Positions 1 through 64,000 of a DNA stretch of 64,000 nt are shown here, piece after piece (positions within the stretch are counted from its first letter, which is position 1; the number at the start of each line of letters is the position of its first letter). The notes beneath the pieces are model-generated. The model ran no database searches. It was not told where the DNA came from and saw only the letters and a list, made by a program, of their open reading frames with translations. The DNA comes from Verrucomicrobiota bacterium (lineage in GTDB: Bacteria > Verrucomicrobiota > Verrucomicrobiia > Limisphaerales > PALSA-1396): the NCBI GenBank assembly GCA_016200005.1, contig JACQFP010000013.1, positions 1 to 64,000 of the forward strand, in the 5' to 3' direction. A program made the position numbers and the translations under genes.

Positions 1-1196
1 AGGTAGCGTCCGTTGATAGCTTCGCAGATCTGGGCTCGCCGGTGCAGGTCGCCGACGCCCTTACGCAAGACTTGCCAGCGTTTCTTGCCTTCGGGATCGC
101 GTTCGCTGGCCCGATAGACCCGGAACTGGTGGGGGCGGTTAAGCGTGGTCTCGACCCGCAGCACGCTGCCCTGCTTGTCGTAGAGTTTGACCGAGTTGCC
201 ATTGGCCTGATGTTTGAGACGCAGGCCTTCAGGCCGATGCTTGAGGCTGCTCAACACTTCGCCTTGATGATTGCCATGCACCCGACCGTTGGCCTGGGTT
301 TTGTGACCGAGGAAGCGCAACACGTCGGTGCTGCCAAAATGTTGGATGCCTTGCTGGACCAGCGCCGGATAAAGACGCGCCAGGGCGGCAGGGCTTTTGA
401 ACATGATGTCGGTGGCGTATTCGCTTTCGCTGACGCTCCAGTAGTAGGACAGGGCCAGCGGACGGCACAGTTGGGCAGCATGAGGATGACATTGCCCGAT
501 CAACGGTTGCAGCAGCACCGGCCAGCAGTTTTGCAGTTGCGTGTGCGCCAGCGCCTGGGCGCGGGCGGGGTCTGCAAGCCAGGTAAAGCAGTTGTCGCGC
601 TGGACGTAACCGAGGCCGGCCTGGTCGAGTTGGCGGGCCAGCCAGTGGCGACCGTTGAGACAAAGATGAAGGGCAAAGGGAAACCACGTTTGCAGGCGCA
701 GGTGCAACAGGCCCAGTTGTTCGTGGAGGAAATAAAAGTAGTAGTGCAGGCATTTGCCCGGCGCCAAACGCAACACCAATTTCTTTTGCTCCCGATCACG
801 GCGCACAAAGTAGGTCAGACAGGGTTCGACGACGCTCCACAAGCCGATGAGGCCGGTGGTCAGGCCGTCGCGACGGGCCCGGTCGCGGGCCAGCAGTTCC
901 TTGCGCTGGGCACTGCCGGGCAAATAGGTGAGCGGGCGACCCGACTGCTCGGCCAGTTGATGAGCGGCGGCGCGCACACGCTCGGTCCACCCGGCGGCGA
1001 AGGCGGCGAAGTCTTTGAGCAGAACACCCGCGCGGCTCAGATAGCGCATCATGAGGCTGGGTTGATAAAGTGGACGCAAGGTGCCCATGAGACGCAGGCG
1101 GTCAAAGCCGGAAAGAACACCGATGACATCGGCGGCGTGTTGCGTTACAAAAGGCGACGGGGCGTCGCTGGTTGTGGTGGTGACTTTGATTTTCAC
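1..1196 (-). CDS. Uncharacterised multi-copy-type protein, 3' end beyond the window
   Basis: The minus strand is open without a stop from a GTG at 1196 to the left edge, about 398 codons. An in-frame TAG lies just upstream, so GTG 1196 is the likely start. The protein begins VKIKVTTTTSD and contains GFDRLRLMGTLRPLYQ (about residues 38-53), KCLHYYFYFLHEQLG, LQTWFPFALHLCLNGRHW, DNCFTWL, and a basic C-terminal part with GRVHGNHQGEVLSSL. I recognise the style of a large uncharacterised family that recurs in Verrucomicrobiota and Planctomycetota genomes, but I know no function for it. It could be mobile-element cargo; no terminal inverted repeat is visible because the 3' end is missing. Plus-strand open frames over the same bases are shadows. 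Confidence 0.75.
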   Translation of the reverse strand, partial: MKIKVTTTTSDAPSPFVTQHAADVIGVLSGFDRLRLMGTLRPLYQPSLMMRYLSRAGVLLKDFAAFAAGWTERVRAAAHQLAEQSGRPLTYLPGSAQRKELLARDRARRDGLTTGLIGLWSVVEPCLTYFVRRDREQKKLVLRLAPGKCLHYYFYFLHEQLGLLHLRLQTWFPFALHLCLNGRHWLARQLDQAGLGYVQRDNCFTWLADPARAQALAHTQLQNCWPVLLQPLIGQCHPHAAQLCRPLALSYYWSVSESEYATDIMFKSPAALARLYPALVQQGIQHFGSTDVLRFLGHKTQANGRVHGNHQGEVLSSLKHRPEGLRLKHQANGNSVKLYDKQGSVLRVETTLNRPHQFRVYRASERDPEGKKRWQVLRKGVGDLHRRAQICEAINGRY

Positions 1197-1263
1197 ACCA
1201 ACGTTCTATCGCACTGGCGGCGTCCTGTCTGCCATTCACTGTGGTTGCGGCGCAAGCCGCGTT

Positions 1264-1968
1264 AGGTTCATCGGTGTTCATCCGTGGTTAAAGCTCGGCC
1301 TCTGGTTTCTGCCTTTGGCCTGGCTCTGGTTCTCCCTTAGCTACAATCTCGGCGCCCAGTGGTCGGCCTACGAGCAATACAATTACGGCTGGGCCGTGCC
1401 GTTCCTCTGCGCGTACCTGTTCTGGTTGCGGTGGCACGTCAAGCCACTGCCGGAATCGCCTGCCAACGTTAGAGCGGCGACGGCAATCGGAGTTCTCGCC
1501 GCTTTCCTGTTATTGCCCACGCGCTTCCTGCATGAGGCCAACCCCATCTGGCGACTTACCAGCTTGGCGTGGACTTTGGAAGTCATTATCATTTACCTGG
1601 CCGCTGTTTACTTGGCGGGCGGGATGGGCTGGCTGCGGCAGTTCTTCTTTCCGATAGTTTTTTTCTTGGTGGCAGTGCCCTGGCCTTCTGGTCTGGAGAA
1701 TTTCCTGGTGCAATCCCTTACTGGCTTGAATGTCACAACCACGGTTGAGTTGTTGAATGGGATTGGCACTCCTGCCTTGCAACACGGCAATGTCATCGAA
1801 GTCGCCACCGGCATGGCCGAAAACCAGGCCGCGGCCAAGACCGGCGGTAAGATTGCCAGACGCGCCCGCCTGGAACTCGAAGCCAAGACCGGCAAACGCG
1901 TCGTGACCGGCGAAAACTACTTGCCGCCGAGCAGTGCAAAAAGAATCCAGGATACGAACGATGAATAA
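1264..1968 (+). pseudogene. Truncated exosortase core fused to a DinD/BRO-like C-terminal tail
   Basis: Residues from about 1294 to 1815 match the membrane core of the exosortase at 10953: QYNYGWAVP, then EANP.WR, FPIVFFLVAVPWP, and VELLNG.G.PAL..GNVIEV.TGM. The match stops at TGM, just before the segment that carries the catalytic Cys in the other copy, so no Cys, Arg or His of the active site is present. From 1816 the frame continues as ENQAAAKTGGKIARRARLELE and TGKRVVTGENYLPP, which resembles the C-terminal tail of DinD/BRO-type DNA-damage or antirepressor proteins (family recognition from memory). The 5' end is a dispersed repeat with no convincing start codon. This is a recombination product of two unrelated genes, not a working sortase. 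Confidence 0.7.
1267..1293 (+). repeat. Dispersed repeat, 'ttcatcNgcgttcatctgcggttaaag' type
   Basis: A diverged copy of a short repeat that recurs at 4650-4694, 6873-6909, 7788-7804 and 8759-8775, and inverted at 2156-2190, 7625-7660 and 10697-10735. Here it lies exactly where the 5' end of the following exosortase fragment should be, so it may have replaced that end. Confidence 0.6.
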
Positions 1969-2143
1969 AGGCCTTTCGGCTCCAACGGTCGTTCCTTGGT
2001 CGCCTCGCGTTTCACCTGGCCCAAGGTTGCCACGCAGATGAAATCCGTTTACGAGTGGGTACTTGGTGGCGATCCAAACCGGATTGTGTCCAAACACACT
2101 GAAATGCTGAAATTAGAAATCGGCAAAGCAGAAAGTAGAAAAC
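1969..2143 (+). pseudogene. Glycosyltransferase C-terminal remnant
   Basis: Directly after the TAA at 1966-1968 the same frame continues with NGRSLVASRFTWPKVATQM and KSVYEWVLGG, which looks like the last helices of a GT4-type glycosyltransferase, then runs into dispersed repeat sequence. No N-terminal part is present nearby. A TTG at 1996 could open this frame, but the peptide would be only a tail. It is the third gene fragment in a row, after the exosortase core and the DinD-like tail. The family assignment rests on the short C-terminal pattern only. Confidence 0.4.
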
Positions 2144-2318
2144 GGCCCGGAGTTTTTAACCGCAGATGGGGCAACATGGACGCAGATGCGGAGGGAAAGG
2201 CAGGAGACGCGGTGACGAGGCTCTGATCAAGAACCGTTGAGAGTTAAGAGTTCAGAGTTGATAGTTGAAATGCTGAAAACTGAGATGCTGAAATGCTGAA
2301 ATTAGGAAAGTGGAAAGG
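2144..2318 (+). repeat. 175-bp dispersed repeat, copy A
   Basis: This 175-bp stretch recurs with the same length at 7613-7787 with very few differences. It holds an inverted copy of the 'aaccgcagatgg' repeat, the phrase ggtgacgaggctctgatc, and GCTGAAAT-type octamer repeats. No gene is visible in it. Confidence 0.85.
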
Positions 2319-2348
2319 AGAGATAAAAAAACTGAAACGATGAGGACG

Positions 2349-2752
2349 GTAGTCGGTGATCAGTAGTCAGTGGTCAGTAGCCGGTGGTCAGTAGCCGGGG
2401 GACGGATCTCCAAGCTCCGAGCGCCTATCTCCATTCTCCCATCTTCCATCTTCGATCTACCCCTCAACACCCAACATTCAACTCTCAACATTCAACTCTC
2501 AACATTCAACTCTCAACATTCAACTCTCAACATTCAACTCTCAACATTGAACGGGGCTGGTAGTCGGTGATCAGTAGTCAGTGGTCGGTAGCCGGTAGGC
2601 GGAACAGCCGACGAACTCTCAACATTCAACATTCAACATTCAGCAGGGAGCGGGGAGCAGAGAGCAGAGGAATCTCCAAACTCCAAGCTCCAAGCGGTGC
2701 TCTCCGTTCTCCGTTCTCCACTCTCCAATCTCCTGTCTCCAAACTGTCTTCG
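2349..2752. repeat. Phase-locked drifting heptanucleotide tract
   Basis: Cutting this stretch into consecutive 7-mers from 2349 gives about 57 units that stay in one register while the motif changes. Units read GTNGTCA/GTAGCCG at 2349-2397, NATCTCC/CATCTTC at 2405-2460, alternating CATTCAA and CTCTCAA at 2475-2545, and then GGTAGTC, ACATTCA, GCAGAGA and NTTCTCC types to about 2752. The sequence is non-coding and separates the broken gene fragments from the first toxin-antitoxin cassette. The remainder to 2848 shows no gene. Confidence 0.85.
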
Positions 2753-2848
2753 CCCGACCGTGTGCGCCGTTGGGTGGTGGTAGCGCCGGTGGCAGTTTTT
2801 CCTTCGACTACATTGACATCGCATTCACATTGGTGTTAACTCATTGTA

Positions 2849-3201
2849 ATGCGTGAGATTCACTTCTACCGCACAGCGGGTGGCGGGTGTCCGGTCGAAG
2901 CGTTTCTCGATTCGCTCGGGTCGAAGCAAGCCCGGAAGGTCGCCTGGGTATTGCAGGTCGTGCGGGAATTACCTCGTGTGCCACAGCAATACTTAAAAAG
3001 TTGGAGGGGACTGAGGATTTGTGGGAAGTGCGGGCCGAGTTCGGCGGCGATGCCTTCCGGTTGTTGGGCTTTTGGGATTCGGGCAGGCTGATCATCCTCA
3101 CCAACGGATTTGCCAAGAAGACCCAAAAGACGCCCGAGCGGGAAATTGCGTTGGCCGAGCAACGGCGCCGGGATTACTTGAGCCGAAAGAAAAAGCCATG
3201 A
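2849..3201 (+). pseudogene. HigB-like (Gp49/DUF891) toxin, frameshifted
   Basis: The first frame from ATG 2849 gives [20 protein letters not shown] and continues to VPQQYLK. The rest, [16 protein letters not shown] then [18 protein letters not shown] and [13 protein letters not shown], lies in the next frame and ends at TGA 3199-3201. Together they make a full-length RelE-superfamily HigB/Gp49-like mRNA interferase of about 117 residues. The break sits in a run of five A at about 2994-2998; one more A would restore a single frame, so this is a one-base deletion, a sequencing error or slippage. The stop overlaps the ATG of the antitoxin (ATGA), the usual arrangement of toxin-first HigBA modules. 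Confidence 0.8.
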
Positions 3202-3488
3202 AAGACGACATCGAGAAATACATTGAGAAGCGCAAACGCGCCGACAAGGTCTTTGCCCACGATTTTGACGCCGGTTACGAGGAGTTCAAGATTGGGGTGA
3301 TGCTCCGGCAAGTCCGCGAAGAGGCGGGGGTTTCCCAAGCAACGCTCGCGAAGATCACCCGCACCAAGAAATCCGCAATTTCCCGGCTGGAGAACCACGC
3401 GGAAGACGTCCGCTTGTCCACGGTGGCGCGCGTCGCGAGGGCACTCGGCAAGACTTTGCGCCTCGAATTGGTCGAGGCCAAACCTTGA
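3198..3488 (+). CDS. HigA-like Xre-family antitoxin
   Basis: A 96-residue helix-turn-helix protein. Residues about 38-90 form the Xre/Cro [22 protein letters not shown] then [20 protein letters not shown]. The charged N-terminal arm ([19 protein letters not shown]) fits HigA-type antitoxins that pair with Gp49-like toxins. It would neutralise the toxin and autorepress the operon through the HTH (family knowledge). The start overlaps the toxin stop by 4 nt. The reading frame is intact although its toxin partner is broken. Confidence 0.85.
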
Positions 3489-3521
3489 CTGCCGGAAAAA
3501 ACTTTCAAGACGGAAACACTG

Positions 3522-3644
3522 CCCGGTGAAGTAACCCGGTGAAGTAGCCCGGTGAAGTAGCCCGGTGAAGTAGCCCGGTGGAATAGGGAATAGATTCCAC
3601 GGGCCAATCCCCAGTGGAATACGAAACAGATTCCACGGGGCAAG
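3522..3644. repeat. 14-nt tandem units plus palindromic TTCCAC/GTGGAA repeat
   Basis: Four to five units of CCGGTGAAGTAGCC (14 nt, twice seven) are followed by two inverted pairs of the type cccagtggaata and tattccacgggg/gattccacgggg. Related blocks lie at 4411-4513, 6571-6708 and, shortened, 11980-12012. The remainder of 3489-3734 holds no gene. Confidence 0.8.
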
Positions 3645-3734
3645 GAAAGCAGAAAGGGGCAAAGCTGCTGGCGGGTTGAGCGTGCGCTGGTTTTCCGCTT
3701 TGCCCACACCGGCGAATTGTGAGACTGTATCGGC

Positions 3735-3974
3735 ATGAGCGTAACTTTGGCTGACGTACGAAAAAAGCCGGGCCACCTGGCCGGCAAAGCCCAATCCAGG
3801 GTTGAAACCCTCACCGTCAAGCAACGGTCCGCGACGGCGAAGTTGGAATCCGTCCAACGACATTCGGAGATTCTGACGGCGCAGTGGCGCACGCGGCGCA
3901 AGACCATCTTATTAAACCCGAAGGGACTTCCACGGCTGAGCGTGGCCAAGCTGATCCAAAGAGGGAGGAAATGA
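3735..3974 (+). CDS. Putative antitoxin of the adjacent VapC
   Basis: A 79-residue basic protein starting at ATG 3735. Its stop overlaps the start of the PIN-domain gene by 4 nt (ATGA), so position makes it the antitoxin. The C-terminal segment KGLPRLSVAKLIQRGRK resembles the toxin-wrapping tail of Phd/VapB-type antitoxins. I do not recognise the N-terminal DNA-binding fold with certainty. The frame is intact. Confidence 0.6.
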   Translation: MSVTLADVRKKPGHLAGKAQSRVETLTVKQRSATAKLESVQRHSEILTAQWRTRRKTILLNPKGLPRLSVAKLIQRGRK

Positions 3975-4381
3975 GCTTGTTTATTGACGCAAGCGCCGCG
4001 TTGGCGCTCCACTTCGAAGACGAATTCCGCCCCTTTGAACCATTGGAAACAAGGTTGGCCGCCGGAGAAGACGCCTTCACCGCGCCAAATTTCTTCCAGG
4101 AAGTGATGGAGGCGCTGCGCCGTGCCATGCGTGAGGGTCGCACCACCAAGGCGGATGCCAGCGCGTGGCTGACCGTGTTGGACAGTTATGAGATCATCCC
4201 GCTGGCTGTCAATCCAGTGGCGGGCTGCGCGACGTGGATTCTGGCGGAAAAGCTCAACGTATCCGCTTACGACGCCGGGTATGTGGCGGTGGCCTACGCG
4301 CGTGGGCTGCCGTTGTGGACTAAAGATGCGCCACTGATCAATAAGCTAAAGCGGGAGGGCATTGACTACTTGCCCAATTAG
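3971..4381 (+). CDS. VapC-like PIN-domain ribonuclease toxin
   Basis: A 136-residue PIN-domain protein. The expected acidic positions are present: D5 in LFIDASA, a central Glu in FFQEVMEAL, Asp in NVSAYDAGYVAVA, and Asp in LWTKDAPL. These bind Mg2+ in VapC endoribonucleases, which cut tRNA or rRNA (family knowledge). The length is typical for VapC. The start ATG at 3971 has gggagg just upstream and overlaps the antitoxin stop. Of the four recognisable toxins in the left region this is the only one with an uninterrupted frame. Confidence 0.85.
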   Translation: MSLFIDASAALALHFEDEFRPFEPLETRLAAGEDAFTAPNFFQEVMEALRRAMREGRTTKADASAWLTVLDSYEIIPLAVNPVAGCATWILAEKLNVSAYDAGYVAVAYARGLPLWTKDAPLINKLKREGIDYLPN

Positions 4382-4410
4382 AGCAGGGAAACGCAGAAAG
4401 AAAAAAGCTG

Positions 4411-4513
4411 TCCGGTGAAGTAGCCCGGTGAAGTAGCGGAATGACTTCACGGGCCGAGGCGGACTTCACGGGTCAATCCCCAGTGGAATACGGGATGGAT
4501 TCCACGGGGCAAG
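4411..4513. repeat. 14-nt / palindromic repeat block, second copy
   Basis: Two CCGGTGAAGTAGCC-type units, then acttcacggg segments that pair with them, then cccagtggaata with gattccacgggg. It is the same composite as at 3522-3644. Confidence 0.75.
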
Positions 4514-4530
4514 GGAAATGGGGAAAATGG

Positions 4531-4574
4531 AAAGCGCCGCTGAATCGGCGCACTCCAGACGCTGCGCGAGTGTT
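4531..4574 (+). repeat. 44-bp repeat 'gcgccgctgaatcggcgc'
   Basis: A 44-bp unit with an internal hairpin (gcgccg and cggcgc) that recurs almost unchanged at 6825-6868 and in inverted, diverged form at 10795-10839. Confidence 0.8.
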
Positions 4575-4677
4575 GTGGCGTGGGCTGTGATTTAGCATTT
4601 CGGATCTCCAATTTCAGGATTTCAGATTTTCTACTTTCAACATTTCATGTTTTTGTGTGCATCTGCGTTCATCGGCG

Positions 4678-4814
4678 TTCATCTGCGGTTAAAGATTTCC
4701 GTTTCCCGCTCCGGGTTTTCCGCGAGGTCGCGTAAAACGGCACGCGAGCCGCGCGCGCTCCCCATTCCAATTTCAGTGTTTCGGAGTCTCAACATCCAAC
4801 ATTCAACATCGAAC
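4678..4814 (+). repeat. About 135-bp dispersed repeat, copy 1
   Basis: It starts ttcatctgcggttaaag, continues through gcgtaaaacggcacgcgagc, and ends in heptad sequence. Near-identical copies lie at 7788-7922 and 8759-8862. No gene is visible between 4382 and 4893. Confidence 0.85.
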
Positions 4815-4893
4815 GAGGCGGAGGACGGAAATGCGTGAGCGGCGGTTCCGGCCAAAGGGTTGACTTTAGGGAAAGGGCGAATATTCTTTTGCA

Positions 4894-5187
4894 ATGAGTT
4901 CAACAGTGCGAGATCGCAAGCATCCCTTCCGACTGCCAAGCGAGGACGCCCGCGCCGTGGACGAACTGGTCGCTCAGACCAAGGTTTCGTTCAGCCGCAT
5001 CGTTTCGCTTTGCGTTCGCAAAGGCCTGCCGTGGGTGCGTGCGGATTTGTCCAGCAAGAGCGGCCGCGTCACGAACGTGGACCCGCTGCCCGAAAAGGTG
5101 CTCCGGCGTATTTACTCTCGCCCCGAGCGCGACGAAGGCGGTGTTGACCGGCTGGTGAAGGCCCAGGCCAAGGGAGTGCGCGATTGA
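4894..5187 (+). CDS. Antitoxin of a PemK/MazF-like pair
   Basis: A 97-residue protein whose TGA overlaps the TTG start of the toxin-like frame at 5184. The first half (KHPFRLPSEDARAVDELVAQ then FSRIVSLCVRKGLPWVRADL) suggests a ribbon-helix-helix-like DNA-binding domain. The C-terminal half is charged and probably disordered, as in MazE- or PemI-type antitoxins. The assignment rests mainly on the position before a MazF-like frame. The frame is intact. Confidence 0.6.
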   Translation: MSSTVRDRKHPFRLPSEDARAVDELVAQTKVSFSRIVSLCVRKGLPWVRADLSSKSGRVTNVDPLPEKVLRRIYSRPERDEGGVDRLVKAQAKGVRD

Positions 5188-5501
5188 ATGCCTGGGAAGT
5201 TTGGACCTGGGACGGTCATCCGTGCATCCTGCTCTCCAATCAGGAACGGTTGAACCGCAAACAGTAGTTTGTTGTGCTCAAAGGGCAGACACTCTATTCC
5301 GGCGATCCTGCGCCGACGCCGCTGGAAACGGTGTTGGACGTGGCGGATGGTTTAGACCGGCGCACGGTGTTTGTCTGCGACCTGCTCTACACGGCGCCCA
5401 AGGCGGCGATTTCGCAACAGCGCGGCGAGGTTCGGTCGCTGGAACGTCGGCGCGACATCTCGCGCAAAATCATTCAAGGTCTGGCGCTGGCCGGGCTCTA
5501 G
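5184..5501 (+). pseudogene. PemK/MazF-like toxin with an in-frame TAG
   Basis: From TTG 5184 the frame reads LNAWEVWTWDGHPCILLSNQ and ERLNRKQ, meets TAG at 5265-5267, and resumes without shift as FVVLKGQTLYSGDP, DVADGLDRRTVFVCDLLYTA and RRDISRKIIQGLALAGL. The complete product would be about 105 residues, the normal length of MazF/PemK-type endoribonucleases, with a W..D.HP.ILLSN-like first strand. The stop most likely replaces a sense codon (GAG to TAG is one change). TTG 5184 overlaps the antitoxin stop, which supports it as the original start. A restart at GTG 5274 would lack the first strands and is unlikely to be active. Confidence 0.75.
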
Positions 5502-5593
5502 GAATCACTGCGGGCGACGCGCGATCATACCCGGGGGCAACGGTTTGGGGAGTGGTTTGGAAAGCCAGGGATGGGAGGCAGGGAAAATCCGCA

Positions 5594-5790
5594 AAGCTGA
5601 AAGTAGAAATTGGGAAAGCAGAAAGCAAGGAGACTGCCTGACCACGGACAACAGACCACCACCGCCCTCCGAGCTCCAATCTCCAATCTTCCATCTTCGA
5701 TCTACCCCTCAACTCTCAACATCGAACGGGGCGGTGGTCAGTAGTCAGTGGGCGGTGGACGGTAGGCGGAGGGCGGGCTTCCGGCGCGGA
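5594..5790. repeat. Drifting heptanucleotide tract
   Basis: Seven-nucleotide register runs from AAAGCTG/AAAGTAG units through CGAGCTC, CAATCTC and ACTCTCA types to GGTGGTC and AGTAGTC types. The motif order (GATCTAC, then CCCTCAA, CTCTCAA and a GTGGTCA class) matches part of the tract at 2349-2752. Nothing coding is seen from 5502 to 5858. Confidence 0.8.
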
Positions 5791-5858
5791 GCAAACAGCG
5801 CGGAGCGGAACAACGTCTTTGGGCTTGAAAAAGCGGCCCATAAAACTAATCTGTCAGC

Positions 5859-6206
5859 ATGACACTTGAGTTATCTGATCTCGACACCATCAAGAACAAT
5901 GCGCTGAAGAAATTTGAAGAGCGCGTGTGCAGCGCCCGGGATAACCGCGCAGAAATCGAACGCGAGGCTTTCAGGTTGGAGTCGCAATTGGAGCAGCTTT
6001 ATTCCTTTACCGCGGTCATGGCGCGTCGGGAACCCGAGGTGGCCAGAACCGCCGAACTTTGGGAAAGCCTGGTAAAGACCTGCGACCTGTTCGCGGGAAA
6101 AGTATTTCAATTGTCGCAGCAACACTCGCTCGGCACCGCGGCCTACGACCATATTCTGGATATTCGCAGCGCGGCGGAAGAATTGCGGACGTTGCACCGC
6201 CCATGA
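5859..6206 (+). CDS. Uncharacterised protein, first gene of an overlapping pair
   Basis: A 115-residue, mostly helical, charged protein (SDLDTIKNNALKKFEERV, REAFRLESQLEQLYSF, VARTAELWESLVKTCDLFAG, DILDIRSAAEELRTLH). It has no signal peptide, membrane segment or motif that I recognise; the heptad-like spacing of hydrophobics suggests coiled helices. Its TGA overlaps the ATG of the next gene by 4 nt, as in the toxin-antitoxin cassettes on both sides. It may be one half of an unrecognised toxin-antitoxin or accessory pair; this is inference from context only. Confidence 0.6.
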   Translation: MTLELSDLDTIKNNALKKFEERVCSARDNRAEIEREAFRLESQLEQLYSFTAVMARREPEVARTAELWESLVKTCDLFAGKVFQLSQQHSLGTAAYDHILDIRSAAEELRTLHRP

Positions 6207-6415
6207 TCAGCCCGGCGGAAATCGCTGCCCTGGCTGAACTCTACGATCGTTACGCCAACGCTTTTGAGCGCACCTCTCCTGACCGACTACGGGCGCGCCG
6301 CCAGTTTTATGCGCGGCTCGAAATGCTCTACGAGCAAGAGGGCCGGAATGTGACCTACGATGCGTTTCGTTTTGAGATGGTTAAACTGTGCAAAGAGTAT
6401 CTCCGCAGAAATTAG
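6203..6415 (+). CDS. Uncharacterised small protein, second gene of an overlapping pair
   Basis: A 70-residue protein (MISPAEIAALAELYDRYANA, SPDRLRARRQFYARLEMLYE, FRFEMVKLCKEYLRRN) that is helical and lacks known motifs. It is translationally coupled to the preceding gene by an ATGA overlap. The pair sits between a broken MazF-like and a broken HicA-like cassette. I do not recognise the family. Confidence 0.6.
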   Translation: MISPAEIAALAELYDRYANAFERTSPDRLRARRQFYARLEMLYEQEGRNVTYDAFRFEMVKLCKEYLRRN

Positions 6416-6570
6416 CAGATTCGTTTCCGGCAGCTTTCGACTTTCCAAGCTCCCCATTTCTGAGTTCGGGCTTCGTTTTCTGCTTTCCGGATTTCAGCTT
6501 TCAGTATTTCAGATTGTTTACTTTCTACCCTCAACCCTCAACCCTTCAACATTGAACGAGGCGGAGGGCG

Positions 6571-6708
6571 CCCGGTGAAGTAGCCGGGTGAAGTAGCGAA
6601 AGCCTTCACGGGCCGATCCCCAGTGGAATAGGGAATAGATTCCACGGGTCAATCCCCAGTGGAATACGAAACAGATTCCACGGGGCAGGGGAGACTTCAC
6701 GGGCCAGG
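6571..6708. repeat. 14-nt / palindromic repeat block, third copy
   Basis: Two CCGGTGAAGTAGCC-type units, a cttcacgggcc complement, two cccagtggaata/gattccacggg pairs, and a closing acttcacgggcc. It is the longest copy of the composite. Confidence 0.75.
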
Positions 6709-6711
6709 GAA

Positions 6712-6770
6712 GTCAGTGGTCAGTGGTCGGTAGTCGGTGGTCGGTGGACGGTAGGCGGAGGACGGACTCT
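6712..6770. repeat. GTCAGTG/GTCGGTG heptad tract
   Basis: About eight consecutive heptads of the GTCAGTG, GTCGGTA, GACGGTA and GGCGGAG types. They are followed by 8-nt AGCTGAAA units up to about 6800. Confidence 0.75.
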
Positions 6771-6824
6771 GAAAAGCTGAAAAGCTGAAATTGAAAATTG
6801 GGAAAGCAGAAATGCGGACAATGA

Positions 6825-6868
6825 AAAGCGCCGCTGAATCGGCGCACTCCAGACGCTGCGCGAGTGTT
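6825..6868 (+). repeat. 44-bp repeat, second copy
   Basis: Nearly identical to 4531-4574. It is followed at 6873-6909 by a copy of the ttcatcggcgtccatctgcgg repeat. Nothing coding is seen from 6416 to 7104. Confidence 0.8.
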
Positions 6869-7104
6869 TAGCCACGATCTGCGTTCATCGGCGTCCATCT
6901 GCGGTTAAAGAATCGGGAGCCGTTTTCAGCGTTTCAGTGTTTCAGCATGTCAGTGTTTGAGAAAATGTGAGCTCCGGCTTGGGCGCCTTACGGGCAGGAA
7001 GCGCGATTCTGAGGATGACCCACGCGGAGATCCGTCAGAGATTTGATCAAAACCCCGAATCCGGCAGCTCTTGACCTGCCGCTGGTTTGACGTAAACTGC
7101 TTTC

Positions 7105-7356
7105 ATGCTTGCACACTTCCTGGACGTTGCGATGGAGCTGGCCGCGTACGAAATCATCGAGGACGACGCCTCTTACTGGGGTGAAATACCCGGGCTGCAA
7201 GGTGTCTGGGCGCGGCATCAAACCTTGGCTGGCTGCCAGCGTGAACTGCGGGAAGCGTTGAGCGATTGGATCGCTCTTCGGCTCCGGCTGGGAATGGAAA
7301 TACCCGAAATTGCCCGGATCAATCTAAACGGGATCGGGGCAGCCACCCATGCCTAA
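7105..7356 (+). CDS. HicB-like antitoxin
   Basis: An 83-residue protein with the HicB partial-RNase-H-like pattern: YEIIEDDASYWGEIPGLQGV then LAGCQRELREALSDWIALRL. HicB antitoxins bind the HicA dsRNA-binding toxin. The start could be ATG 7105 or the internal ATG 7132 (MELAAYEII). It overlaps the downstream HicA-like frame by 8 nt. Its frame is intact while the toxin is interrupted. Confidence 0.75.
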   Translation: MLAHFLDVAMELAAYEIIEDDASYWGEIPGLQGVWARHQTLAGCQRELREALSDWIALRLRLGMEIPEIARINLNGIGAATHA

Positions 7357-7570
7357 ACTTGCTCCGGTTTCCCGTCGCAAATTCATCCAGCGGTTGCGTG
7401 AACTGGGCTTTGAAGGCCCCTAAGCCGGGGGAAAACACCCGCAGATGAGGCGGGGAAACCTGACGTTGATCGTTCCCAACGAACACGAAGGCGACCTCGG
7501 GCCGGGCTTTCTAAGCCGGCTGCTCAAACAGGCGGGAATCTCACGTGAGGAATGGCTGGGTCAGGATTAA
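7349..7570 (+). pseudogene. HicA-like toxin with an in-frame TAA
   Basis: From ATG 7349 the frame reads MPKLAPVSRRKFIQRLRELG and FEGP, hits TAA at 7421-7423, and continues in the same frame as AGGKHPQMRRGNLTLIVPNE, then SRLLKQAGISREEWLGQD to TAA 7568-7570. The downstream half contains the HicA GGKH motif with the catalytic-type His. In the family a Tyr often fills the stop position (GPYAGGKH), so TAC or TAT to TAA is a likely nonsense mutation. Full length would be 73 residues, normal for HicA. Confidence 0.8.
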
Positions 7571-7612
7571 GAACGCGTTCACGGCCAATCTTCGGATTAG
7601 ATTTCAAAAGGC

Positions 7613-7787
7613 GGCCCGGAGTTTTTAACCGCAGATGGGGGAACATGGACGCAGATGCGGAGGGAAAAGCAGGAGACGAGGTGACGAGGCTCTGATCAAG
7701 AACCGTTGAGAGTTAAGAGTTCAGAGTTGATAGTTGAAATGCTGAAAACTGAGATGCTGAAATGCTGAAATTAGGAAAGTGGAAAGG
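7613..7787 (+). repeat. 175-bp dispersed repeat, copy B
   Basis: The same 175-bp unit as 2144-2318, with the same end points. It is joined directly to another dispersed repeat at 7788. Confidence 0.85.
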
Positions 7788-7922
7788 TTCATCTGCGGTT
7801 AAAGATTTCCGTTTCCCGCTCGGGGTTTTCCGCGAGGTCGCGTAAAACGGCACGCGAGCCGCGCGCGCTCCCCGTTCCAATTTCAGTGTTTCGGAGTCTC
7901 AACATCCAACATTCAGCATTCA
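7788..7922 (+). repeat. About 135-bp dispersed repeat, copy 2
   Basis: Nearly identical to 4678-4814. After it, 7898-7990 is CTCTCAA-type heptad sequence, and 7995-8020 carries gagcctcatcacctcgtctc, a phrase that recurs at 10910-11005. No gene is visible from 7571 to 8115. Confidence 0.85.
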
Positions 7923-8115
7923 ACTCTCAATCCGGATAGCCGAGGTCGGGGCCAACACTCAACTCTCAACCATCAACTCTCAACTGTTTTGATTAGAGCC
8001 TCATCACCTCGTCTCTTACGATTTCTGTTTTCAGTATTTCTGCTCTCTATTTTCTGCTATCTTGGCGTGAGTAAACGCATTGCCATTCCGCCGCAAGCAG
8101 TCTAACGTTCAACTT

Positions 8116-8505
8116 ATGACAGCATTGGAAGCTCAATGGAGTCCCGCAAAGCATTTGATTCTGGGCGATGACCCGCAACTGCGGGTATATGCGGAGATTT
8201 CCGTATGGTACAAGAAAATCGAATTGTTCCGCAAAGGAGAGGACGAACGCATGTTTCTTCAGGATCCGACTCCGGAAGATCTGGCAGTCCACAAGAGTTT
8301 GCTGCAACGCTTGATTGCCGATGGGGAGCATTTGCTATCGCTCGTCCAACAAATCGGTCTGCCCGAAAACGTTGAAGGAATCACGCCGGCATCCGTGGCC
8401 GCCACGGTTGAACTGCTGAGTGCGGATTACCGTGGCTGGCATGAGCGAATGCCGGCAGAAAAGCGGGAACAAATCTTGAGAGAAGTTTTTCCCGATGTCG
8501 CGTAA
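8116..8505 (+). CDS. Uncharacterised protein, first gene of a second overlapping pair
   Basis: A 129-residue soluble protein from ATG 8116 (MTALEAQWSPAKHLILGDDP). An upstream ATG at 8080 is in frame but lies within repeat-like sequence. The sequence is acidic and helical (EDLAVHKSLLQRLIADGEHLL, MPAEKREQILREVFPDVA). There are no recognised catalytic motifs. It overlaps the next gene by 11 nt, so the two are probably co-translated. It lies at the end of the toxin-antitoxin array; its function is unknown. Confidence 0.55.
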   Translation: MTALEAQWSPAKHLILGDDPQLRVYAEISVWYKKIELFRKGEDERMFLQDPTPEDLAVHKSLLQRLIADGEHLLSLVQQIGLPENVEGITPASVAATVELLSADYRGWHERMPAEKREQILREVFPDVA

Positions 8506-8725
8506 CCCGCAGATCGAGGCGATTCACGAAGCTCGCTACGACTTGCAAACGTGCGCGGAGAAAGACAAACCGGCGGCGCGCAAGAAACTTTACGATCTGC
8601 TCGCTCAGGCCGCCGCCAGAGCCAATCCGCCAGTTCGGGCTGAAGACGTCCTCGACGTTCTATACGACGACTACAAGGAATTCCGTCGAATGAAGCTGAA
8701 ACAGCAGTGGCCAAAACTGAAGTAA
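8495..8725 (+). CDS. Uncharacterised small protein, second gene of the pair
   Basis: A 76-residue, lysine- and arginine-rich protein (MSRNPQIEAIHEARYDLQTC, KPAARKKLYDLLAQAAARAN, EDVLDVLYDDYKEFRRMKLK). It overlaps the upstream gene by 11 nt. I do not recognise the family; position suggests a two-gene functional unit. Confidence 0.55.
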   Translation: MSRNPQIEAIHEARYDLQTCAEKDKPAARKKLYDLLAQAAARANPPVRAEDVLDVLYDDYKEFRRMKLKQQWPKLK

Positions 8726-8758
8726 TGCCGGTCGTTTCTGTATCCGCGCTCATCAGCA

Positions 8759-8862
8759 TTCATCTGCGGTTAAAGACTTCCGTTTCCCGCTCCGGGTTTT
8801 CCGCGAGGTCGCGTAAAACGGCACGCGAGCCGCGTACGCTCCCCGGTCCGATTTCAGTATTT
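8759..8862 (+). repeat. About 105-bp dispersed repeat, copy 3
   Basis: The third copy of the element at 4678 and 7788, ending earlier. The carbamoyltransferase start lies 38 bp downstream. Confidence 0.85.
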
Positions 8863-8899
8863 CTGCTCTCTACTTTCTGCCTTCTACACTCTCCTCGTT

Positions 8900-10660
8900 A
8901 TGAGTTTGATCCTCGGCCTTAACGCCTTTCACCCGGATGCCTCCGCGTGCGCGTTGCGCGATGGCAGGCTGATTGCCGCGGTGGCGGAGGAGCGGCTCGG
9001 CGCGCGCCGCAAACATCAGGCGGGATTTCCCGGGCGCGCCTTGCAAGCCGTGCTCCAGATGGCGGGCGCGACGGTGCGCGACATCGATTACCTGGCGATC
9101 GGCAATGACAGCAACGCCAACCTGACGGCCAAGGCGGCGCATGTGTTGCGTTCACCGCTCAAGTCCGCGCGCGGGGTGATGACGCATTTTCAGCGACGCG
9201 CCCGGATGCAAAGTGTCCAGCAACTGGTCGCCGCGGCGTGCGGGGTGCCGGAAACGGATTGCCGGTTTCAGGTGGCGCGCGTGGAGCATCATCTCGCGCA
9301 CCTCGCCAGTTCGTATTACGCGAGCGACTTCGATGTGGCTGCGGGATTCAGTTATGATGCGGCGGGGGATTTCACCTCGGCGATGTTGGCGCGGTGCGCG
9401 GGGAATCGGATCGAGATTCTCGACCGCGTGTTCATGCCGGATTCGCTGGGTTATTTTTACACGGCGCTCTGCCAGTTCATCGGCTTTGACCGGTTCGGTG
9501 AGGAATACAAGGTCATGGGCCTGGCGGCTTACGGTGAACCAAAATACCAGGAGTTGATGCGGGAGTTGTTGCGGCTGGATGGCAGCGGACAGTTCCGGCT
9601 CAACGGGGATTATTTTGTGCCGCTGGGCCGGAACCTCGAGGAATGCACGGATGAGAAGGGGGAGATTCTGCTGCCGCCGCTTTACTCGGCGGCCTTGGTG
9701 AAGAAACTCGGCGCGCCCCGCAACCGGAGCGCGGAGATCACGCAGCGGGAGAAAGACATCGCGGCCTCCTGTCAGGCGCACTTCGAGGAGGCGGTGCTGG
9801 CGTGCTTGCGGCATTTGCATCGGCGCGTGCCCACGGAAAATCTCGTCACCGCCGGCGGCTGCGCGCTGAACGGTGTGTGCAACTCGCGGATTTTGCGGGA
9901 CACGCCTTTCCAACGAAGCTACATCCAATGCGCCGCATCGGATGATGGCACGGGTCTGGGCGCGGCGTTGTACGTGTGGAATGCAATTCTGAAACAGCCG
10001 CGCGCGGGCATGATTGATCACGCGTATTGGGGGCCGGAACATTCGGAGGCGGCGATGGCGGAGGCATTGCGCCAGGGCGGGCTGCGGTTTGAGCGATTTG
10101 AGCGCGGGGCTTTGCTGGAGCGGGCGGCGGCGCATCTGGACGCCGGGCACGTGACGGGTTGGTATCAAGGGCGCAGTGAATGGGGGCCGCGGGCGTTGGG
10201 CAACCGTTCCATTCTTGCGCATCCGGGCTGGCCGGGCATGAAGGATTTGATCAATCAAAAGATCAAGCGGCGGGAAGCCTTCCGTCCGTTTGCGCCGACG
10301 GTGCTGGCGGAAAAAGTGGGGGAGTATTTTGAGCAGGCGGTGGAAAGCCCGTTCATGATGCACGTGGTCAAAATCCGGCCGGAAAAGCGCACGGCCCTCG
10401 CGGCGGTTTGCCACCAGGATGCGACTGGCCGGCTGCAGACGGTGAAGCCGTCGCAGAACGCGCTGTATCATGAGTTGATCCAGACGTTTGCGGGGAAGAG
10501 CGGCATTCACGCCGTGCTCAACACGAGTTTCAACGAGAACGAACCGGTGGTGGACACGCCGCAGCAGGCGGTGGATTGTTTTATGCGGACGGACATGGAC
10601 GTGCTGTGTCTGGGGCCGTTTGTGACCGCGAAGCCGGGGAAGGGAAATTTGAAAAGTTGA
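8900..10660 (+). CDS. NodU/CmcH-family carbamoyltransferase
   Basis: A 586-residue protein spanning both domains of O-carbamoyltransferases of the NodU/CmcH/TobZ family, which use carbamoyl phosphate and ATP to carbamoylate a sugar or natural product. The N-terminal Kae1-like domain starts LGLNAFHPDASACAL and carries the metal-binding HHLAH motif at residues 130-134. GEEYKVMGLAAYGEP and GGCALNGVCNSR follow. The C-terminal YrdC-like domain holds GWYQGRSEWGPRALGNRSIL, FRPFAPTVL and NTSFNENEPVVDTP. Length is normal. In exosortase-bearing bacteria such genes sit in extracellular polysaccharide clusters, which fits the exosortase and glycosyltransferase downstream. The actual acceptor is unknown. 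Confidence 0.92.
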   Translation: MSLILGLNAFHPDASACALRDGRLIAAVAEERLGARRKHQAGFPGRALQAVLQMAGATVRDIDYLAIGNDSNANLTAKAAHVLRSPLKSARGVMTHFQRRARMQSVQQLVAAACGVPETDCRFQVARVEHHLAHLASSYYASDFDVAAGFSYDAAGDFTSAMLARCAGNRIEILDRVFMPDSLGYFYTALCQFIGFDRFGEEYKVMGLAAYGEPKYQELMRELLRLDGSGQFRLNGDYFVPLGRNLEECTDEKGEILLPPLYSAALVKKLGAPRNRSAEITQREKDIAASCQAHFEEAVLACLRHLHRRVPTENLVTAGGCALNGVCNSRILRDTPFQRSYIQCAASDDGTGLGAALYVWNAILKQPRAGMIDHAYWGPEHSEAAMAEALRQGGLRFERFERGALLERAAAHLDAGHVTGWYQGRSEWGPRALGNRSILAHPGWPGMKDLINQKIKRREAFRPFAPTVLAEKVGEYFEQAVESPFMMHVVKIRPEKRTALAAVCHQDATGRLQTVKPSQNALYHELIQTFAGKSGIHAVLNTSFNENEPVVDTPQQAVDCFMRTDMDVLCLGPFVTAKPGKGNLKS

Positions 10661-10952
10661 AAGTAGAAAGTAGAAAGCAGAAAACAGTTTCGGAATTTTT
10701 AACCGCAGATGGAGGGAACATGGACGCAGAGGCAGACCAAAAGCTGAAAGGCTGAAATCGGAGATCCGAAATGCTAAATCACAGCGCACGGCTAAACACT
10801 CGCGCAGCGTTTGGAGTGCGTCCGATTTATCGGCGCTTTTGATTTTGTGTTTCAACTTTTCAGGAACTCTCAACCTTCAACGCTCAATTTTTAACTTTCA
10901 ACTTTTATAGAGTGAGCCTCGTTAGCTCGTCTCCTACGATTTCAGCATTTCA
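10661..10952. repeat. Composite repeat spacer
   Basis: It holds GTAGAAA/GCAGAAA heptads (10653-10685), an inverted aaccgcagatgg repeat (10697-10735), GCTGAAA units, an inverted 44-bp repeat (10795-10839), CTCAACN heptads (10866-10905) and gagcctcgttagctcgtctc (10913-10933). No gene is seen. Confidence 0.75.
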
Positions 10953-12305
10953 GTGTTTCAGCGTTTGAATAGAGCCTCATCACCTCGCCTCCTACGGTTT
11001 CCGGACACCGCGTCGTGGCTCCTCATGCTCGCGGCGCTCTGGGGGCCGGTCATTTATCTGCTGGGGGCGCAATGGACGTTTTTCGGGCAATACAATTACG
11101 GGTGGGCGGTGCCAGTTTTGTGCATTTATCTGGCGTGGGAACGCTGGCAGACCGGGAAGCGCAGAGCGCAGAGCGCGGAGCCGGGAGCGGTGGAGCCGGG
11201 AAACATCGAACGTTCAACATTCAACATTCAACATTCAACCTCGAACGTCCAAAAGGTCGGCGAGCGGAAGGCGGATCTCAACTCTCAACTCTCAACTCTC
11301 AACTTTGGGAGCCCAACCGTCTGGCTTCTGTTTGTCGGCGGCGTGCTGCTGTGGGCGACACGAATTTTACAGGAGGCGAATCCCGTTTGGCGCGCCGCGA
11401 GTTACGGACTGGCCATGGAAGCGGTCGCGGTCACTCTGCTCCTGCTCTATCTCACGGGTGGTGCCAGCCGGGTGAAACAGTTTGCGTTTCCGATTGTGTT
11501 TTTTCTCGTGGCGGTGCCCTGGCCCACGCCGGTGGAAAGCGCCGTCATCCAGAACTTGACCCGTTTGAACTCGGCGGCCGTGGTGGAGTTGCTGAATGGG
11601 TTTGGCGTTCCGGCCCTGGCGCGCGGAAACGTCATCGAAGTCAGCACGGGCATGGTCGGCATTGACGAGGCGTGCAGCGGCATACGTTCGGTGCAGGCGA
11701 CATTGATGGTGTCGCTGTTCTTCGGCGAGTTTTACCGGCTGCGTGTTGCGCCGCGGCTGATGATGGTGGTCGGGGGACTGGTTTCGGCAATGTTGTTCAA
11801 CCTGGCGCGGATGTTCCTGCTGACGTGGGTGGCGTCCCGCGACGGGACTCAAGCTATCGAGAAGTGGCATGATCCCGCGGGTGTTACCATTCTCGTGGCG
11901 TGTTTTCTGTTTCTCTGGGGTTTGGGAGTGTGGCTGGGGAAGCGGAGGGCAGGAGGCAGAGGACGGAGGACGGAAGACGGCCCGGTGAAGTTGGCCGAAG
12001 ACTTCACGGGCCAGGAAAGTCAGAAGTCAGTGGTCAGTGGTCAGTGGTCAGTGGTCAGTGGTCAGTGGTCGGAAGTCAGACCTCCAAACTCCCAGTTCCC
12101 AGCTCCCAGCTCCAACTTCCAAGCTCCGATCTTCCATCTTCAATTTCTCCTTCAACGCCTTCAACTCTCAACTCTCAACCTTCAACCTCGAACAAGACGG
12201 AAGGCGGAAGTCAGCAGCCGGAAGCCAGCGGTCCGACCTCTGAGCTTCGATCCTCGATTGCCGATCTCCGGCATCTGGCTGGCGCTGTCGCGCTGTGGGT
12301 GGTGA
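10953..12305 (+). CDS. Exosortase (membrane transpeptidase), expanded by repeats
   Basis: Polytopic exosortase that would cleave and transfer PEP-CTERM-type substrates at the inner membrane. Counting from GTG 10953, the predicted catalytic residues are C241 in GIDEACSGIRS, R286 in FNLARMFLL and H306 in EKWHDPAG. QYNYGWAVP and FPIVFFLVAVPWP mark the usual membrane helices. GTG 10953 lies inside a repeat, so the true start is uncertain; ATG 11025 is an alternative. Residues about 70-120 are heptad repeat sequence inserted in frame in a loop. After about residue 330 the frame is repeat-derived (SVVSGQWSVVSGQW) up to the stop. The normal C-terminal EpsI-like domain lies in another frame at 12270-12931. 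Confidence 0.85.
   Translation: MFQRLNRASSPRLLRFPDTASWLLMLAALWGPVIYLLGAQWTFFGQYNYGWAVPVLCIYLAWERWQTGKRRAQSAEPGAVEPGNIERSTFNIQHSTSNVQKVGERKADLNSQLSTLNFGSPTVWLLFVGGVLLWATRILQEANPVWRAASYGLAMEAVAVTLLLLYLTGGASRVKQFAFPIVFFLVAVPWPTPVESAVIQNLTRLNSAAVVELLNGFGVPALARGNVIEVSTGMVGIDEACSGIRSVQATLMVSLFFGEFYRLRVAPRLMMVVGGLVSAMLFNLARMFLLTWVASRDGTQAIEKWHDPAGVTILVACFLFLWGLGVWLGKRRAGGRGRRTEDGPVKLAEDFTGQESQKSVVSGQWSVVSGQWSEVRPPNSQFPAPSSNFQAPIFHLQFLLQRLQLSTLNLQPRTRRKAEVSSRKPAVRPLSFDPRLPISGIWLALSRCGW
11160..11312. repeat. Heptad tract inserted inside the exosortase frame
   Basis: GCGCAGA/GCGCGGA units, then AACATTC units, then CAACTCT units, mostly in 7-nt register. They encode the foreign-looking segment with STFNIQHST and LNSQLSTLN between two membrane helices. 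The exosortase frame stays open across it. Confidence 0.85.
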
Positions 12306-12931
12306 TGGTTGAGATTTCGACGGAAGTCTGGTTTCGCAGTCACGAGGTTCGCGGTGTCAAAGCCGTGGCGTGGTCCGTTCGCTGGCCGGAACGCAATCCG
12401 ACGTTTGAAGCGAAGACGTTTCCGGCAACGGTGAGCAACATGCTCCAGTACGACGAAGGACATGCGGGCGCGTGGGTGGAGGCGGATCGAAGTGTGTGGC
12501 AGGCGTTCTATCTGCGCTGGTTGCCGGGGCGTTCGTTTTACGATCGAATGAGGGTGGCTTTGGCCAAGAGCCACAATCCGGAGATTTGTCTGCAGGCCAG
12601 CGGGCTGGTCATGCGGCGGGAGCTGGCGCCGGTGGTCGTGCCAGTGCAACCGGGTTTCAACATTGCATTCCGAAGATACCTCTTCGAAGCCAACGGGAAA
12701 CCGTTGCACGTCTTTTTTTCCGGCACGGAGGACGTGGAAGTGGCGGGCGTTTCCGGTTTCCTGAGGATGACTCATCGTGAACGGTTGCAGGCCGCGCTGG
12801 CGGGCAGCCGAAATTTTGGCCAACGGAATTTCGAAGTGGCGATCAGCGGATTCGATGATCCCGGGCGGGCCCTTCGCCTCTTTGAAGAGAAGTTGCCTGG
12901 ACTGGTTCAGGTCGGAGTTGCGACGAAGTAG
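11900..12931 (+). CDS. Exosortase-associated EpsI-like C-terminal domain, separated from the exosortase
   Basis: The conserved part is about 12270-12931: one membrane helix (LAGAVALWVVMVEI), then VWFRSHEVRG, WSVRWPERNP, YDEGHAGAWVEADRSVWQAF and later GTEDVEVAGVSGFLR. This matches the periplasmic EpsI-type domain often fused behind exosortases in this phylum (from memory). Here it is in frame 2 while the exosortase is in frame 3, because the heptad tract between them does not keep the frame. The open frame reaches back to GTG 11900, but everything before about 12265 is shifted exosortase or repeat. The true start is unclear, so the domain may be translated alone or not at all. Confidence 0.6.
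   Translation: MFSVSLGFGSVAGEAEGRRQRTEDGRRPGEVGRRLHGPGKSEVSGQWSVVSGQWSVVGSQTSKLPVPSSQLQLPSSDLPSSISPSTPSTLNSQPSTSNKTEGGSQQPEASGPTSELRSSIADLRHLAGAVALWVVMVEISTEVWFRSHEVRGVKAVAWSVRWPERNPTFEAKTFPATVSNMLQYDEGHAGAWVEADRSVWQAFYLRWLPGRSFYDRMRVALAKSHNPEICLQASGLVMRRELAPVVVPVQPGFNIAFRRYLFEANGKPLHVFFSGTEDVEVAGVSGFLRMTHRERLQAALAGSRNFGQRNFEVAISGFDDPGRALRLFEEKLPGLVQVGVATK
11945..12275. repeat. Long drifting heptad tract splitting the exosortase from its C-terminal domain
   Basis: It begins after the last exosortase helix, includes a cccggtgaag/cttcacgggcc pair at 11980-12012, then GTCAGTG units (12026-12070). It continues in the same register through CTCCCAG, CTTCCAT, TCTCAAC and AAGGCGG classes to about 12265. 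The EpsI-like sequence resumes in a different frame. Confidence 0.85.
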
Positions 12932-12954
12932 GACGGAGGTCGGGCGGGGTGCAG

Positions 12955-13031
12955 AATATTCAACCCTCAACCTCCAATCTCGAACTTCGAACATCGGGCT
13001 CTCAACTCTCAACCTTCAACCCTCAACTTTC
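12955..13031. repeat. Heptad tract before the glycosyltransferase
   Basis: Eleven heptads of the ATTCAAC, CCTCAAC, TTCGAAC and TCTCAAC types run up to 3 nt before the TTG start of the next gene, so this repeat forms its leader. Confidence 0.8.
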
Positions 13032-13033
13032 CT

Positions 13034-14395
13034 TTGAAGATCCTCCTCCTCAATCAGACGTTTCATCCGGACGTCGTCTCGACGGCGCAGCACCTGAGCG
13101 ATCTGGCCGTGGAACTGGCCCGGCGCGGGCACGAGGTCACGGTGCTGTGCGGGCGGCGGGCTTATGATGATCCCAGAATGATCTTCCCGCGCAAGGAGAC
13201 CTGGAAAGGCGTGCAGATTCATCGGGTGTTTTCCACGAGCTTTGGCAAGCAGGCCAAGTGGCGGCGGGCGGTGGATTTTGCCAGCTTCATCGCGTCGTGT
13301 TGCGCCCGGCTCCTTCTGCTGCGGCGCCAGGACAGGGTGGTGGCGCTGACGTCGCCGCCATTGATTTCGTTCATCGGGGCGTGGATGGCCCGGTGGTGGC
13401 GCGCGCGGTTCTGTTATTGGGTGATGGATTTTAATCCGGACGAAGCGATCGCCGCGGGTTGGCTGCGCGCGGATTCGCTGGCGGGGAGAATCCTTGACCG
13501 GATGTCTTGCTTCAGTCTGCGACGGGCAGACCGGATCATTGCGCTCGACCGGTTCATGCGCGACCGCATCGCGGCCAAAGGGATTGCGCCGGACAAGATT
13601 ATTGTGATCCCGCCGTGGTCGCACGACGACGAGGTGGGGTTCGACGCTGCGGGCCGGGAGCGGTTTCGCAAAGCGCACGGGCTGGCCGGAAAGTTCGTCG
13701 TCATGTATTCTGGCAACCACAGTCCGTGTCATCCGTTGGACACGTTGCTGGAGGCGGCGCAACAGCTCGGTTGTGAGGAACGATTCGTCTTCGTGTTTGT
13801 TGGTGGCGGGAGCGAATTCTTGAAGATCCAGGCGTTATCTGAAATGCAGAAAGCAGAAAGCAGAAAGCAGAAACCGGAAAGGGCGGAAAGCGGAGGGGAG
13901 AAATCTGAAAGTGGAAATCTGAAAACAGAGATCACTTCGAGCTTGTCTCGTCCAATTCCAACTCTCAACTCTCAACTCTCAACTTTTGGAACTGAGTCAA
14001 TCAACCCTCAACTCTCAACCATCCGGTGCCTTCCCTACCAACCGCTCGGTGAATTGGCGGGTTCGCTGTCCGCGGCAGATTTGCACGTCGTGGTAATGGG
14101 CGATCCGTTCGTGGGGCTGGTTCATCCGTGCAAGATTTACAACGTGTTGGCGGTCGGCTCGCCCGTGCTTTACATCGGGCCGGAGGCGAGTCATCTCGCG
14201 GAGATTCTGGCGGCGTTGAACTCGCGCGTCTGCGCCCGGGTGGGTCACGGCGAAGTGGATGAATGCGTGGCGCAGATCCGGCGGATTGCCCGGGAAAACC
14301 AGCGTGGTGAATCCGGACCTTACGAAGCGGTGAGCGCGCAATTTTCGCGGGCCCTCTTATTGCCGGAACTGGTGCGCAAGCTGGAACCCGGGTAG
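13034..14395 (+). CDS. GT4-family glycosyltransferase with an in-frame repeat insertion
   Basis: A GT-B fold glycosyltransferase probably acting in extracellular polysaccharide assembly. Residues 1-120 hold the N-terminal Rossmann half (KILLLNQTFHPDVVSTAQHL with a Gly-rich turn, GHEVTVLCGR). The second half starts near VVMYSGNHSPCHPLDTLLEA and contains FVFVGGGSEF, FVGLVHPCKIYNVLAVGSPV and LYIGPEASHLAEI, typical for sugar-nucleotide binding in GT4. TTG 13034 is taken as the start because it precedes KILLLNQ directly. Residues about 269-331 (SRKQKPERAES, TLNSQLSTFG) are repeat-encoded and absent from ordinary members. They interrupt the strand after GGGSEFLKIQ, before CLPYQPLGELA. Frame is preserved, so the protein may still fold. 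Confidence 0.85.
   Translation: MKILLLNQTFHPDVVSTAQHLSDLAVELARRGHEVTVLCGRRAYDDPRMIFPRKETWKGVQIHRVFSTSFGKQAKWRRAVDFASFIASCCARLLLLRRQDRVVALTSPPLISFIGAWMARWWRARFCYWVMDFNPDEAIAAGWLRADSLAGRILDRMSCFSLRRADRIIALDRFMRDRIAAKGIAPDKIIVIPPWSHDDEVGFDAAGRERFRKAHGLAGKFVVMYSGNHSPCHPLDTLLEAAQQLGCEERFVFVFVGGGSEFLKIQALSEMQKAESRKQKPERAESGGEKSESGNLKTEITSSLSRPIPTLNSQLSTFGTESINPQLSTIRCLPYQPLGELAGSLSAADLHVVVMGDPFVGLVHPCKIYNVLAVGSPVLYIGPEASHLAEILAALNSRVCARVGHGEVDECVAQIRRIARENQRGESGPYEAVSAQFSRALLLPELVRKLEPG
13838..14028. repeat. Heptad tract inside the glycosyltransferase gene
   Basis: AGAAAGC units, then AGAAATC/TGAAAGT units, then CTCAACT units, all near a 7-nt period and with no stop in the glycosyltransferase frame. 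Confidence 0.85.
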
Positions 14396-15221
14396 GACCA
14401 GCACCGCCGGATGTGCCCGCTTTCATCCACGCAGACTTCCAAAGCGCTGGGCGCGCGGTGACGCATCAATCTTCAAACGCCGTCACCCCACAATGCCAGT
14501 GCTTCTCCCTCCTCGCTCCGAACTCCGCGACCGATCACTTCTCCACCCTTTGGAAATCTAATGGCAGTGAGCAGTGGAAATCTCGTGACAAAGTAAAAAT
14601 CATTCTGGCCATCGGTGCCGTGCTACTGTTGCCGGCTACAGATTTGGTAGTTGTGGTGCTCTACGGCCTGGCGCGCTGCGCTGAAGCCCAGGACGAAACC
14701 AGGGACGATTAGTTTGAAGGTCGCGCGGGCTTGAACAGCGATGCGCCGAGCAGTCCTTCAATGCCGCGTGGCGCTCATCGGGAGTGCTTGACGAAACGCA
14801 GACGGTCCGGTAGGACGAAATCGAAAAGGCGATAAACGCCGGCGGCGTTCCTCACGTCGAGATCATCACGCAAGTCCCCGCAGAAGCAGTCGCGGTCTAA
14901 ACGCCGCCCCTCTAAGCCGCACGCCGGAAACGGCGTGGGGCTTTTTTCATTTTTTCGGAAAACCACCATGGCACGAAGACAGGGAGGAAATCCGCATGCG
15001 GCTGAAGCGGCACCTATTTCGCAGCGTGGTGATTCTCAGCCGCAATGGTTTCATTGCGACTTCGCCGGGAAGTGGGCAAGCCGTTTGGAACTCCAACGTC
15101 AAATTTCAGCCGCGCGCAATTCCTGGCGGCAGAAATCTTGGCGGGGCGAGGAGTGTCAAGCTGGAGCGCAGGAACGAGCAACACCTTTCGGTGTAATTGA
15201 CGTTCCGTTTGCCGATGGCAT
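14396..15221. other. Intergenic stretch with possible gene remnants
   Basis: A plus-strand frame 14413-14712 ends with a hydrophobic stretch (ILAIGAVLLLPATDLVVVVLY) but starts without similarity I recognise. A short plus-strand tail ending at TAA 14898-14900 (GGVPHVEIITQVPAEAVAV) looks like the end of a lost gene and is followed by a terminator. From 14950 to 15221 nothing convincing is seen. This stretch is the left flank of the mobilization gene block. Confidence 0.4.
14915..14947 (+). terminator. Rho-independent terminator
   Basis: agccgcacgccg pairs with cggcgtggggct (11 of 12 pairs) around a gaaa tetraloop and is followed by six T. It lies 15 nt after the TAA at 14898-14900. Confidence 0.75.
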
Positions 15222-15686
15222 TTAATCCGGCATTCCAGAACGGAGATAAAACAACGACGCCCAAAGACGACCCGTCTCGCCTTTGCTGATTAAGTCCGCT
15301 GGAGTGCGCCCTTCAAATTCCTCCATTTCGGCCAGCAACCACGAGCCGATTTCTTCGGGCTTCATCAACTGCTTGAGTTCGTTGTAAACGCTCTGAATCT
15401 CCCGCAGCTTCGCCGCGTAAACCGGGCTGATGGGGTCTCCCTGCTCCCAATTGACGAGGGCACGGTCGGAAGCGTTCATTACGTGCGCCAGTTGATTGCG
15501 GCTCCAACCCAAAGCCGTCCTCAGTTTAGCGAGGGTCAATTTTCCCGGCTTCTCGGTGTCCGTCTCAGCTTCTTGAATGGCGTGGTTGATTTCTTGAAGC
15601 TTGGCAAAAAGCTTCTCGCGCTCCTTTTCCAGGCCCCGCTTCACTTGGCCTGCTTTGGCAGGCCGTTCTCTGACCGCTGTGCTCAT
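15222..15686 (-). CDS. Xre-family antitoxin of a RES toxin pair
   Basis: A 154-residue protein. The central HTH (KLRTALGWSRNQLAHVMNAS, DRALVNWEQGDP) and the C-terminal region (GSWLLAEMEEFEGRTPADLI, RLWASLFYLRSGMPD) match the Xre/MbcA/ParS antitoxin architecture with a toxin-binding C-terminal domain. It is the second gene of a two-gene unit; the toxin lies 43 nt upstream. A long charged N-terminal helix precedes the HTH. Confidence 0.8.
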   Translation of the reverse strand: MSTAVRERPAKAGQVKRGLEKEREKLFAKLQEINHAIQEAETDTEKPGKLTLAKLRTALGWSRNQLAHVMNASDRALVNWEQGDPISPVYAAKLREIQSVYNELKQLMKPEEIGSWLLAEMEEFEGRTPADLISKGETGRLWASLFYLRSGMPD

Positions 15687-15729
15687 GTATTCACTATCGG
15701 CTAGATTATGAAATACTTCAAGAACTATT

Positions 15730-16302
15730 TCAATCCAGCGGTTTCAGGTTGGGATCACTTAACATTTCCGGTGCTTTGAGCTTTTTCGGGAAAATGATGA
15801 TGTTTTTGCTTCCTGGTGAAGCTTGGGATGCGGCGATGAGTCCCGAAAAGCAAACTTCATGAATTGCCCGGCCAATCGCCTGAGAAGCGGCTTCCCGCCG
15901 GTCTTGAATAGCACGCCAGTGGATTTTGTCCGTATCGAGGAAGGGGTTGATGGCTGCTGCGACTTCAGCGTCAGTCGTGTCCAGCAGACTCGCGGTCTTC
16001 ACCTTGATCCACGCCATGACCATCGGCAGAGATTTGTGATCTGGAAGATTCATTCGTCGCCCGCGTGCCCAATACTCCTGTAGTGCGGCTTCGACCGTCT
16101 CGCACAGATAAACAGCGGGAAAGGAATTCTTGGGAGTCCACCGCGCACCATGTAGTTGACTGCCCAAACCGGAAATGATTTGGTCAGCGAATTGCGGTTC
16201 GGTGCAACGATAGCAGACTGCCGAAAATGGTTTGCCCTTTTTCGCGAGCTTCTGAATCGCTTGCTCTATCTCGTCAAACTCTGGATGCACTTTAATCGCC
16301 AT
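15730..16302 (-). CDS. RES-domain toxin
   Basis: A 190-residue RES protein. The conserved Arg of CYRCTEP (R32), a second Arg in LHGARWTP (R54), the Glu-rich VYLCETVEAALQEYW (about 64-78) and a late Ser-containing segment (GLIAASQASPGSKNIIIFP) fit the Arg-Glu-Ser signature. RES toxins degrade NAD+ or modify proteins with it (family knowledge). The partner antitoxin follows it, which is the reverse of the usual antitoxin-first order of Xre-RES modules. Confidence 0.8.
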   Translation of the reverse strand: MAIKVHPEFDEIEQAIQKLAKKGKPFSAVCYRCTEPQFADQIISGLGSQLHGARWTPKNSFPAVYLCETVEAALQEYWARGRRMNLPDHKSLPMVMAWIKVKTASLLDTTDAEVAAAINPFLDTDKIHWRAIQDRREAASQAIGRAIHEVCFSGLIAASQASPGSKNIIIFPKKLKAPEMLSDPNLKPLD

Positions 16303-16360
16303 GATGAGGGGTATATGAATGCAGTTTCACAGCACCTTTTTCAATCATTCTTCGGTCCCA

Positions 16361-17845
16361 TCAGAACCAGCGATTCTTGAACCAAACGGAGACGGTTCCA
16401 TCCGGCTCAAGTGGCGACAGAACTGCCTTCTTGAATCCTCGCTCGCAGTGGACAAGCACGCACTCGTGATCGCGGAGATTGCGGAGTTTGTGCGGTTTGA
16501 TTTTGTGTTCCTCGGTTTCGGAGTAGTTCACGTTGTGCTTTCCGGCGCTGTGGCCCCATGAGCGTTTCACCACGCGCTTCTTGCCGAGGAAATCGGCGGC
16601 TTGAACCGCATCGGCTTCGTCGGCGGCGCGGAAGATGAGACGGTTGCGAAGGTTCAAGGTGAGCACTTTGGCTTTGTCATTGCCCAATGGCGGCACAAGC
16701 GAGGTTGTGCTTTGCGCAGCGGCGACAACGGTTGCGCCTGCTTCGCGGATCACGTCCACGCAATTGTAGTCGCTCGTCCCGTCTTCGTTCGCGGTCATGA
16801 ATCGCTGCGCTTCGTCGGCCCAGAGGATGAGCAGATTGTCATCAGCACGTTCGGCCTTGGCCTTGTCGAAGCGACGAAGGGCGTGGCTGTAGTAAAGCAG
16901 CTTGAGGAACGTGTTCACGTAGCGCCGCTCGGTCTGAAACTTCTGCGGCATCGTCGTGAGGATGATTTTGCCCTGGTCGATAGTGGCGAAATCGAAGGTG
17001 CTTTCTTCGGTGCAGAAAACCTCGGCGACTTCGGGGGTCAAAAAGTATTGAAGGTAATTGCCGATCGTTTCGCGGACGCCGCCATGCTGTTCCTCGGGCT
17101 GGTTGAGAAAGCGGTTCGCGAAATGGGCATACACAGCGACGCGGCGTGGTGTTTCGAGAAGGGATTCAAGATTTTCCATTTCTTCCTCAAGACTTTCGCG
17201 GTTGGATAACAACTCAAAGGCGGCGAGCAACGTCACCGGGCGGCTCAACTCGAAGAGCATTTCGAGCGCGTGGGCGATGTGGGTTTGCGCCTGGCTCTTG
17301 AAAAAGCCTTTGTCTCCGCCTTGGCCGAGACTCGTGGCGGTGTCCACGATGAATTTGGCGTAGGTCGTGAAAGGGATGCTGCGGTCGCCGGTCAAGTTGT
17401 AACGATTTGGCGGCGTCCATTCCGCGTCGGTGTCATTCGAGCGGATTTGCAAGTGAATCAGGTCGTGCTCGCGCCCGTAGTGTCGAGCCATCGCTGAAAG
17501 GGTTTCCCAATACACGCCCTTTTCATCAATGCAAAGTCCACCCCATGTCGGCTCGTTCTGAAAGACCTGGTGGGCAAGCTGATTGATCCCGGAACTGGTC
17601 TTGCCAGAGCCGGTGTCGCCGGTGATGAGCCAGCCGCGACAAAATTGAGTCCGCTTCCATCTCAAACCACCGAGTCGGGCAACGCAGTTTTTGCGGCTAC
17701 GCGGAACGAACAAGAGCCAGGCTGCGATGAGCGCCAGCAGAATGCCGCCCGCGACCAAGCAGTATTGCGGATTCCTCAATGCGAGAATGAGGTCTGGCGG
17801 CGGCATTATTGGACCGAACGGAATGACATCGAGTTTCACGGCCAA
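16361..17845 (-). CDS. VirD4/TraD-type conjugative coupling ATPase
   Basis: A 494-residue protein with one N-terminal membrane helix (about residues 30-47), Walker A GDTGSGKT (76-83) and a Walker B-like ILWADEAQRF. QKFQTERRYVNTFLKLLYYS and ATVVAAAQSTTSLVPPLG are typical of TraD/TraG/VirD4 coupling proteins that recruit the relaxase-DNA complex to a secretion channel. It is somewhat shorter than classical VirD4. It overlaps the next upstream gene slightly and belongs to a minus-strand run with ParA and small genes. Confidence 0.8.
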   Translation of the reverse strand: MAVKLDVIPFGPIMPPPDLILALRNPQYCLVAGGILLALIAAWLLFVPRSRKNCVARLGGLRWKRTQFCRGWLITGDTGSGKTSSGINQLAHQVFQNEPTWGGLCIDEKGVYWETLSAMARHYGREHDLIHLQIRSNDTDAEWTPPNRYNLTGDRSIPFTTYAKFIVDTATSLGQGGDKGFFKSQAQTHIAHALEMLFELSRPVTLLAAFELLSNRESLEEEMENLESLLETPRRVAVYAHFANRFLNQPEEQHGGVRETIGNYLQYFLTPEVAEVFCTEESTFDFATIDQGKIILTTMPQKFQTERRYVNTFLKLLYYSHALRRFDKAKAERADDNLLILWADEAQRFMTANEDGTSDYNCVDVIREAGATVVAAAQSTTSLVPPLGNDKAKVLTLNLRNRLIFRAADEADAVQAADFLGKKRVVKRSWGHSAGKHNVNYSETEEHKIKPHKLRNLRDHECVLVHCERGFKKAVLSPLEPDGTVSVWFKNRWF

Positions 17846-18201
17846 GCCCTCCCGATGAGATAACCAGCGAGCAATCCTGCGATGGTGGCGAAGATGGCGG
17901 CGGCGCGAGTGATTCTTGCAGCACGGTGGGCCGGTGGTTGGTCTCGCAACATTTCGAGTAAGGCCGCTGCCTGTCCCTGAAATGTCCGTGCGGCTTCAAC
18001 GAGCTTCGTGATGTCTGCACGGAACTGCTCAAAAGATGGAATTTCACGGCGACGGAGTTCATCCCAATGTCGCTGGTGGATTCGGAACAACTCGACGAGG
18101 AGCATCACCGCGTCGTCTTCTCGCAGCCGATGTTTATCGCGCCACTCGGCGACGGCCTCGTCGAACTCTTCGTCGAAGTTGGGTTGTTCGGTGTTCGGCA
18201 T
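17836..18201 (-). CDS. Small tail-anchored membrane protein of the mobilization block
   Basis: A 121-residue protein from ATG 18201 (MPNTEQPNFDEEFDEAVAEW). An upstream ATG at 18270 is in frame but would overlap the ParA gene by 64 nt. It is charged and helical, with a C-terminal hydrophobic stretch (AAAIFATIAGLLAGYLIGRAW). It overlaps the coupling ATPase by 10 nt. Function is unknown; it could help anchor or regulate the coupling protein. Confidence 0.6.
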   Translation of the reverse strand: MPNTEQPNFDEEFDEAVAEWRDKHRLREDDAVMLLVELFRIHQRHWDELRRREIPSFEQFRADITKLVEAARTFQGQAAALLEMLRDQPPAHRAARITRAAAIFATIAGLLAGYLIGRAWP

Positions 18202-18206
18202 GGGAA

Positions 18207-18899
18207 TTACTTCGCGGGCAGCAGCAAGCCAGCGACGGATTCGATTTCGGCGTAAAGCTTTCGCTGCCACGTTTGCAGCCGTTGACGGTCCAACAGGCTG
18301 AAAGAGGAATGCTTCGCTGCCGCCGTGATGGTCAGGTTTTCCGCGTTGAGCGCTTCAACCAGCCAATCCTGCAATCGGGACATGGCGATTTCCCGTCCGC
18401 CGAATTTGTCTTTTAGCTGTGCGCGCACTTCAGACGATTCGAACAATGCAAAGCTATCGCTGTGCGCGGCGTTGCGAACCACCACGTAGTTGCACTTCTT
18501 GCCGAATTGATCGGCTAGGCGTTGCACCTGATCAACGCTGTCCGATTCGTGATTCACCGGCATGATGAGTGTGAGCGTCGCGCCCATCGCAGACAGGACG
18601 GCGGGCAGGTCAATCTCGGCGAAGTAATCAATAAACAGGTCGGTGGACGCGGCGCGGCAATCCATGACAACGAGGCTGGCGTTCTCCAGCGCGGCGAAGA
18701 TGCCATCGAGTTCCCGGCGGTTGTCCAAATCCAGAAACCAGGTGTCAGGATGAAACCGTTTCAACGTCGAGTTTTCGTTGTCGGAATCAATTGCGACATG
18801 GGGGATGCTTTTGTCCTTGAGGAACTGGACGAAGTTGACGGCGAAGAAGCTTTTGCCGACACCGCCTTTGCCGTTGAGGATGAGGTCGAGACGTTTCAT
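18207..18899 (-). CDS. ParA/MinD-family ATPase
   Basis: A 230-residue ATPase with the deviant Walker A GKGGVGKS at residues 10-17 (LILNGKGGVGKSFFAVNF). A Walker A' region (HVAIDSDNENSTLKRF) and VVMDCRAAS as the Walker B strand follow. Similar proteins are found beside coupling and relaxase genes, where they act in DNA or plasmid positioning; a ParB partner is not evident. Its start overlaps the end of the preceding gene by 4 nt, so the block is probably one operon. Confidence 0.85.
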   Translation of the reverse strand: MKRLDLILNGKGGVGKSFFAVNFVQFLKDKSIPHVAIDSDNENSTLKRFHPDTWFLDLDNRRELDGIFAALENASLVVMDCRAASTDLFIDYFAEIDLPAVLSAMGATLTLIMPVNHESDSVDQVQRLADQFGKKCNYVVVRNAAHSDSFALFESSEVRAQLKDKFGGREIAMSRLQDWLVEALNAENLTITAAAKHSSFSLLDRQRLQTWQRKLYAEIESVAGLLLPAK

Positions 18900-19327
18900 G
18901 TGCTTTGAGGTTTGAGAATCCGAACTTGGGCAATGCGCGGTCCGCGACTGCGGGTTTGCGGAGCTTCGCCGCCTTCGGGATTCGCGGACGATTCAGCCGG
19001 TGCGCCGACTTCGCTGGCCGGCGCTGATTCAAGGGTTGTCCCGTCACTGTTCGCGGGCGTGGAAACAGGCGATCGCTTCCGCCCTGGCCGTTTGCGTGGC
19101 CGGACGCTCTCACCGAGCACCTGATGACAGAACACTGCGATGGCGGTTTTGCTTGTGGGCAGACAATGCTGCGTGAGCAGATCGGCAATGGAGCGATACG
19201 ATGCCCGCTTCTGTCGCAACTCCGTGATGACTTCCTTTGCCGGGAGCAAATCCTGGAATTTCTGCGGACGGCGCGGCGTAAATTCTTCGACCGCCTTGCG
19301 GACTGTGGTTGGGTCAAATGAGGACAT
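18896..19327 (-). CDS. Putative DNA-binding accessory protein
   Basis: A 143-residue protein from ATG 19327 (MSSFDPTTVRKAVEEFTPRR); the frame is open further upstream, but ATG 19327 is the better start. The N-terminal half contains an HTH-like YRSIADLLTQHCLPTSKTAI. The C-terminal half is rich in Ala, Pro and Ser and ends in a basic GPRIAQVRILKPQ. Small proteins of this type head mobilization operons and may bind the transfer origin; that role is inferred. Confidence 0.6.
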   Translation of the reverse strand: MSSFDPTTVRKAVEEFTPRRPQKFQDLLPAKEVITELRQKRASYRSIADLLTQHCLPTSKTAIAVFCHQVLGESVRPRKRPGRKRSPVSTPANSDGTTLESAPASEVGAPAESSANPEGGEAPQTRSRGPRIAQVRILKPQST

Positions 19328-19469
19328 AGGGTGGAATGATTCGGATGCGAACCGGGAAACTGATGAGCGGGAAAATGGACACGACGAAGCGGCGGCTCGG
19401 AGACTGTTCTGCCAGTCGAGGTTCACGGCCAATGTTGGTCAGCGGCGAGATTACGGTCGTGGACGGTGC

Positions 19470-19620
19470 GAGCCTGTGGACTGTTTGCTGACAGTTTGTG
19501 TCCGCTGCCGATTCCCGGTCGCGGCCAGTTGAAGTTGTTGCTTGGTCGCGGATGCGGACTGTTTGCTGCCGTGTCTTTGCGCGTGGACTGGCCGAGTTCG
19601 CGGACTGTTCGCGGACATGG
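19470..19620. repeat. GGACTG-containing direct repeats
   Basis: GGACTGTTTGCTG occurs at 19478-19490 and 19556-19568, and shorter GGACTG copies lie at 19585 and 19602 (ggactgttcgcgg). They sit upstream of the minus-strand mobilization operon. They could be iteron-like or an operator array, or coincidence in a gcgg-rich stretch. No convincing gene is present from 19328 to 19781. Confidence 0.35.
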
Positions 19621-19781
19621 ATAAATTGCGTCTGCGATCTGTTTTTGGCCTGCTCGCGTTCGCGGAATGGCCGCGTTTGTGGTCGTGAGCGATTCATATC
19701 GCGTGGCTGTTCGCCGTATTCACCGCGACTGCCTCGCGGACCTGGAAACCTTCGGCACGAAGGGGTAACGCGTGCCTTGTA

Positions 19782-20036
19782 TTAAACATGATGAGAAACA
19801 CACTGCCTCCTCTCTTGCAGCAGATCGTCGCGCCACTTCTCCAACTGCGCTGCCACGGTCTCGATGCGCGTGGTTTGGTCAATCGTCTGAGATCCCATTT
19901 GCGCTGCCTGTCGGTCGGAGTGCGGTGATTCGTGCAGCGCGATTACCGCATTGGCAGTGTTGGTGTTGATGTGTTCGCCGAACTTTTTCAGCACTTCAAT
20001 GGCGGTACGGATTTGAGCTGTCGTTGGTGTTTGCAT
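19782..20036 (-). CDS. Small conserved helical protein
   Basis: An 84-residue protein starting at ATG 20036 (MQTPTTAQIRTAIEVLKKFG) with continuous helical, coiled-coil-like sequence to RIETVAAQLEKWRDDLLQER. I recall similar small proteins in Verrucomicrobiota genomes but know no function. It follows the next gene closely (2-nt gap), so the two are probably co-transcribed. Confidence 0.55.
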   Translation of the reverse strand: MQTPTTAQIRTAIEVLKKFGEHINTNTANAVIALHESPHSDRQAAQMGSQTIDQTTRIETVAAQLEKWRDDLLQERRQCVSHHV

Positions 20037-20038
20037 GG

Positions 20039-20317
20039 TCAGATGCGGATGCCGCGTGAGGGTTGGTGGGCGCATCGTTGCCGGTAGTTTGGCCGCCGTT
20101 TGGGAAGCCACTGTGCCCGCTGCGCTAATTCTGACGTGACGGGATGCGCCCACGGTTCACTGAAGCCGAGTCGCGCGGCGGCTTCCTCGGCGGCAAGTTT
20201 GGTGGGTGCTTCAACGACGGTGCGAAGTGGATCACCCATCACGCGGGCATACTCTCGAGCCGTGTGGTAAATGCCCCAGAGTTGGTTGCCCGGTCTCAGA
20301 GTCGCGGTCGTGCTCAT
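20039..20317 (-). CDS. Small uncharacterised protein
   Basis: A 92-residue protein (MSTTATLRPGNQLWGIYHTA, EYARVMGDPLRTVVEAPTKL, EEAAARLGFSEPWAHPVTSE). There is no signal or membrane segment. The phrase ending in EEAAARLGF is typical of small conserved accessory proteins on mobile elements, but I cannot name a family. It lies 2 nt before the helical protein. Confidence 0.5.
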   Translation of the reverse strand: MSTTATLRPGNQLWGIYHTAREYARVMGDPLRTVVEAPTKLAAEEAAARLGFSEPWAHPVTSELAQRAQWLPKRRPNYRQRCAHQPSRGIRI

Positions 20318-20538
20318 GGTGGTAGTTGAGCACAGCCCGCCTTGGAGCTGGTGTAGCTGCTACACAGGATGCGCGCACAGTCCGTGTCATGTCCGGGGGG
20401 CGGTCTCGGCAAGGGTGCAGAAGCTCCCGCCAGAGAATGGGGCGAAAATGGAACAAACCCTCGGAGATTGAATCTGGCGCAGTTCCGGTGGCTATATCCA
20501 ACTTCCTGAATGGTTGGAATCGGTGGGGTTGCTCTGAA

Positions 20539-21258
20539 TCATGTTTCTCCCTTTGGCCAGATGGTGTGGCGGCATTTTGGAAAGTTGGCGCAACCCAAAA
20601 ACTGTTTGCCGCTGTTCTTGGCTGTGCGGGCAACCATTCGCCCGCCGCATTTGGGGCACACATCCGTGGATGCGTGCCGTTGGTTCAATGACGCCAGATG
20701 ATCCGACTTGGTCAAGCCACTCGTGGCCTTCACTTCCCTGAGTTTGCCCTCGGTTTCCGACACCCGCTCGTGGGTAAGCAGCGCGGTATTGAAGCTCGTG
20801 ATGTAGCTGCCCAAAGCCGAGCACAGCACATTGGCTGGCAACGGTGTCTTGAATTCGCATTCTCCGATAAAGAACACGACGGAGTGAAAGAACCGTCGCT
20901 CCAATTTCAAGAACTCAGCGAGACACTCGATGTGACGGTAATTCTGGCGAAGCGGGTTTTGAAACCGATTTTTGTGCCCGTAGATGCTTTGACACCAGGT
21001 GCTGTCCTTCTCATCGCCAAAAATCCATCCCTGCATGTTCTTCGTCTCGATAACAAAAATGCCAAAAGTCGAAACCAAAACATGATCAAGCTGAGTCGTT
21101 CCGTTCCCTGACGGAAGGATGATGTCATCAATGCGCCGGTAGATATTTTTATCCAAGCGCAACCACATGCCGAATGTGGTCAGCTTTTCTCCGAACCAAC
21201 CTTTAAGCACGCCGAACATACTGAATCCAAGTCTTTCCAATGGGGGTGGATTTGACAA
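20539..21258 (-). CDS. NERD-domain nuclease-like protein with a C-terminal zinc ribbon
   Basis: A 239-residue protein; ATG 21219 (MFGVLKGWFGEK) is an alternative start. The NERD core is visible as RIDDIILPSGNGTTQLDHVL, VSTFGIFVIETKNMQGWIFG and W.QS....K.RFQNPLRQN, with the D and E..K positions of PD-(D/E)xK-type nucleases. The C-terminus holds a topoisomerase-I-type zinc finger (CPKCGGRMV, KQFLGCANFPKCRHT). Such proteins are often cargo on mobile elements and have been linked to DNA processing or defence. It is transcribed divergently from the relaxase. The gap 20318-20538 shows nothing. Confidence 0.8.
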   Translation of the reverse strand: MSNPPPLERLGFSMFGVLKGWFGEKLTTFGMWLRLDKNIYRRIDDIILPSGNGTTQLDHVLVSTFGIFVIETKNMQGWIFGDEKDSTWCQSIYGHKNRFQNPLRQNYRHIECLAEFLKLERRFFHSVVFFIGECEFKTPLPANVLCSALGSYITSFNTALLTHERVSETEGKLREVKATSGLTKSDHLASLNQRHASTDVCPKCGGRMVARTAKNSGKQFLGCANFPKCRHTIWPKGET

Positions 21259-21294
21259 GTGCGGGTTGAGGTCCGCCGATTTGAAGCGTCTCCT

Positions 21295-21324
21295 TTGACT
21301 CGGACGAGGAGATGTATGTGATAC
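21295..21324 (+). promoter_or_regulatory. Candidate promoter of the relaxase gene
   Basis: TTGACT at 21295-21300 and TGATAC at 21319-21324 are separated by 18 nt, 35 nt before the GTG start. The -10 match is weak. The divergent interval 21259-21359 is also the most likely place for a transfer origin. Confidence 0.3.
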
Positions 21325-21359
21325 ACAAAGCGGCCCGCCCGTCGTGATAGTGTCCCCTC

Positions 21360-24215
21360 GTGGTCACGGCAAAGACGCAATACAACCTCAAGAACGCGCG
21401 GGAATACTTCGAGGAACACCTCTGCGTTGGCGATTACTACAACGAAGGGGAGCGTGTGGCCGGCGAATGGATCGGGCTGGGTGCGGAACGACTCGGCTTG
21501 TCTGGCAAAGTCCGAGCCGATGACTTTCTGCGGCTGTGCGAAAATCAGAATCCCTCCACGGGTGAAACGCTGACCCAGCGACTGAACACCACGCGGATCG
21601 AGGACGGCGAGAACGCGGCCAATCGGAGGATATTCTTCGACTTTACGTTTTCACCGCCGAAGTCGGTGTCCATCGCGGCGTTCGTCGGCAAAGACGAACG
21701 GATTCTGGAAGCACATGCGCGAGCCGTAAACGCGGCAGTCCGGGAATTCGAGGCGTTCGCAGCGACTCGGGTTCGGACAGATGGCGCTCAGGGCGACCGG
21801 TTGACGGGCAACTTTGCGGCGGCGCTGTTCACTCACGACACGTCTCGCGCTCTTGATCCGCATCTGCACACACACTGCATCGTCTTCAACGCGACGTTCG
21901 ATCCTGTGGAGTATCGGTGGAAGGCTCTCCAAAATTACGAACTCTTGCGCGCCCGGAAGTTCGCCGAGAATGCCTACTATCACGAACTCGCGCGCGAATT
22001 GCGTGGGTTCGGCTACCAGATTTGCAACCGGGCGCGCGGAGACTTTCAAGTTGAGGGAGTTTCGGACGAGCTCTGTGAGCGGTTTTCAAAACGGCGCGCG
22101 GAGATTGACAGAGCATTGGTAAAGCTGTTGGAGGAAAAGCCCGAAATCGCGGGCGGAGACGTGATGGCCACTCGTCGGCTGCTTGCGACGGCAGAACGGG
22201 CACGCAAGCAGCGAGACTTGAGCCGGGACGAATTGCTGACCTTGTGGGAATCGCAGTTGACGCGAGAGGAGCGGCAAGCAATCAGCCGCCTGCGTAATCA
22301 GTCCACGCAAAGTTTATCGGACGGAAGCCGGGTGTCCTTGGCCGATGCCGTGCAATGGGCAGAGGAACATTTGTTTGACCGAAACTCCGTCGTGCTTGAG
22401 TGCCAGTTGTGGCAGGAGGCACTGGGCCGCGCGCGAGGCGAGTCTTTCTCGGTGTCTGAACTGACGGATTTCACCCGGCAGCGCGGTTACATCCGGGACG
22501 AAGCGCGCCCGGGAGAAGTGACGTTGCGTGAAGTGCTGCTGCGCGAATGGGAGATTGTTCAAACCGCGAAAGAAGGCGTCGGCGATTCCTGGCCGCTGGT
22601 CACGAATCCGCGTCCGGTGAATGCACAACTCGACGGCGAACAACGTCAGGCACTCGATGCTTTGCTTTCCTCGACCAATGCCGTGGCCATTTTTAGAGGC
22701 GGCGCGGGCACTGGCAAAAGTTTCGTTCTGCGCGAACTCGCCGAGCAACTTCAACATTCGGGCCTTCGAGTCGTCGTCCTCGCCCCGCAACGTCAGCAAG
22801 TCGTGGACATGGAGAAGGCCGGGCTGCCGTCACCGTCAACAATCGCAAGTTTTCTCCTCAAACGTGAACTCGCCGAGAGCGCGGTCGTGGTCGTGGACGA
22901 AGCTGGGCAGATTGGTGGACGGCAGATGCTCGAACTGCTGCGCCTGGCTCGCGAACGGAATGCGCGCGTAATCCTTTCCGGCGACACGCGACAGCATGGG
23001 GCGGTCGAGGCTTCGGATGCTCTGCTCGCAATCGAGCGACACTCCGGCGTTCGTCCGGTCGAACTGCACAAGATTCGCCGGCAAGACCCGGCGCTTGGCA
23101 AGGACTCCGATGAACGCACTCGGATCAGGCAGTATCGGAAAGCTGTCGAATCAGCGGCGGCTGGGAAGTTGAGCGAATCGTTTGAAAGGCTCGACAAGAT
23201 GGGCGCAGTCGTAGCCTGCGGCCTGGGCACTCAAGCCGACAAACTTGCCGAGGAATATATCCATCTCGCAGAGCAAAGCGCTTCGGCGGTCGTGGTTTCG
23301 CAGACCTGGGCGGAAGTTCATCACGTCAACTCGCGCGTGCGCGATGCGCTGAAGGCAAAGGGATTGCTCGGCCGAAACGACACAACGGTTCAGGCGCTGG
23401 ACAAGCTCGACCTGACGAACGCGCAGAAGCGCGATGAACGATTTTACCCGGATGATGCTGTCGTGATATTCAATCAGAAGATCCGCGAAGCCGAGCCAGG
23501 CGCAAAAGGAAAGCTGGCCGGCATCGTGAAATCTGGAGTGTTGGTCGAGGTCGGCGGGCGTTTCGTCACCGTGTCGAACAAGATGCTCGACCGTATTTCG
23601 GTGTGTCAGCTTCGCGAACTGGCACTTGCCGCTGGTGACCGCCTGCACCTGAAAGCAAATCGCAAACTGGCTTCCGGTGGTCGCGTCACCAATGGCGAAC
23701 TGGTGGCGGTGAAAGCGGTTCGTCCTGATGGCGCAATTGAACTCACCGACGGCCGCGTCCTGGATTCGAACTTTCGTGAATTCCTCCCCGGCTACGCCGT
23801 CACTTCATACGGTTCGCAAGGTAAGACGGTGGATTACGTCCTGTTCTCCGATTCGACCATTAAGGCGGCAACAAACTCCCAGCAATGGTATGTGACGATT
23901 TCGCGCGGACGACGCGGCATTCGCATCTTCACACCGGACAAGGAACAACTCCGCGAGAATATGACTCGCTCCGGCCACAGGCCGTTGGCGTTGGAACTCG
24001 CGCCCAGGGTCGCGCCCCGGCGCGGTGCTCGCCTTTGGGATCGCCTTCACGGCTACATGCTTCGCTTCGGTCGTCGCGCGGCGGACAGTTTCTGCCGCCT
24101 CAAGCTGTCTCGTCGTCACCACAATCAACCCACACAAACACATGAGCACAAAATCACCCGAATGTTGGGCGAGCGATCCGAACGCTCGCGCGGTCAAAGT
24201 CGAACTGTCGGCTGA
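21360..24215 (+). CDS. MOBF-family relaxase-helicase (TrwC/TraI type)
   Basis: A 951-residue conjugative relaxase. N-terminal Tyr residues (Y8, Y16 and YY26-27) are candidates for strand transfer. IFFDFTFSPPKSVSIAAFVG and the His triad in DPHLHTHCIVFN (H168, H170, H172) define the TrwC relaxase domain. The C-terminal part is a RecD-like helicase with Walker A GGAGTGKSF (about 445-452), VVVDEAGQIGG (about 510) and SYGSQGKTVDYVLF. It would nick one strand at oriT and unwind it for transfer. GTG 21360 is the start because it precedes the conserved TQYNLKNAREYF. It is shorter than F TraI but close to TrwC. Confidence 0.92.
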   Translation: MVTAKTQYNLKNAREYFEEHLCVGDYYNEGERVAGEWIGLGAERLGLSGKVRADDFLRLCENQNPSTGETLTQRLNTTRIEDGENAANRRIFFDFTFSPPKSVSIAAFVGKDERILEAHARAVNAAVREFEAFAATRVRTDGAQGDRLTGNFAAALFTHDTSRALDPHLHTHCIVFNATFDPVEYRWKALQNYELLRARKFAENAYYHELARELRGFGYQICNRARGDFQVEGVSDELCERFSKRRAEIDRALVKLLEEKPEIAGGDVMATRRLLATAERARKQRDLSRDELLTLWESQLTREERQAISRLRNQSTQSLSDGSRVSLADAVQWAEEHLFDRNSVVLECQLWQEALGRARGESFSVSELTDFTRQRGYIRDEARPGEVTLREVLLREWEIVQTAKEGVGDSWPLVTNPRPVNAQLDGEQRQALDALLSSTNAVAIFRGGAGTGKSFVLRELAEQLQHSGLRVVVLAPQRQQVVDMEKAGLPSPSTIASFLLKRELAESAVVVVDEAGQIGGRQMLELLRLARERNARVILSGDTRQHGAVEASDALLAIERHSGVRPVELHKIRRQDPALGKDSDERTRIRQYRKAVESAAAGKLSESFERLDKMGAVVACGLGTQADKLAEEYIHLAEQSASAVVVSQTWAEVHHVNSRVRDALKAKGLLGRNDTTVQALDKLDLTNAQKRDERFYPDDAVVIFNQKIREAEPGAKGKLAGIVKSGVLVEVGGRFVTVSNKMLDRISVCQLRELALAAGDRLHLKANRKLASGGRVTNGELVAVKAVRPDGAIELTDGRVLDSNFREFLPGYAVTSYGSQGKTVDYVLFSDSTIKAATNSQQWYVTISRGRRGIRIFTPDKEQLRENMTRSGHRPLALELAPRVAPRRGARLWDRLHGYMLRFGRRAADSFCRLKLSRRHHNQPTQTHEHKITRMLGERSERSRGQSRTVG

Positions 24216-24501
24216 ACAAAGCCTGCTGCTGCCGTTTGACCAATTCGCCTTCGCCGAACTCAAGAGCGATGGGAAGGAGCAGCGCCTGCGCTTGGTGTTC
24301 GCCACGCATGAAGTCTCGTTGCGCGGCCATTCTTTGCGCCGCATCGAGACTGCGATGCAACGGATGGAATTGTCATTCCTCGCTGCGTTGCCAGGCAATC
24401 AGCGGTCGCTCGTTCCTGACGGCCAGCCGGTCGTTGCCGAAATTGTCGTGACCGAAATGCAACCGTCAGACAAGCAACACCTCCAAGAGGTCAAGGAGTG
24501 A
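24142..24501 (+). CDS. Small protein overlapping the relaxase 3' end
   Basis: A 119-residue protein from ATG 24142 (MSTKSPECWASDPNARAVKV) in a different frame from the relaxase, overlapping its last 74 nt. It contains AEQSLLLPFDQFAFAELKSD, EQRLRLVFATHEVSLRGHSL and RRIETAMQRMELSFLAALPG. Function is unknown; coupling to the relaxase suggests a mobile-element role. Confidence 0.6.
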   Translation: MSTKSPECWASDPNARAVKVELSAEQSLLLPFDQFAFAELKSDGKEQRLRLVFATHEVSLRGHSLRRIETAMQRMELSFLAALPGNQRSLVPDGQPVVAEIVVTEMQPSDKQHLQEVKE

Positions 24502-24541
24502 GGACGCAAATCTAACTATCAGTTTAGTCGTGCTTGACAGT

Positions 24542-25591
24542 TCACCCATTGGCACTGAGTCGAAATTGATGTCCTGAATCCCGGCCGAATGGTTTTGGAG
24601 GTTCCACGCACTGAACGGGCGTTCTGAAACCGGAAGCGGAACGGAGCGGGTCGGGAGTGGCATTCGACGTTGAAATCGCGCGAAAGGCATCGTCCGGGCC
24701 ATTCCAGTCAAATAATTCCGGATGAATCAAATGCGCGAGCAGTTCAACGCCATCAACGACGCGTGGGCCGGGCCGGGCAAAATAAGAATTCGCGTCCACG
24801 GCATAAACTCGTCCGCTGCGAACCGCCGGAAGTTCCGACCAGCCCGGCTGCGATTCCAGATGTGAAACTTGTTCGAGCGTTTTCTCAAGATTGAATCCGC
24901 ACGGCGAGAAAATCAGGATTTCAGGCGACCATTTCAAAACGTCCGTCCATTGGATGCGCACGGAATCCGTTCCCTTGCGCGCCAGCGCGTCAATGCCACC
25001 GGCGAGTTCAACCATTTCCGGCACCCAATGTCCGGCGCAATAAACCGGATCAGCCCATTCCATGCAGAACACGCGCGGTCGGCGGGAAATGTTATTGGTT
25101 AGTGCGGCGATTTTTTCCAGCCGTTCGCAGCGTTCGATGATGAATGTCTCCGCTGCGTTTGACCGTCCAGTGGCCTGGCCTAACTCGCGGATGTTTTCAA
25201 AAATCTCCGCCAGCGAGTGCGGCGTCATCCACAAACTTTCCGGCTTGGGCTGGAGCAATTTCAGCGCGACCGTCAAATCATTGCCCGACGTGGCGCAGAC
25301 CTGACACAAGTGTTGCGTCAGAATCAAATCCGGTTTCAGTTCACACAATAGATTTTCGTCCACTTGATAAAGGCTGCCGCCACTGCGGATGCGTTCAGCC
25401 ACCGCGACATCGATTTCGCGCAGGCTCATTTTTTCCAAAGCGAGCGCAGGCCGGACGATGACGGGTTTCATTTTTGCCGCCGCCGGAAAATCACATTCAT
25501 GCGAGACGCCGACGAGCTGGTCGCCGAGACTCAGCGCATACACCATCTCGGTCGCGGCGGGCAGAAAGGAAACAATGCGCGGGTGGTTCAT
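24542..25591 (-). CDS. BtuF-like cobalamin-binding protein without signal peptide
   Basis: A 349-residue member of the periplasmic-binding family of cobalamin/iron ABC systems: RIVSFLPAATEMVYALSLGD, LVGVSHECDFP, LKPDLILTQHLCQVCA, GRPVYCAGHWVPEMVELAGG-like, FSPCGFNLEKTLEQV, VYAVDANSYFARPGPRVVDG. The N-terminus has no export signal, so it may act in the cytoplasm or have lost its leader. The last about 45 residues after GPDDAFRAIS look foreign and may come from a repeat or element boundary. Its start overlaps the DUF1289 gene by 4 nt. No permease or ATPase gene is adjacent. Confidence 0.8.
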   Translation of the reverse strand: MNHPRIVSFLPAATEMVYALSLGDQLVGVSHECDFPAAAKMKPVIVRPALALEKMSLREIDVAVAERIRSGGSLYQVDENLLCELKPDLILTQHLCQVCATSGNDLTVALKLLQPKPESLWMTPHSLAEIFENIRELGQATGRSNAAETFIIERCERLEKIAALTNNISRRPRVFCMEWADPVYCAGHWVPEMVELAGGIDALARKGTDSVRIQWTDVLKWSPEILIFSPCGFNLEKTLEQVSHLESQPGWSELPAVRSGRVYAVDANSYFARPGPRVVDGVELLAHLIHPELFDWNGPDDAFRAISTSNATPDPLRSASGFRTPVQCVEPPKPFGRDSGHQFRLSANG

Positions 25592-25857
25592 GGGATTTGC
25601 TCAAAGGTTGTCTTGCTTTCCGAAGTCGCCTCTCTTGCCTGTGCCGCGGCGACGACCCGAATCTTTTCTGCGTCAGTCAAGACTCTCCGGTTGGCAATTT
25701 CAGACAACGACCGATGGCAGCCGGTGCAGACAGTTTTGTCTTCCGACATTTGGCAAACGTCAATACATGGAGATTCGATGGTCCCGGCGCAGCAAGTTCC
25801 AACTCGTGAATTTCCATGTAGGCCAGCAAATCTTTGGTGCGTTTTGCATGGGAGCAA
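25588..25857 (-). CDS. DUF1289 small cysteine protein
   Basis: The conserved part is SPCIDVCQMSEDKTVCTGCH followed by RSLSEIANRRVLTDAEKIRV, the DUF1289 zinc-binding pattern with four Cys. The only clear in-frame start is ATG 25857, which makes the first about 23 residues overlap the upstream PP-loop gene. The real start may lie closer to the motif. It is coupled to the BtuF-like gene by a 4-nt overlap. Confidence 0.7.
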   Translation of the reverse strand: MLPCKTHQRFAGLHGNSRVGTCCAGTIESPCIDVCQMSEDKTVCTGCHRSLSEIANRRVLTDAEKIRVVAAAQAREATSESKTTFEQIP

Positions 25858-26453
25858 ATTCGGATTGGACGTGTGAACGTCGGCCCGTCCGTGACGAGAG
25901 TGTGATACTCGCCTTCCTCGCCACAGAGATCGAGGCCGGTTTGGTCGCGAACGTTACGCAAATCTGCAATGGCCGCGTCATCCAACTCGCGGCCCACCCA
26001 GCCCGCCGCGAGCCAGCGGGTGTTGACGCACGAGAAGATTACCTTGAATCCGTTGGCCAGTTGCTGTTGTAGCAAGGCGAGCCGGTCGCGGCCCCACAAC
26101 GGCGTATGCACATTCATTCCCACCGGATGGCTGCGTTCACGAATCCAATTCGGACTTCCGTTCACTTCCGCGATGTCGCCGGTGATGACAGTGCTGATGC
26201 CCATTTTATCCCGCAATTCGCACAACGCGGCTTCGTAACGTTTCTCGAAGGGTTCGGTGATGGACAAAATATGATGTGGCAGTGCCAGTGCTTGCGCCTG
26301 CATTTTGATGAAGCCCGGCGGATGCGCCAAAAAATTCGGATTCAATGGTGCGAACGTAACGAGGCAACGGACATCATAACCGTCCTGCCCGGATTCATAA
26401 AGCGCCACTGAACAATCCTTGCCTCCGGTCCAGAGCATTGCTGCGCTTTGCAT
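25677..26453 (-). CDS. Dph6-like PP-loop ATPase, first paralog
   Basis: A 258-residue member of the adenine-nucleotide alpha-hydrolase family related to diphthine-ammonia ligase. The PP-loop is MLWTGGKDCSVAL (residues 6-18), followed by GISTVITGDIAEV, HTPLWGRDRLALLQQQ and DLCGEEGEYHTLVTDGP. The homologous part ends near MEIHELELAAPGP. The last about 35 residues are an out-of-frame reading of the DUF1289 gene, which suggests that the original stop was lost. It lies in a minus-strand operon with cobalamin-type genes. Bacterial substrate unknown. Confidence 0.75.
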   Translation of the reverse strand: MQSAAMLWTGGKDCSVALYESGQDGYDVRCLVTFAPLNPNFLAHPPGFIKMQAQALALPHHILSITEPFEKRYEAALCELRDKMGISTVITGDIAEVNGSPNWIRERSHPVGMNVHTPLWGRDRLALLQQQLANGFKVIFSCVNTRWLAAGWVGRELDDAAIADLRNVRDQTGLDLCGEEGEYHTLVTDGPTFTRPIRICSHAKRTKDLLAYMEIHELELAAPGPSNLHVLTFAKCRKTKLSAPAAIGRCLKLPTGES

Positions 26454-26480
26454 GGGATAAGTGATTGCTCTATGGACGCA

Positions 26481-27008
26481 TCAGGCGACACCCGCTGCGG
26501 GTTCGCGTAGCCGGACAAAACGATTTTCCGCGAAGGCGAGTCCCCCGAAAAGCAGTGCCGAATAGAGCAAATTACCCAGCAACATATTTCGGAAGAATGG
26601 TATGGCGGCAACATAACAATCCACCAATCCGGCGGACGTTTTCGGATACAAATTGTCAATCGCCCAAACGCCGAAATTCGTCAGCACGAAAAACAATATC
26701 GCGCTCGCGACGGCAGCGAACGCAATGCGTTGAACCGAGCGACGGTGGCGCACCCAAAATCCAAAGCAGACCGTGAGCGCGAAACTCCCGTAAACCACCG
26801 CCGTGATCGCGTAAAATCCGAACACGAGGTCCCTCAAAAACAGTCCGGCTAGCGGCACGAGGAACGCGGTGCGCTTGCTGGAGAATTGCGCGCCGCCAAA
26901 GAGCGCGATGGCGGCAATGGGCGTGAAGTTGGGTGGATGCGGAATCAATCGTGAGGCGGCAGCCGCGAGGATCATTGCCGCGAGCATGGTGAATCGAGGT
27001 TTGTTCAT
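26481..27008 (-). CDS. DUF6580-type membrane protein
   Basis: A 175-residue integral membrane protein with about five helices (MLAAMILAAAASRLIPHPPN, FTPIAAIALFGGAQF, FGFYAITAVVYGSFALTVCF, IAFAAVASAILFFVLTNFGV). The RLIPHPPNFTPIAAIALFGG block is characteristic. Such proteins occur next to cobalamin-uptake genes and may be ECF-type substrate-binding components; that is context, not proof. Confidence 0.75.
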   Translation of the reverse strand: MNKPRFTMLAAMILAAAASRLIPHPPNFTPIAAIALFGGAQFSSKRTAFLVPLAGLFLRDLVFGFYAITAVVYGSFALTVCFGFWVRHRRSVQRIAFAAVASAILFFVLTNFGVWAIDNLYPKTSAGLVDCYVAAIPFFRNMLLGNLLYSALLFGGLAFAENRFVRLREPAAGVA

Positions 27009-27034
27009 ATTTTTTCTTTCTGGTTGGTGGTCGG

Positions 27035-27787
27035 TTAATTTGTTTCAGTTTTATCAGGTAGCAAATCGCAAAACCAAAAGCCCTTCGTGCGGCGCGGACT
27101 GGACGGGCAGACGTAGGATGAATTGGAATCGCTCAGATGTGTCACTTCAACCGGGCGATAAACTTTTTCGCCGACTGTAAACCGCACCGGCTGTTTGAAA
27201 ACCGGCCCGGCGAAGGCGAACGAATGGAACTCACCGTTCTCGCCGCAGGGATCAACTTCCGGCGGCAGCGTGGCGATAAAGTCTGCGTCAATGTTCCGGC
27301 CCACGGCATCTTCGCCGAGATACGCATCGTTCGCGCAGCAGATGACCGAACCGAAGCCGAGCGAAATGAATTCACGGATCAATTCGCGCGAATCAATTTT
27401 CCAAAGTGGGAAAATCCCGTGCAGGCCGACGCGCGCCAGATTTTCCTCGCGCCAGCGCTTGAGGTCTTCGAGAAAAATGTCACCGAAGACGCAGCCAGTG
27501 ACGCCGCGCGCCTTGTGCGCGAGCAGGCAGGCGGACATTTTTTTCTGATACTCTTCGTTGGAACTGCGCTGGCTGACGAAGACTTTCTCAAGCGGCAGGC
27601 CGATGGCTTCGGCCTGCGCGTCGAGCAATTTCAGCCGCACGCCGTGCATGGAGACGCGCTGGAAATGCTCATTGCACGTCGTGAGCAGCGAGACAACTTC
27701 ATAATGTTCGTCGCGCAAAATGCGGTTCAGCGCGAGCGCGGAATCTTTGCCGCCGCTCCAACAGAAGATGATTTTCTTTTTGACCAT
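27035..27787 (-). CDS. Dph6-like PP-loop ATPase, second paralog
   Basis: A 250-residue homolog of the 26453 gene. It has the PP-loop IFCWSGGKDSALALN (residues 6-20), GVTGCVFGDIFLEDLKRWRE, LHGIFPLWKIDSRELIREFI and DPCGENGEFHSFAFAGPVF. Two copies flanking the membrane gene suggest two related steps or a heteromer. It starts 3 nt after the end of the secreted-protein gene, so it is co-transcribed. Confidence 0.85.
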   Translation of the reverse strand: MVKKKIIFCWSGGKDSALALNRILRDEHYEVVSLLTTCNEHFQRVSMHGVRLKLLDAQAEAIGLPLEKVFVSQRSSNEEYQKKMSACLLAHKARGVTGCVFGDIFLEDLKRWREENLARVGLHGIFPLWKIDSRELIREFISLGFGSVICCANDAYLGEDAVGRNIDADFIATLPPEVDPCGENGEFHSFAFAGPVFKQPVRFTVGEKVYRPVEVTHLSDSNSSYVCPSSPRRTKGFWFCDLLPDKTETN

Positions 27788-27790
27788 ATA

Positions 27791-29407
27791 TTATGGGCGT
27801 CCGGCCCGCACGCGATAAAAGCCTTTATCCACCGGTGCGTTCGTGTCCGGCAAAAATAGATTTGTTCCGTTGCCGCTGGCGGCAGCGGAAACGTCAGTCC
27901 ACGAAACAAAATTCGTTGTGCGTTCGAGCGTGTAGAGCCAGTTGCTCCGGCTGATGAATTGCGCCTGCCAGAGGCCGTTGCTGAACGCGCCGGTAAGATT
28001 TTGCACCGGCGGCGGTGGGAGATTGACAACGAAATTGTTTACCGTGCCGTGAGCAAGGATGTCATCGCCAAAACCGTCGTCGTGAAAACTGCTGACGGCC
28101 AGTGTATCAAGCCGGAAATCGGTGATGGGGCCGGCATAGACAAACGGCAGCGCCGTGTAAAGGACGCCGTTGGTGAAGACCTGGCCGCTGATGGCGGGCG
28201 AACCAGCGGTGTGCGTGAGCGTGACCTGATATGTGACGCCGGGCAGCATCGGCTGGTCGTCATAGGTGAAATAAAAGTTGGTCGAGTTCATGTCATTCAC
28301 CGTCATGTCCGCGAGCGAGGCGGCAATGGAATCGCCGAAGCCGGTGTCGGGGAAATAATCGAACTCAAACAAGTCCGGCGTGTTGGCGGCGGGCCGGGAA
28401 AAACTGGCGTTCGTGGCTTCGGAGAAATTCAGCAGCCCGACGGATACCTGTCCGCCGCCATTGACGACGGCGATGTCGCTCAATTGCAAATCAAACGAAA
28501 CCGTGAAGGCGTCGTCCTTGGCGAGAATCGTGCCGAGCGGATGATATAGATAACTGTTGGGCTGCGTGGAATCCCAAGTGACCTCGACGTTTTGGTTCGT
28601 CGAATTCCAACCGAACAAATTAGTGTCGCCGAAAATATTCCAGCCGTTCGCCAACGGGTTCGCATAAAAATCATCGGCAAAGACCGGCGTGCCGCCGCGC
28701 ACGGCGGCGAGCGCATCAATTTCCGATTTGCTGCTCAATACGTTCACGCGGACGTAGCGTACGATGGGCAGATTGACGAAATTTCCATTTGTGTCCTGCG
28801 CCCACGCGAGGTCGTAGCCGGTGCCGCCGGCGGAGCCGTTGTAGAGCGCGCGGATGCCGGTGAGTCCCAGACCGCCGAAGCTGCTGCCGGTCAGCGTTGG
28901 GTTGACGGGCAGGCGCGGATCGCCAAGACCGTCGGTCGGAAAAACATTGTCCGCCGTGGGCGCGAGCGCGGGGTTGAGCGTGAACCAGTTCACGCCATCC
29001 GCGCTGACTTCCACGCGGGTCGCGCCGGTGTTGTTGCCGCCGAGCGCGCCGGACGTGATGCCGCCGCCGGAAAAATTTCCATTGGTGATGGCGAAAAAGG
29101 TGTTGCCGAAAATCAAGAAATCCAGCCCAAACGGATTCGAGGGATTATTGATGATGGGCGAGTCAAACCGCAACGTGAGCGAGCCGTTCGTGCCGATGGA
29201 CACGAGCTGGCTCTTGGCAAACGGCGGGCCGAACGGCGTGACGGAACTGCCGGACGCAGGCGCACCGAGCGCAGCAGACGTGTTGGTGTAGCCGGCGGCA
29301 AAACCGGTGCCGGAATTGTAATCAATCATGGAACTGGCGAATTGCGCGCGGACGGAGACGACGGATAGGACGAACAGGCTGGCGACTGCCAGCGAACGGA
29401 TTTTCAT
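27791..29407 (-). CDS. Secreted cell-surface protein of the cobalamin-type operon
   Basis: A 538-residue protein with a clear signal peptide (KIRSLAVASLFVLSVVSVRA). The first half resembles surface proteins with discoidin-like pattern (VRYVRVNVLSSKSEIDALAA). The middle holds a jelly-roll-like domain (TVSFDLQLSD, GFGDSIAASLADMTV). The C-terminal module (WLYTLERTTNFVSWTDV then GFYRVRA) is common at the end of Verrucomicrobiota secreted proteins. Being first in the operon, it may bind the imported ligand at the surface; inferred from position only. Confidence 0.75.
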   Translation of the reverse strand: MKIRSLAVASLFVLSVVSVRAQFASSMIDYNSGTGFAAGYTNTSAALGAPASGSSVTPFGPPFAKSQLVSIGTNGSLTLRFDSPIINNPSNPFGLDFLIFGNTFFAITNGNFSGGGITSGALGGNNTGATRVEVSADGVNWFTLNPALAPTADNVFPTDGLGDPRLPVNPTLTGSSFGGLGLTGIRALYNGSAGGTGYDLAWAQDTNGNFVNLPIVRYVRVNVLSSKSEIDALAAVRGGTPVFADDFYANPLANGWNIFGDTNLFGWNSTNQNVEVTWDSTQPNSYLYHPLGTILAKDDAFTVSFDLQLSDIAVVNGGGQVSVGLLNFSEATNASFSRPAANTPDLFEFDYFPDTGFGDSIAASLADMTVNDMNSTNFYFTYDDQPMLPGVTYQVTLTHTAGSPAISGQVFTNGVLYTALPFVYAGPITDFRLDTLAVSSFHDDGFGDDILAHGTVNNFVVNLPPPPVQNLTGAFSNGLWQAQFISRSNWLYTLERTTNFVSWTDVSAAASGNGTNLFLPDTNAPVDKGFYRVRAGRP

Positions 29408-29426
29408 TAAGCTGATCTTTCAATTT

Positions 29427-29453
29427 GTTCCGTGAAAATTAAAATCACGGAAC
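29427..29453 (-). promoter_or_regulatory. Hairpin 20 nt before the operon start codon
   Basis: gttccgtga (29427-29435) and tcacggaac (29445-29453) form a perfect 9-bp stem with a 9-nt A/T loop. It lies in the 5' untranslated region of the secreted-protein gene and could affect its ribosome access. Confidence 0.45.
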
Positions 29454-29494
29454 GGTTTTAGTTGAGAGACCAGCGCGAAGCCTGAAAGCAAAAA

Positions 29495-29615
29495 ACCTCC
29501 AGACTCCGGCAATACGGGGAATGAAGGCATCCAACGAATCCTGACGAAAAACAGTTCGTCAGGCTGGCCTCATCCTTCTCATTGACGGAGAAGTGACTCC
29601 GAAAAAATCGGAGTC
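29495..29615 (-). promoter_or_regulatory. Possible truncated cobalamin riboswitch
   Basis: On the minus strand this leader reads gtcacttctccg ... agaaggatgaggcc ... cgtcaggattcg ... gatgcc. That faintly resembles the GCCACT / GGGAAGG / B12-box end of cobalamin riboswitches. Two perfect stems lie in it (29540-29563 and 29595-29615). The 5' half expected of the aptamer is missing, replaced by the ABC-ATPase remnant. The idea rests mainly on the cobalamin-type operon it precedes. Confidence 0.25.
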
Positions 29616-29624
29616 CGACGAGCG

Positions 29625-30001
29625 CAATCAAACCGGCGAGACGCCGAGTGGAGGCAACCGGGGCGGTCGCGCTCCCCGAACCGAAGATTGTTGGGCACTT
29701 CGCGACGTCTCCTTCTCGGTGCGCCAGGGCGAAGTGGTGGGGATCATCGGCCTGCCCCGTGAAATAGATTTTCATCAACTTTCAACTTTCCCAATTTCCA
29801 CCTTCCTGATTTTGAAATGACGATGCAGAACTTCCATTTCACCGGGGACCAACGGCGCGGGGAAATCAACGCTGCTGAAGATTCTGAGCCGCATCACCGA
29901 ACCGACGGAAGGACGGGTGAAGGTGAGAGGACGCATCTCGCCAGTTTGTTGGAAGTGGGCATGGGTATTTATCCCGAATTGACGGGGCGAAAGGAATCAA
30001 C
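29625..30001 (+). pseudogene. Decayed copy of a Wzt-type ABC ATPase with a repeat at the P-loop
   Basis: The segments match the ATPase at 30934: [20 protein letters not shown] at 29680-29746, then after an interruption [19 protein letters not shown]-like sequence at 29856-29925 and the LLEVG...PELTGR region. Between them, about 29752-29850 holds ccccgtgaaat and CAACTTT-type repeat sequence exactly where the Gly-rich Walker A loop should be, so the protein is dead. The left end shares the ggcgagacgccga...ggggcggtcgcgctccccg repeat with the 30934 gene, so the duplication came after that repeat had entered. Confidence 0.75.
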
Positions 30002-30013
30002 CATCTTGTGGAC

Positions 30014-30331
30014 ATGAGCGTTGTTGCAACTCAAGTTGAAATCGGAGACATGATCTCTCGCACGCCGGGGATCAAGGGCGGTACGCCGCATCTGGCCGGG
30101 ACCGGCGTCACCGTTCGCACCATCGTCCGGTGGCATCATTCCGGGCTATTGCCGGAGGAAATCGCAATTCGGATCGGGCACATCTCGTTGGCTCAGGTGC
30201 ATGTAGCCCTGGCGTTTTATTACGCCAATCAGGAAGCCATGGACCGCGAAATGGCCGAGGAAGAAGCTGAGTCGGACCGGATTGAGCGTGAGCACCTGGC
30301 GCGGCAGCGGCAGGCGGCGGTACAGAAATGA
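30014..30331 (+). CDS. DUF433 antitoxin
   Basis: A 105-residue protein with the DUF433 winged-helix core: ISRTPGIKGGTPHLAGTGVT, VRTIVRWHHSGLLPEEIAIR and LAQVHVALAFYYANQEAMDR. DUF433 proteins are the antitoxins of DUF5615 PIN-like toxins (VapB45/VapC45 type). It overlaps the toxin by 4 nt. Confidence 0.85.
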   Translation: MSVVATQVEIGDMISRTPGIKGGTPHLAGTGVTVRTIVRWHHSGLLPEEIAIRIGHISLAQVHVALAFYYANQEAMDREMAEEEAESDRIEREHLARQRQAAVQK

Positions 30332-30696
30332 CCATTCGGCTCTACCTGGACGAAGATTCCAGTGACACAGATTTGCTGAAAGCGTTGCGCTTGCGCTCGG
30401 TGGACGTTGTCTCGACCGCGGAAGTTGGCATGCTGAAGCAGTCAGACGAAGAACAGCTTGGCTGGGCCGCCGAAAACCAGCGGGTTGTTTATAGTTCAAA
30501 CCGGCGCGACTTCTACCGGATTCATTCGGATTGGATGCGAGACGGAAGAAGCCATTCCGGTATCATTCTGGGACACCAGCAACGCTACTCCATCGGCGAG
30601 CAAACATATCGCTTGTTGCGTCTGATTCACAGATTCACCGCCGAAGAAATGCAAAACCGCGTGGAATTCCTTAGCAATTGGGGCAGCACTATTTGA
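30328..30696 (+). CDS. DUF5615 PIN-like toxin
   Basis: A 122-residue Mut7-C/PIN-like protein: IRLYLDEDSSDTDLLKALRL, VDVVSTAEVGMLKQSDEEQL and VVYSSNRRDFYRIHSDWM. Asp and Glu near the N-terminus and the late RDF match the DUF5615 pattern. It is predicted to be a ribonuclease toxin paired with the DUF433 protein. Both frames are intact. The module sits between the two ABC-ATPase copies. Confidence 0.85.
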   Translation: MTIRLYLDEDSSDTDLLKALRLRSVDVVSTAEVGMLKQSDEEQLGWAAENQRVVYSSNRRDFYRIHSDWMRDGRSHSGIILGHQQRYSIGEQTYRLLRLIHRFTAEEMQNRVEFLSNWGSTI

Positions 30697-30782
30697 CCGC
30701 TGACCCCTAATTTCAGTGTTTCGACTTTTGTTCCGCGCCCGTTTTTAGCATTTCAGTTTTTCAGAATTTCAGCGTTTCTTCT

Positions 30783-30939
30783 ATGTCCGACACCATCATC
30801 TCGGTCGAAAACCTCGGCAAAAAATGCCGCATTCGCCACCAAGCCGAGCGCCAGCGCTATGTGGCGTTGCGGGATGTGATTGCGCAAAAAATGAAGGCAC
30901 CGTTTCATTTTTTGAGGAGAGCGAAGATGGCAGATGGAC
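30783..30939 (+). pseudogene. N-terminal piece of the Wzt-type ATPase
   Basis: From ATG 30783 the frame reads MSDTIISVENLGKKCRIRHQ and later [20 protein letters not shown], the normal start of polysaccharide-export ATPases. It then enters an inserted stem-loop repeat. The rest of the protein continues in another frame (30934 onward), so a single uninterrupted protein cannot be made from this ATG. Confidence 0.7.
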
Positions 30940-32238
30940 TGGGGAGCGCAGGCGACTCGCCTGCTGCTTTCGGCGCCTCGCCGAAAGACAACTCCGGAGA
31001 ACGGCGCGTTGCGGCTTCCGGCCCGGAGGGGGAGGCTACCAGCCTGGAGGGAGAATGCGCCCTACCCGCCACTCGGCGAGACGCCGACTGGAAGCAACCG
31101 GGGCGGTCGCGCTCCCCGAACCGAAGACTTCTGGGCGCTCAAAAACGTGAGCTTTGAAGTGCGCCAGGGCGAAGTGGTGGGCGTCATCGGACGCAACGGG
31201 GCGGGGAAAAGCACGCTGCTCAAAATCCTGAGCCGCATTACCGAGCCGACGGAGGGAAGGGTGCGGATCAAAGGACGCGTGGCGAGTTTGCTGGAAGTGG
31301 GGACGGGGTTTCATCCGGAACTGACAGGGCGGGAAAACATCTTTTTGAACGGGGCGATTTTGGGAATGCACCGGGCGGAGATTAAACGGAAGTTCGACGA
31401 GATTGTGGCGTTTGCGGAGGTGGAAAAGTTCCTGGACACACCTGTGAAACGTTACAGCAGCGGCATGTATGTGCGGCTGGCGTTTGCGGTGGCAGCGCAT
31501 CTGCAACCACAAATCCTGCTAATGGATGAAGTGCTGGCGGTGGGAGACAAAGCGTTTCAAAAAAAATGCATTGGCCGCATGGAACAAATCGCGAGCGAAG
31601 GCAAGACGGTCCTGATCGTGAGCCACAGTATGAGCACCGTCAAAGCGCTTTGCTCGCGCGCTATGTTGCTGGAAGCTGGCCGGATCAAGGCCATCGGGCC
31701 GGTGGACGCCATTGTGGGTGAATATCTCAGCAGCAACCAAGCGGACGTTGCCGAGAAAGTGGTTGCCGACGAGGACCACTATGTGATCGGCAGCAAAGCC
31801 ATTCGCGTGCGACGGGTCCGGTTACTGGACCCGCCCGTGAACAATTTCTCCGTTTACTGGCGGCAGCCGATCCGGGTGGCGCTCGAAATTGAAGTCACAA
31901 AACCTGTTGCGCGTGTAGCGTTTGGCGCGGGCATTCGCGCGCTTGACGGGACGCATATCTTCCATGTCCATCACGAAGACGACCGTTCCAAGCCGCTGTG
32001 GGACTTCGAACCGGGCCACTACCTCATCGAGCTGACGCTCGATAATCCTCTGAGGCCCGGCCTCTACAAGCTGCACTTTGGAGCCGACATCGAGCATATC
32101 GAGATGAAGCTCATCTTCGGTGTGGACGCCGTGACGCTGGAGGTCTTGGATCATTCAAAGGAGGGTTTGGTGCCTAAGCACTCCAACTCAGGCCTCGTCA
32201 ACGGCGATTCCGTCTGGAAATCCCCAAAGCGAATCTGA
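30934..32238 (+). CDS. Wzt-type polysaccharide ABC-transporter ATPase
   Basis: The core from about 31125 is complete: [20 protein letters not shown], Walker [30 protein letters not shown], signature [16 protein letters not shown], Walker [14 protein letters not shown]-loop [11 protein letters not shown]-terminal carbohydrate-binding domain of the Wzt type follows (about residue 290 to the end). It would power export of an O-antigen or exopolysaccharide; no TMD partner gene is in view. The first about 60 residues from ATG 30934 come from an inserted repeat in place of the native N-terminus, which lies in another frame upstream. Confidence 0.8.
30940..31118. repeat. Stem-loop repeat array inserted in the ATPase gene
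   Basis: It contains short palindromes such as gcaggcgactcgcctgc and ctttcggcgcctcgccgaaag, then ggcgagacgccgactgg. The last part also occurs at 29635-29680. The style matches the stem-loop array at 35158-35264. Confidence 0.7.
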
Positions 32239-32321
32239 GCAGCGGAACCTCCTGGTCAAGAGCAATCCAGCAAACGCGTTTTATTGACTGCTAGTGCAAG
32301 ACTCTTGGCAGTGGCTGAACC

Positions 32322-33415
32322 GTGCTTACATCGATGAAACGTGGCTTCAAGAAACTACGCGTGCTTTTGCTTCATCTGGAATTCCCAAGCTGGTCGCAAG
32401 GCCGACACTGGCCGTATTCAACGCAATTGAGTTTTGAAGAAGGGTTGCGGGCGAACGGAATCCACTTCGCCAGCGTCACGACGCCGTGGTTGCCGCGAGT
32501 GCCGGACATGTTTCGTGGCACGAAGTTCGACCAGGTCTGGGTTGAAATCGTGCACAACCCCCTCGATGACGCTTTCCTGGATTGGATCGCGAGCGCCGCG
32601 CCAGTGCGAGTTGCTCTCTTGTTGGAGTCGCTTGAACACACTCCAGAGGAATGCCAAATCTGGCCGTTGTTCGCAACGCGCAAGAAACTGGTCGAGAGCC
32701 GCCTCCGGTACATGACCCACACGATGGCGTTTGATGACCACGATGTTGAAACAATTAATGGCGATGGGTTCGCTCCAGCCATGTGGTGGCCGCCGGGCGT
32801 ACCCAAGCGGTTCATCAGCAACCGCACCTCGACGGCATTCAAGCAGCCCGCCGTGTTCAGCGGCGGACTCTACGGCGGGCGCGAGGGCTGGCTGAAACGG
32901 CCTGAGTTGAAAGGCCTCATGGTCATGCAACCTTCTGCCGAGGCAGGAACGCCCTATCCGCGAATCTTCGACACGCTCCGGCAAGGATGGCGACTACATC
33001 TCGCTCACGGACATGCTTCAAGCGAAGGACGGTGAGTTCTTTATCTCTGATTGGTTGCGAAACCGCAATACGGTCGAGTTCCTTGGCATCTGGGAATCCG
33101 TTTTCAACCCCGGTTTTAATTATGGCGAATTCGCCATAATTAAAAGTCAGGTGGGCCTCAACAGCTACAAAATCAACGTGAAGGATTGGGTCGAGAAAAC
33201 CAACGCCATCGGCCTCAAAGCCACGCCGGGGCGATATGGCGGCACATTTGCCCACCTCTCGTCCTCGCGAACATGGAGGGCATGAATGCCGAGTTCATTC
33301 ACATGGGATTGCCGCAGGGTGAACGGCTGAAACGGCTCAATCAAATTGCCATTCGCCAGATGCAAGTCCTGACCTCCACAAGTTTGAAAGCGTTGCCCGG
33401 CACGAAAGACAAATA
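32322..33415 (+). pseudogene. Glycosyltransferase-like gene with two frameshifts
   Basis: The first frame (32322 to about 32985) starts MKRGFKKLRVLLLHLEFPSW (ATG 32334 may be the real start) and runs through VPDMFRGTKFDQVWVEIVHN and LYGGREGWLKRPELKGLMVM to YPRIFDTL. The sequence then continues one frame over as KDGDYISLTDMLQAKDGEFF, FISDWLRNRNTVEFLGIWES to about 33245, and shifts again to PPLVLANMEGMNAEFIHMGL to the end. It looks like a protein that reads glycosyltransferase-like but I cannot assign a family. A perfect 32-bp palindrome lies in the second segment. Confidence 0.6.
33114..33145. repeat. Perfect 32-bp palindrome
   Basis: TTTTAATTATGGCGAA (33114-33129) is followed directly by its exact reverse complement (33130-33145) with no spacer. 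Flanking bases do not continue the symmetry. Confidence 0.95.
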
Positions 33416-33499
33416 AATCCGTGATGGCTTTTGCGGCTCAAGCCTTGCGCCTTTGCAGCTTGGCGTCTTTGTGTTGAATCGAATCAGCGGTTGAAAGCA

Positions 33500-33540
33500 C
33501 CTCACCCCGGCCCTCTCCCCAGCGCGGAGAGGGAGAAGTT
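33500..33540. repeat. Palindromic repeat 'ctcaccccggccctctcc'
   Basis: cctctcc...ggagagg forms a short hairpin. A relative is inserted inside the esterase gene at 45015-45075. The rest of 33416-33803 shows low-value text-like repeats (gcgcctttgcagcttggcg) and no gene. Confidence 0.6.
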
Positions 33541-33803
33541 TTCATGTCGTTCGTATGTTTCGTGGTTAAGAATAATTCTCCATCTCCACGCACCAGCAGA
33601 CCGGATTGCAGTCGCCGAAGACATTGTCCACGCGGCGGAACGGACTGGCTTTCGTTTGGGCCAAGCGAATTCGCCGCAGCAACCTCGGCCACAACAAACC
33701 ATCGGGCCGGTCTATCGCGCAGTTCAGTCTGGCAATCCGTGTCCCTTCGTCGTTATGCTTTCCGTGTTGTCGCAACGAAAACCCGTCGCGAACTGCGCGA
33801 TCA

Positions 33804-36800
33804 ATGAAAATGCCATTCCCACTCAAACCAAACCTGTCGCCTCCAGCCACCCGTTTCCTGACTCGCGTCACGATGCTCGCGCCAGGATGGCGGATGCCAG
33901 CCACATGGCTCGTGATTGGTTTCACCGTTCTTCTCGCCAGCGTGACTGTGAGTCGGGCCACGGAACTCAAACTCCCGCAGCTCTGGCAAACGGATTTGCA
34001 GATGTTTCTGGAAAGCGCGGGAATGGTCGCGGACATTAACGGCGATGGCCGCGACGAAGTGCTGGTCGCCGGGCGCGAGGAATTGTTCGCGCGCGATGGA
34101 CGCGGAAAGGCACTGTGGGGTTGGCGGACCAAGACGCGCTTCATGACTTATCCGGCGGTGCTCGCCCGGCCGGGACAACCGTCGTTGATTTACGTGGCGG
34201 ACACCGGCGGCGTGTTGACATGTCTCGATGGGAACGGCCAAGAAATCTGGCACGCGCAATTGAAAGGCCCATCGTCCTGGTCCGCCTCCGTGGTCTGCGA
34301 TCTCGATGGCGACGGCAAGGCGGAAGTGATTCAAACAGACGAGTCGGGCACAGTCTGGGCGTTTTTGGCGACGACCGGCAAACCGTTGTGGCAGGCAAAA
34401 GTGAAGGGCATCCCCGTCAGCCCGGCTGTCGGTGATCTGGACGGCAATGGAAAACCGGAAATCGTCGTGGCCACCGGCGAAGGCGTCGTCACGGCGATCA
34501 ACGGCAGCGGTCAAGTGCTATGGGAACGAAACATCGGTGGCTCCTCGCCATCGTGGGCCACGGCGGCACCGGTCATCTTCGCCGGGGCTGACGGGCGCGG
34601 GCGGGTCGCAGTGGCATCGAGCGACGGGCAGTTTTTCTGCCTCGACAGCAAAGGCGAAATTCTCTGGCAACGCGCGACGCGCGGGGCGGCAGCTTCCACG
34701 ATTTCCGTCGGCGACCTCGACTTCGATGGCCGGGCGGACTTATGTCTGATCACGCAGGTCGGCGTGATTTATCGTTACGATGAAAGCGGACGGCTGCTCT
34801 GGGAGATCGACATGCAGGGTCGCAGTCTCGCGCCGGGTGCGATGATTGATTTGGATGGCGACGGCAAACTCGAATACACGCTTTGCACCCAGGACGGTTT
34901 CCTCCAGGTGCTAAACCACACGGGCGAGTTCATTTACCGCTACCACTTCAAAAACCGAACGATCAATGTGACACCAACTTTCGGCGACGTGTCGGCGGAT
35001 TCGCCCGGCCTCGAAATGCTTATCACTGGCGGTGAGTCCGGTATTGCGTTCTGTCTCGGCACCTCGGCGGCCACCAACGCGGTCGCGCATTGGAAATCCT
35101 ACCGCGGCGACGTGCGCAATAGCGGCTCGTGGTTTGGGCTCCGCCAAAGCGTAGCGCAGACTTCCAAGTCTGCTGTGTCGCAGGTTTCCAAACCTGCGGA
35201 GCGTGGAGTGTCAACCGCGCTGCCGACTGGGAAGTCGGCGATACAGCAGGTTGGGAAACCTGCGCCACGAGCGGCGGAAGGAGATCAGTTATCGGCAATC
35301 CAGATGTCGCCTCAAAACCTCGCCGCCGACGAAGTGTTCACCGGCCAACCCATTCGTTTCATCATTCAGTATCCCAAGTCCGGATCTGAACCGCTCACGG
35401 CCACCGCTGTGTGCATCCGGCCGGATGGCGCGCGACAGATGGCCACAACCACGGTGCTCGGAAAGCACAGTGAGTTGCTCATGCCAGTCGCGATGATTGC
35501 ACCGGGAACTTACCACTTCAACTGGACGCTCAAGGAAGCGGACGGCCACACTCTGGCCTCCGGCGAGCGTTCGATTGTTCTACAACCGTTCGTCAACGAG
35601 CGTGCGCTGGTCGCCCGAGCATTGACAGCGTTGCGATCGGTGACGGACACCTCGGAGCAAACACTTCCGCTCTCCGCGCGGGCGTTGCTGCGCGAGGCGT
35701 CGTCGCTCGAACTCGAAGCGAAAGCAGTCGCGCCGTTGCAGGACGGCGTGCCCGGTAGCGCGATCGACCAGGTGCAGGCCGCGCTGGCAAAGACCACCGC
35801 ACTGGTCGCACACGCCCAGCGGTCACTTGCCATTTCGGAAGTCGTTCGGCAAGCGACGGCGCTGGGTCCGGGGACGAGCCTCATCGCATTCGAGGGCACG
35901 ATGTGGGAGAACCGCAAAGTGGACGAACAGTTGCCAGCCCGCGCGGCGAATCCGCTGCACCTTGCGCGCACCGCCGTTCCGGGTGAGCACGAGCCGGTTG
36001 CCTTGAACCTGTTCAACGTGACCGATCACGAATTGCTGGTGCGCGTGCAGATGGATCCGCTGACCAACGGAATCGTCGTGACTCCGCATCGCTCGGTCGG
36101 CGTACCGACGTCGCTCGGGGAAGTCGCGTGGGACGCGCTGCCTGAACTGGACGAGACTGCCACGCTGGTGATTCCGTCGCTGGCGAGCCGTGAGCTGTGG
36201 CTGGATGTGGATCTTGCCGGCGCGAAGCCCGGCGAACACAAGCTCAGACTCCGGCTCCAGGCCCTCAACGGCGCGGGGGTGCTTGACGCGCCCGCACATC
36301 CGCATTCGGTGCCGCCACCGGAAACAGCGGTTGAAATCACGCTGCGGGTCCCGAACTTCGCCATGGTTCCGTCGGGCGACTTCCGCCTTTGCACGTGGGC
36401 TGCGCCAGAGGAGGCGAACCTTCCCGACTTGCTCGCGCATGGAAACAACGTTTTCCCTACTACGCTCCCCGGGGCGAAATACAACGCGCAAGGCCACCTG
36501 ACCAACTCCGATTTCAGCAGGCTGGATCCGGTGCTGGGCCGGTTGCGCGGGAAGGATGTCGTGCTGTTGTTGCAGGGCTTACCTGCTTTGAAGGGTGAGG
36601 TCGGCAGCGCCGGCCACCTGGACGATTTGAAAAAGTTTCTCGCCGAGTTGGTCGCCCACCTGGCCGGCGCAGGCTTCGACACGAATCATTTCGCGCTGTA
36701 TCCATTCGACGAACCAGGTGGCGTCGGCTGGAGTGCGGTCAATCAACTCGTGGCCTTCGGGAAGCAGGTGCGCGCGGTGAATCCCGGTATCATGCTTTAC

Positions 36801-37442
36801 ATGGATGGCGGCGGCGAGTTGCCGATGTTTCAGGCGATGGCGCCCGTCATGGACATCTGGACGCCGAGCATCTACATGCTGGCCGAGAAGACCCCGCTGA
36901 TGGACGTGGTGCGCAGGAACGGAAAGATGTTGTGGTCTTACAACTGCGGTTACGCCTACACCCGCCCGATCGGACCCAACATAAAAAACATGAACCTCAT
37001 CGGCGATTACCGGAACGCGGCACTGCTGGCATTCCGGCATGGGGCCACTGGCATTGGCTACTGGTGTTACAACCTCGGCGGCGATCCGTGGGGCCGTGTG
37101 GACATGGAATATCAGTTGGTCTATCCGGGCCGCACCAAGCCGGTGACCAGCCGCCGTTGGGAAGCGGTGCGTGAAGGCATTGAAGATTACCGCATCCTCG
37201 CGGCGCTGCGCAAACTTCTCGTGACGGATGGCGATGCAAGACTGGGAGCAGCCACTCGCGACCGGATCAAACACCTGCTTGAATTCAGCCTCCCTGGCAT
37301 GATTGACCAAAGCCTCGAAGAAATGACGCGCGGGTTGGGGCGAAACGTGATTGACGCGAGCAACAACGACGCGACCATCCGCGCGTTCCGCCGCGAGATG
37401 ATCGAATGTGTGGAAGCGGTGGCGGGCACGATTAGCCGGTGA
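33804..37442 (+). CDS. Secreted FG-GAP/PQQ-like propeller protein with DUF4091 domain
   Basis: About 1,212 residues from ATG 33804; ATG 33873 would give a tidier signal peptide (WLVIGFTVLLASVTVSRA). Residues about 50-440 are beta-propeller repeats with calcium-type DxDGDG motifs (VADINGDGRDE, VCDLDGDGKAE, GDLDGNGKPE, IDLDGDGKLE). The C-terminal third is a DUF4091 glycoside-hydrolase-like domain: HFALYPFDEPGG, MDIWTPSIYML, MLWSYNCGYAYTRPIGPN, EAVREGIEDYRILAALRKLL. It probably acts on polysaccharide outside the cytoplasm. Residues about 450-490 (QTSKSAVSQVSKPAERG, GKSAIQQVGKPAP) are encoded by an inserted repeat that keeps the frame. Confidence 0.8.
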   Translation: MKMPFPLKPNLSPPATRFLTRVTMLAPGWRMPATWLVIGFTVLLASVTVSRATELKLPQLWQTDLQMFLESAGMVADINGDGRDEVLVAGREELFARDGRGKALWGWRTKTRFMTYPAVLARPGQPSLIYVADTGGVLTCLDGNGQEIWHAQLKGPSSWSASVVCDLDGDGKAEVIQTDESGTVWAFLATTGKPLWQAKVKGIPVSPAVGDLDGNGKPEIVVATGEGVVTAINGSGQVLWERNIGGSSPSWATAAPVIFAGADGRGRVAVASSDGQFFCLDSKGEILWQRATRGAAASTISVGDLDFDGRADLCLITQVGVIYRYDESGRLLWEIDMQGRSLAPGAMIDLDGDGKLEYTLCTQDGFLQVLNHTGEFIYRYHFKNRTINVTPTFGDVSADSPGLEMLITGGESGIAFCLGTSAATNAVAHWKSYRGDVRNSGSWFGLRQSVAQTSKSAVSQVSKPAERGVSTALPTGKSAIQQVGKPAPRAAEGDQLSAIQMSPQNLAADEVFTGQPIRFIIQYPKSGSEPLTATAVCIRPDGARQMATTTVLGKHSELLMPVAMIAPGTYHFNWTLKEADGHTLASGERSIVLQPFVNERALVARALTALRSVTDTSEQTLPLSARALLREASSLELEAKAVAPLQDGVPGSAIDQVQAALAKTTALVAHAQRSLAISEVVRQATALGPGTSLIAFEGTMWENRKVDEQLPARAANPLHLARTAVPGEHEPVALNLFNVTDHELLVRVQMDPLTNGIVVTPHRSVGVPTSLGEVAWDALPELDETATLVIPSLASRELWLDVDLAGAKPGEHKLRLRLQALNGAGVLDAPAHPHSVPPPETAVEITLRVPNFAMVPSGDFRLCTWAAPEEANLPDLLAHGNNVFPTTLPGAKYNAQGHLTNSDFSRLDPVLGRLRGKDVVLLLQGLPALKGEVGSAGHLDDLKKFLAELVAHLAGAGFDTNHFALYPFDEPGGVGWSAVNQLVAFGKQVRAVNPGIMLYMDGGGELPMFQAMAPVMDIWTPSIYMLAEKTPLMDVVRRNGKMLWSYNCGYAYTRPIGPNIKNMNLIGDYRNAALLAFRHGATGIGYWCYNLGGDPWGRVDMEYQLVYPGRTKPVTSRRWEAVREGIEDYRILAALRKLLVTDGDARLGAATRDRIKHLLEFSLPGMIDQSLEEMTRGLGRNVIDASNNDATIRAFRREMIECVEAVAGTISR
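35158..35264. repeat. Four-stem-loop array inside the DUF4091 gene
   Basis: Four palindromes follow each other: cagacttccaagtctg (35158-35173), gcaggtttccaaacctgc (35181-35198), gccgactgggaagtcggc (35223-35240) and gcaggttgggaaacctgc (35247-35264). All are in the open frame. Confidence 0.9.
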
Positions 37443-37627
37443 AACTATTGTTAATGATTATCCAGGTCATATTGTGCACGTTATTCCAATTTCAGCCGCG
37501 AGCGCGCTCAGTCGTGTTCGTCGTGGGGATTCTCCTCTCGATCACCTCCCTCCCGGCGGCCACCACCAGGCCGCCTTACTACGGGCATGAAACGGTGTTG
37601 GACGCATGCATCGTCAGCGATTGGTAA
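37439..37627 (+). pseudogene. 5' fragment of a paralog of the 40474 gene
   Basis: A 62-codon frame with ARSVVFVVGILLSITSLPAA and TTRPPYYGHETVLDA matches the first 45 residues of the 40474 protein (ARSVVFVVVIFFTITSLPAA, TTKPRYYGHETVEDA). It then ends at TAA. Only the signal-peptide end was duplicated or survived. Nothing else is seen up to the next start. Confidence 0.75.
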
Positions 37628-37893
37628 CGGCTTCAATGAAGCCTGTCACGTTCCGAGTTTGCCTTGCTCGTTGTCCACGCGCGCCGAATCATCTGTGAAA
37701 TCCGCTTGCCCGCCGGCAGAAACTGCCTGACAGCTCTGCCATTGGCCGGTGGGCCGCCTGACATCCGGAAAACTTCTTGCGCGGTTTTTTGTGTTCAGAC
37801 AGATTGACTCTCGGTAAATTCCGCCAGAACTCCTGGGGGAGGCGTGCGGAACGAGTTTCCAAGCAACCGCAACCCCGAATGGAGCACTCGATC

Positions 37894-40448
37894 ATGTCGT
37901 TCGCACAATGGACAGGAATGTTGGTGGTCACCGGATTTCTTCTTGCCGCGGCGGGACAAGCTATCGGCCAAGCTGCGAGCCAGGTTCCCGAGACCCCATT
38001 ACGCGATGGATGGGCCGTCCAATCGTCGGCCAAGGTTCCTGCTCCGGGCGAGAACATTTCCACAACGGCCTTTTCCCGGGGTATCTGGATGGCAACTGGC
38101 TCATCATGAAGGAGGGCAGCCCGTTTCGCGCTCCCTGGTGGTATCGCGTGGAGTTCTCCATGCCACACCAAAGCAAGGGGCGCTGGGTGACGCTCCATTT
38201 CGACGGCATCAGCTACAAGGCCAACGTCTGGCTGAACGGCAACCGCATCGCTGACAGTGAGACGATGAAGGGCATGTTCCGCCGCTTCGAGTTTGATGTC
38301 AGCAGCAAGCTTGACTATGACGGCAAGAACGTGCTCGCCGTCCAGGTGATCCCCTCTGGGCTGCTCACGAACCTGCCGGCCAGAACCAAACAAATCGAAG
38401 CAGTGACGGGCTGGGACGATCACAATCCGCAGCCGCCGGACCGCAACCTGGGCGTATGGGCCGATGTGTTTCTTCGCGTGCAGGGTCCCATCACGATGCG
38501 GAATGCCTATGTGGAGACCCACCTGCAAGTCCCAGCGCTGGATAAGGCGGCACTGACGGTTTCTACGTTCGTCACGAACCGCACCGACCGATCCGTCAGT
38601 GGCGAGTTGGTCGGCAAGATCGAGTCCAGCGAATTCTCCCAGAAGGTCACGCTCAAACCCGGTGAAACAAAGGAAGTGTTCTTCAAGCCGGAATCCTTCG
38701 CGCAGTTGAACCTCCGAAACCCGCGCGTCTGGTGGCCCAATCCGCTGGGAAAACCAGAGATGTACACCCTTGACCTGAGTTTCCTCGTGGACAACCAGGT
38801 CTCGGATGCCCAGCAGGTCCGTTTCGGGATCCGCCAGCTCGACACGGTTATCAACGACGAAGAATGGCGCAAGTATCGGATCAATGGACATGACATCCTC
38901 ATCCGCGGCGGGGCGTGGATGACGAGCGACATGATGCTCAACCTTTCCGACCGCCGCTACACCGCGCTCGTGCGGTATGCGCACGAGGCCAACCTGAACA
39001 TGTTGCGGTCGGAAGGGTTTTCCATCCGCGAGACTGAGAACTTCTATGATCGCTGCGACGAACTAGGGGTCATGGTTACCCAACAAATCTTCGGCCGCAA
39101 CATCCCCGATGAAGCGCTTGCCATCTCTTGCATTGAGGACATGATGCTGCGCATCCGCAATCACCCGAGCCTCGCGCATCTTCTCGGTCACGACGAAACC
39201 TTTCCCACTCCATCGCTGAACAAAGCCTACCTCGACTTGATCGAGCGCCATCGCGTGCACCGCACCTACCAGCCGCACTCCGGAGCGTTTGCCGTCGCCG
39301 AGCGCAAGGAAACGGGCGGCACCCGCACCGGCACGCTTGAACTGTGGACCTATGCCGTCCCATCCCATTACTACCTGCGCAAAGACGACGGGGCTTGGGG
39401 CTTTGCTCAATCGGGCGGCATTGGCGGCATCACTGTCGTGCGCGACAGCCTGCGTCAGATGATGCCCGAGGACCAACTCTGGCCGCCCCTGCAATCCGAG
39501 GCTTGGTCGTTTCACACGGTTACTCAGGGCGCGGAGTACTTCACTGAGGTCAAAAAGGCCATGGCGCGCGGCTACGGCGCGCCCAAAAATTTCGATGATT
39601 TCTGCAACAAGGCCTACGCCATGAACTACAACAGCGCCCGCGGCATGTTCGAGGCCTACGGTCGCAACAAATACTCCGCCACCGGTATCACCACCTGGAA
39701 ATACGACGCCGCCTGGCCTGCCGCCACAACCTGGGCCTATATCGACTGGTATCTGCGCCCCACCGGCGCCTATTTCGGCGCCAAGAAGGCCTGCGAACCG
39801 TTGCACGTCCAGTATGCCTACGACGACGACGGAATCTACGTCATCAACAGCTTCTATCAACCGTTCAGCGGGCTGGAAGTATCCGCGGCCGTTTACAATT
39901 TTGACCTGACTAAAAAGCTGGCGAAAAGGGCCATAGTGAACGTCGAGTCCGACGGCAAGACCCTGGCCTTCAAACTCGTTTGGCCGGAAGGACTGAGCAA
40001 GACCTTCTTCGTCAAACTCGAATTGCGCGACCAGGCCGGAACGTTGCGGTCGCAGAATCTCTACTGGCTTTCCACCACGCCCGACATCCCGGGACCTTCA
40101 GGACCTGAGTTTGGGGCTTTCATCGCCAAACCGAAATCCTCCGCCGATTTCACTCTGCTAAACACTTTGCCACCGGTGACTCTCGAAATGAAATCGACCC
40201 ACGAAACCCACGGCGAAGAAGAATGGGTGTCGGCGACGCTCAAGAATCCCGGACCGGGCCTGGCTTTCCTCGTGCAACTGGCCGTGACGAAGGGGCCGGG
40301 CGGACGCGAAGCGGGTCCCTCGTACTGGGACGACAACTACGTCAGCCTGTTGCCGGGCGAGACGCGCACGCTAAAAGCCATCGTTCCCAAGTCCGAACTC
40401 GAAGGTAAGGACCCCACCGTGCGAGTGCTCGGGTGGAATGTCCGCTAA
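37894..40448 (+). pseudogene. Secreted GH2-like glycosidase, frameshifted near the N-terminus
   Basis: The signal peptide (MSFAQWTGMLVVTGFLLAAA) and the first mature residues (ETPLRDGWAVQSSAKVPAPG, ENISTTAF) lie in frame 1 from ATG 37894. The main body lies in frame 3 and is open from 37908 to 40448: FRAPWWYRVEFSMP, VTLHFDGISYKANVWLNG, RNLGVWADVFLRV, IRGGAWMTSDMMLNLSDRRY, LNMLRSEGFSIRETENFYDR. This is the GH2 sandwich plus TIM-barrel order seen in beta-mannosidase/exo-glucosaminidase relatives. The bases about 38060-38100 also seem to lack the usual loop before the carbohydrate-binding domain, so a deletion probably caused the shift. Without the leader, the body could not be exported. Confidence 0.75.
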
Positions 40449-40473
40449 AGCGGGGTAAAAGTTTACTTCTGTC

Positions 40474-43356
40474 ATGAGGCTCAAAGCGCTCCAAGTCCTG
40501 CCGCAAGCGCGCTCAGTCGTGTTCGTCGTGGTGATTTTCTTCACGATCACATCGCTCCCCGCGGCGACCACTAAGCCTCGTTACTACGGACATGAAACAG
40601 TTGAGGACGCGCGCGGTGTCATCGCGCCGTGGTATCGCGGTCTGAACGGCCAGTGTGATTGGCGCGTGCGCATCGCGGCGGAAACGTTGAAGCGTTACCC
40701 GTGGACCACGACGAGCAGTGCGGTTGCGGCCTACCCGCACTATGTTTTCAATGGTGCATGGAAGATTGATACCAACGGTGTGATCACGCCCGCCCCGCTC
40801 AAGGACTGGGACAACGGCGACATCGGCCAGCGCGCCACCAGCGTGTTGAACGGCTTCGTGGACTACTACCGCTACACCGGCGACCCGGCGGCCATTGCGC
40901 ACCTGACCTACATGGCGGACTTCCTCGTGGACTGGTGCGTCACGCCGCTTGAGCATCCGTGGCCCGGCGTGTTCATCAGCGTGCCGGTCAAGGGCAAGCC
41001 GTATGGCCGTTGCGATCCGAACGGGATGATCCAGCTCGACCTCGTCGCCTGCACGGGCCAAGCCTTGCTGCGCGCCTACCAGGTCACCGGCAATCGGCGC
41101 TGGCTCGACACGGCGCAGCATTGGGGCGATCTGCTGGTGGCGCATTGCAACCTGAATCCGAACGCCGATCCCTGGCCGCGTTACGTGAATCCCGAAGCCT
41201 CACCATGGAAGGACAACAAACAAACCGGCGGCGTGACAATGATCCTTGGGTTTCTCGACGAGCTGAGGCGACTCGGCCCCACGGACAATGACTCGCACGT
41301 GGTCGCGGCGCGCGAGGCTGGCGAACGTTATCTCCGCGACAAACTGCTGCCGGCCTGGGCAGTGGATGACACCTGGGGCCGTTACTTCTGGGATTGGGAC
41401 AACCCTGTTCAGAATTGCCTGACTACACCGGATGCTGCGCGTTACCTGCTCGATCACCCGGCGCGGTTCCCGAACTGGCGGACGGATGCGCGCAACATTC
41501 TCTCCGTTTTTCTCAACCGCACCAGTGTCGCCCTGGATTCGAGTGGCGACGTTTACAGTGGTGCATGGGCTTATCCGGAATCCAGTGGCTGCTGCCGTCG
41601 ATCCCTTTGGTACGCGCCGCTGGATTTGGCGCCGGCTTTCGCGCAATACGCTGTTCAATCCAGCAGCGCGTGGGCGCGCGAACTGGCGCTCCGCCAGGTC
41701 GTGCTGCAAACCTACGACGGCCACGAGAACGGTCAGACCGAGGACAACATTGACGGCGGCGTCATCGTCAACGGCAGTTGGTTCAACATCGCCCATCCGA
41801 TGCCGCTGCGATTCCTGTTGGCGGCGATGGCCTGGTTGCCCGAGGAACTCGGCGCCAGCCGGGAGAACCACATCATGCGCTCGTCCGCCGTCGTGACGTC
41901 GGTGATTTACGGCGCGGGCCGGATTGAATACTTAACCTTCGACGCGCCGACGGACACAGTGGAAGTGTTGCGGCTAGCGTTTGTGCCCAAGGAAATCCGG
42001 GCTGACGATAAACCACTGCGCTCCCGCCGCGTTTTGAAGGCCAACGGTTACACTGTGAAACGTTTGCCGAATGGCGACGCGCTGGTGACCATTCGCCACG
42101 ATGCGGCCAAACGCATCGTCGTCACCGGCAAGGATCCTCAACGCGCGCTGGAAAATTCGGCGCTGGATTTCCAAGGCGCGTGGCGGGAGGAAGCGGACGC
42201 CCCTGCGTTTGACGCAACTGAGAGACACACAACTTCCGTCACCATGAACCGACCCACCCCCGACCCCTCCGAGGAGGGGAGCAGAACGACGGACGCGCGA
42301 CGGCAGTTCCCCTCCTGGGAGGGGTCAGGGGTGGGTTCATGGCCCCGACGCATGATTTCGGAATCGTCGGGATACTCCATGAACCTGGGAGCGCCGGCAT
42401 CCTGGCCGGCGCGTTGGAATTCGGGAAACTCGCCGGCACGGATGCCGGCGCTCCCAGGCCGGTGCCACGTGGCGGAGAGCGCGGGCGCAACGCTGACAGC
42501 GCAGTTCGAAGGCAATCAAGTGCGACTGATTGGCCGCGCTGATCCGCAAGGCGGGCTGGCAGATGTTTTTCTGGATGGTGAAAAGCAACTCGCCCCGATT
42601 GATTGCTGGAATCCATCGCCCCGGAGCCAGCAGGTGCTTTACTACCGGAACGGTCTGGCCGCCGGCGCGCACACACTCAAGATCGTGGCGCGTGGAGATA
42701 AAAATCCGTACGCCAGCGGCACGCGGGTTTATGTGGACGGGATCCAGTTTTCGAAGGCGACCGGCGCGCATCATTTTCCGAGCGGCAAGGGGCCGACGGA
42801 AACTCAGCGGATGATTTTCGGCTACACCGGCCGGATGGACTTGCGTGATACACGCGGGCACTTTTGGCGGCCGGCGACCGAGTTCGTCACCCGCCTGGCC
42901 TCCCTCAAGGACTCCGTCCGCGAATGTTGGTGGACTCACGCGACGGACGAACCGATTCGCGGCACCGCCGACCCGGAGTTGTATCGCTACGGCGTTCACG
43001 CGACGAATTTCTGGGTCAACGCGACAGTCGGGCCGGGGAAGTATTACGCTCGGCTGAAGTTCGCCGCGACGCGCGGCCAGGACTCGCGCACGAACTGCTT
43101 CGACATCAGTATCAATGGCCGGCGCGTCGTCGAGCGATTCGATGTGCGCGCCACGGCGGGCGGACCTGACCGCGCCGTGGATCTGGTCTTCAACGACCTC
43201 GCTCCACGCAACGGAATCATCGAAGTCCGCCTCACCGGCGCGGAGCGATTGGAAGGCGGCAAGACGGTGCGCGGTGAGGCGTTCTTGCAGGCCCTGGAAA
43301 TCGGCCCCGGCCACGGCGGTCGTGGCGCGAAACCGGCCTCAGTGCCGGCTCAATAG
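40474..43356 (+). CDS. Large secreted (alpha/alpha)6-type protein with carbohydrate-binding-like C-terminus
   Basis: 960 residues with a signal peptide (ARSVVFVVVIFFTITSLPAA). The first about 480 residues look like an (alpha/alpha)6 toroid: VLNGFVDYYRYTGDPAAIAH, GQALLRAYQVTGNRRWLDTA, SSGCCRRSLWYAPLDLAPAF. The C-terminal part has two beta-sandwich-like stretches, VRLIGRADPQGGLADVFLDG and CFDISINGRRVVERFDVRAT (malectin/CBM-like). It probably acts on plant or algal glycans with the neighbours. Residues about 590-665 are encoded by two inserted palindromic repeats that keep the frame. Confidence 0.75.
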   Translation: MRLKALQVLPQARSVVFVVVIFFTITSLPAATTKPRYYGHETVEDARGVIAPWYRGLNGQCDWRVRIAAETLKRYPWTTTSSAVAAYPHYVFNGAWKIDTNGVITPAPLKDWDNGDIGQRATSVLNGFVDYYRYTGDPAAIAHLTYMADFLVDWCVTPLEHPWPGVFISVPVKGKPYGRCDPNGMIQLDLVACTGQALLRAYQVTGNRRWLDTAQHWGDLLVAHCNLNPNADPWPRYVNPEASPWKDNKQTGGVTMILGFLDELRRLGPTDNDSHVVAAREAGERYLRDKLLPAWAVDDTWGRYFWDWDNPVQNCLTTPDAARYLLDHPARFPNWRTDARNILSVFLNRTSVALDSSGDVYSGAWAYPESSGCCRRSLWYAPLDLAPAFAQYAVQSSSAWARELALRQVVLQTYDGHENGQTEDNIDGGVIVNGSWFNIAHPMPLRFLLAAMAWLPEELGASRENHIMRSSAVVTSVIYGAGRIEYLTFDAPTDTVEVLRLAFVPKEIRADDKPLRSRRVLKANGYTVKRLPNGDALVTIRHDAAKRIVVTGKDPQRALENSALDFQGAWREEADAPAFDATERHTTSVTMNRPTPDPSEEGSRTTDARRQFPSWEGSGVGSWPRRMISESSGYSMNLGAPASWPARWNSGNSPARMPALPGRCHVAESAGATLTAQFEGNQVRLIGRADPQGGLADVFLDGEKQLAPIDCWNPSPRSQQVLYYRNGLAAGAHTLKIVARGDKNPYASGTRVYVDGIQFSKATGAHHFPSGKGPTETQRMIFGYTGRMDLRDTRGHFWRPATEFVTRLASLKDSVRECWWTHATDEPIRGTADPELYRYGVHATNFWVNATVGPGKYYARLKFAATRGQDSRTNCFDISINGRRVVERFDVRATAGGPDRAVDLVFNDLAPRNGIIEVRLTGAERLEGGKTVRGEAFLQALEIGPGHGGRGAKPASVPAQ
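42252..42337. repeat. Inverted-repeat element inside the 40474 gene
   Basis: acccacccccgacccctcc (42252-42270) faces ggaggggtcaggggtgggt (42318-42336) around a 47-nt core. It is a MITE-like palindromic repeat read through in frame. Confidence 0.85.
42384..42458. repeat. Second inverted-repeat element inside the 40474 gene
   Basis: cctgggagcgccggcatcc (42384-42402) and ggatgccggcgctcccagg (42440-42458) are perfect 19-bp inverted repeats around a 37-nt core that contains a smaller gccggc palindrome. It is read in frame. Confidence 0.95.
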
Positions 43357-43462
43357 CGTCGGCTTCCAAACGGAATGAGACTCGCGATCTGCTCGAACTT
43401 CAATCGCGGCACATCACCGGAAGCTCGCAACGAACCGATCGGGTTGCCAATCAGACGAGCAA

Positions 43463-46048
43463 TCAATTTGCGGTAATCTCTATCCAGCGCACTTCCCCCG
43501 CGCGCACTTGCAATGGCAGACCGCGAAGCATTTGCGCCCCAACGATTGTTTCCGGTCTGGCTCTGTCCATTCTTACGCGGTAGCGCCGGTCGGCCTCGAC
43601 GGTGAACCACTCCGACCATTCGTTGAGACGCGGATAATTCACGGGCAACCTGAGGTTGAGACGGTGGCGCGGCTGGTCGAATACGATGTTGCCCTGCCAA
43701 TCCTTCTCCGCCCGCAGCGCCATCACCAATCCGTCGCCTGCGCGCGCCGTACCGAAGCGCAGATCGGGCCGCCACGGACGGCAGATCGTGCCTTGAGTGT
43801 AGAAGCGCGCGACCAGTAATGCCGTGCGGGCATAATTACCGTCGCCATACCAGCCCTCGACGATGCCGTTTTCGCGTTGTTTGCCGAGGAAGATCGGAAG
43901 GACTTTCTCCAACCAATCGAAGCCCTCGCGGGTCGGGAAACGGTTGAGGAGATAAGTCGCGCCTTCGATTGAATCCGCGTAGGCGTCGGCGCCGTTCCAA
44001 TCGAGATAGCGCGGTTTGTCAATGTTGTGCAGCGCCTCTTTCACGGCCGCGAGCATCGGGTTGTCGCCGGTCGCCGCGCCAAACGCCGCCGTGGCGCTGA
44101 GCGCGTAACCCCAGGTATCCGGCGTTTCTTTGTTGAGCGACTCGCCTGTCGAAGATCGGATCAAGTTGTACCAAAGCCCATCCTCGTTGCGCGCCTTGGC
44201 GAGCAGACGATGGAACATCGCCGCCAGCGGCTCGCGATAGCGCGCGGCCTTTTCCGCGTCAAACTCCTTGGTGATGACATATAGCTCGGCCAGACCGCCG
44301 ATGAGTTCGTTGCCATGGTCGTTCAGATTGAGCGAGTCTTTGATGGCTTCGTGCTTCGTGAAATCCCATCGGTAAGCCGGCAAGCCCCCGTTCTTCGGCA
44401 GCACCTCGAAGCAGTACGCGTCAACAATGCGCTCGGCCCAAGCAAGATACTTTTTTTCGCGCGTCATCGCGTAAACCCGGGCAAGCGTTTGCAGAACGTC
44501 GCCGTTGACCTCCGTGTCATCGGCCGGGAGTGTTCCAAAATCACTTTTGATTGCCGCGCGTTCGAAGATCGCGTCGGTCAGTTCGATCATCCGGTCCACC
44601 CATGGGCCGCGGCCCATGACTTCGGTCATCGGGATCAAGCCGTCTTTGCAATACTCCGCCGCGTTGAAGACGAGTCGCGGCAGGTCTGCGTTCGTGTAAA
44701 CGAACGCGCGGTTGGTGATCGAATACCAGTCGGGCAGCACGCCGAGGTGGTCGGTAAGCCTTTTCTCCTTGGGAATGATTTGCAGAATTTCGTCGAGCCG
44801 CTCGGGCGCGAGGAAGTAAGCCGTCAGCGAGAGGAACGGAAACATGTCCGCGGCGTTATCCTGCGGCGCCCACACGGGTTGATCCACGCGGCGCGGGTAA
44901 AGCCCGGACTCAGGGTCGCGTGTGGCCCACCAGCCATCCAGCACTCCGAGAGCGCGACAGAAATTGCGCCGGGCAATCTCACCGCGGCGGAGAAGTTCGT
45001 CAGTGAAAGCTTTGCCCCTCACCCCGTCCCTCTCCCCATCGGATGGGGAGAGGGTGTCCGCAGGACGGGTGCGGGGACTCCACGGCCAAGCGACGCCGAT
45101 TTTTTCCCGCAGCGGATTCCAGAAATATGCGCCGTGGAACACATGGCCGCTCGGATGAATGTCGAGTAACAAATCCTTTTCGGCCCTGAATACCCGATAC
45201 GCAGGTTGGATTTCGGCGAACGCCTTTCGCGCGATGTCCACGGGGAACCCGCCCGGCGCGCGCTCCTTCTCGCCAATTTCCAGCACGAGCGGACGCGGCG
45301 CGACGCACGCGAAAATGTCGGCGAAATCAAAATGCTCCTCAAGCCTGGGGAAATTCCAACAGGGACAATGCCCGCGCTTCATGTTGTCAATAGTCGTGAG
45401 CCAACCGCTGCTGCACGCGGCCTTGATGCGCGGGTCCATCGCCGCCACATACATCGTGGTCTCACCGCCGAGCGAAAGGCCGGCGACCGCGATGCGCTTC
45501 TTGTCCACCTCTGGCCGGGTCTCAAGGTAATCAATGCAGCGCAACGCATCCCACACGCGTTCGCCCATCAGCGTCCAGTTGGTGTGCTGCAATTCATGCT
45601 GACCGATGTCCGGCGAAATCACTACGTAGCCCATCTCTGCCAGCGCGCGGCCATACCAGTAGAGACTTTCTCCGCGCACGATCTGGCTGCCCGTGCCGCT
45701 GTGGCCGTGCAAAGCGAGTACCGCCCCGACTTTTTTCCGTCGGTCTTTCGGCACCGCCATCCACGTGTGAACCCGGCGATCCGGCAGCGTTTGCAGCGAG
45801 ACTTCTTCGAGCACGTACCCGCCCGCCGGCATTTCGATGCGCTGAATAACTTTCGCGTCAAGTGGGACAGATTTCGGTTTGCCGCCGCCCATCATGAGGG
45901 CAAAGAGTTTTTCGCGGGCGTCGTGTTGCCAGCGAATTGCGTCGCGGGATGTGGTAGCGGCGAAGCGCATCGTGCGGTTTGTTTCAGCAGCACGAGCGCG
46001 TAGCGACAGCGCCGTCGCCAGAATAAGAAACATCGCAAGGATTTTCAT
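43463..46048 (-). CDS. Secreted esterase fused to an (alpha/alpha)6-type domain
   Basis: 861 residues with a signal peptide (ILAMFLILATALSLRARA). Residues about 85-320 are an alpha/beta hydrolase of the acetyl-xylan-esterase type: oxyanion HGHSG (114-118), nucleophile S192 in GLSLGGE, and a His in HPSGHVFH (H302). The C-terminal about 500 residues are a helical (alpha/alpha)6-like domain (AEYCKDGLIPMTEVMGRGPW, SLNLNDHGNELIGGLAELYV, SIEGATYLLNRFPTREGFDW). It would de-esterify and process a polysaccharide. Residues about 326-346 between the domains are encoded by an inserted palindromic repeat. Confidence 0.8.
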   Translation of the reverse strand: MKILAMFLILATALSLRARAAETNRTMRFAATTSRDAIRWQHDAREKLFALMMGGGKPKSVPLDAKVIQRIEMPAGGYVLEEVSLQTLPDRRVHTWMAVPKDRRKKVGAVLALHGHSGTGSQIVRGESLYWYGRALAEMGYVVISPDIGQHELQHTNWTLMGERVWDALRCIDYLETRPEVDKKRIAVAGLSLGGETTMYVAAMDPRIKAACSSGWLTTIDNMKRGHCPCWNFPRLEEHFDFADIFACVAPRPLVLEIGEKERAPGGFPVDIARKAFAEIQPAYRVFRAEKDLLLDIHPSGHVFHGAYFWNPLREKIGVAWPWSPRTRPADTLSPSDGERDGVRGKAFTDELLRRGEIARRNFCRALGVLDGWWATRDPESGLYPRRVDQPVWAPQDNAADMFPFLSLTAYFLAPERLDEILQIIPKEKRLTDHLGVLPDWYSITNRAFVYTNADLPRLVFNAAEYCKDGLIPMTEVMGRGPWVDRMIELTDAIFERAAIKSDFGTLPADDTEVNGDVLQTLARVYAMTREKKYLAWAERIVDAYCFEVLPKNGGLPAYRWDFTKHEAIKDSLNLNDHGNELIGGLAELYVITKEFDAEKAARYREPLAAMFHRLLAKARNEDGLWYNLIRSSTGESLNKETPDTWGYALSATAAFGAATGDNPMLAAVKEALHNIDKPRYLDWNGADAYADSIEGATYLLNRFPTREGFDWLEKVLPIFLGKQRENGIVEGWYGDGNYARTALLVARFYTQGTICRPWRPDLRFGTARAGDGLVMALRAEKDWQGNIVFDQPRHRLNLRLPVNYPRLNEWSEWFTVEADRRYRVRMDRARPETIVGAQMLRGLPLQVRAGEVRWIEITAN
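45015..45075. repeat. Palindromic repeat inside the esterase gene
   Basis: ctctccccatc (45030-45040) and gatggggagag (45042-45052) form an 11-bp stem with a one-base loop. cccctcaccccgtcc and ggacgggtgcgggg flank it as an outer inverted repeat. It is related to 33500-33540. Confidence 0.9.
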
Positions 46049-46067
46049 AAATCAGCGCGCGTGTCTA

Positions 46068-49000
46068 TCAGCGGGAACGGTATGCGGTCACAACCGTCGC
46101 CGACCCGATATTTCCCGGCAACTCCACCCATTCGCCTTTGAATTTCTTCCATGCCTTCCCGTTGACCGTAACCGAAGCGAGCGGGCGTCCGTTGGGTTCG
46201 CGGAAACGCAGTCGGATTTGTTTGGGTGGATTGCGCGTCGGACCGTCGAGCCGGGCGATGATTTGGTTTTCACCGCTGGTGTAGAGCACACTGGTTTTGC
46301 CAAAGTAAGTCGCCGTGCGTTCGATACCGCAGCGCTGGCCGGGCTTGAGCCATTCGCGCGGTACGACCTGGCCGATCAGCAGCGTGTCGCCTTCCTCGCG
46401 CACAAAAAGATAGCGCAGCCAGCCGCAGCAGTTCGCTTCGTCGCTGCTCTTGAAATGATCTCCTCGCCAGTCGTCGAAGTAGGGCGCGGCGTGCTCAGTG
46501 TTCATGCGCACATCGGGGAAGTAGCTCACGGATTGCGCGTTGAAGAGCGCGCGCAGGGCGTGCTTCGGTTCGTCGCGGTAGAGATACGGCTCCACGTCCA
46601 GCAACAGGCAGGCCTGCATGGACATGCCGCCGCGACTGAACCAGTGCTTCTCGAAGTCGTCCACTGTGTAGCCGTATTGGTTGGAGAGATAAAGATTGTC
46701 TTCGTAGTCCTTGAGAATCCACTCCGCTTCCGGCGAATGCACATCAAGCGCGCGCGTGATGAGTAGGTGCATCGCGCCTTCGAGCGTTTCACAAATCCAA
46801 CCAAAGCTGCGCCCGCGGCGGTGAACGTGAGAGGGAACCTTTGGCACCGCCGTGCCGTCGCGCAGCCGGACGACCGGGGAATGTTCGCTGGCCTTGCGGA
46901 AGTTGGTTAGCAGCGCGGTGTGGTAGGCGGTGGCTTCGGCGCGAATGCGTTTGGCGTCGGGATGTTTGATCTGTTCGAGCGCCCAGACAGCGGAATCCAA
47001 TCCGCGCCAAGTGTAACAACTCGTCGAGAGCCATGTCCACCAGTCCCCAATGTCTTCGAGGCTGCCGGCGGGCAGAAGGCCACGCTCCAGTTCGTGGCGG
47101 ACTTTCGTGCGCGCGGTTTCGCGGATGATCCAGTCAGCGCCCTTGACGATGCCAGGCGCTGCGCGACGCAGCCACGCTTCGTCGCGCGTGAAGCGATAAT
47201 GCTCTCCGAGCATCCAAAGAATCCAACCGTGGTGTTGATTGTAGCCGCCGTGTTCGTAGCCGCCCGCGCCGTAGAGGACGCCGTCCTTTGACTCGAACGA
47301 GCCGGGCAATTCCACCGTGCCTTGGTAGTGCAGCCAGGCGTCGAGGCAATCCTGCGCCTCCTTGTGATAGCCGCGCCGGTCGAGGTCCACGACCATCATG
47401 CAGGACTCGTTGGCAAACGCGCCGTAGCCGAACGACCCAACTCGGGCGAACCGGCGGTCGCTGCCCGGCTCGCGCTCGCAGTTGACCAGCAAATGCATGG
47501 CGTGTGAGCGGTAGAACTCGTTGAGCATCGGCTCAGGGGTGATGAGTTTTGCGCTCTCATTCAATCGCTGCCGCCAATAACCAGCCACTTCCTTGTGCTC
47601 GGCGTCGAAGTCCAGCCGTTTCAACGCAGCTTCCTCGGCGGGTTCGGTGAGGACGACGTAGGGAATCTTCAGCATCAACGAGCGCGATTCGCCGGGAGCG
47701 AGCGTCCAGTTCCATTGAAACTTTGTCGGGTCACCGTCGGGGGCGGCGTTGGCGATGAACTGGCCGCGCACCTTGTCGCCAACCCAGAGCAAGCCTTCGG
47801 CATCAGCGCGAAGCGAGAGATTCTTGCCGCCGGCCTTCCAGTTTATTGGTAACGTAACGGTCTTCGGTTCATGGGTGGGGTTGACACAGTCGAACCGCGC
47901 CAACCAGACAGCGAAGGCGTCAGCGGGCGGCGGCGGCGCCTCGGCGTGGGTGCCGGTGAGCACCGTGACGAAAGCGGTTTGTTCGATGCGCACGTCCTCG
48001 CGTTCCCAGCGCGTCGTGACGATGGGCAAACTCTCCTCCTCCAACGTGCGGAAGGCCGGCCGGGCAGGGAGGCCGAAACCGACGCTGGCGTCGCCAGCTT
48101 CCAAATTAAGCCGCGGCGTGTCGGCACCGGGCCGCCGGCGAAGGAATTCGTCGTTGGTGCGGAAATCGATTCCGCCATGCGGTTGCAGCCGGAAACGCTG
48201 TCGCCCGCCGTCCAGTCCGAGCGGGAAATAAATGTCGGATTTTTTGTGCGGAATGCCGGCCCAGGCGTTGCTCCAGGTTTGCTCCGGCATTTCCGCGACC
48301 CGGTCGTAGAGCGTTTTGGCGCCCAACGACTTTTGCTCGGCGGCGAGGGCAGCGTAATCGCGCGTATCGCGGTCGGGCAAAACGGCCACGCCGAGGTGCG
48401 GCAGGAACAGCGGACCTTGAACAAGGTCGTCCACTTTGAAAGTGAACACGTCCTTGCCCTTGCGCACCGTGACGAGTGTGCGGTCAAATGTGTTCGGATC
48501 AGAATTCGTCGTGGCCAACACGCGCGCGCGAACGCTCCGGGCTGAAGTGCGGTCCAAACTTTTGATCTGGCCGTTGAACACTTCCAGCTTCGGATCGGTG
48601 CCAGGCTTTTCCCTCCACACAATGCGCACGTCGCGCGGTTCGAGCACCGAGTCCGTGAATGCTTCGATGCGTTCGATCGCCGACAGCGCACCAGCCGACA
48701 CCACGCGCAGCTTGAGTGTGTAACGAAACGCGGCTGGGTAATCCTTGACCTTCGGATATTCCTTCGCATTGACCGGGCGAAAGGTGAATTCAATCGCGCT
48801 GTCTCGCGCCGCGGCGTCCGTGTCCGCCGTTCGCCAGTCGTATTTGTACCAGTTGCCCAACTCCATCCAGCCGATGTCCGCGCCGCCTGGTTCGCGGTCC
48901 TTGGGCAAATGCCGCTCCGGCCACCAACTGCCCCAGTATTCGAGGTGGACCTTGTCCGGCGCTGGCGGCGGGCTGCTGAAGTGGACGATGACGCGATGAA

Positions 49001-49190
49001 TCTCGCGCGGGTCTTCCCACATCACACCGTTGCCTTCGGGCAATGGCAGGCCAAATGGGGCGGCGTCGAATGCGGGGCCGGCCGTTGCACGTGCCAGGAG
49101 ACCGCACAAGAGAAGGAGCGGCGATAGGCTCGCGCGGGTTTTGACCGCGCAAACTCGCCCCGAACCGACCGGGACAAAATCGTGTTGCAT
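46068..49190 (-). CDS. Large secreted glycosidase-like protein of unknown family
   Basis: About 1,040 residues from ATG 49190 (MQHDFVPVG), giving a signal-like segment ASLSPLLLLCGLLARATA. The frame is open further upstream to 49403, and ATG 49283 is another choice. The N-terminal part is beta-rich (VKDYPAAFRYTLKLRVVSAG). The C-terminal half looks like an (alpha/alpha)6 toroid: EQTWSNAWAGIPHKKSDIYF, ARVGSFGYGAFANESCMMVV, YEHGGYNQHHGWILWMLGEH, GDWWTWLSTSCYTWRGLDSA. I cannot assign a CAZy family. It lies downstream of the Gfo/Idh gene on the same strand. Confidence 0.65.
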   Translation of the reverse strand: MQHDFVPVGSGRVCAVKTRASLSPLLLLCGLLARATAGPAFDAAPFGLPLPEGNGVMWEDPREIHRVIVHFSSPPPAPDKVHLEYWGSWWPERHLPKDREPGGADIGWMELGNWYKYDWRTADTDAAARDSAIEFTFRPVNAKEYPKVKDYPAAFRYTLKLRVVSAGALSAIERIEAFTDSVLEPRDVRIVWREKPGTDPKLEVFNGQIKSLDRTSARSVRARVLATTNSDPNTFDRTLVTVRKGKDVFTFKVDDLVQGPLFLPHLGVAVLPDRDTRDYAALAAEQKSLGAKTLYDRVAEMPEQTWSNAWAGIPHKKSDIYFPLGLDGGRQRFRLQPHGGIDFRTNDEFLRRRPGADTPRLNLEAGDASVGFGLPARPAFRTLEEESLPIVTTRWEREDVRIEQTAFVTVLTGTHAEAPPPPADAFAVWLARFDCVNPTHEPKTVTLPINWKAGGKNLSLRADAEGLLWVGDKVRGQFIANAAPDGDPTKFQWNWTLAPGESRSLMLKIPYVVLTEPAEEAALKRLDFDAEHKEVAGYWRQRLNESAKLITPEPMLNEFYRSHAMHLLVNCEREPGSDRRFARVGSFGYGAFANESCMMVVDLDRRGYHKEAQDCLDAWLHYQGTVELPGSFESKDGVLYGAGGYEHGGYNQHHGWILWMLGEHYRFTRDEAWLRRAAPGIVKGADWIIRETARTKVRHELERGLLPAGSLEDIGDWWTWLSTSCYTWRGLDSAVWALEQIKHPDAKRIRAEATAYHTALLTNFRKASEHSPVVRLRDGTAVPKVPSHVHRRGRSFGWICETLEGAMHLLITRALDVHSPEAEWILKDYEDNLYLSNQYGYTVDDFEKHWFSRGGMSMQACLLLDVEPYLYRDEPKHALRALFNAQSVSYFPDVRMNTEHAAPYFDDWRGDHFKSSDEANCCGWLRYLFVREEGDTLLIGQVVPREWLKPGQRCGIERTATYFGKTSVLYTSGENQIIARLDGPTRNPPKQIRLRFREPNGRPLASVTVNGKAWKKFKGEWVELPGNIGSATVVTAYRSR

Positions 49191-49200
49191 ATGCAACACG
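49181..49200. promoter_or_regulatory. Perfect 20-bp palindrome at the start codon
   Basis: cgtgttgcat (49181-49190) is followed by its exact complement (49191-49200). The ATG of the minus-strand gene at 49190 is part of it. It could be an operator or a chance feature. Confidence 0.6.
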
Positions 49201-49339
49201 GATTTGTCCAAGGGATTGGGCCGGGTTAGGCCAGGTGCAACGCCTGATCGACCAAGCTGGCGCGCCTGAGATTTGGTTTCCATGACGTTCGCGTTATCGG
49301 CGGGCGCGAGGCTGCAAATTTTTTTCCGGTCGGCGATTG

Positions 49340-50545
49340 TCACGCCTTCAAGCCCTTCAAGTTTGGCTGCAGTTTCTGGTTCTTCTTCAGCAGGGCGTTC
49401 CAAGTAATCTCCCCACCCTTGTAGCCTGCTTCGCGGCCGAGAATTGCGGTCAGATTCGAGCGCACCGAAGGTGCCACGGTCGAATTGGAACAGTCGCCTT
49501 TCAAAATGGCTTCATGAAATTCGTTGATGTTGGCGACAGCGCCGTCCTTGTAAAGATCTCCGACGATGGCACGGACGGCGTCCTCTTTGCCGCGCATCAT
49601 CACGCCGGTGTAATAATCTGCGTCGAAGATTCCATCTGCGCCAAAGGCCCGCACACGAATCTCGTCTTTCGCGAAGGGAATGCTCTGAATGCAGGTGAAC
49701 GACAGCACCAGGTCGCCGGGGAAGAAGTATTGCACGGCGAAATGATCGTAAATGCTGTTCGCCGGGCGCACCTTGTGGCCGCCGGTGCCACGGGCGCGGA
49801 TGGGATCGGCATTGATGACCCACGTGGCGACATCCAACGAATGAATGCTCTGCTCGACAATGAAGTCGCCCGAGATCGGCAGCACGTAGTACCAATGGCG
49901 CAACTGTTCTTCGGGCGTCGCTGGCGGCGCGCCGCGTCCGCCACCCGACCAGGGATAAAACGCTTCGACCATGACGAGTTTGCCGATCGCGCCCTGTTGA
50001 ACCAATCCCACTGCTTTTCGGAAATGCTCGTTCGCGCGCGTCTGAAAATCCACGAGGAACACAAGTTTCTTCCCGGTGGCGAGTTTGCCGGCCTTGGCAA
50101 CCGTTGTGCAGCCGGGCACATCCACTGCGATTGGTTTGGCGAGGAACACATGTTTGCCGGCTTCGACCGCCGCCAGTGCCTGCTCGGGATGAAAATAAGG
50201 TGGGGTTTCGATCACCACTGCGTCCAGTTTGCTCTCGAGCAGACGTCGGTAACCGGAGAGGCCGGTGTAACGACGGCCCACTGCGATGCCAAACTTCTCG
50301 CCCGCGGCGTCCACTTTGTCCTGAAAATAATCCGCGCAGGCCACGAACTTGTATTTGCCCGACTGGGCGAACAGATCGGCGATCCAACTGCCGCGTCCGC
50401 CACAACCGATGAGGCCGAGTTCGATTGTCGTGTTGGCCTCGGCGCCGAAAGCAGTTGATGGTCGCAACAGGGTGAGGGTGCCGACAGCGGCCGTGGCTGC
50501 GAGAAAGGTGCGACGATTGATGGGAGAAGGAGGATTATGGTTCAT
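49340..50545 (-). CDS. Tat-exported Gfo/Idh/MocA-family oxidoreductase
   Basis: 401 residues from ATG 50545. The N-terminus NRRTFLAATAAVGTLTLLRP is a twin-arginine signal. LGLIGCGGRGSWIADLF is the NAD(P)-binding Rossmann loop. YFHPEQALAAVEAGKHVFLA followed by KPIAVDVPG gives the catalytic-type Lys of the family (EKP/AKP). Members oxidise or reduce sugars and cyclitols; the substrate is unknown. The open frame continues upstream to 50731, but only repeat-free junk precedes the Tat motif. Confidence 0.88.
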   Translation of the reverse strand: MNHNPPSPINRRTFLAATAAVGTLTLLRPSTAFGAEANTTIELGLIGCGGRGSWIADLFAQSGKYKFVACADYFQDKVDAAGEKFGIAVGRRYTGLSGYRRLLESKLDAVVIETPPYFHPEQALAAVEAGKHVFLAKPIAVDVPGCTTVAKAGKLATGKKLVFLVDFQTRANEHFRKAVGLVQQGAIGKLVMVEAFYPWSGGGRGAPPATPEEQLRHWYYVLPISGDFIVEQSIHSLDVATWVINADPIRARGTGGHKVRPANSIYDHFAVQYFFPGDLVLSFTCIQSIPFAKDEIRVRAFGADGIFDADYYTGVMMRGKEDAVRAIVGDLYKDGAVANINEFHEAILKGDCSNSTVAPSVRSNLTAILGREAGYKGGEITWNALLKKNQKLQPNLKGLKA

Positions 50546-50937
50546 GGTTTGCGAAAGGGTGACAGGTATTTTTGTGGGCTTGGAGCATGGTGCGCGCGCA
50601 ATCCCAGTTCGATCATTGGAATTCTCCTTGGATGCCCGGCATGGCTTTGTTGGATGAAGAGGCGCGCCCGAGTGGCTCGTGTGAAGGCTGAACAAATCAG
50701 TACCCACCCGTTGCGCTGCAGCGCCGTTCATGCAGGCTTGCTATCCGGTGGCGCGGGCGGCGTCAAGCAGAACATCGTGGCAGGTCGAATGTTGCGCGTC
50801 ACAAGGAATGGCGCTTTGGCTTCGACGGCGCTTTGCAGGAGCGGTTCGTCATCCGCGTCGCTTGAACGCCGAATCCAGGCCGGCTCGAGTTGGCGTTGTT
50901 CCGCGACGACGCGGAGCCGTATGAGCGAATCAACGGC
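50546..50937. other. Intergenic region
   Basis: No supported gene. Short plus-strand frames here are shadows or low-complexity. It probably holds the promoter of the Gfo/Idh gene. Confidence 0.5.
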
Positions 50938-51858
50938 TCAAATCTGAAATTCCGCCTCTTTCTTCTCCCGGTCTTTCTTGCTCATCACTTTCACGTTCGC
51001 GCCTTCCTGCACGACGAGTGAATGTGCGGGCACGCTGCTGGTGAGAAACACGTTCGCGCCGATGGTGCTGCCGGCGCCCACTACGGTGTCGCCGCCCATG
51101 ATCGTCGCGCCGGCGTAAATCGTCACGTGGTCTTCGAGGGTGGGATGCCGTTTCTGGCCGCGCAAGGCCTGTCCCGCTGCGAGAGACTTCGCCACGAGGC
51201 CGACGCCTTGGTACATTTTGACGTGGTTGCCAAGGATCGCGGTTTCGCCCACCACGGTGCCGGTGCAGTGATCGACAAAAAAATGGGTGCCGATCTGCGC
51301 GCCAGGATGCAAATCCATCCCCGTGCGGCCATGCGCCCATTCGGTCATGATGCGCGGGATGAGCGCGATGTTCTTACGATAGAGTTCATGCGCCAGCCGT
51401 TGCACCGCGATGGCCTCGATGCACGGATAGGCGACGATGACCTCCTCCTTGCTCAACGCGGCGGGATCGCCTTTGTAGGCCGCTTCGGTGTCGGTTTGGA
51501 GTAATTCACGGATGCGCGGGAGGCTGCTCAGAAAATCAAGTGTCAAGGTGTGCGCCGCGGTGCGCAGGTCCTTTTTAGCCAGGTCAACCGGTGGATGGTA
51601 TTCCAGACTTTTGTAAATTTCGTCCTCGAGCCTTCCGAGCACCGAATCCATCAACGTCGCCGTCTCGACCTTGATCTCCGACGAATGGATGGGTTGCTCG
51701 TCGAAGAAACCGGGAAAGAGCAGCCGCAGCAAATCGACGGTGATCAGGGCGATGGCGCGTTTGGAGGGCAGGTTCTTGCCGTCGAGATGGTTGATGCCAC
51801 CCACGCGCGCGTAGGAGGAAACCAGCCGTTCGGTAAGTTGGGTAACCGTGACTTGCAC
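50938..51858 (-). CDS. EpsC-type serine O-acetyltransferase
   Basis: About 306 residues if translation starts at GTG 51858 (VQVTVTQLTERLVSSYARVG); the frame is open to 51936. The C-terminal left-handed beta helix is clear: GMDLHPGAQIGTHFFVDHCT, GTVVGETAILGNHVKMYQGV, HPTLEDHVTIYAGATIMGGD, VVGAGSTIGANVFLTSSVPA. This is the CysE/EpsC pattern that makes O-acetylserine from serine and acetyl-CoA for cysteine synthesis. It lies divergently from cysS, and both genes concern cysteine supply and use. Confidence 0.85.
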   Translation of the reverse strand: MQVTVTQLTERLVSSYARVGGINHLDGKNLPSKRAIALITVDLLRLLFPGFFDEQPIHSSEIKVETATLMDSVLGRLEDEIYKSLEYHPPVDLAKKDLRTAAHTLTLDFLSSLPRIRELLQTDTEAAYKGDPAALSKEEVIVAYPCIEAIAVQRLAHELYRKNIALIPRIMTEWAHGRTGMDLHPGAQIGTHFFVDHCTGTVVGETAILGNHVKMYQGVGLVAKSLAAGQALRGQKRHPTLEDHVTIYAGATIMGGDTVVGAGSTIGANVFLTSSVPAHSLVVQEGANVKVMSKKDREKKEAEFQI

Positions 51859-52121
51859 AGGAACACTATTTAGCAATTGCACCAGAAAGGCAAGCGGCGT
51901 GGAAACTCCAGAGTCACGGCGAGAACACCGGCGCACGGGAGTCCGGACTCTTGTCCGCTTCCATGTGGTGCACGGTTTGAGGTTCGTTGTCGGTCGGACC
52001 GGATCAAGTTGGAGGGGAATGCATCCCGTACGCCGGGAATCAGATCCGGCAGGGGCATCGTTGCCGCCAGTTTCAGCTTTCCTTTCGCCGACCCCGCCTT
52101 ACTCTGCGTCGCGTTCAGCAA

Positions 52122-53567
52122 ATGGGCTTGAAGTTTTTCAACACACTGTCGCGCTCAGTGCAGGAGTTTGTGCCGCTCGATCCGGCGGGCAAGCGCGTCG
52201 GCATGTATTGCTGCGGGCCGACGGTTTATGATTTCGCGCACATCGGCAATTGGCGCTCATTCGTGTTCGGCGATCTGGTGCGGCGCTTTCTGGAATTTAA
52301 GGGCTTCTCTGTCCAATACGTCATGAACATCACGGACGTGGAGGACAAAATCATCAAGCGCGTCCGTGAAACGAAAACAACGCTGCGGGAATTCACCAGT
52401 AAATACGAAGCGGCGTATTTTGAAGACTTGAAGACGCTGAACTGCTTAATGCCGCATCAGACTCCGCGCGCCACCGAACACATTCCCGAAATCATTTCGC
52501 TGATTGAAAAACTCATTGCGCGCGGCCTGGCCTATAAAGCGGCGGACGGCTCGGTTTATTTCAGCATCGAGAAATATCGCGGTTGCGGCTGCCAATATGG
52601 CCAGTTAGTGAAATTGAACTTCGATGAAATGCGCGCCGGCGACCGCGTCAAGAGCGACGAATACGCCAAGGAATCGGTGGCGGACTTCGCGCTGTGGAAA
52701 GCCCGCGCACCTGACGACGGCGACGTTTTCTGGCCGAGTCCGTGGGGCGAGGGCCGGCCCGGCTGGCACATTGAGTGCAGCGCCATGAGCATGAAATTCC
52801 TGGGGCCAAGTTTCGACCTGCATCTCGGCGGCGAAGACTTGAGGTTTCCGCATCACGAGGATGAAATTGCGCAGAGCGAAGGCGCGGCGTTGCAGCAGGA
52901 CGGACAGCGGTTCGTCAAATACTGGCTGCACGGCGCGCATCTGCTGGTCGAGGGCAAGAAGATGAGCAAGTCGCTCGGCAATTTCTTCACGCTGCGCGAT
53001 TTGCTGGCGAAAGGTTTTACCGGACGCGAGATTCGTTATCTGCTGCTCACCGCGCATTATCGGGAGACTTTCAATTTCACTTTGGACGGCTTGCAAGGAG
53101 GGCGGACGGCCCTGGCACGGATTGATGAATGCGTGGCCAAATTGCGCGAGCTGGTTGGAGTTCAAGCTTCAGCTCGTTCGGATGACACGCTAAAGCGTGA
53201 ACTCCAACAGACCGGCTTGGTCATGCGTTTCACAGACGCCCTTGACGAGGATTTGAATATCTCCGCGGCTTGGGCTGCGGTGTTCGATTGGGTGCGCGAA
53301 ACGAACAAACGCCTCGTGGAGAAATCGCTCCCACCTGCCGATGCTGCCGCCGCGCTCGCCGCTTGGGAGAAGGTGAATTCCGTCCTCGGCGTCGGTTCAG
53401 CCGCCGAATCCGAAGCGCCACGCGAAATCCTCGCCCTGCTGGAGGCGCGGCAGGCGGCACGCAAAGCCAAAGATTTCAAACGCGCCGATGCCATTCGCAA
53501 CGAGTTGAAGGCCAAAGGTTGGGTGATTGAAGACACGCCGAAAGGACCGAAGTTGAAAAAGTTGTGA
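52122..53567 (+). CDS. cysS: Cysteinyl-tRNA synthetase
   Basis: 481 residues from ATG 52122. It has the zinc and active-site start MYCCGPTVYDFAHIGN (class I HIGH-type motif HIGN at 40-43), GRPGWHIECSAMSMKFLG, LRFPHHEDEIAQSEGA and the KMSKS loop at about 279-283 (GKKMSKSLGN). The C-terminal DALR/anticodon region includes FTDALDEDLNISAAWAAVFD. It charges tRNA-Cys and should be essential. Residues about 345-363 (GVQASARSDDTLKREL) are encoded by a palindromic repeat inserted in frame in the linker before the DALR helix bundle. Confidence 0.95.
   Translation: MGLKFFNTLSRSVQEFVPLDPAGKRVGMYCCGPTVYDFAHIGNWRSFVFGDLVRRFLEFKGFSVQYVMNITDVEDKIIKRVRETKTTLREFTSKYEAAYFEDLKTLNCLMPHQTPRATEHIPEIISLIEKLIARGLAYKAADGSVYFSIEKYRGCGCQYGQLVKLNFDEMRAGDRVKSDEYAKESVADFALWKARAPDDGDVFWPSPWGEGRPGWHIECSAMSMKFLGPSFDLHLGGEDLRFPHHEDEIAQSEGAALQQDGQRFVKYWLHGAHLLVEGKKMSKSLGNFFTLRDLLAKGFTGREIRYLLLTAHYRETFNFTLDGLQGGRTALARIDECVAKLRELVGVQASARSDDTLKRELQQTGLVMRFTDALDEDLNISAAWAAVFDWVRETNKRLVEKSLPPADAAAALAAWEKVNSVLGVGSAAESEAPREILALLEARQAARKAKDFKRADAIRNELKAKGWVIEDTPKGPKLKKL
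53154..53208. repeat. Palindromic repeat inside cysS
   Basis: gttggagttca (53154-53164) and tgaactccaac (53198-53208) are an 11-bp inverted repeat. A sister copy lies just behind the gene (53584-53661). Confidence 0.9.
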
Positions 53568-53583
53568 CCACAGTCGAGACAAG

Positions 53584-53661
53584 CTGGAGTTCACGCTTTA
53601 GCGTGTCAGGTGTAAACACATTGCAGCGTAGGCTCAGGCAAGCTAAAGCTTGAACTCCAAC
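53584..53661. repeat. Sister palindromic repeat between cysS and tmk
   Basis: ctggagttcacgctttagcg at the left and aagctaaagcttgaactccaac at the right (53640-53661) match the ends of the cysS insertion, with a different core. It fills most of the cysS-tmk gap and ends 4 nt before the tmk start. Confidence 0.85.
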
Positions 53662-53665
53662 GAGA

Positions 53666-54307
53666 ATGAAAGGTTTGTTCATCACGTTCGAGGGCACGGA
53701 AGGCAGCGGCAAATCGACGCAGGCTGCCTTGCTGGCCGAACACCTTCGCGTGACAGGGCGCACGGTGCGACTCCTGCGCGAACCGGGCGGCACGCCCATT
53801 GGCGAGGAAATCCGCCACACGCTCAAGCACAGCCCGGACAACGCCGCCATGACGGCCGAGACAGAACTGCTGCTGATGAACGCCAGCCGCGCCCAACTCG
53901 TGCGCGAAGTCATCCGCCCCGCCCTCGCCAGGGGAGAAGCTGTCTTGTGCGACCGATTCTATGATTCCACCACGGCCTATCAAGGATACGGACGCGGACT
54001 GGATTTGAAGGCGGTCCAGGCCATGATTGATTTCGCTGTCGGCGAGACGCGACCGCACCTCACATTGCTGTTGCGTATTTCTGCCAAGGCGAGCGAAGCG
54101 CGTCGCCGCTCGCGTCAATCGACGCTTCCGTTTCTGCGCGACCGGATGGAAGAGGCCGACCACCAGTTTTTCGAGCGTGTGGCCAAGGGTTATCAACAGA
54201 TTGCCGCCGCCGAGCCGGAACGCGTGCGCGTCATTGACGCAGGGGACGATGTGCAGACTGTCAGCGCGGCGATTTGGAAAGAAGTGTCCACGCTGCTTGG
54301 ACGCTGA
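53666..54307 (+). CDS. tmk: Thymidylate kinase
   Basis: 213 residues, normal for the family. It makes dTDP from dTMP. The P-loop is GTEGSGKST (residues 10-18), the LREPGGTPIGEEIR substrate segment follows, then DRFYDSTTAYQGYGRGL (the DR(Y/F) motif) and a basic lid region (ARRRSRQ). The leader is a palindromic repeat, so expression signals are unusual. Confidence 0.95.
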   Translation: MKGLFITFEGTEGSGKSTQAALLAEHLRVTGRTVRLLREPGGTPIGEEIRHTLKHSPDNAAMTAETELLLMNASRAQLVREVIRPALARGEAVLCDRFYDSTTAYQGYGRGLDLKAVQAMIDFAVGETRPHLTLLLRISAKASEARRRSRQSTLPFLRDRMEEADHQFFERVAKGYQQIAAAEPERVRVIDAGDDVQTVSAAIWKEVSTLLGR

Positions 54308-54381
54308 TCATGTTTCGGCTCGCGTTTTATTTCTGAACTGGTTAACTTTGTCGAAAGAATTCATTCGAACGGAGAGTCACC

Positions 54382-54714
54382 ATGATCGAGAAGACCGTTG
54401 AAAAAATCGAGGCCCAGATCAAAGACGCCGAATCCATCAGCGGCGACAAGAAGTCCGAGTTGCTGCATCTGCTTGGAACGCTGAAGTCGGAAGTCGCAAA
54501 TCTGTCCAAGACCAACGCCGACCAGGCCCGCAGTATCACTGGCTTCACGGAACTTTCCGCGCATGAAGCCACCCGTGAACAGCAAAACCCCGATCTGCTG
54601 AAACATTCGCTTTCCGGCTTGAAATCGTCCGTGGAAGGTTTTGAGAAGTCGCACCCCCGGCTCGTGCAAATCGTCAACGCCATCAGCAACACGCTGTCCA
54701 ATCTGGGAATTTGA
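54382..54714 (+). CDS. DUF4404-like small protein
   Basis: 110 residues, helical: MIEKTVEKIEAQIKDAESIS, KKSELLHLLGTLKSEVANLS, LSGLKSSVEGFEKSHPRLVQ, IVNAISNTLSNLGI. The C-terminal PRLVQIVNAISNTLSNLGI is the DUF4404 hallmark. Function unknown. ggagagtcacc precedes the ATG as a good ribosome-binding site. Confidence 0.75.
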   Translation: MIEKTVEKIEAQIKDAESISGDKKSELLHLLGTLKSEVANLSKTNADQARSITGFTELSAHEATREQQNPDLLKHSLSGLKSSVEGFEKSHPRLVQIVNAISNTLSNLGI

Positions 54715-54730
54715 CCGGGTCTTCAATTTC

Positions 54731-56020
54731 ATGAACAGCACCGTCAATCGCCGCCAATTCCTAAGGCAGAGTGCCGTTCTGGGAACCGCAATTTCCGTCG
54801 CCAACGCTGTTTCCAGTCTGCGCGCAGCCCCGGGAGCCGATGAAAAGATCCGCGTCGGCATCATGGGCTGCAACAGCCGCGGCATGGCCCACATCAACAG
54901 TTACCTTTCCCTGCCGAACACCGAGATCGCCTACATCTGCGACGTGGACAGCCGCGCGCTGGACAAAGGCGTCGCTGCCGTCGCGAAGCAGCAGTCCAGA
55001 AAGCCGCAAGGCGTGAAGGATTTTCGCCGTATCCTTGACGACCCTGCCGTCAATGCTTTGTCAATCGCTGCGCCGAATCACTGGCACGCGCCAGCCACGA
55101 TTCTCGCCTGCGCAGCCGGCAAGCATGTGTATGTGGAGAAGCCCGGCAGCCATAATCCGCACGAAGGGGAGTTGATGGTTGCGGCGGCGCGCAAACACAA
55201 TCGCGTTGGCCAGATGGGCAATCAACGGCGCAGTTGGCCGTGGACCATCGAAACGATTGAGCGCTTGCACGCGGGCGAGATCGGCAAGGTTTTTTTCGCC
55301 CGCTCCTGGTACAATGCCGCGCGCGGTACCATTGGTCGCGGCAAAGCAGTGCCGCCGCCCGACTGGCTCGACTATGCTCTCTGGCAGGGCCCGGCGCCCG
55401 AGCGGCCTTACAAGGACAACCTCGTCCATTACAACTGGCATTGGCACTGGCATTGGGGCAATGGCGAGTTGGGCAACAATGGCATTCACTGCCTCGACCT
55501 TGCCCGCTGGGGTCTCGGTGTGGATTATCCACTGCGAGTCACCTGCGGCGGCAACCGCTACCATTTCCACGACGATCAGGAAACACCCGACACTTACACG
55601 ACCACGTTCGACTTCGGCCAAAGCGGGGCGACTTGGGAATGTCATAGTTGCCATCCGCGCGGATTCGAGGGCGCCGAATTCGGCGTCAACTTCTACGGCG
55701 AGAAGGGTTCGCTCGTCATCGCGGGCAACAATTGCAAAATCTACGACCTCAACAACAAAGTCCTCCGCGAAATCCCCGGCAAGTGGAATGACAAAGACCA
55801 CTTCGCCAACTTTCTCGATTGCATCCGCGACGGCAAACGTCCTCGCTCCGATATCGAGGAAGGCCAGAAGAGCACCCTGCTCTGTCATTTGGGCAACATC
55901 GCCTGGCGCACCGGTCATACCATCAACCTCGATCCCAAGACTCACAAGATCAGCGGGGATCGCGAGGCCTCCGAACTATGGAGGCGTGAATACCGTCCGG
56001 GCTGGGAGCCGAAGGTTTAG
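54731..56020 (+). CDS. Tat-exported Gfo/Idh/MocA-family oxidoreductase, second copy
   Basis: 429 residues from ATG 54731 with NRRQFLRQSAVLGTAISVAN as a Tat signal. RVGIMGCNSRGMAHINSYLS is the dinucleotide loop, AGKHVYVEKPGSHNPHEGEL carries the EKP motif, and HWHWHWGNGELGNNGIHCLD is the His-rich segment typical of this exported subgroup. It probably acts on a sugar or sugar acid in the periplasm. It starts 16 nt after the DUF4404-like gene. Confidence 0.9.
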   Translation: MNSTVNRRQFLRQSAVLGTAISVANAVSSLRAAPGADEKIRVGIMGCNSRGMAHINSYLSLPNTEIAYICDVDSRALDKGVAAVAKQQSRKPQGVKDFRRILDDPAVNALSIAAPNHWHAPATILACAAGKHVYVEKPGSHNPHEGELMVAAARKHNRVGQMGNQRRSWPWTIETIERLHAGEIGKVFFARSWYNAARGTIGRGKAVPPPDWLDYALWQGPAPERPYKDNLVHYNWHWHWHWGNGELGNNGIHCLDLARWGLGVDYPLRVTCGGNRYHFHDDQETPDTYTTTFDFGQSGATWECHSCHPRGFEGAEFGVNFYGEKGSLVIAGNNCKIYDLNNKVLREIPGKWNDKDHFANFLDCIRDGKRPRSDIEEGQKSTLLCHLGNIAWRTGHTINLDPKTHKISGDREASELWRREYRPGWEPKV

Positions 56021-56780
56021 AAACGCAGTCGCCAACGTGCGGGGAACTCCGCGGCTTCTCGCCGACATGGTGTCAACGTTGCGTCGGAGCGCGGACAACA
56101 CCTGGTCCGCATGTTCGCGAAAGCCAGCGATTGTAGCTGCCGCAAACGACCGGCCAACGGAGCAGCCCTTCTCGCGCGAACTGACACAGATCACCGACAC
56201 CATTTGTGGCGACGCCTGGTTTGACGTGGCGGATAACGGGCGTGGGGATGTTTTTTGGGGGCGACCCCGCTGTTGGCCGCCAGCAGGATTGCGGTGGCGT
56301 GCAATGCGCACACGGCCAATGCAGGTGGAGCGGATGACAAGCTGTGATTTCGCGGTCAAGCGTTCCACCGGCGCGCCTGCCTGCGGATAGAGTCTGCACC
56401 TTTGATCCAGTGGAGGTTCTCAATGCCTTGTTTGATCTGCCGCGTGAGCACTTCATCGGTCGCCAGCCCTTCATGGACACCAGCGCCGGATCACACGAGT
56501 CCGTGTACCACTTCGCGCAGAGCGGTTCCATGTGGACGACTGGCTATTCAAACGCGAACGGTGCGGCTGACGTTGGAAGGGTTTAGCCAGCACATACTGA
56601 ACTGGGGACACCGTGGGAGGGGAAGTTGTGGTTTCCTGCCTGCTAAAGAAGCGAAAGCTGGCAGTGAACTCGCCGACGATCTGGACTCTGCTCTTGCAAA
56701 ATGCAAGAAGCGCGCTTGCAAATTGCACGATTCTTGCCCGCCCATTTCCCCGAGATTCAAGCTTCGGAAAAAATAATTTG
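56021..56780. other. Intergenic region without a supported gene
   Basis: Long shadow frames cross it, but none has protein-like sequence. From about 56690 it holds gcaaaatgcaag...gcttgcaaattgcacgattc, a phrase related to 60313-60350 before the second paralog, so this is the left end of the duplicated leader. Confidence 0.5.
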
Positions 56781-56809
56781 TTGATTTAGAGGCAGTAAGA
56801 AAAATTAAA
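56781..56809 (+). promoter_or_regulatory. Candidate promoter of the first large secreted paralog
   Basis: TTGATT (56781-56786) and ATTAAA (56804-56809) are spaced by 17 nt and are conserved, with the spacer, in front of the second paralog. The start codon follows 70 nt later. Confidence 0.4.
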
Positions 56810-56879
56810 GGTTCTGTGGCACGCCATCCGCTTTTCTTTCCACGAACCCTGTAACTCGGTGGAAAAGCATATTGCCAAT

Positions 56880-59800
56880 ATGAAATTATCGACTCTCAAA
56901 TTGAAATTATCGACTCTCAAATCCGTCTCGGAGCCGTTCGGCTCGAACCAACGCACTCGTTCGCTCAAACTAAACGCCATTGCCTTGCTGGCCGTTCTTT
57001 CTGTGATCACGACAGCTCAAGCGCAGTTGACGGTCTCGGATGATTTTAATGACGGTAATGATGTGGGTTGGACGCCGTACGAAGGCAGCCCGGGAACGAG
57101 GCAGGTTTCTTTTCCACCCGACCCTCAAGGTGGTTTCTTCTACCGGATACTTGACAACCAATCGACCAATAGTCTCGGGTTGTTCAGCCGCGGCGCGAGC
57201 ATCCGAAATGACGCCACCTACACGGATTTTTTTGTCGCGTCGGATGTGATTACTTGGGATGACACTGCCCAAATGGCTCCATTTATTATCGCGAGGACGG
57301 CGACGCCCGGCCCGGGTACAACCTCTGGTTACATCACCGTCTTTGCGTCCGGCGGGCCAACTGCAGTGCAGGGCCTGCTGCTGCCCGTAGAATTTACTGG
57401 TGAAGTCGTCGCCACCACACCCGATATCAGTACGGGCGGTGCGGCGTTGACGCCCAAACTCGATGGGACCAAGGGGTATCGCCTGGTTTTTAAGAGTGCC
57501 CCAGGAGATCTCTTAATCCAAGAAATGTATGAGCGCACTGATCTCTTGGAACCGTTCGCCAGGGCCGTCCTGCGAGACGATGTTAATGGCACGCAACATC
57601 CCAGCGGAGTTTCCGGCATCGGCAACCTCAATCTGGAGTGGACCGCGAACGCGGACAGCACGTTTGATAATTTTTATGCCAGTCCCAACATCAACAATTT
57701 CATCGGCTTTCCCGGCACACCGCAGGTGGTGAACCTGGTGCCGGCGCCGCAGACACTCTTTTACACCATTCCGGCGTCCGACCAGATCACCTTTACGGCG
57801 ACCACCTTTGGCACCAATCAAGTCGCCACCAACTCGCTGAAACTCCTTCTCAACGGGCTGGATGTGACCGCGGGGTTGTCGTTCACGGAAGTGATCACGC
57901 CGTTGGTCGGCTCGCCGAGAACGAACTTCACCGTTCGTTGGAACGGCAGTCTTTCCAGCAACACCATTTACAACGGGAAAATCATTGTCGTGAATCCCGC
58001 CGGCAAGGGCACGACCAACAACTGGGTGTTTGACACGTTTAGAACCAATGGCACGCTGACCATCGAAGCGGAAGACTATAACTATGGCGCTGGGCAATTT
58101 CAAGACTACCCCCCCGTGTCCGGTTTGCAGCCCGACGCGACACAGGTCGCCGGCGGTGGCCCACCGAATGGTTATTACGATGGGTTCGATAGCGTCGGCG
58201 GCGTTCCTTTGACTGACATTGTCGGACAGGAGGACGTTGACTACCACGAATTCAACACTCCGGACAGGCGCCAAAGGGCACAAGACATCGCAGCCAGACA
58301 CCAGTATCGCGCCGCCGACTTCACCGATACTGCCCAAGGGCGGATGAATAGAACCTATGACGTGCGGCAAAAGTATCGCGACGCAGATGTTGGCGAATAC
58401 ATCGTCCTTGGTTTGAACGCCAGCGAATGGATGAACTACACCCGCACATTCCCGAGCAACAACTATTACGTCTATCTGCGCGCGTCCAGCCAGAAGGCTC
58501 AGGCGGTGCGCTTCGACGAAGTGACCAGTGATCGCACTCTCTCCAATCAAACCACAGCTGTTCGGGGGGAATTCCTCGTGCCCAACACGGGAGGTTCATC
58601 TCGCTTTCGTTATGTGCCCCTGACCGATGCCGCCGGCAACATCCAGTCGTTGAACCTGGCGGGCGTAAGAACTCTGCGGTTGACCGATCTGGAATCGAGC
58701 CAGAAAAACGCGATTGATGTTGGCGATTTGCAGCTTAACTATCTCCTCTTTGTGCCCGCCCCGGCGCCAGGCACGCAACGGCCGTTCATCGCTTATGCGA
58801 GTCCGGCGGGCGGCACAGTCGTCTTCGATCCCGAGGGCACCGCCCAGATTTCCATTAGCAACCGCGACACGTCGGTGACCACGGGGAGCATTCAATTGAA
58901 GTTTGACGGTGTTAACGTGACCGGAAGTGCTGTGATTACGCCGGTCGCTACAGGAGCAACCATCAGTTACAAACCGCCAGGCTTTTTGCTGCCGGATTCG
59001 GTGCATACGATCAATGTGGTCTTCAGTGACGGCACGCCGCAAACCAATCAATGGAGTTTCGCAGTACTCCACATGCCGCAGTTACTGCCCAGCCATCGCG
59101 AATCGACCGGGCCAGACACTAACTTCACTGTGCGAGTGCACAAGGCCCAAAATGCCAACCCCGCCAATGACATCGTTGACACTTTTGGCAATTCCATCTC
59201 GCGGGCCGAGCGACAATTGGCCGGAACCCTTGGCAACCCCGACACACTGGAGCCCTCCTTTGTGAATGAAGCGGATACCAATGGTGGCTTTAACGCCGTT
59301 GATTTCAGCGAACCGACCGCCATCCATTACGAACAATGTGGCGGCGGCACTCGTTACTTCGGACAAGCGAAGCCTTATCCGGGGATTCCTGTTACCGATA
59401 CAAACAACGGGACCTATGACTGCAGCGCTGGGAGCAGTCCTGATCACTTTGCCATTGGAGCCACGATCAAACTGCAACTGGCAGCGGGCATTTATCGAAT
59501 GGGCTTCGACTGCGATGACCAGGTCGCGGTGATGGCTGGTCCGCGAGGCACGAATCAAACCGTTGCCAGCCCCGACAATGTGGAGCTGGGCCATTCGCAA
59601 ATACTGGGCAACCGAACAGATGACGACTTCGGTCGCGCCCAGTTTGAGTTCTGTGTGCAAACCAACGGGGTTTACAAGTTTCGAATGGTGCAAGAAGAAG
59701 GTGGCGGCGGCGCCGCGGCTGATTGGTTCTGGGTCAATCGAACCAACTACACCTTGCGGACATTGGTCACACCGACATTGCCCGTGACAGTCCAACTGTT

Positions 59801-59984
59801 CTCGTCGGCGGCCGTCAATGGAACTTACACGGTTGACCCGTCAGCCGTCATCGACACAGGAGCGAAGACCGCTACGGTAGCCAAGTCCGGCAGTACGCGC
59901 TTCTATAAGTTGAGCGCCGGTTCGTCGTTGAACATCACGAACATCACTTTGTCGGGCGGCAACGTCGTGCTGAAATATCAATAG
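56880..59984 (+). CDS. Large secreted CBM6-like surface protein, paralog 1
   Basis: 1,034 residues from ATG 56880. The signal peptide is LNAIALLAVLSVITTAQAQ, and a duplicated KLSTLK segment lies before it. A beta-sandwich (SDDFNDGNDVGWTPYEG) is followed by Ig-like modules. About residues 395-625 form a CBM6-like region: LTIEAEDYNYGAGQFQDYPP, ASEWMNYTRTFPSNNYYVYL, RASSQKAQAVRFDEVTSD. A PA14-like sensor stretch follows (GIYRMGFDCDDQVAVMAGP). The last residues RFYKLSAGSSLNITNITLSG are shared with paralog 2. It is probably a glycan-binding surface or exported protein; no catalytic site is seen. Confidence 0.8.
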   Translation: MKLSTLKLKLSTLKSVSEPFGSNQRTRSLKLNAIALLAVLSVITTAQAQLTVSDDFNDGNDVGWTPYEGSPGTRQVSFPPDPQGGFFYRILDNQSTNSLGLFSRGASIRNDATYTDFFVASDVITWDDTAQMAPFIIARTATPGPGTTSGYITVFASGGPTAVQGLLLPVEFTGEVVATTPDISTGGAALTPKLDGTKGYRLVFKSAPGDLLIQEMYERTDLLEPFARAVLRDDVNGTQHPSGVSGIGNLNLEWTANADSTFDNFYASPNINNFIGFPGTPQVVNLVPAPQTLFYTIPASDQITFTATTFGTNQVATNSLKLLLNGLDVTAGLSFTEVITPLVGSPRTNFTVRWNGSLSSNTIYNGKIIVVNPAGKGTTNNWVFDTFRTNGTLTIEAEDYNYGAGQFQDYPPVSGLQPDATQVAGGGPPNGYYDGFDSVGGVPLTDIVGQEDVDYHEFNTPDRRQRAQDIAARHQYRAADFTDTAQGRMNRTYDVRQKYRDADVGEYIVLGLNASEWMNYTRTFPSNNYYVYLRASSQKAQAVRFDEVTSDRTLSNQTTAVRGEFLVPNTGGSSRFRYVPLTDAAGNIQSLNLAGVRTLRLTDLESSQKNAIDVGDLQLNYLLFVPAPAPGTQRPFIAYASPAGGTVVFDPEGTAQISISNRDTSVTTGSIQLKFDGVNVTGSAVITPVATGATISYKPPGFLLPDSVHTINVVFSDGTPQTNQWSFAVLHMPQLLPSHRESTGPDTNFTVRVHKAQNANPANDIVDTFGNSISRAERQLAGTLGNPDTLEPSFVNEADTNGGFNAVDFSEPTAIHYEQCGGGTRYFGQAKPYPGIPVTDTNNGTYDCSAGSSPDHFAIGATIKLQLAAGIYRMGFDCDDQVAVMAGPRGTNQTVASPDNVELGHSQILGNRTDDDFGRAQFEFCVQTNGVYKFRMVQEEGGGGAAADWFWVNRTNYTLRTLVTPTLPVTVQLFSSAAVNGTYTVDPSAVIDTGAKTATVAKSGSTRFYKLSAGSSLNITNITLSGGNVVLKYQ

Positions 59985-60057
59985 GCGTCCGTCCGGCGTT
60001 GCGCGGTTGGGTAGAGCCGCGCGACTGGGGGTGGAACTGTGCAGCACACATTCCACT

Positions 60058-60097
60058 GCGGGAGACCACATCTGGGTTGTGGTCTCCCGCTTTTTTT
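60058..60097 (+). terminator. Rho-independent terminator after paralog 1
   Basis: gcgggagaccaca (60058-60070) and tgtggtctcccgc (60078-60090) form a perfect 13-bp stem with a 7-nt loop, followed by seven T. Confidence 0.92.
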
Positions 60098-60395
60098 CAG
60101 GCGCGGAATATAAATGGCAAATTGCAAACGTTCCTCAACCTCGAATGAGATGCTGTGACACCTGATGTTTTCGGCACGCTCAGAGCGCACCGCCCCGCCT
60201 TTAACGACCGATTGGCCGCGACCTCCGATCCCGTCGTAATCGGCGATGGTTGTTGTGGAACGGGGCTAGGTGCATCTCGGTGATCCATCTTCATCGACCA
60301 ATCGAATCTTGCAAAATGCAAACCCAGACAATGCATTTTGCACGATTCTTACGGTGTTAGACCTCGACCAATCAAGCTTCAAAAAAAATAATTTG

Positions 60396-60424
60396 TTGAT
60401 TTAGAGGCAGTAAGAAAAATTAAA
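60396..60424 (+). promoter_or_regulatory. Candidate promoter of the second large secreted paralog
   Basis: TTGATT (60396-60401), a 17-nt spacer and ATTAAA (60419-60424) are the same as at 56781-56809. Both leaders also share gcggcacgccatccgct-type sequence before the start. The rest of 60098-60395 has no gene. Confidence 0.4.
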
Positions 60425-60505
60425 CTTCGTGCGGCACGCCATCCGCTCCTTTTTTGCCAAACCAGTGCCAAAACCTGTAAAGCGATAGAAACTCGTATTG
60501 CCAAC

Positions 60506-63500
60506 ATGAAATTATTGACTCTCAAATTAACCTCGGAGCCGTTCGGCTCAACCCAAATCAGTCATGCCCTCAGAATCTTGGCCGTTGCGTTGCTCGCATC
60601 GCTTTTCTCGACCAGCCTTGTCTTGGGACAAGCGATCAATGATAACTTTGATACGGGCACTGATGTGGGTTGGCAGCATTACACGCCAACGACTGCTGGC
60701 GGTGCGGTTCCGACCTACACTTTTCCACCGTCGAGTTCTGGGGGGCTAGGTTATCGCCACATTTACCCGCCGCTGACCTGCCAGGGCCTTTTACAGAGGG
60801 GTTATGCCTACCGTTCGGAGCAATATGGCACCTTCTCTTACTCTGTGGACATGGTAAATTGGAAGGACGATTTCGCGTCCACCGCTTTGTTTGGTTTCAG
60901 GGTTGGGCCACCGGGGACGCTCGCCCCACTCTCGGCCCAAGGTTGTCTTACAGCGCTTACGCTTGCCGCTCCTCCCCAAAGGCAGGCGGTGTTTCTCAAC
61001 CTCGTCGCATTCTCCTCCGAAATCTTATCCACCGTTGTGGATGCATACCGAGGGGGCGGAGTTCTATGTTCGGTCTTTCCTCCCTCCAGACCACTTCGCA
61101 TAGTGTGTTCCGGAACCAATGAGGTATTCAAGTCGGAGATCTATGATCGCTCGGACCTTTTGGAGCCGCTCGTGCGCATCAGTTTTCAGGACTTCGTCCA
61201 TTGTATTGCTACTGATCAGAGTTCAACCCCACAAGCGACAGGGGAAAATATTCTGGGTGGACTTAACCTAGACGATGGCGATTTGGGTTTGCACCATACG
61301 GTCGATATAACCTTCGACAACTACTCGGCGAGTTCTACGTTCAACGCTCCGAAAGGCTTTCCCGGCGTGGCCCAAGTGGTGGATCTTAAACCGGCCGCGC
61401 AAGCTTTGTTCTATCAACCACCTGGCATCGGAAGCAACATCACCTTCAAAGTGACGACTCTTACTGCCGCTAATCAAATCAACACCAACTCGCTGAAATT
61501 ATCTCTTAATGGGACTAACGTATTAGTCTCCCAGTTGGTGATCACTGAGTTAGCGCACCCGCTGCCCACGGACCCCACCGACTTCAGCGTTCGTTATAAT
61601 GGTCCGCTCACCAGCAACACCATTTACCACGGGCAAATCATCGTCCTGGATACAGGTGGCAAGGGCACCACGAACAACTGGTATTTTGATACCTTCACTT
61701 ACTTTAATCCTACCGATACCAATAACCCTTCTGGCTTCCTACTGGTCGAAGCCGAAGACTACAACTACGGCGGTGGGATGCATCAAGACTATCCACCCGT
61801 ATCGGGAACCGACGACACCACCCTTTCGGAGGATCCAGTGTTGTCGCTGTGTGATGGTAATCCTCAGGAAACAATCGGACCTCAAGTTAAGGGCGGTGGA
61901 CTGGGTTATTATAATGGATACGATTACACGCCTCCTCCTGGCACTACTGTTACGCCTCATTCTGACATCGTGGGATCGCCTGACATTGACTACCACGACA
62001 GCGGAGATGCCCGCACTAGACCGCAAGACATTCTATCGAGACACCAATATCGCAGCTCCGACGTGGTGGGGACAGTTCAGGGCACGAAAGGAGGCGGCTA
62101 CGATACACCACGGCCATATCGCATGGGGCTGACAAACGCCAACGGTGGCACATCTTATGTGCCGGACTATATTGTCGCTGATATACAACCGGGCGATTGG
62201 ATGAATTACACGCGCAACTTTCCCAACAGCGGGTGGAACGTTTATCTGCGCGTTTCCAGCGAGGGAGCACAGGCTGTCAGGTTTGACCAAGTCACCGGGG
62301 ATATTACGCAATCCAACCAGCCGACGGCGTTGAAGGGACAGTTCCTGGTTCCCAACACTGAGAGCTGGACGCGCTGGCGCTACGTGCCGCTGACGGATGC
62401 AGCCGGCAACCTCCAGACCCTGGCCTTGAATGGCACCAACACGCTGCGGTTGACGGCCAACGAGGTGAGGGTGTCTGAAACAGGCGTCACTGATACAGGC
62501 GACTTGCAACTGAACTGGATGCTGTTTGTGCCCACGAACGGAGCACCTTCATCTGGCCCTTGGATCGCTTCGGCCCAACCCGCAGCAAAATCGGAGAATT
62601 TTCATCCGGCGGGCACCGTGAAGATCGTGATCTTGGATCGGGGGACGGCGGTGGTACCGGGGAGCATCCAATTGCGCTTCGACGGCGTGAATGTGACGGG
62701 ATCGTCCACCATCACGAATACGACCACCGAGGGAGCGGGGGCGACAGTGAGTTACGTTCCGGGGTTGTTGTTGCCGAAATCAACCCATAACCTGAGTGTG
62801 GTGTACGGCGACGGCTCGACGACGCAATCGAACTACTGGACCTTCAAGGTGGATAATGTCGCGCTGTTGACCCCGGCCGACGGGCTTGCCGGCAGCCCCG
62901 ATACGAATTTCACCGTCGATTTACACAAAGCCACCAATGGCGATCCCGCAACGTGTTCGGTTACACTCGTAGGGCCGGATGGTTCACAAAATAATGTGAC
63001 GCTAAACACTTTTGGAAACAATATTGCGCGGGCGGAACGCCAGTTGGCGGGTCTGATGATCAACTCGGATACTCAGTCACCGTTTGTGAATGAGGCAGAT
63101 ACCAACGGTGGTACTGCCGCGCTCACCTTCACAGCGCCGGTCATCAACTTTGACCAATGCGGCGGCGTCGGCGGAGGTGCTGCTACCGACCGCGGCTTCT
63201 TTCAAGATTCCAATGGCTTCCCAGACACCAATTATCCGGGTTTGTACCCGAGCCTTTGGTGCAATGGCGATTATGCTGTGCCTCAGCCCGACCACTTTGC
63301 CATTTCGGCTTCCATCAAACTTTATCTGCCTGCGGGCATCTACCGAATGGGAGTTAACAGTGATGATCAATTTGCCGTGAAGGCGGGCGGAGCCAATGGT
63401 ACAAACGTCTATATCGCCAGCTCGCAAAGTTACCCGGGTACCCGCGGCGATGGGCAATTTGAGTTCGTGATCCAGAACACCGGGGTTTACAAGTTCCGTC

Positions 63501-63796
63501 TCTTCCAGGAGGAAGGTGATGGCGACGCGGATTGCGAGTGGTATTGGGTGGATCGTACCACCGGTGTGCGGACTTTGATCACACCCACGCCTGTCCCATC
63601 CGTGTCATTGTTTTCCTGCACGACGGTCAACGGGAGCTACACGAACGATTTGACCGGGGTGATTGACACCGGGACGAAGACGGTGACGGTGCTGAAATCA
63701 GGGAACACACGCTTTTACAAGTTGAGCGCGGGTTCGGCGCTAAACATTACAAACGTTACTTTGTCGGGCGGCAACGTTGTGCTGAAATATCAATAA
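60506..63796 (+). CDS. Large secreted CBM6-like surface protein, paralog 2
   Basis: 1,096 residues from ATG 60506; a homolog of the preceding gene along its whole length. Signal peptide LRILAVALLASLFSTSLVLG. VEAEDYNYGGGMHQDYPPVS, PGDWMNYTRNFPNSGWNVYL and RVSSEGAQAVRFDQVTGD are the CBM6-like region. AGIYRMGVNSDDQFAVKAGG and VYKFRLFQEEGDGDADCEWY are the PA14-like region. RFYKLSAGSALNITNVTLSG is the shared C-terminus. Insertions relative to paralog 1 fall before the CBM6-like region. Function is presumably surface binding; the ligand is unknown. Confidence 0.8.
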   Translation: MKLLTLKLTSEPFGSTQISHALRILAVALLASLFSTSLVLGQAINDNFDTGTDVGWQHYTPTTAGGAVPTYTFPPSSSGGLGYRHIYPPLTCQGLLQRGYAYRSEQYGTFSYSVDMVNWKDDFASTALFGFRVGPPGTLAPLSAQGCLTALTLAAPPQRQAVFLNLVAFSSEILSTVVDAYRGGGVLCSVFPPSRPLRIVCSGTNEVFKSEIYDRSDLLEPLVRISFQDFVHCIATDQSSTPQATGENILGGLNLDDGDLGLHHTVDITFDNYSASSTFNAPKGFPGVAQVVDLKPAAQALFYQPPGIGSNITFKVTTLTAANQINTNSLKLSLNGTNVLVSQLVITELAHPLPTDPTDFSVRYNGPLTSNTIYHGQIIVLDTGGKGTTNNWYFDTFTYFNPTDTNNPSGFLLVEAEDYNYGGGMHQDYPPVSGTDDTTLSEDPVLSLCDGNPQETIGPQVKGGGLGYYNGYDYTPPPGTTVTPHSDIVGSPDIDYHDSGDARTRPQDILSRHQYRSSDVVGTVQGTKGGGYDTPRPYRMGLTNANGGTSYVPDYIVADIQPGDWMNYTRNFPNSGWNVYLRVSSEGAQAVRFDQVTGDITQSNQPTALKGQFLVPNTESWTRWRYVPLTDAAGNLQTLALNGTNTLRLTANEVRVSETGVTDTGDLQLNWMLFVPTNGAPSSGPWIASAQPAAKSENFHPAGTVKIVILDRGTAVVPGSIQLRFDGVNVTGSSTITNTTTEGAGATVSYVPGLLLPKSTHNLSVVYGDGSTTQSNYWTFKVDNVALLTPADGLAGSPDTNFTVDLHKATNGDPATCSVTLVGPDGSQNNVTLNTFGNNIARAERQLAGLMINSDTQSPFVNEADTNGGTAALTFTAPVINFDQCGGVGGGAATDRGFFQDSNGFPDTNYPGLYPSLWCNGDYAVPQPDHFAISASIKLYLPAGIYRMGVNSDDQFAVKAGGANGTNVYIASSQSYPGTRGDGQFEFVIQNTGVYKFRLFQEEGDGDADCEWYWVDRTTGVRTLITPTPVPSVSLFSCTTVNGSYTNDLTGVIDTGTKTVTVLKSGNTRFYKLSAGSALNITNVTLSGGNVVLKYQ

Positions 63797-63874
63797 CTGG
63801 CGTTCCGTTCCGGCGTTGCGCGGTTGGGTAGAGCCGCGCGACTGGGGGTGGAGGTGTACAGCACGCATTCCACT

Positions 63875-63914
63875 GCGGGAGATCACATCTGGGTTGTGGT
63901 CTCCCGCTTTCTTT
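63875..63914 (+). terminator. Rho-independent terminator after paralog 2
   Basis: gcgggagatcaca (63875-63887) and tgtggtctcccgc (63895-63907) form a 13-bp stem with one G-T pair and the same 7-nt loop as the first terminator, followed by tttcttt. The last 86 nt of the window show nothing recognisable. Confidence 0.9.
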
Positions 63915-64000
63915 AGCCATTGGATGATCGGGTAGGGCCCGGATATTTTGCAGACGCGAACGGCTTCGCTCCACACGGCGGAGTATTCGACCTCCGGGCG

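Follow-up and report, generated by a model that had tools for sequence, protein, structure and literature searches.

Diverging heptanucleotide tandem repeats between genes, within genes and in hairpin loops of a Verrucomicrobiota genome

Known heptanucleotide repeats and the tracts of the window

Heptameric SSRs are over-represented in many bacteria, and a polymerase-footprint idea has been offered in this connection by a 2007 study, as cited in PMC4692102. The GGGGA(C/T)T and GGGAATC SSRs of Nostoc and Xanthomonas and the heptanucleotide repeats of cyanobacteria (STRRs) are made of tandem 7-nt units with degenerate positions, are mostly intergenic, sometimes form inverted pairs and vary in length between close relatives; the mechanism behind their step of seven is not known (PMC4692102). 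A further described case is the TAACTGA repeat of marine Beggiatoaceae, some Cyanobacteria and Bacteroidetes, a single word dispersed in many copies as heptamer direct repeats, patchy across distant lineages and placed mostly just upstream of start codons (PMC4679880).

Here we describe heptamer tracts in a stretch of 64,000 nucleotides from a Verrucomicrobiota bacterium (contig JACQFP010000013.1), which we refer to as the window. They fall among the known heptanucleotide repeats of bacteria, as a form that employs many words: tandem 7-nt units beyond chance, with degenerate positions, which are mostly intergenic and sometimes paired in inverted orientation. The likeness to the cyanobacterial repeats drawn in the original prediction is apt. 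Length differences were compared here between paralogous copies, as against close relatives in the published cases. Unlike STRRs and heptameric SSRs (PMC4692102), the present tracts use many words per genome and combine blocks of different words within one tract, and some of them lie in frame within conserved genes or in palindrome loops; G-quadruplex-forming G runs, as in the Nostoc and Xanthomonas SSRs, are not general among them. STRRs in the strict sense belong to filamentous cyanobacteria, whereas the host here lies outside that group and one word class appears in many phyla among the matches listed. The tracts share with TAACTGA (PMC4679880) the form of dispersed, multi-copy heptamer direct repeats with a patchy distribution across distant lineages, but here there are many words, and sites were sorted only as intergenic, genic or palindrome-loop. 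Literature searches on such repeats in Verrucomicrobia found no paper.

The explanation that we favour, with moderate confidence, is that these are diverging heptanucleotide tandem repeats of the STRR or heptameric-SSR type, forming an interspersed population throughout the genome which changes by length steps of 7-nt units and by point mutation, and whose new sites are seeded by ectopic copying that is favoured at hairpins.

Period, register and kinship of tracts in the window

Six stretches had been predicted to be periodic. Their self-match at lag 7 was 0.635 (2349-2752), 0.579 (5594-5790), 0.637 (11160-11312), 0.674 (12026-12265), 0.671 (12955-13031) and 0.549 (13838-14028), with a background of ~0.25-0.32 to which lags 5, 6, 8, 9 and 10 also belong (at most 0.33). 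For each stretch we generated two control sets of 1000 sequences, mononucleotide shuffles and order-2 Markov sequences, and the observed lag-7 value exceeded the maximum of all of them in every case. Period seven is thus real at all six stretches (0.55-0.67, beyond all shuffles), and shuffles of the same composition never equalled it, which was the control proposed with the original prediction. A scoring scan of the window found 25 lag-7 tracts, which together cover 1873 bp. Of these, 24 lie before 14 kb, and some are at positions other than those first predicted (Table 1); order-3 simulations of the window gave 0-2 such tracts.

Table 1. Heptamer tracts and tract-bearing genes, in window positions
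Positions	Strand	Feature	Remarks
2236-2285		Lag-7 tract, GTTGAGA class, passing into 8-nt TGAAATGC units	Repeated identically at 7705-7754
2345-2604		Heptamer blocks GTAGTCA / CTCCAAG / CATCTTC / CATTCAA-CTCTCAA / GTAGTCG	Paralogous to 5638-5785 and 12017-12190
2614-2740		Heptamer blocks AACTCTC / AACATTC / AGCAGAG / CTCC	
5638-5785		Heptamer tract	Junctions TCTTCGATCTACCCCTCAAC and GAACGGGGC in common with 2345-2604
6434-6557		Weaker heptamer tract, CCTCAAC units at end	
6712-6766		GTCAGTG/GTCGGTG heptamer tract	Homologous to 11997-12075, including flanking ACTTCACGGGCC element
7900-7987		Two tracts, CAACATT and CAACTCT	
10953-12305	+	Exosortase gene (PF09721) with in-frame tracts	
11158-11306	+	Tract within exosortase ORF, peptide ...STFNIQHSTSNVQ...LNSQLSTLN	Relatives lack it or have other sequence there
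12017-12279	+	Tract at junction of exosortase and C-terminal domain: GTCAGTG, CTCCAAG, CATCTTC and CAACTCT blocks	
12923-13031	+	Tract between domain ORF 12299-12931 and glycosyltransferase start	
13034-14395	+	Glycosyltransferase gene	In-frame tract insertion of ~50 codons
13843-13986	+	AAAGCAG and CAACTCT tracts within glycosyltransferase	

The repeat-rich first 14 kb also holds near-identical duplicated blocks (2143-2318 and 7612-7787, 98.3%; 4677-4809 and 7787-7919, 97.7%), and a second repeat family of GCCCGGTGAAGTA units and GGAATAGATTCCACGGG palindromes lies at 3521-3645, 4412-4516 and 6570-6692. Between repeats are small toxin-antitoxin-like genes (2860-4381 and 7105-7570) with matches to HTH and PIN domains, among which RelE- and HicBA-like genes were recognized by eye. 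Positions 1174-1968 correspond to a second, truncated exosortase gene. Further downstream, a MobF-type relaxase, a probable coupling protein and a ParA-like gene occupy 16361-24215, and the neighbourhood of the relaxase suggests an integrated conjugative element; a perfect 21-bp tandem duplication (TGAAATTATCGACTCTCAAAT) is found at 56881-56922.

The original prediction held that a single register is kept for about 57 units while the motif drifts. Phase counts uphold this within blocks, in each of which the phase is constant, and contradict it across blocks, where slips of 1-2 nt occur at the junctions. In 2349-2752 the phase moves from 3 to 4 for TCAAC and from 4 to 5 for GTCAGT; same-class blocks move from 3 to 4 in both 11150-11312 and 13838-14028, by a single base in 6434-6560 and by two bases (3 to 5) in 12017-12280. 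A strict register over 57 units was rejected because of these moves between blocks of the same class. CTCC stays in one phase over ~330 nt of 2349-2752; a common register across unrelated words is a matter of definition. Over 2345-14028, five of the six returns of a class came with a forward phase shift of exactly 1 nt, possibly by chance.

The similar order of classes that had been remarked on in different tracts is real and is accounted for by homology, several of the tracts being related to each other as divergent copies. Aligned copies are 71.6% (2351-2496 with 12025-12186), 91.8% (2429-2477 with 5674-5722), 81.4% (2534-2603 with 5709-5770) and 81.3% (6692-6766 with 11999-12073) identical, and the similarity of one pair continues into a flanking element which is not heptameric. 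Gaps inside the aligned copies, which are paralogues within one genome rather than a pair of strains of one species, measure 7, 70, 8 (7+1), 14, 2 and 7 nt, and are thus mostly multiples of seven, as anticipated; the gap of 70 nt corresponds to ten units of the CAACTCT/CATTCAA block of 2345-2604 that are missing from 5638-5785. Indels of 1-2 nt are present too, at class junctions. This indicates that whole units may account for most changes of tract length and that ordinary sequence divergence probably underlies the drift; the earlier statement that the period is conserved and the motif is not is borne out.

Gaps in multiples of seven are also what would be left by replication slippage alone, in which each tract arises locally and lengthens in slips of 7 nt, without sequence passing from one site to another, and the short palindrome loop at locus L281 contains a seed, TTTCGGATTTC, able to slip by seven. 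We regard slippage alone as decidedly unlikely: the same words occur at many unrelated sites, several tracts have ordered junctions and flanking elements in common, and 7-nt steps would shift the frame in conserved ORFs.

Distribution among genomes and within conserved genes

Tract counts for the genome of the window (G000) come from 757 kb of its 6.54 Mb, in which we found 80 tracts of period 7 as compared with 16 at lag 8, six at lag 10 and four at lag 11; coding DNA inflates such counts at periods that are multiples of three. The 80 tracts comprise 44 canonical words, well beyond one or a few words per genome, and the most frequent are AACTCTC (also written CAACTCT; 13), ACGCATC (also written CATCACG; 7) and AAATCCG (7). 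The recurrence of words makes independent origins from local sequence unlikely. The dinucleotide TC/GA is in excess, being present in 0.88 of the words observed and in 0.67 of all those that are possible. By gene calls from a simple hexamer script, 48 tracts lie outside called genes, in 14% of the DNA, and 32 lie inside. Apart from the avoidance of stop codons, there was no firm rule for the orientation of tracts relative to genes: the AAATCCG tracts seen inside genes of G000 are on the coding strand, and the GCACTCC/GGAATGC tracts in uvrA of relatives run both ways.

The window tract at 2345-2740 has 43 matches in its own genome, itself included, and the CAACNYT word family occurs in 19 of 39 genomes, again with its own genome included. 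Three consecutive AAATCCG units were present, often many times, in 13 of 141 genomes of the class, and the reversed control in none; three GTGGTCA units were present in six of the 141. A pattern scan over several phyla, which was selected for one word class and speaks to breadth rather than frequency, returned CAACNYT-type tracts in Bacteroidota, Planctomycetota, cyanobacteria and others among the matches listed.

Tracts inside genes encode peptides such as LSTLNPQLS, NPKSEIRNPKSE and RITHHASR, and lie in frame in several conserved genes besides two that are UvrA-like; the gene names, in G000, are our reading of the translations. The roughly 50 tract codons of the window's glycosyltransferase are missing from five relatives, and relative G011 carries a tract of its own at the same site; sequence related to the GCCCGGTGAAGTA/GGAATAGATTCCACGGG family was also seen within the G011 insertion. 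In the exosortase, one tract occupies a loop and another the junction with the C-terminal domain; the two parts form a single ORF in six relatives and two overlapping ORFs in the window.

At uvrA loci from 30 genomes of the order there were 47 tracts of period 7, and four, two and two of periods 8, 10 and 11. The words include CAACTCT, CATCACG and AAATCCG in G000, GCACTCC in G023, CCGGATN in G033 and several each in G018 and G010, such that the same UvrA loops are filled by different heptamers in different genomes while certain words are common to distant genomes. Some tract-bearing loops are hardly or not at all longer than those of tract-free genomes (for example, 0-2 residues at columns 430-442, the median being 0), and loop sequence may therefore have been replaced rather than inserted; alternatively, these patches could be old insertions that were later trimmed. 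Such loops also bear on whether the words are functional sites under selection, for instance binding sites, terminators or dialects like those of uptake sequences. The genome-specific words, the inverted pairs and the strong intergenic enrichment would suit such a role, but unrelated words and peptides in coding loops of uvrA fit neutral filtering better, and uptake sites are single rather than tandem; we consider selection for function very improbable as the explanation.

Hairpins, candidate machinery and the origin of new tracts

Tracts often have an inverted partner within 150 bp. This was the case for 26 of 101 tracts in relatives (one in the reversed control), 12 of 36 in uvrA loci (none in the control) and 52 of 193 in loci of many phyla (three in the control); in G000 the excess is weak (9 of 77, against three). 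At locus L197 (G011:C111:1-20000) we observed many tracts of a 9-nt unit, CACGGATGA, often with inverted partners nearby, and so seven is not the only period used in this way.

A palindromic element, consisting of GTAGCAGCCGACGTNAG..GGCTC, a loop and the inverse, has 65 arm matches and 12 exact inverted pairs in the genome, and 22 of the 37 copies examined lie inside called ORFs. Lag-7 tracts occupy the loop in 10 of 36 copies, and tracts of any other period from 4 to 12 in none. Loops without a tract are mostly 22-25 nt long and those with a tract 38-49 nt, usually ~21 nt more, a difference which may in part reflect copying of one long-loop subfamily. Loop words vary (AAATCCG, CAACCCT and GGAGTGC-like), from which it follows that the tract is not a constant component of the palindrome. 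Close variants of the element, or the element itself, were found in G001, G018 and G037 and on a Limisphaerales contig, which has a palindrome variant and a 61%-identical protein in common with the genome of the window. Taken with the genes and elements of the window, this makes an origin in the Verrucomicrobiota likely, if by indirect evidence. At the palindrome site in uvrA the arms are GTAGCAG/CTGCTAC in G001 (L227) and GTAGGAG/CTCCTAC in G000 (L226), with pairing kept, hinting at possible concerted evolution of the element. A search of the window and the element loci against Rfam returned no known RNA family.

Rickettsia palindromic elements (RPEs) are short palindromes that lie in frame in protein-coding genes. 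By its description the GTAGCAGCCGACGT element is like them, being a palindrome which inserts in frame in ORFs; the heptamer tracts, unlike RPEs, are non-palindromic and occur also without the GTAGCAGCCGACGT element, and the lineage is a different one. The abundance of arms, of exact pairs and of copies in ORFs, together with the heptamers in palindrome loops, would agree with the tracts being loop or arm sequence of non-autonomous elements (palindromes like MITEs or RPEs) that a transposase mobilizes. We think this unlikely, as most tracts lie outside the palindrome (among 12 AAATCCG loci, two have a variant and most others have none); matches to Y1 transposases occur in 32 of 39 genomes regardless of tracts, and hence do not discriminate.

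That a special copying process, for example a reverse transcriptase, lies behind the tracts was part of the original prediction. No candidate enzyme emerged among RVT_1, Ku and Y1 transposase. The presence of RVT_1 showed no association with tract-rich genomes (Fisher P = 0.46-0.51), although several genomes are incomplete, which makes absences soft; many tracts occur in G003 and G018, neither of which has an RVT_1 match. Ku was found in seven of 39 genomes and was likewise not associated with tracts (P = 0.41-0.65 across the RVT_1 and Ku tests). A reverse transcriptase as the source of tracts was rejected for want of correlation with RVT_1, and end-joining through Ku was rejected because Ku is both rare and uncorrelated. 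More broadly, a reverse transcriptase or other template-carrying polymerase dedicated to heptamer DNA, its genome-specific templates giving genome-specific words, would account for an exact period over many unrelated words, for the words being genome-specific and for varied words at one site of one element; with RVT_1 failing to track the tracts, we hold it to be quite improbable. A drifting periodic tract does not by itself call for a special enzyme, since duplication of 7 nt, point mutation and local re-expansion would give one. Also unlikely, in our estimate, is a dedicated process directed by hairpins that would write patches of about three heptamers (21 nt) from a genome-specific vocabulary into single-stranded loops, and thereby give related genomes heptamer dialects of their own, both at shared protein loops and in the loops of one palindromic element.

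We therefore return to diverging tandem repeats with ectopic seeding. Length differences by units, divergence of units, recurrence of words and sites in frame within genes and in hairpin loops are observed directly. Length changes in units of seven would keep the period while point mutations alter the unit, and local re-expansion of mutated units would produce drift. New sites would be seeded by a ready-made patch copied from an existing tract, through ectopic gene conversion or template switching; we infer patch copying because growth within a gene by one 7-nt slip after another would disrupt the frame every time. Hairpins may favour the process by exposing single strands, and selection would then keep intergenic copies along with frame-neutral, stop-free copies in protein loops. 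This explanation leaves aside why the step is exactly seven, with which the polymerase-footprint idea would be compatible.

Three features were not part of the original prediction: tracts that lie in frame in conserved genes, heptamer words that are genome-specific, and an association with hairpins. With its many related genomes, the lineage allows period, word, site and hairpin context to be compared, and such comparisons can be used to ask why bacteria favour a seven-base step. Conserved genes are useful in this respect, as the steps that are possible are recorded in their reading frame. Should patch copying at hairpins be correct, selfish-like sequence would have a way into conserved proteins.

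Follow-up and report, generated by a model that had tools for sequence, protein, structure and literature searches.

GGAG-headed palindromic repeats lie in frame in cysS and other housekeeping genes of a Verrucomicrobiota genome

In-frame palindromic repeats are known from several bacterial groups, and the tolerance of such insertions by their host genes, which a sequence-only reading had inferred from the locus described here, is already published (PMC3733652, PMC2229807). REPs of the GTAG superfamily are described as lying in frame in many genes, DNA-repair genes being frequent hosts and dimers encoding 20 to 30 residues, and the intragenic GTAG repeats are reported to be most numerous in Opitutus terrae, a verrucomicrobium; the same description also includes a single instance, recB in two Xanthomonas, in which different REPs occupy nearly the same position (PMC3733652). 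The Rickettsia palindromic elements (RPE) are an earlier case, one with an active guanylate kinase (PMC2229807, PMC10969869). REPINs are REP doublets arranged as inverted repeats that form hairpins, dispersed and lineage-specific, and those described in P. fluorescens are extragenic and adjoin RAYT genes (PMC3116915). Our search of the later literature found nothing relevant.

The DNA analyzed here, referred to as the window, is a 64,000-nucleotide stretch of a draft Verrucomicrobiota assembly (87 contigs, 6.54 Mb, 96% complete, estimated contamination 2%), a placement with which CysS kinship agrees. The sequence-only reading had noted an inverted repeat within the cysteinyl-tRNA synthetase gene, and the repeat lies exactly where it was placed, inside the open frame (Table 1), and is far above chance expectation. 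Its arms (53154-53173 and 53189-53208) are 20 nt each, 90% complementary and spaced by 15 nt. The repeating unit proved to be 23 nt long rather than the 11 bp first supposed, and the element consists of two inverted copies of this unit, in which GTTGGAGTTCA precedes a short hairpin with the loop TTYA; together they give a strong fold. The open reading frame runs through all 18 1/3 codons of the element, with conserved protein to either side. Also borne out was a further copy in the gap before tmk, which is a second pair of the same family. In the sister species, the cysS-tmk gap holds a different palindrome, of GCGGCGGTCTGTGACCGTCGC type, at the position of this second pair (L032 2949-3008).

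Table 1. Features of the cysS region, in window coordinates
Feature	Position	Strand	Remarks
cysS, cysteinyl-tRNA synthetase, 481 aa	52122..53567	+	Pfam tRNA-synt_1e, DALR_2, CysS_C; ATG at 52122; single copy found in genome
55-bp inverted pair of REP-type units (REPIN-like), inside cysS	53154..53208	.	CysS residues 345-363 of 481
First 23-nt unit of the cysS pair	53154..53176	+	AAGC stem type; 1 base off consensus near 3' end
Second 23-nt unit of the cysS pair	53186..53208	-	ACGC stem type
Second pair, same family as the cysS pair, 79 bp	53583..53661	.	occupies the cysS-tmk gap
tmk, thymidylate kinase	53666..54307	+	Pfam Thymidylate_kin

Pfam and an AlphaFold model (mean pLDDT 91.9, 41 sequences) agree with the earlier placement of the segment in the linker immediately before the DALR domain. 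In the model, the element lies between a long helix (residues 321-345) and the DALR helices and is predicted to form a turn plus helix with moderate confidence (10-residue block means of 79, 73 and 89 from residue 341). Outside the element, comparison of cysS with the sister species gave a dN of 0.106 and a dS of 0.93, which indicates purifying selection there as an average over the whole branch, not over the time since insertion; MutL, XseA and MnmE gave a similar picture. As the genome search turned up a single cysS and the gene is under purifying selection, the insertion appears to be tolerated, and we infer that CysS retains activity with the element. The cysS copy differs from its subtypes by 1 base in 46 unit bases. 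This divergence is far below dS, so the copy is probably younger than the split from the sister species, although REP copies may also be homogenised.

Chance does not account for the family: the window has four unit matches where shuffles predict 0.01, and the genome has 204 (up to 2 mismatches) where the reversed pattern has none. Copy number is lineage-specific, with 163 exact matches in the window genome and 5 in a same-genus genome (82% complete); across the order, 37 of the 196 genomes had unit matches, and the control gave a single match. From 174 places located with three overlapping patterns, the first of which alone accounts for the 204 matches, we analyzed 94 regions, and these contain 113 elements that have one or more good units. 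Inverted pairs are their main form (70 tail-to-tail and 21 head-to-head pairs), alongside 21 single units and one double pair, and pairs span 52-91 bp. Each REP-type unit has the head GTTGGAG and a hairpin whose complementary stem varies by compensatory changes while head and loop stay constant: of 205 units, 160 have GC and 41 CG at stem pair 12-19, and at pair 11-20, 127 have AT, 51 CG and 20 GC. Head-to-head pairs at the centres of L007, L009, L010, L018, L020, L022, L025 and L028 sit within a longer element of about 130 bp, with terminal inverted repeats like GGGCTATGCACTTGATTCCCC, that resembles a separate MITE built around the units.

The tetranucleotide beside the hairpin is GGAG, one base from GTAG, and some REP families are described with degenerate second and third positions of this motif (PMC3733652). 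The family resembles the intragenic GTAG-superfamily REPs of that description in being short, often dimeric palindromes in frame in conserved genes, DNA-repair genes among them; it differs in its unit and in its head, which carries neither GTAG nor CGTC (PMC3733652). A tetranucleotide near a short perfect hairpin, with a 5-bp stem and a TTTA loop, is likewise described for the Marinomonas REP recognised by a group 3 TnpAREP; that REP carries GTAG in place of GGAG (PMC8266576). Like the RPE, the repeats are palindromic, mobile and in frame in many unrelated conserved proteins with no evident loss of function; by published description, however, RPE measure 105-146 bp, form families of their own and belong to an intracellular alphaproteobacterium, and the pairs here are shorter and built from a 23-nt REP unit (PMC2229807, PMC10969869). 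Within the literature searched, the GGAG-headed family is new; in-frame palindromic insertion of this kind was already known and is here seen many times.

We consider it likely that the CysS segment is a REPIN-like mobile pair inserted in frame, of a family that also lies in frame in 22 or more further recognisable genes. The segment would be a non-autonomous mobile palindromic repeat, an inverted REP-type pair, that entered a functional and apparently single-copy CysS in the linker joining its catalytic part to the DALR helical bundle, and that replaced most of a short ancestral linker. Selection would have retained only copies in open frame at loops, linkers and other tolerant positions. The unit may move as single-stranded hairpins recognised in trans by a RAYT-type (TnpAREP) tyrosine transposase, the most likely mover. 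The genome has four Y1_Tnp genes, three of them RAYT-like with matches to NF047646 below the cut-off and the fourth with a partial match; no unit lay beside any of these loci within roughly 1.5 kb around them. Because no unit flanks these genes, and three of them match NF047646 only below the cut-off, we term the family REP-like rather than a proven REP/RAYT pair. The P. fluorescens REPINs are described as extragenic and adjoining RAYT genes (PMC3116915), whereas a fifth of the elements examined here lie within genes, and we found no cognate RAYT.

A mover other than a RAYT, either a transposase that acts on longer head-to-head elements with terminal inverted repeats or recombination and gene conversion, is unlikely but deserves some weight. 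Head-to-head elements with long terminal repeats do exist (21 of the 113 elements are head-to-head), and no unit adjoins the Y1 genes. Against such a mover, the genome has RAYT-like genes, and the hairpin, head and inverted-pair anatomy agree with what is described for REPs and REPINs (PMC3116915, PMC8266576).

The earlier proposal to look in other genes led well beyond cysS. Open frames of at least 200 aa enclose 36 of the 113 elements, and 23 of the 113 are in frame in Pfam-supported proteins, with Pfam matches around the element or on both sides. The 23 were chosen by reading Pfam tables, the element lying within one domain match in some and between two in others. Their hosts are CysS, FabD (acyltransferase), MutL, MutS, MnmE, XseA, RecJ, an Mfd-like helicase, SelA, SelB, a BioF-like aminotransferase, BioA, an RlmD/TrmA-like methyltransferase, two sigma factors, a phytoene/squalene synthase, an M19 dipeptidase, MmgE/PrpD, DUF58, UPF0261, RhaT, a BcrAD/SIS protein and a PSD4/PSCyt3 protein, where the names BioF, RlmD and Mfd are interpretations of Pfam matches. 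We dropped the other 13 of the 36, those with Pfam on one side or neither (L118, L121, L124 first, L140, L144, L150, L162, L166, L167, L169, L175 and L200) and the second element of L124 (TrmD), which lies ahead of the likely true start. Four of the 23 are single units (sigma factor, MutS, BioF-like aminotransferase, UPF0261), some with a decayed partner, and SelB carries a divergent family variant. Intragenic pairs are shorter than other pairs (mean 60 versus 67 bp; Mann-Whitney p = 0.0097; 19 versus 51). Twice, in-frame elements are present in both of two adjacent genes: in selA and selB, and in the bioF-like gene and bioA (L193 1136-4428, L194 1517-4487). In L145, L173 and L203, where the frame would meet TGA in the second arm, the arm reads TGG (a GAGTCC head variant); this is consistent with selection against the stop, an argument that is partly circular, open frames having been chosen.

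These hosts form a dense natural set, in which one small mobile repeat lies in frame in housekeeping proteins and orthologs without it serve for comparison. With this set one can test directly how frequently protein loops tolerate selfish DNA and are then remodelled by it; the set also cautions annotators that odd linkers in these genomes can be repeat-derived.

The breadth of hosts also bears on whether the hairpin is instead kept for regulation, through transcription attenuation or mRNA processing of the cysS-tmk transcript, with an incidental coding role. The strong fold in cysS, the second pair in the cysS-tmk gap and the different palindrome in the same gap of the sister species would all suit such a role. 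The same family, however, occurs in many unrelated genes, and the cysS linker copy is missing from all relatives compared, making a regulatory role improbable in our view. It is more improbable still that the repeat was stitched into cysS during assembly or that the gene is a non-working pseudogene. Repeats can mislead assembly, and this is a draft of 87 contigs with 2% estimated contamination; yet the frame is open with conserved protein on either side, the gene order matches that of the sister species, the gene is under purifying selection, and many other genes show the same pattern.

Comparison with relatives revised the claim that the element adds about 18 residues to CysS. Although the element supplies 18 codons, the linker is 45 residues long against 35 in 17 of 33 order-level rows over the same alignment columns (range 35-64; two of the rows appear identical) and 43 in the sister species, so that it exceeds the mode by about 10 and the sister by 2. 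In 81 orthologs compared over similar columns, linker length ranged from 37 to 59. The segment is not conserved in CysS orthologs, the element being absent in all relatives compared. Among these relatives we found no empty cysS site matching the filled one, and a clean insertion is therefore not demonstrated at cysS. As the gain over mode and sister is only small, we favor replacement rather than an addition of 18 residues: the element appears to have displaced most of a linker that was short and variable, altering sequence more than length. The sister linker showed no trace of the element; as a candidate decayed copy it was rejected, its score being reached by 603 and 801 of 1000 shuffles under two scoring schemes. 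The varying linker lengths might suggest a native, fast-evolving linker that is palindromic by coincidence, but this is refuted by the genome-wide DNA family, with more than 200 copies against none reversed and four in the window against 0.01 expected.

Other hosts offer clearer length changes. MutL has 49 residues at the site where 24 of 29 other rows, the sister among them, have 31, a clear gain of 18. XseA has 52; the sister has 32, 21 of 29 rows fall at 31-35, and 8 carry longer loops of their own. MnmE has 47, compared with 10-24 in 27 of 29 rows and 44 in the sister. At the FabD element, a few residues ahead of the GLSLGE motif, PDB 3ptw has a 17-residue gap, and BioA shows a 13-residue gap in PDB 6zhk; for the phytoene/squalene synthase, the PDB search gave an alignment only beyond the element. 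The broader proposal, that coding DNA can take up these repeats with function preserved and gain new linker or loop sequence from them, thus draws its strength from the 23 of 113 elements in frame and from the 18 residues gained by MutL, and is weaker at cysS itself.

Several of the same sites hold other palindromes in relatives. The XseA loop has three different palindromes (in the window genome, G038 and G024), and the MutL loop (window genome and G003) and MnmE loop (window genome and sister) two each; those of the relatives are strong and unrelated to the window-genome element. The CysS linker of G003 contains a single GTAG-type hairpin beginning GTAGGGACGCG. The sister MnmE palindrome resembles a second repeat family, GGAGCGCGGACA, with 44 matches in the window genome (control 2) and 9 in the sister (control 1). 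Particular loops of housekeeping proteins in this Verrucomicrobiota order may, we tentatively suggest, serve more than once as landing sites, for unrelated REP families in different lineages, making repeats a recurring supplier of loop and linker sequence, although we lean against this as a general rule. Relative to the single recB case described for GTAG-superfamily REPs, there are more cases here with ortholog alignments and site re-use in more genes (PMC3733652). Across orthologs, strong hairpins were not generally enriched at the four sites: of 116 non-own genes, 11 had their strongest fold at the site, against about 10.4 expected from the site fractions (5, 4, 4 and 2 of 30 per site, the own gene being one in each). 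Site re-use is on that account a lead and not a result. Among the most extreme folds (z <= -5), three of four non-own windows were at the site, as were two of five non-own repeats in an ungapped inverted-repeat scan, which missed the own MutL and the sister MnmE palindromes.

The window also contains an unrelated palindromic pair, of GGAGCGCCGGCATCC type, at 42384-42458. It lies inside a 960-aa ORF (40474-43356) that gave no match in a PDB search and has weak GH127 and malectin matches, and it encodes, in frame, a Pro- and Ala-rich stretch.
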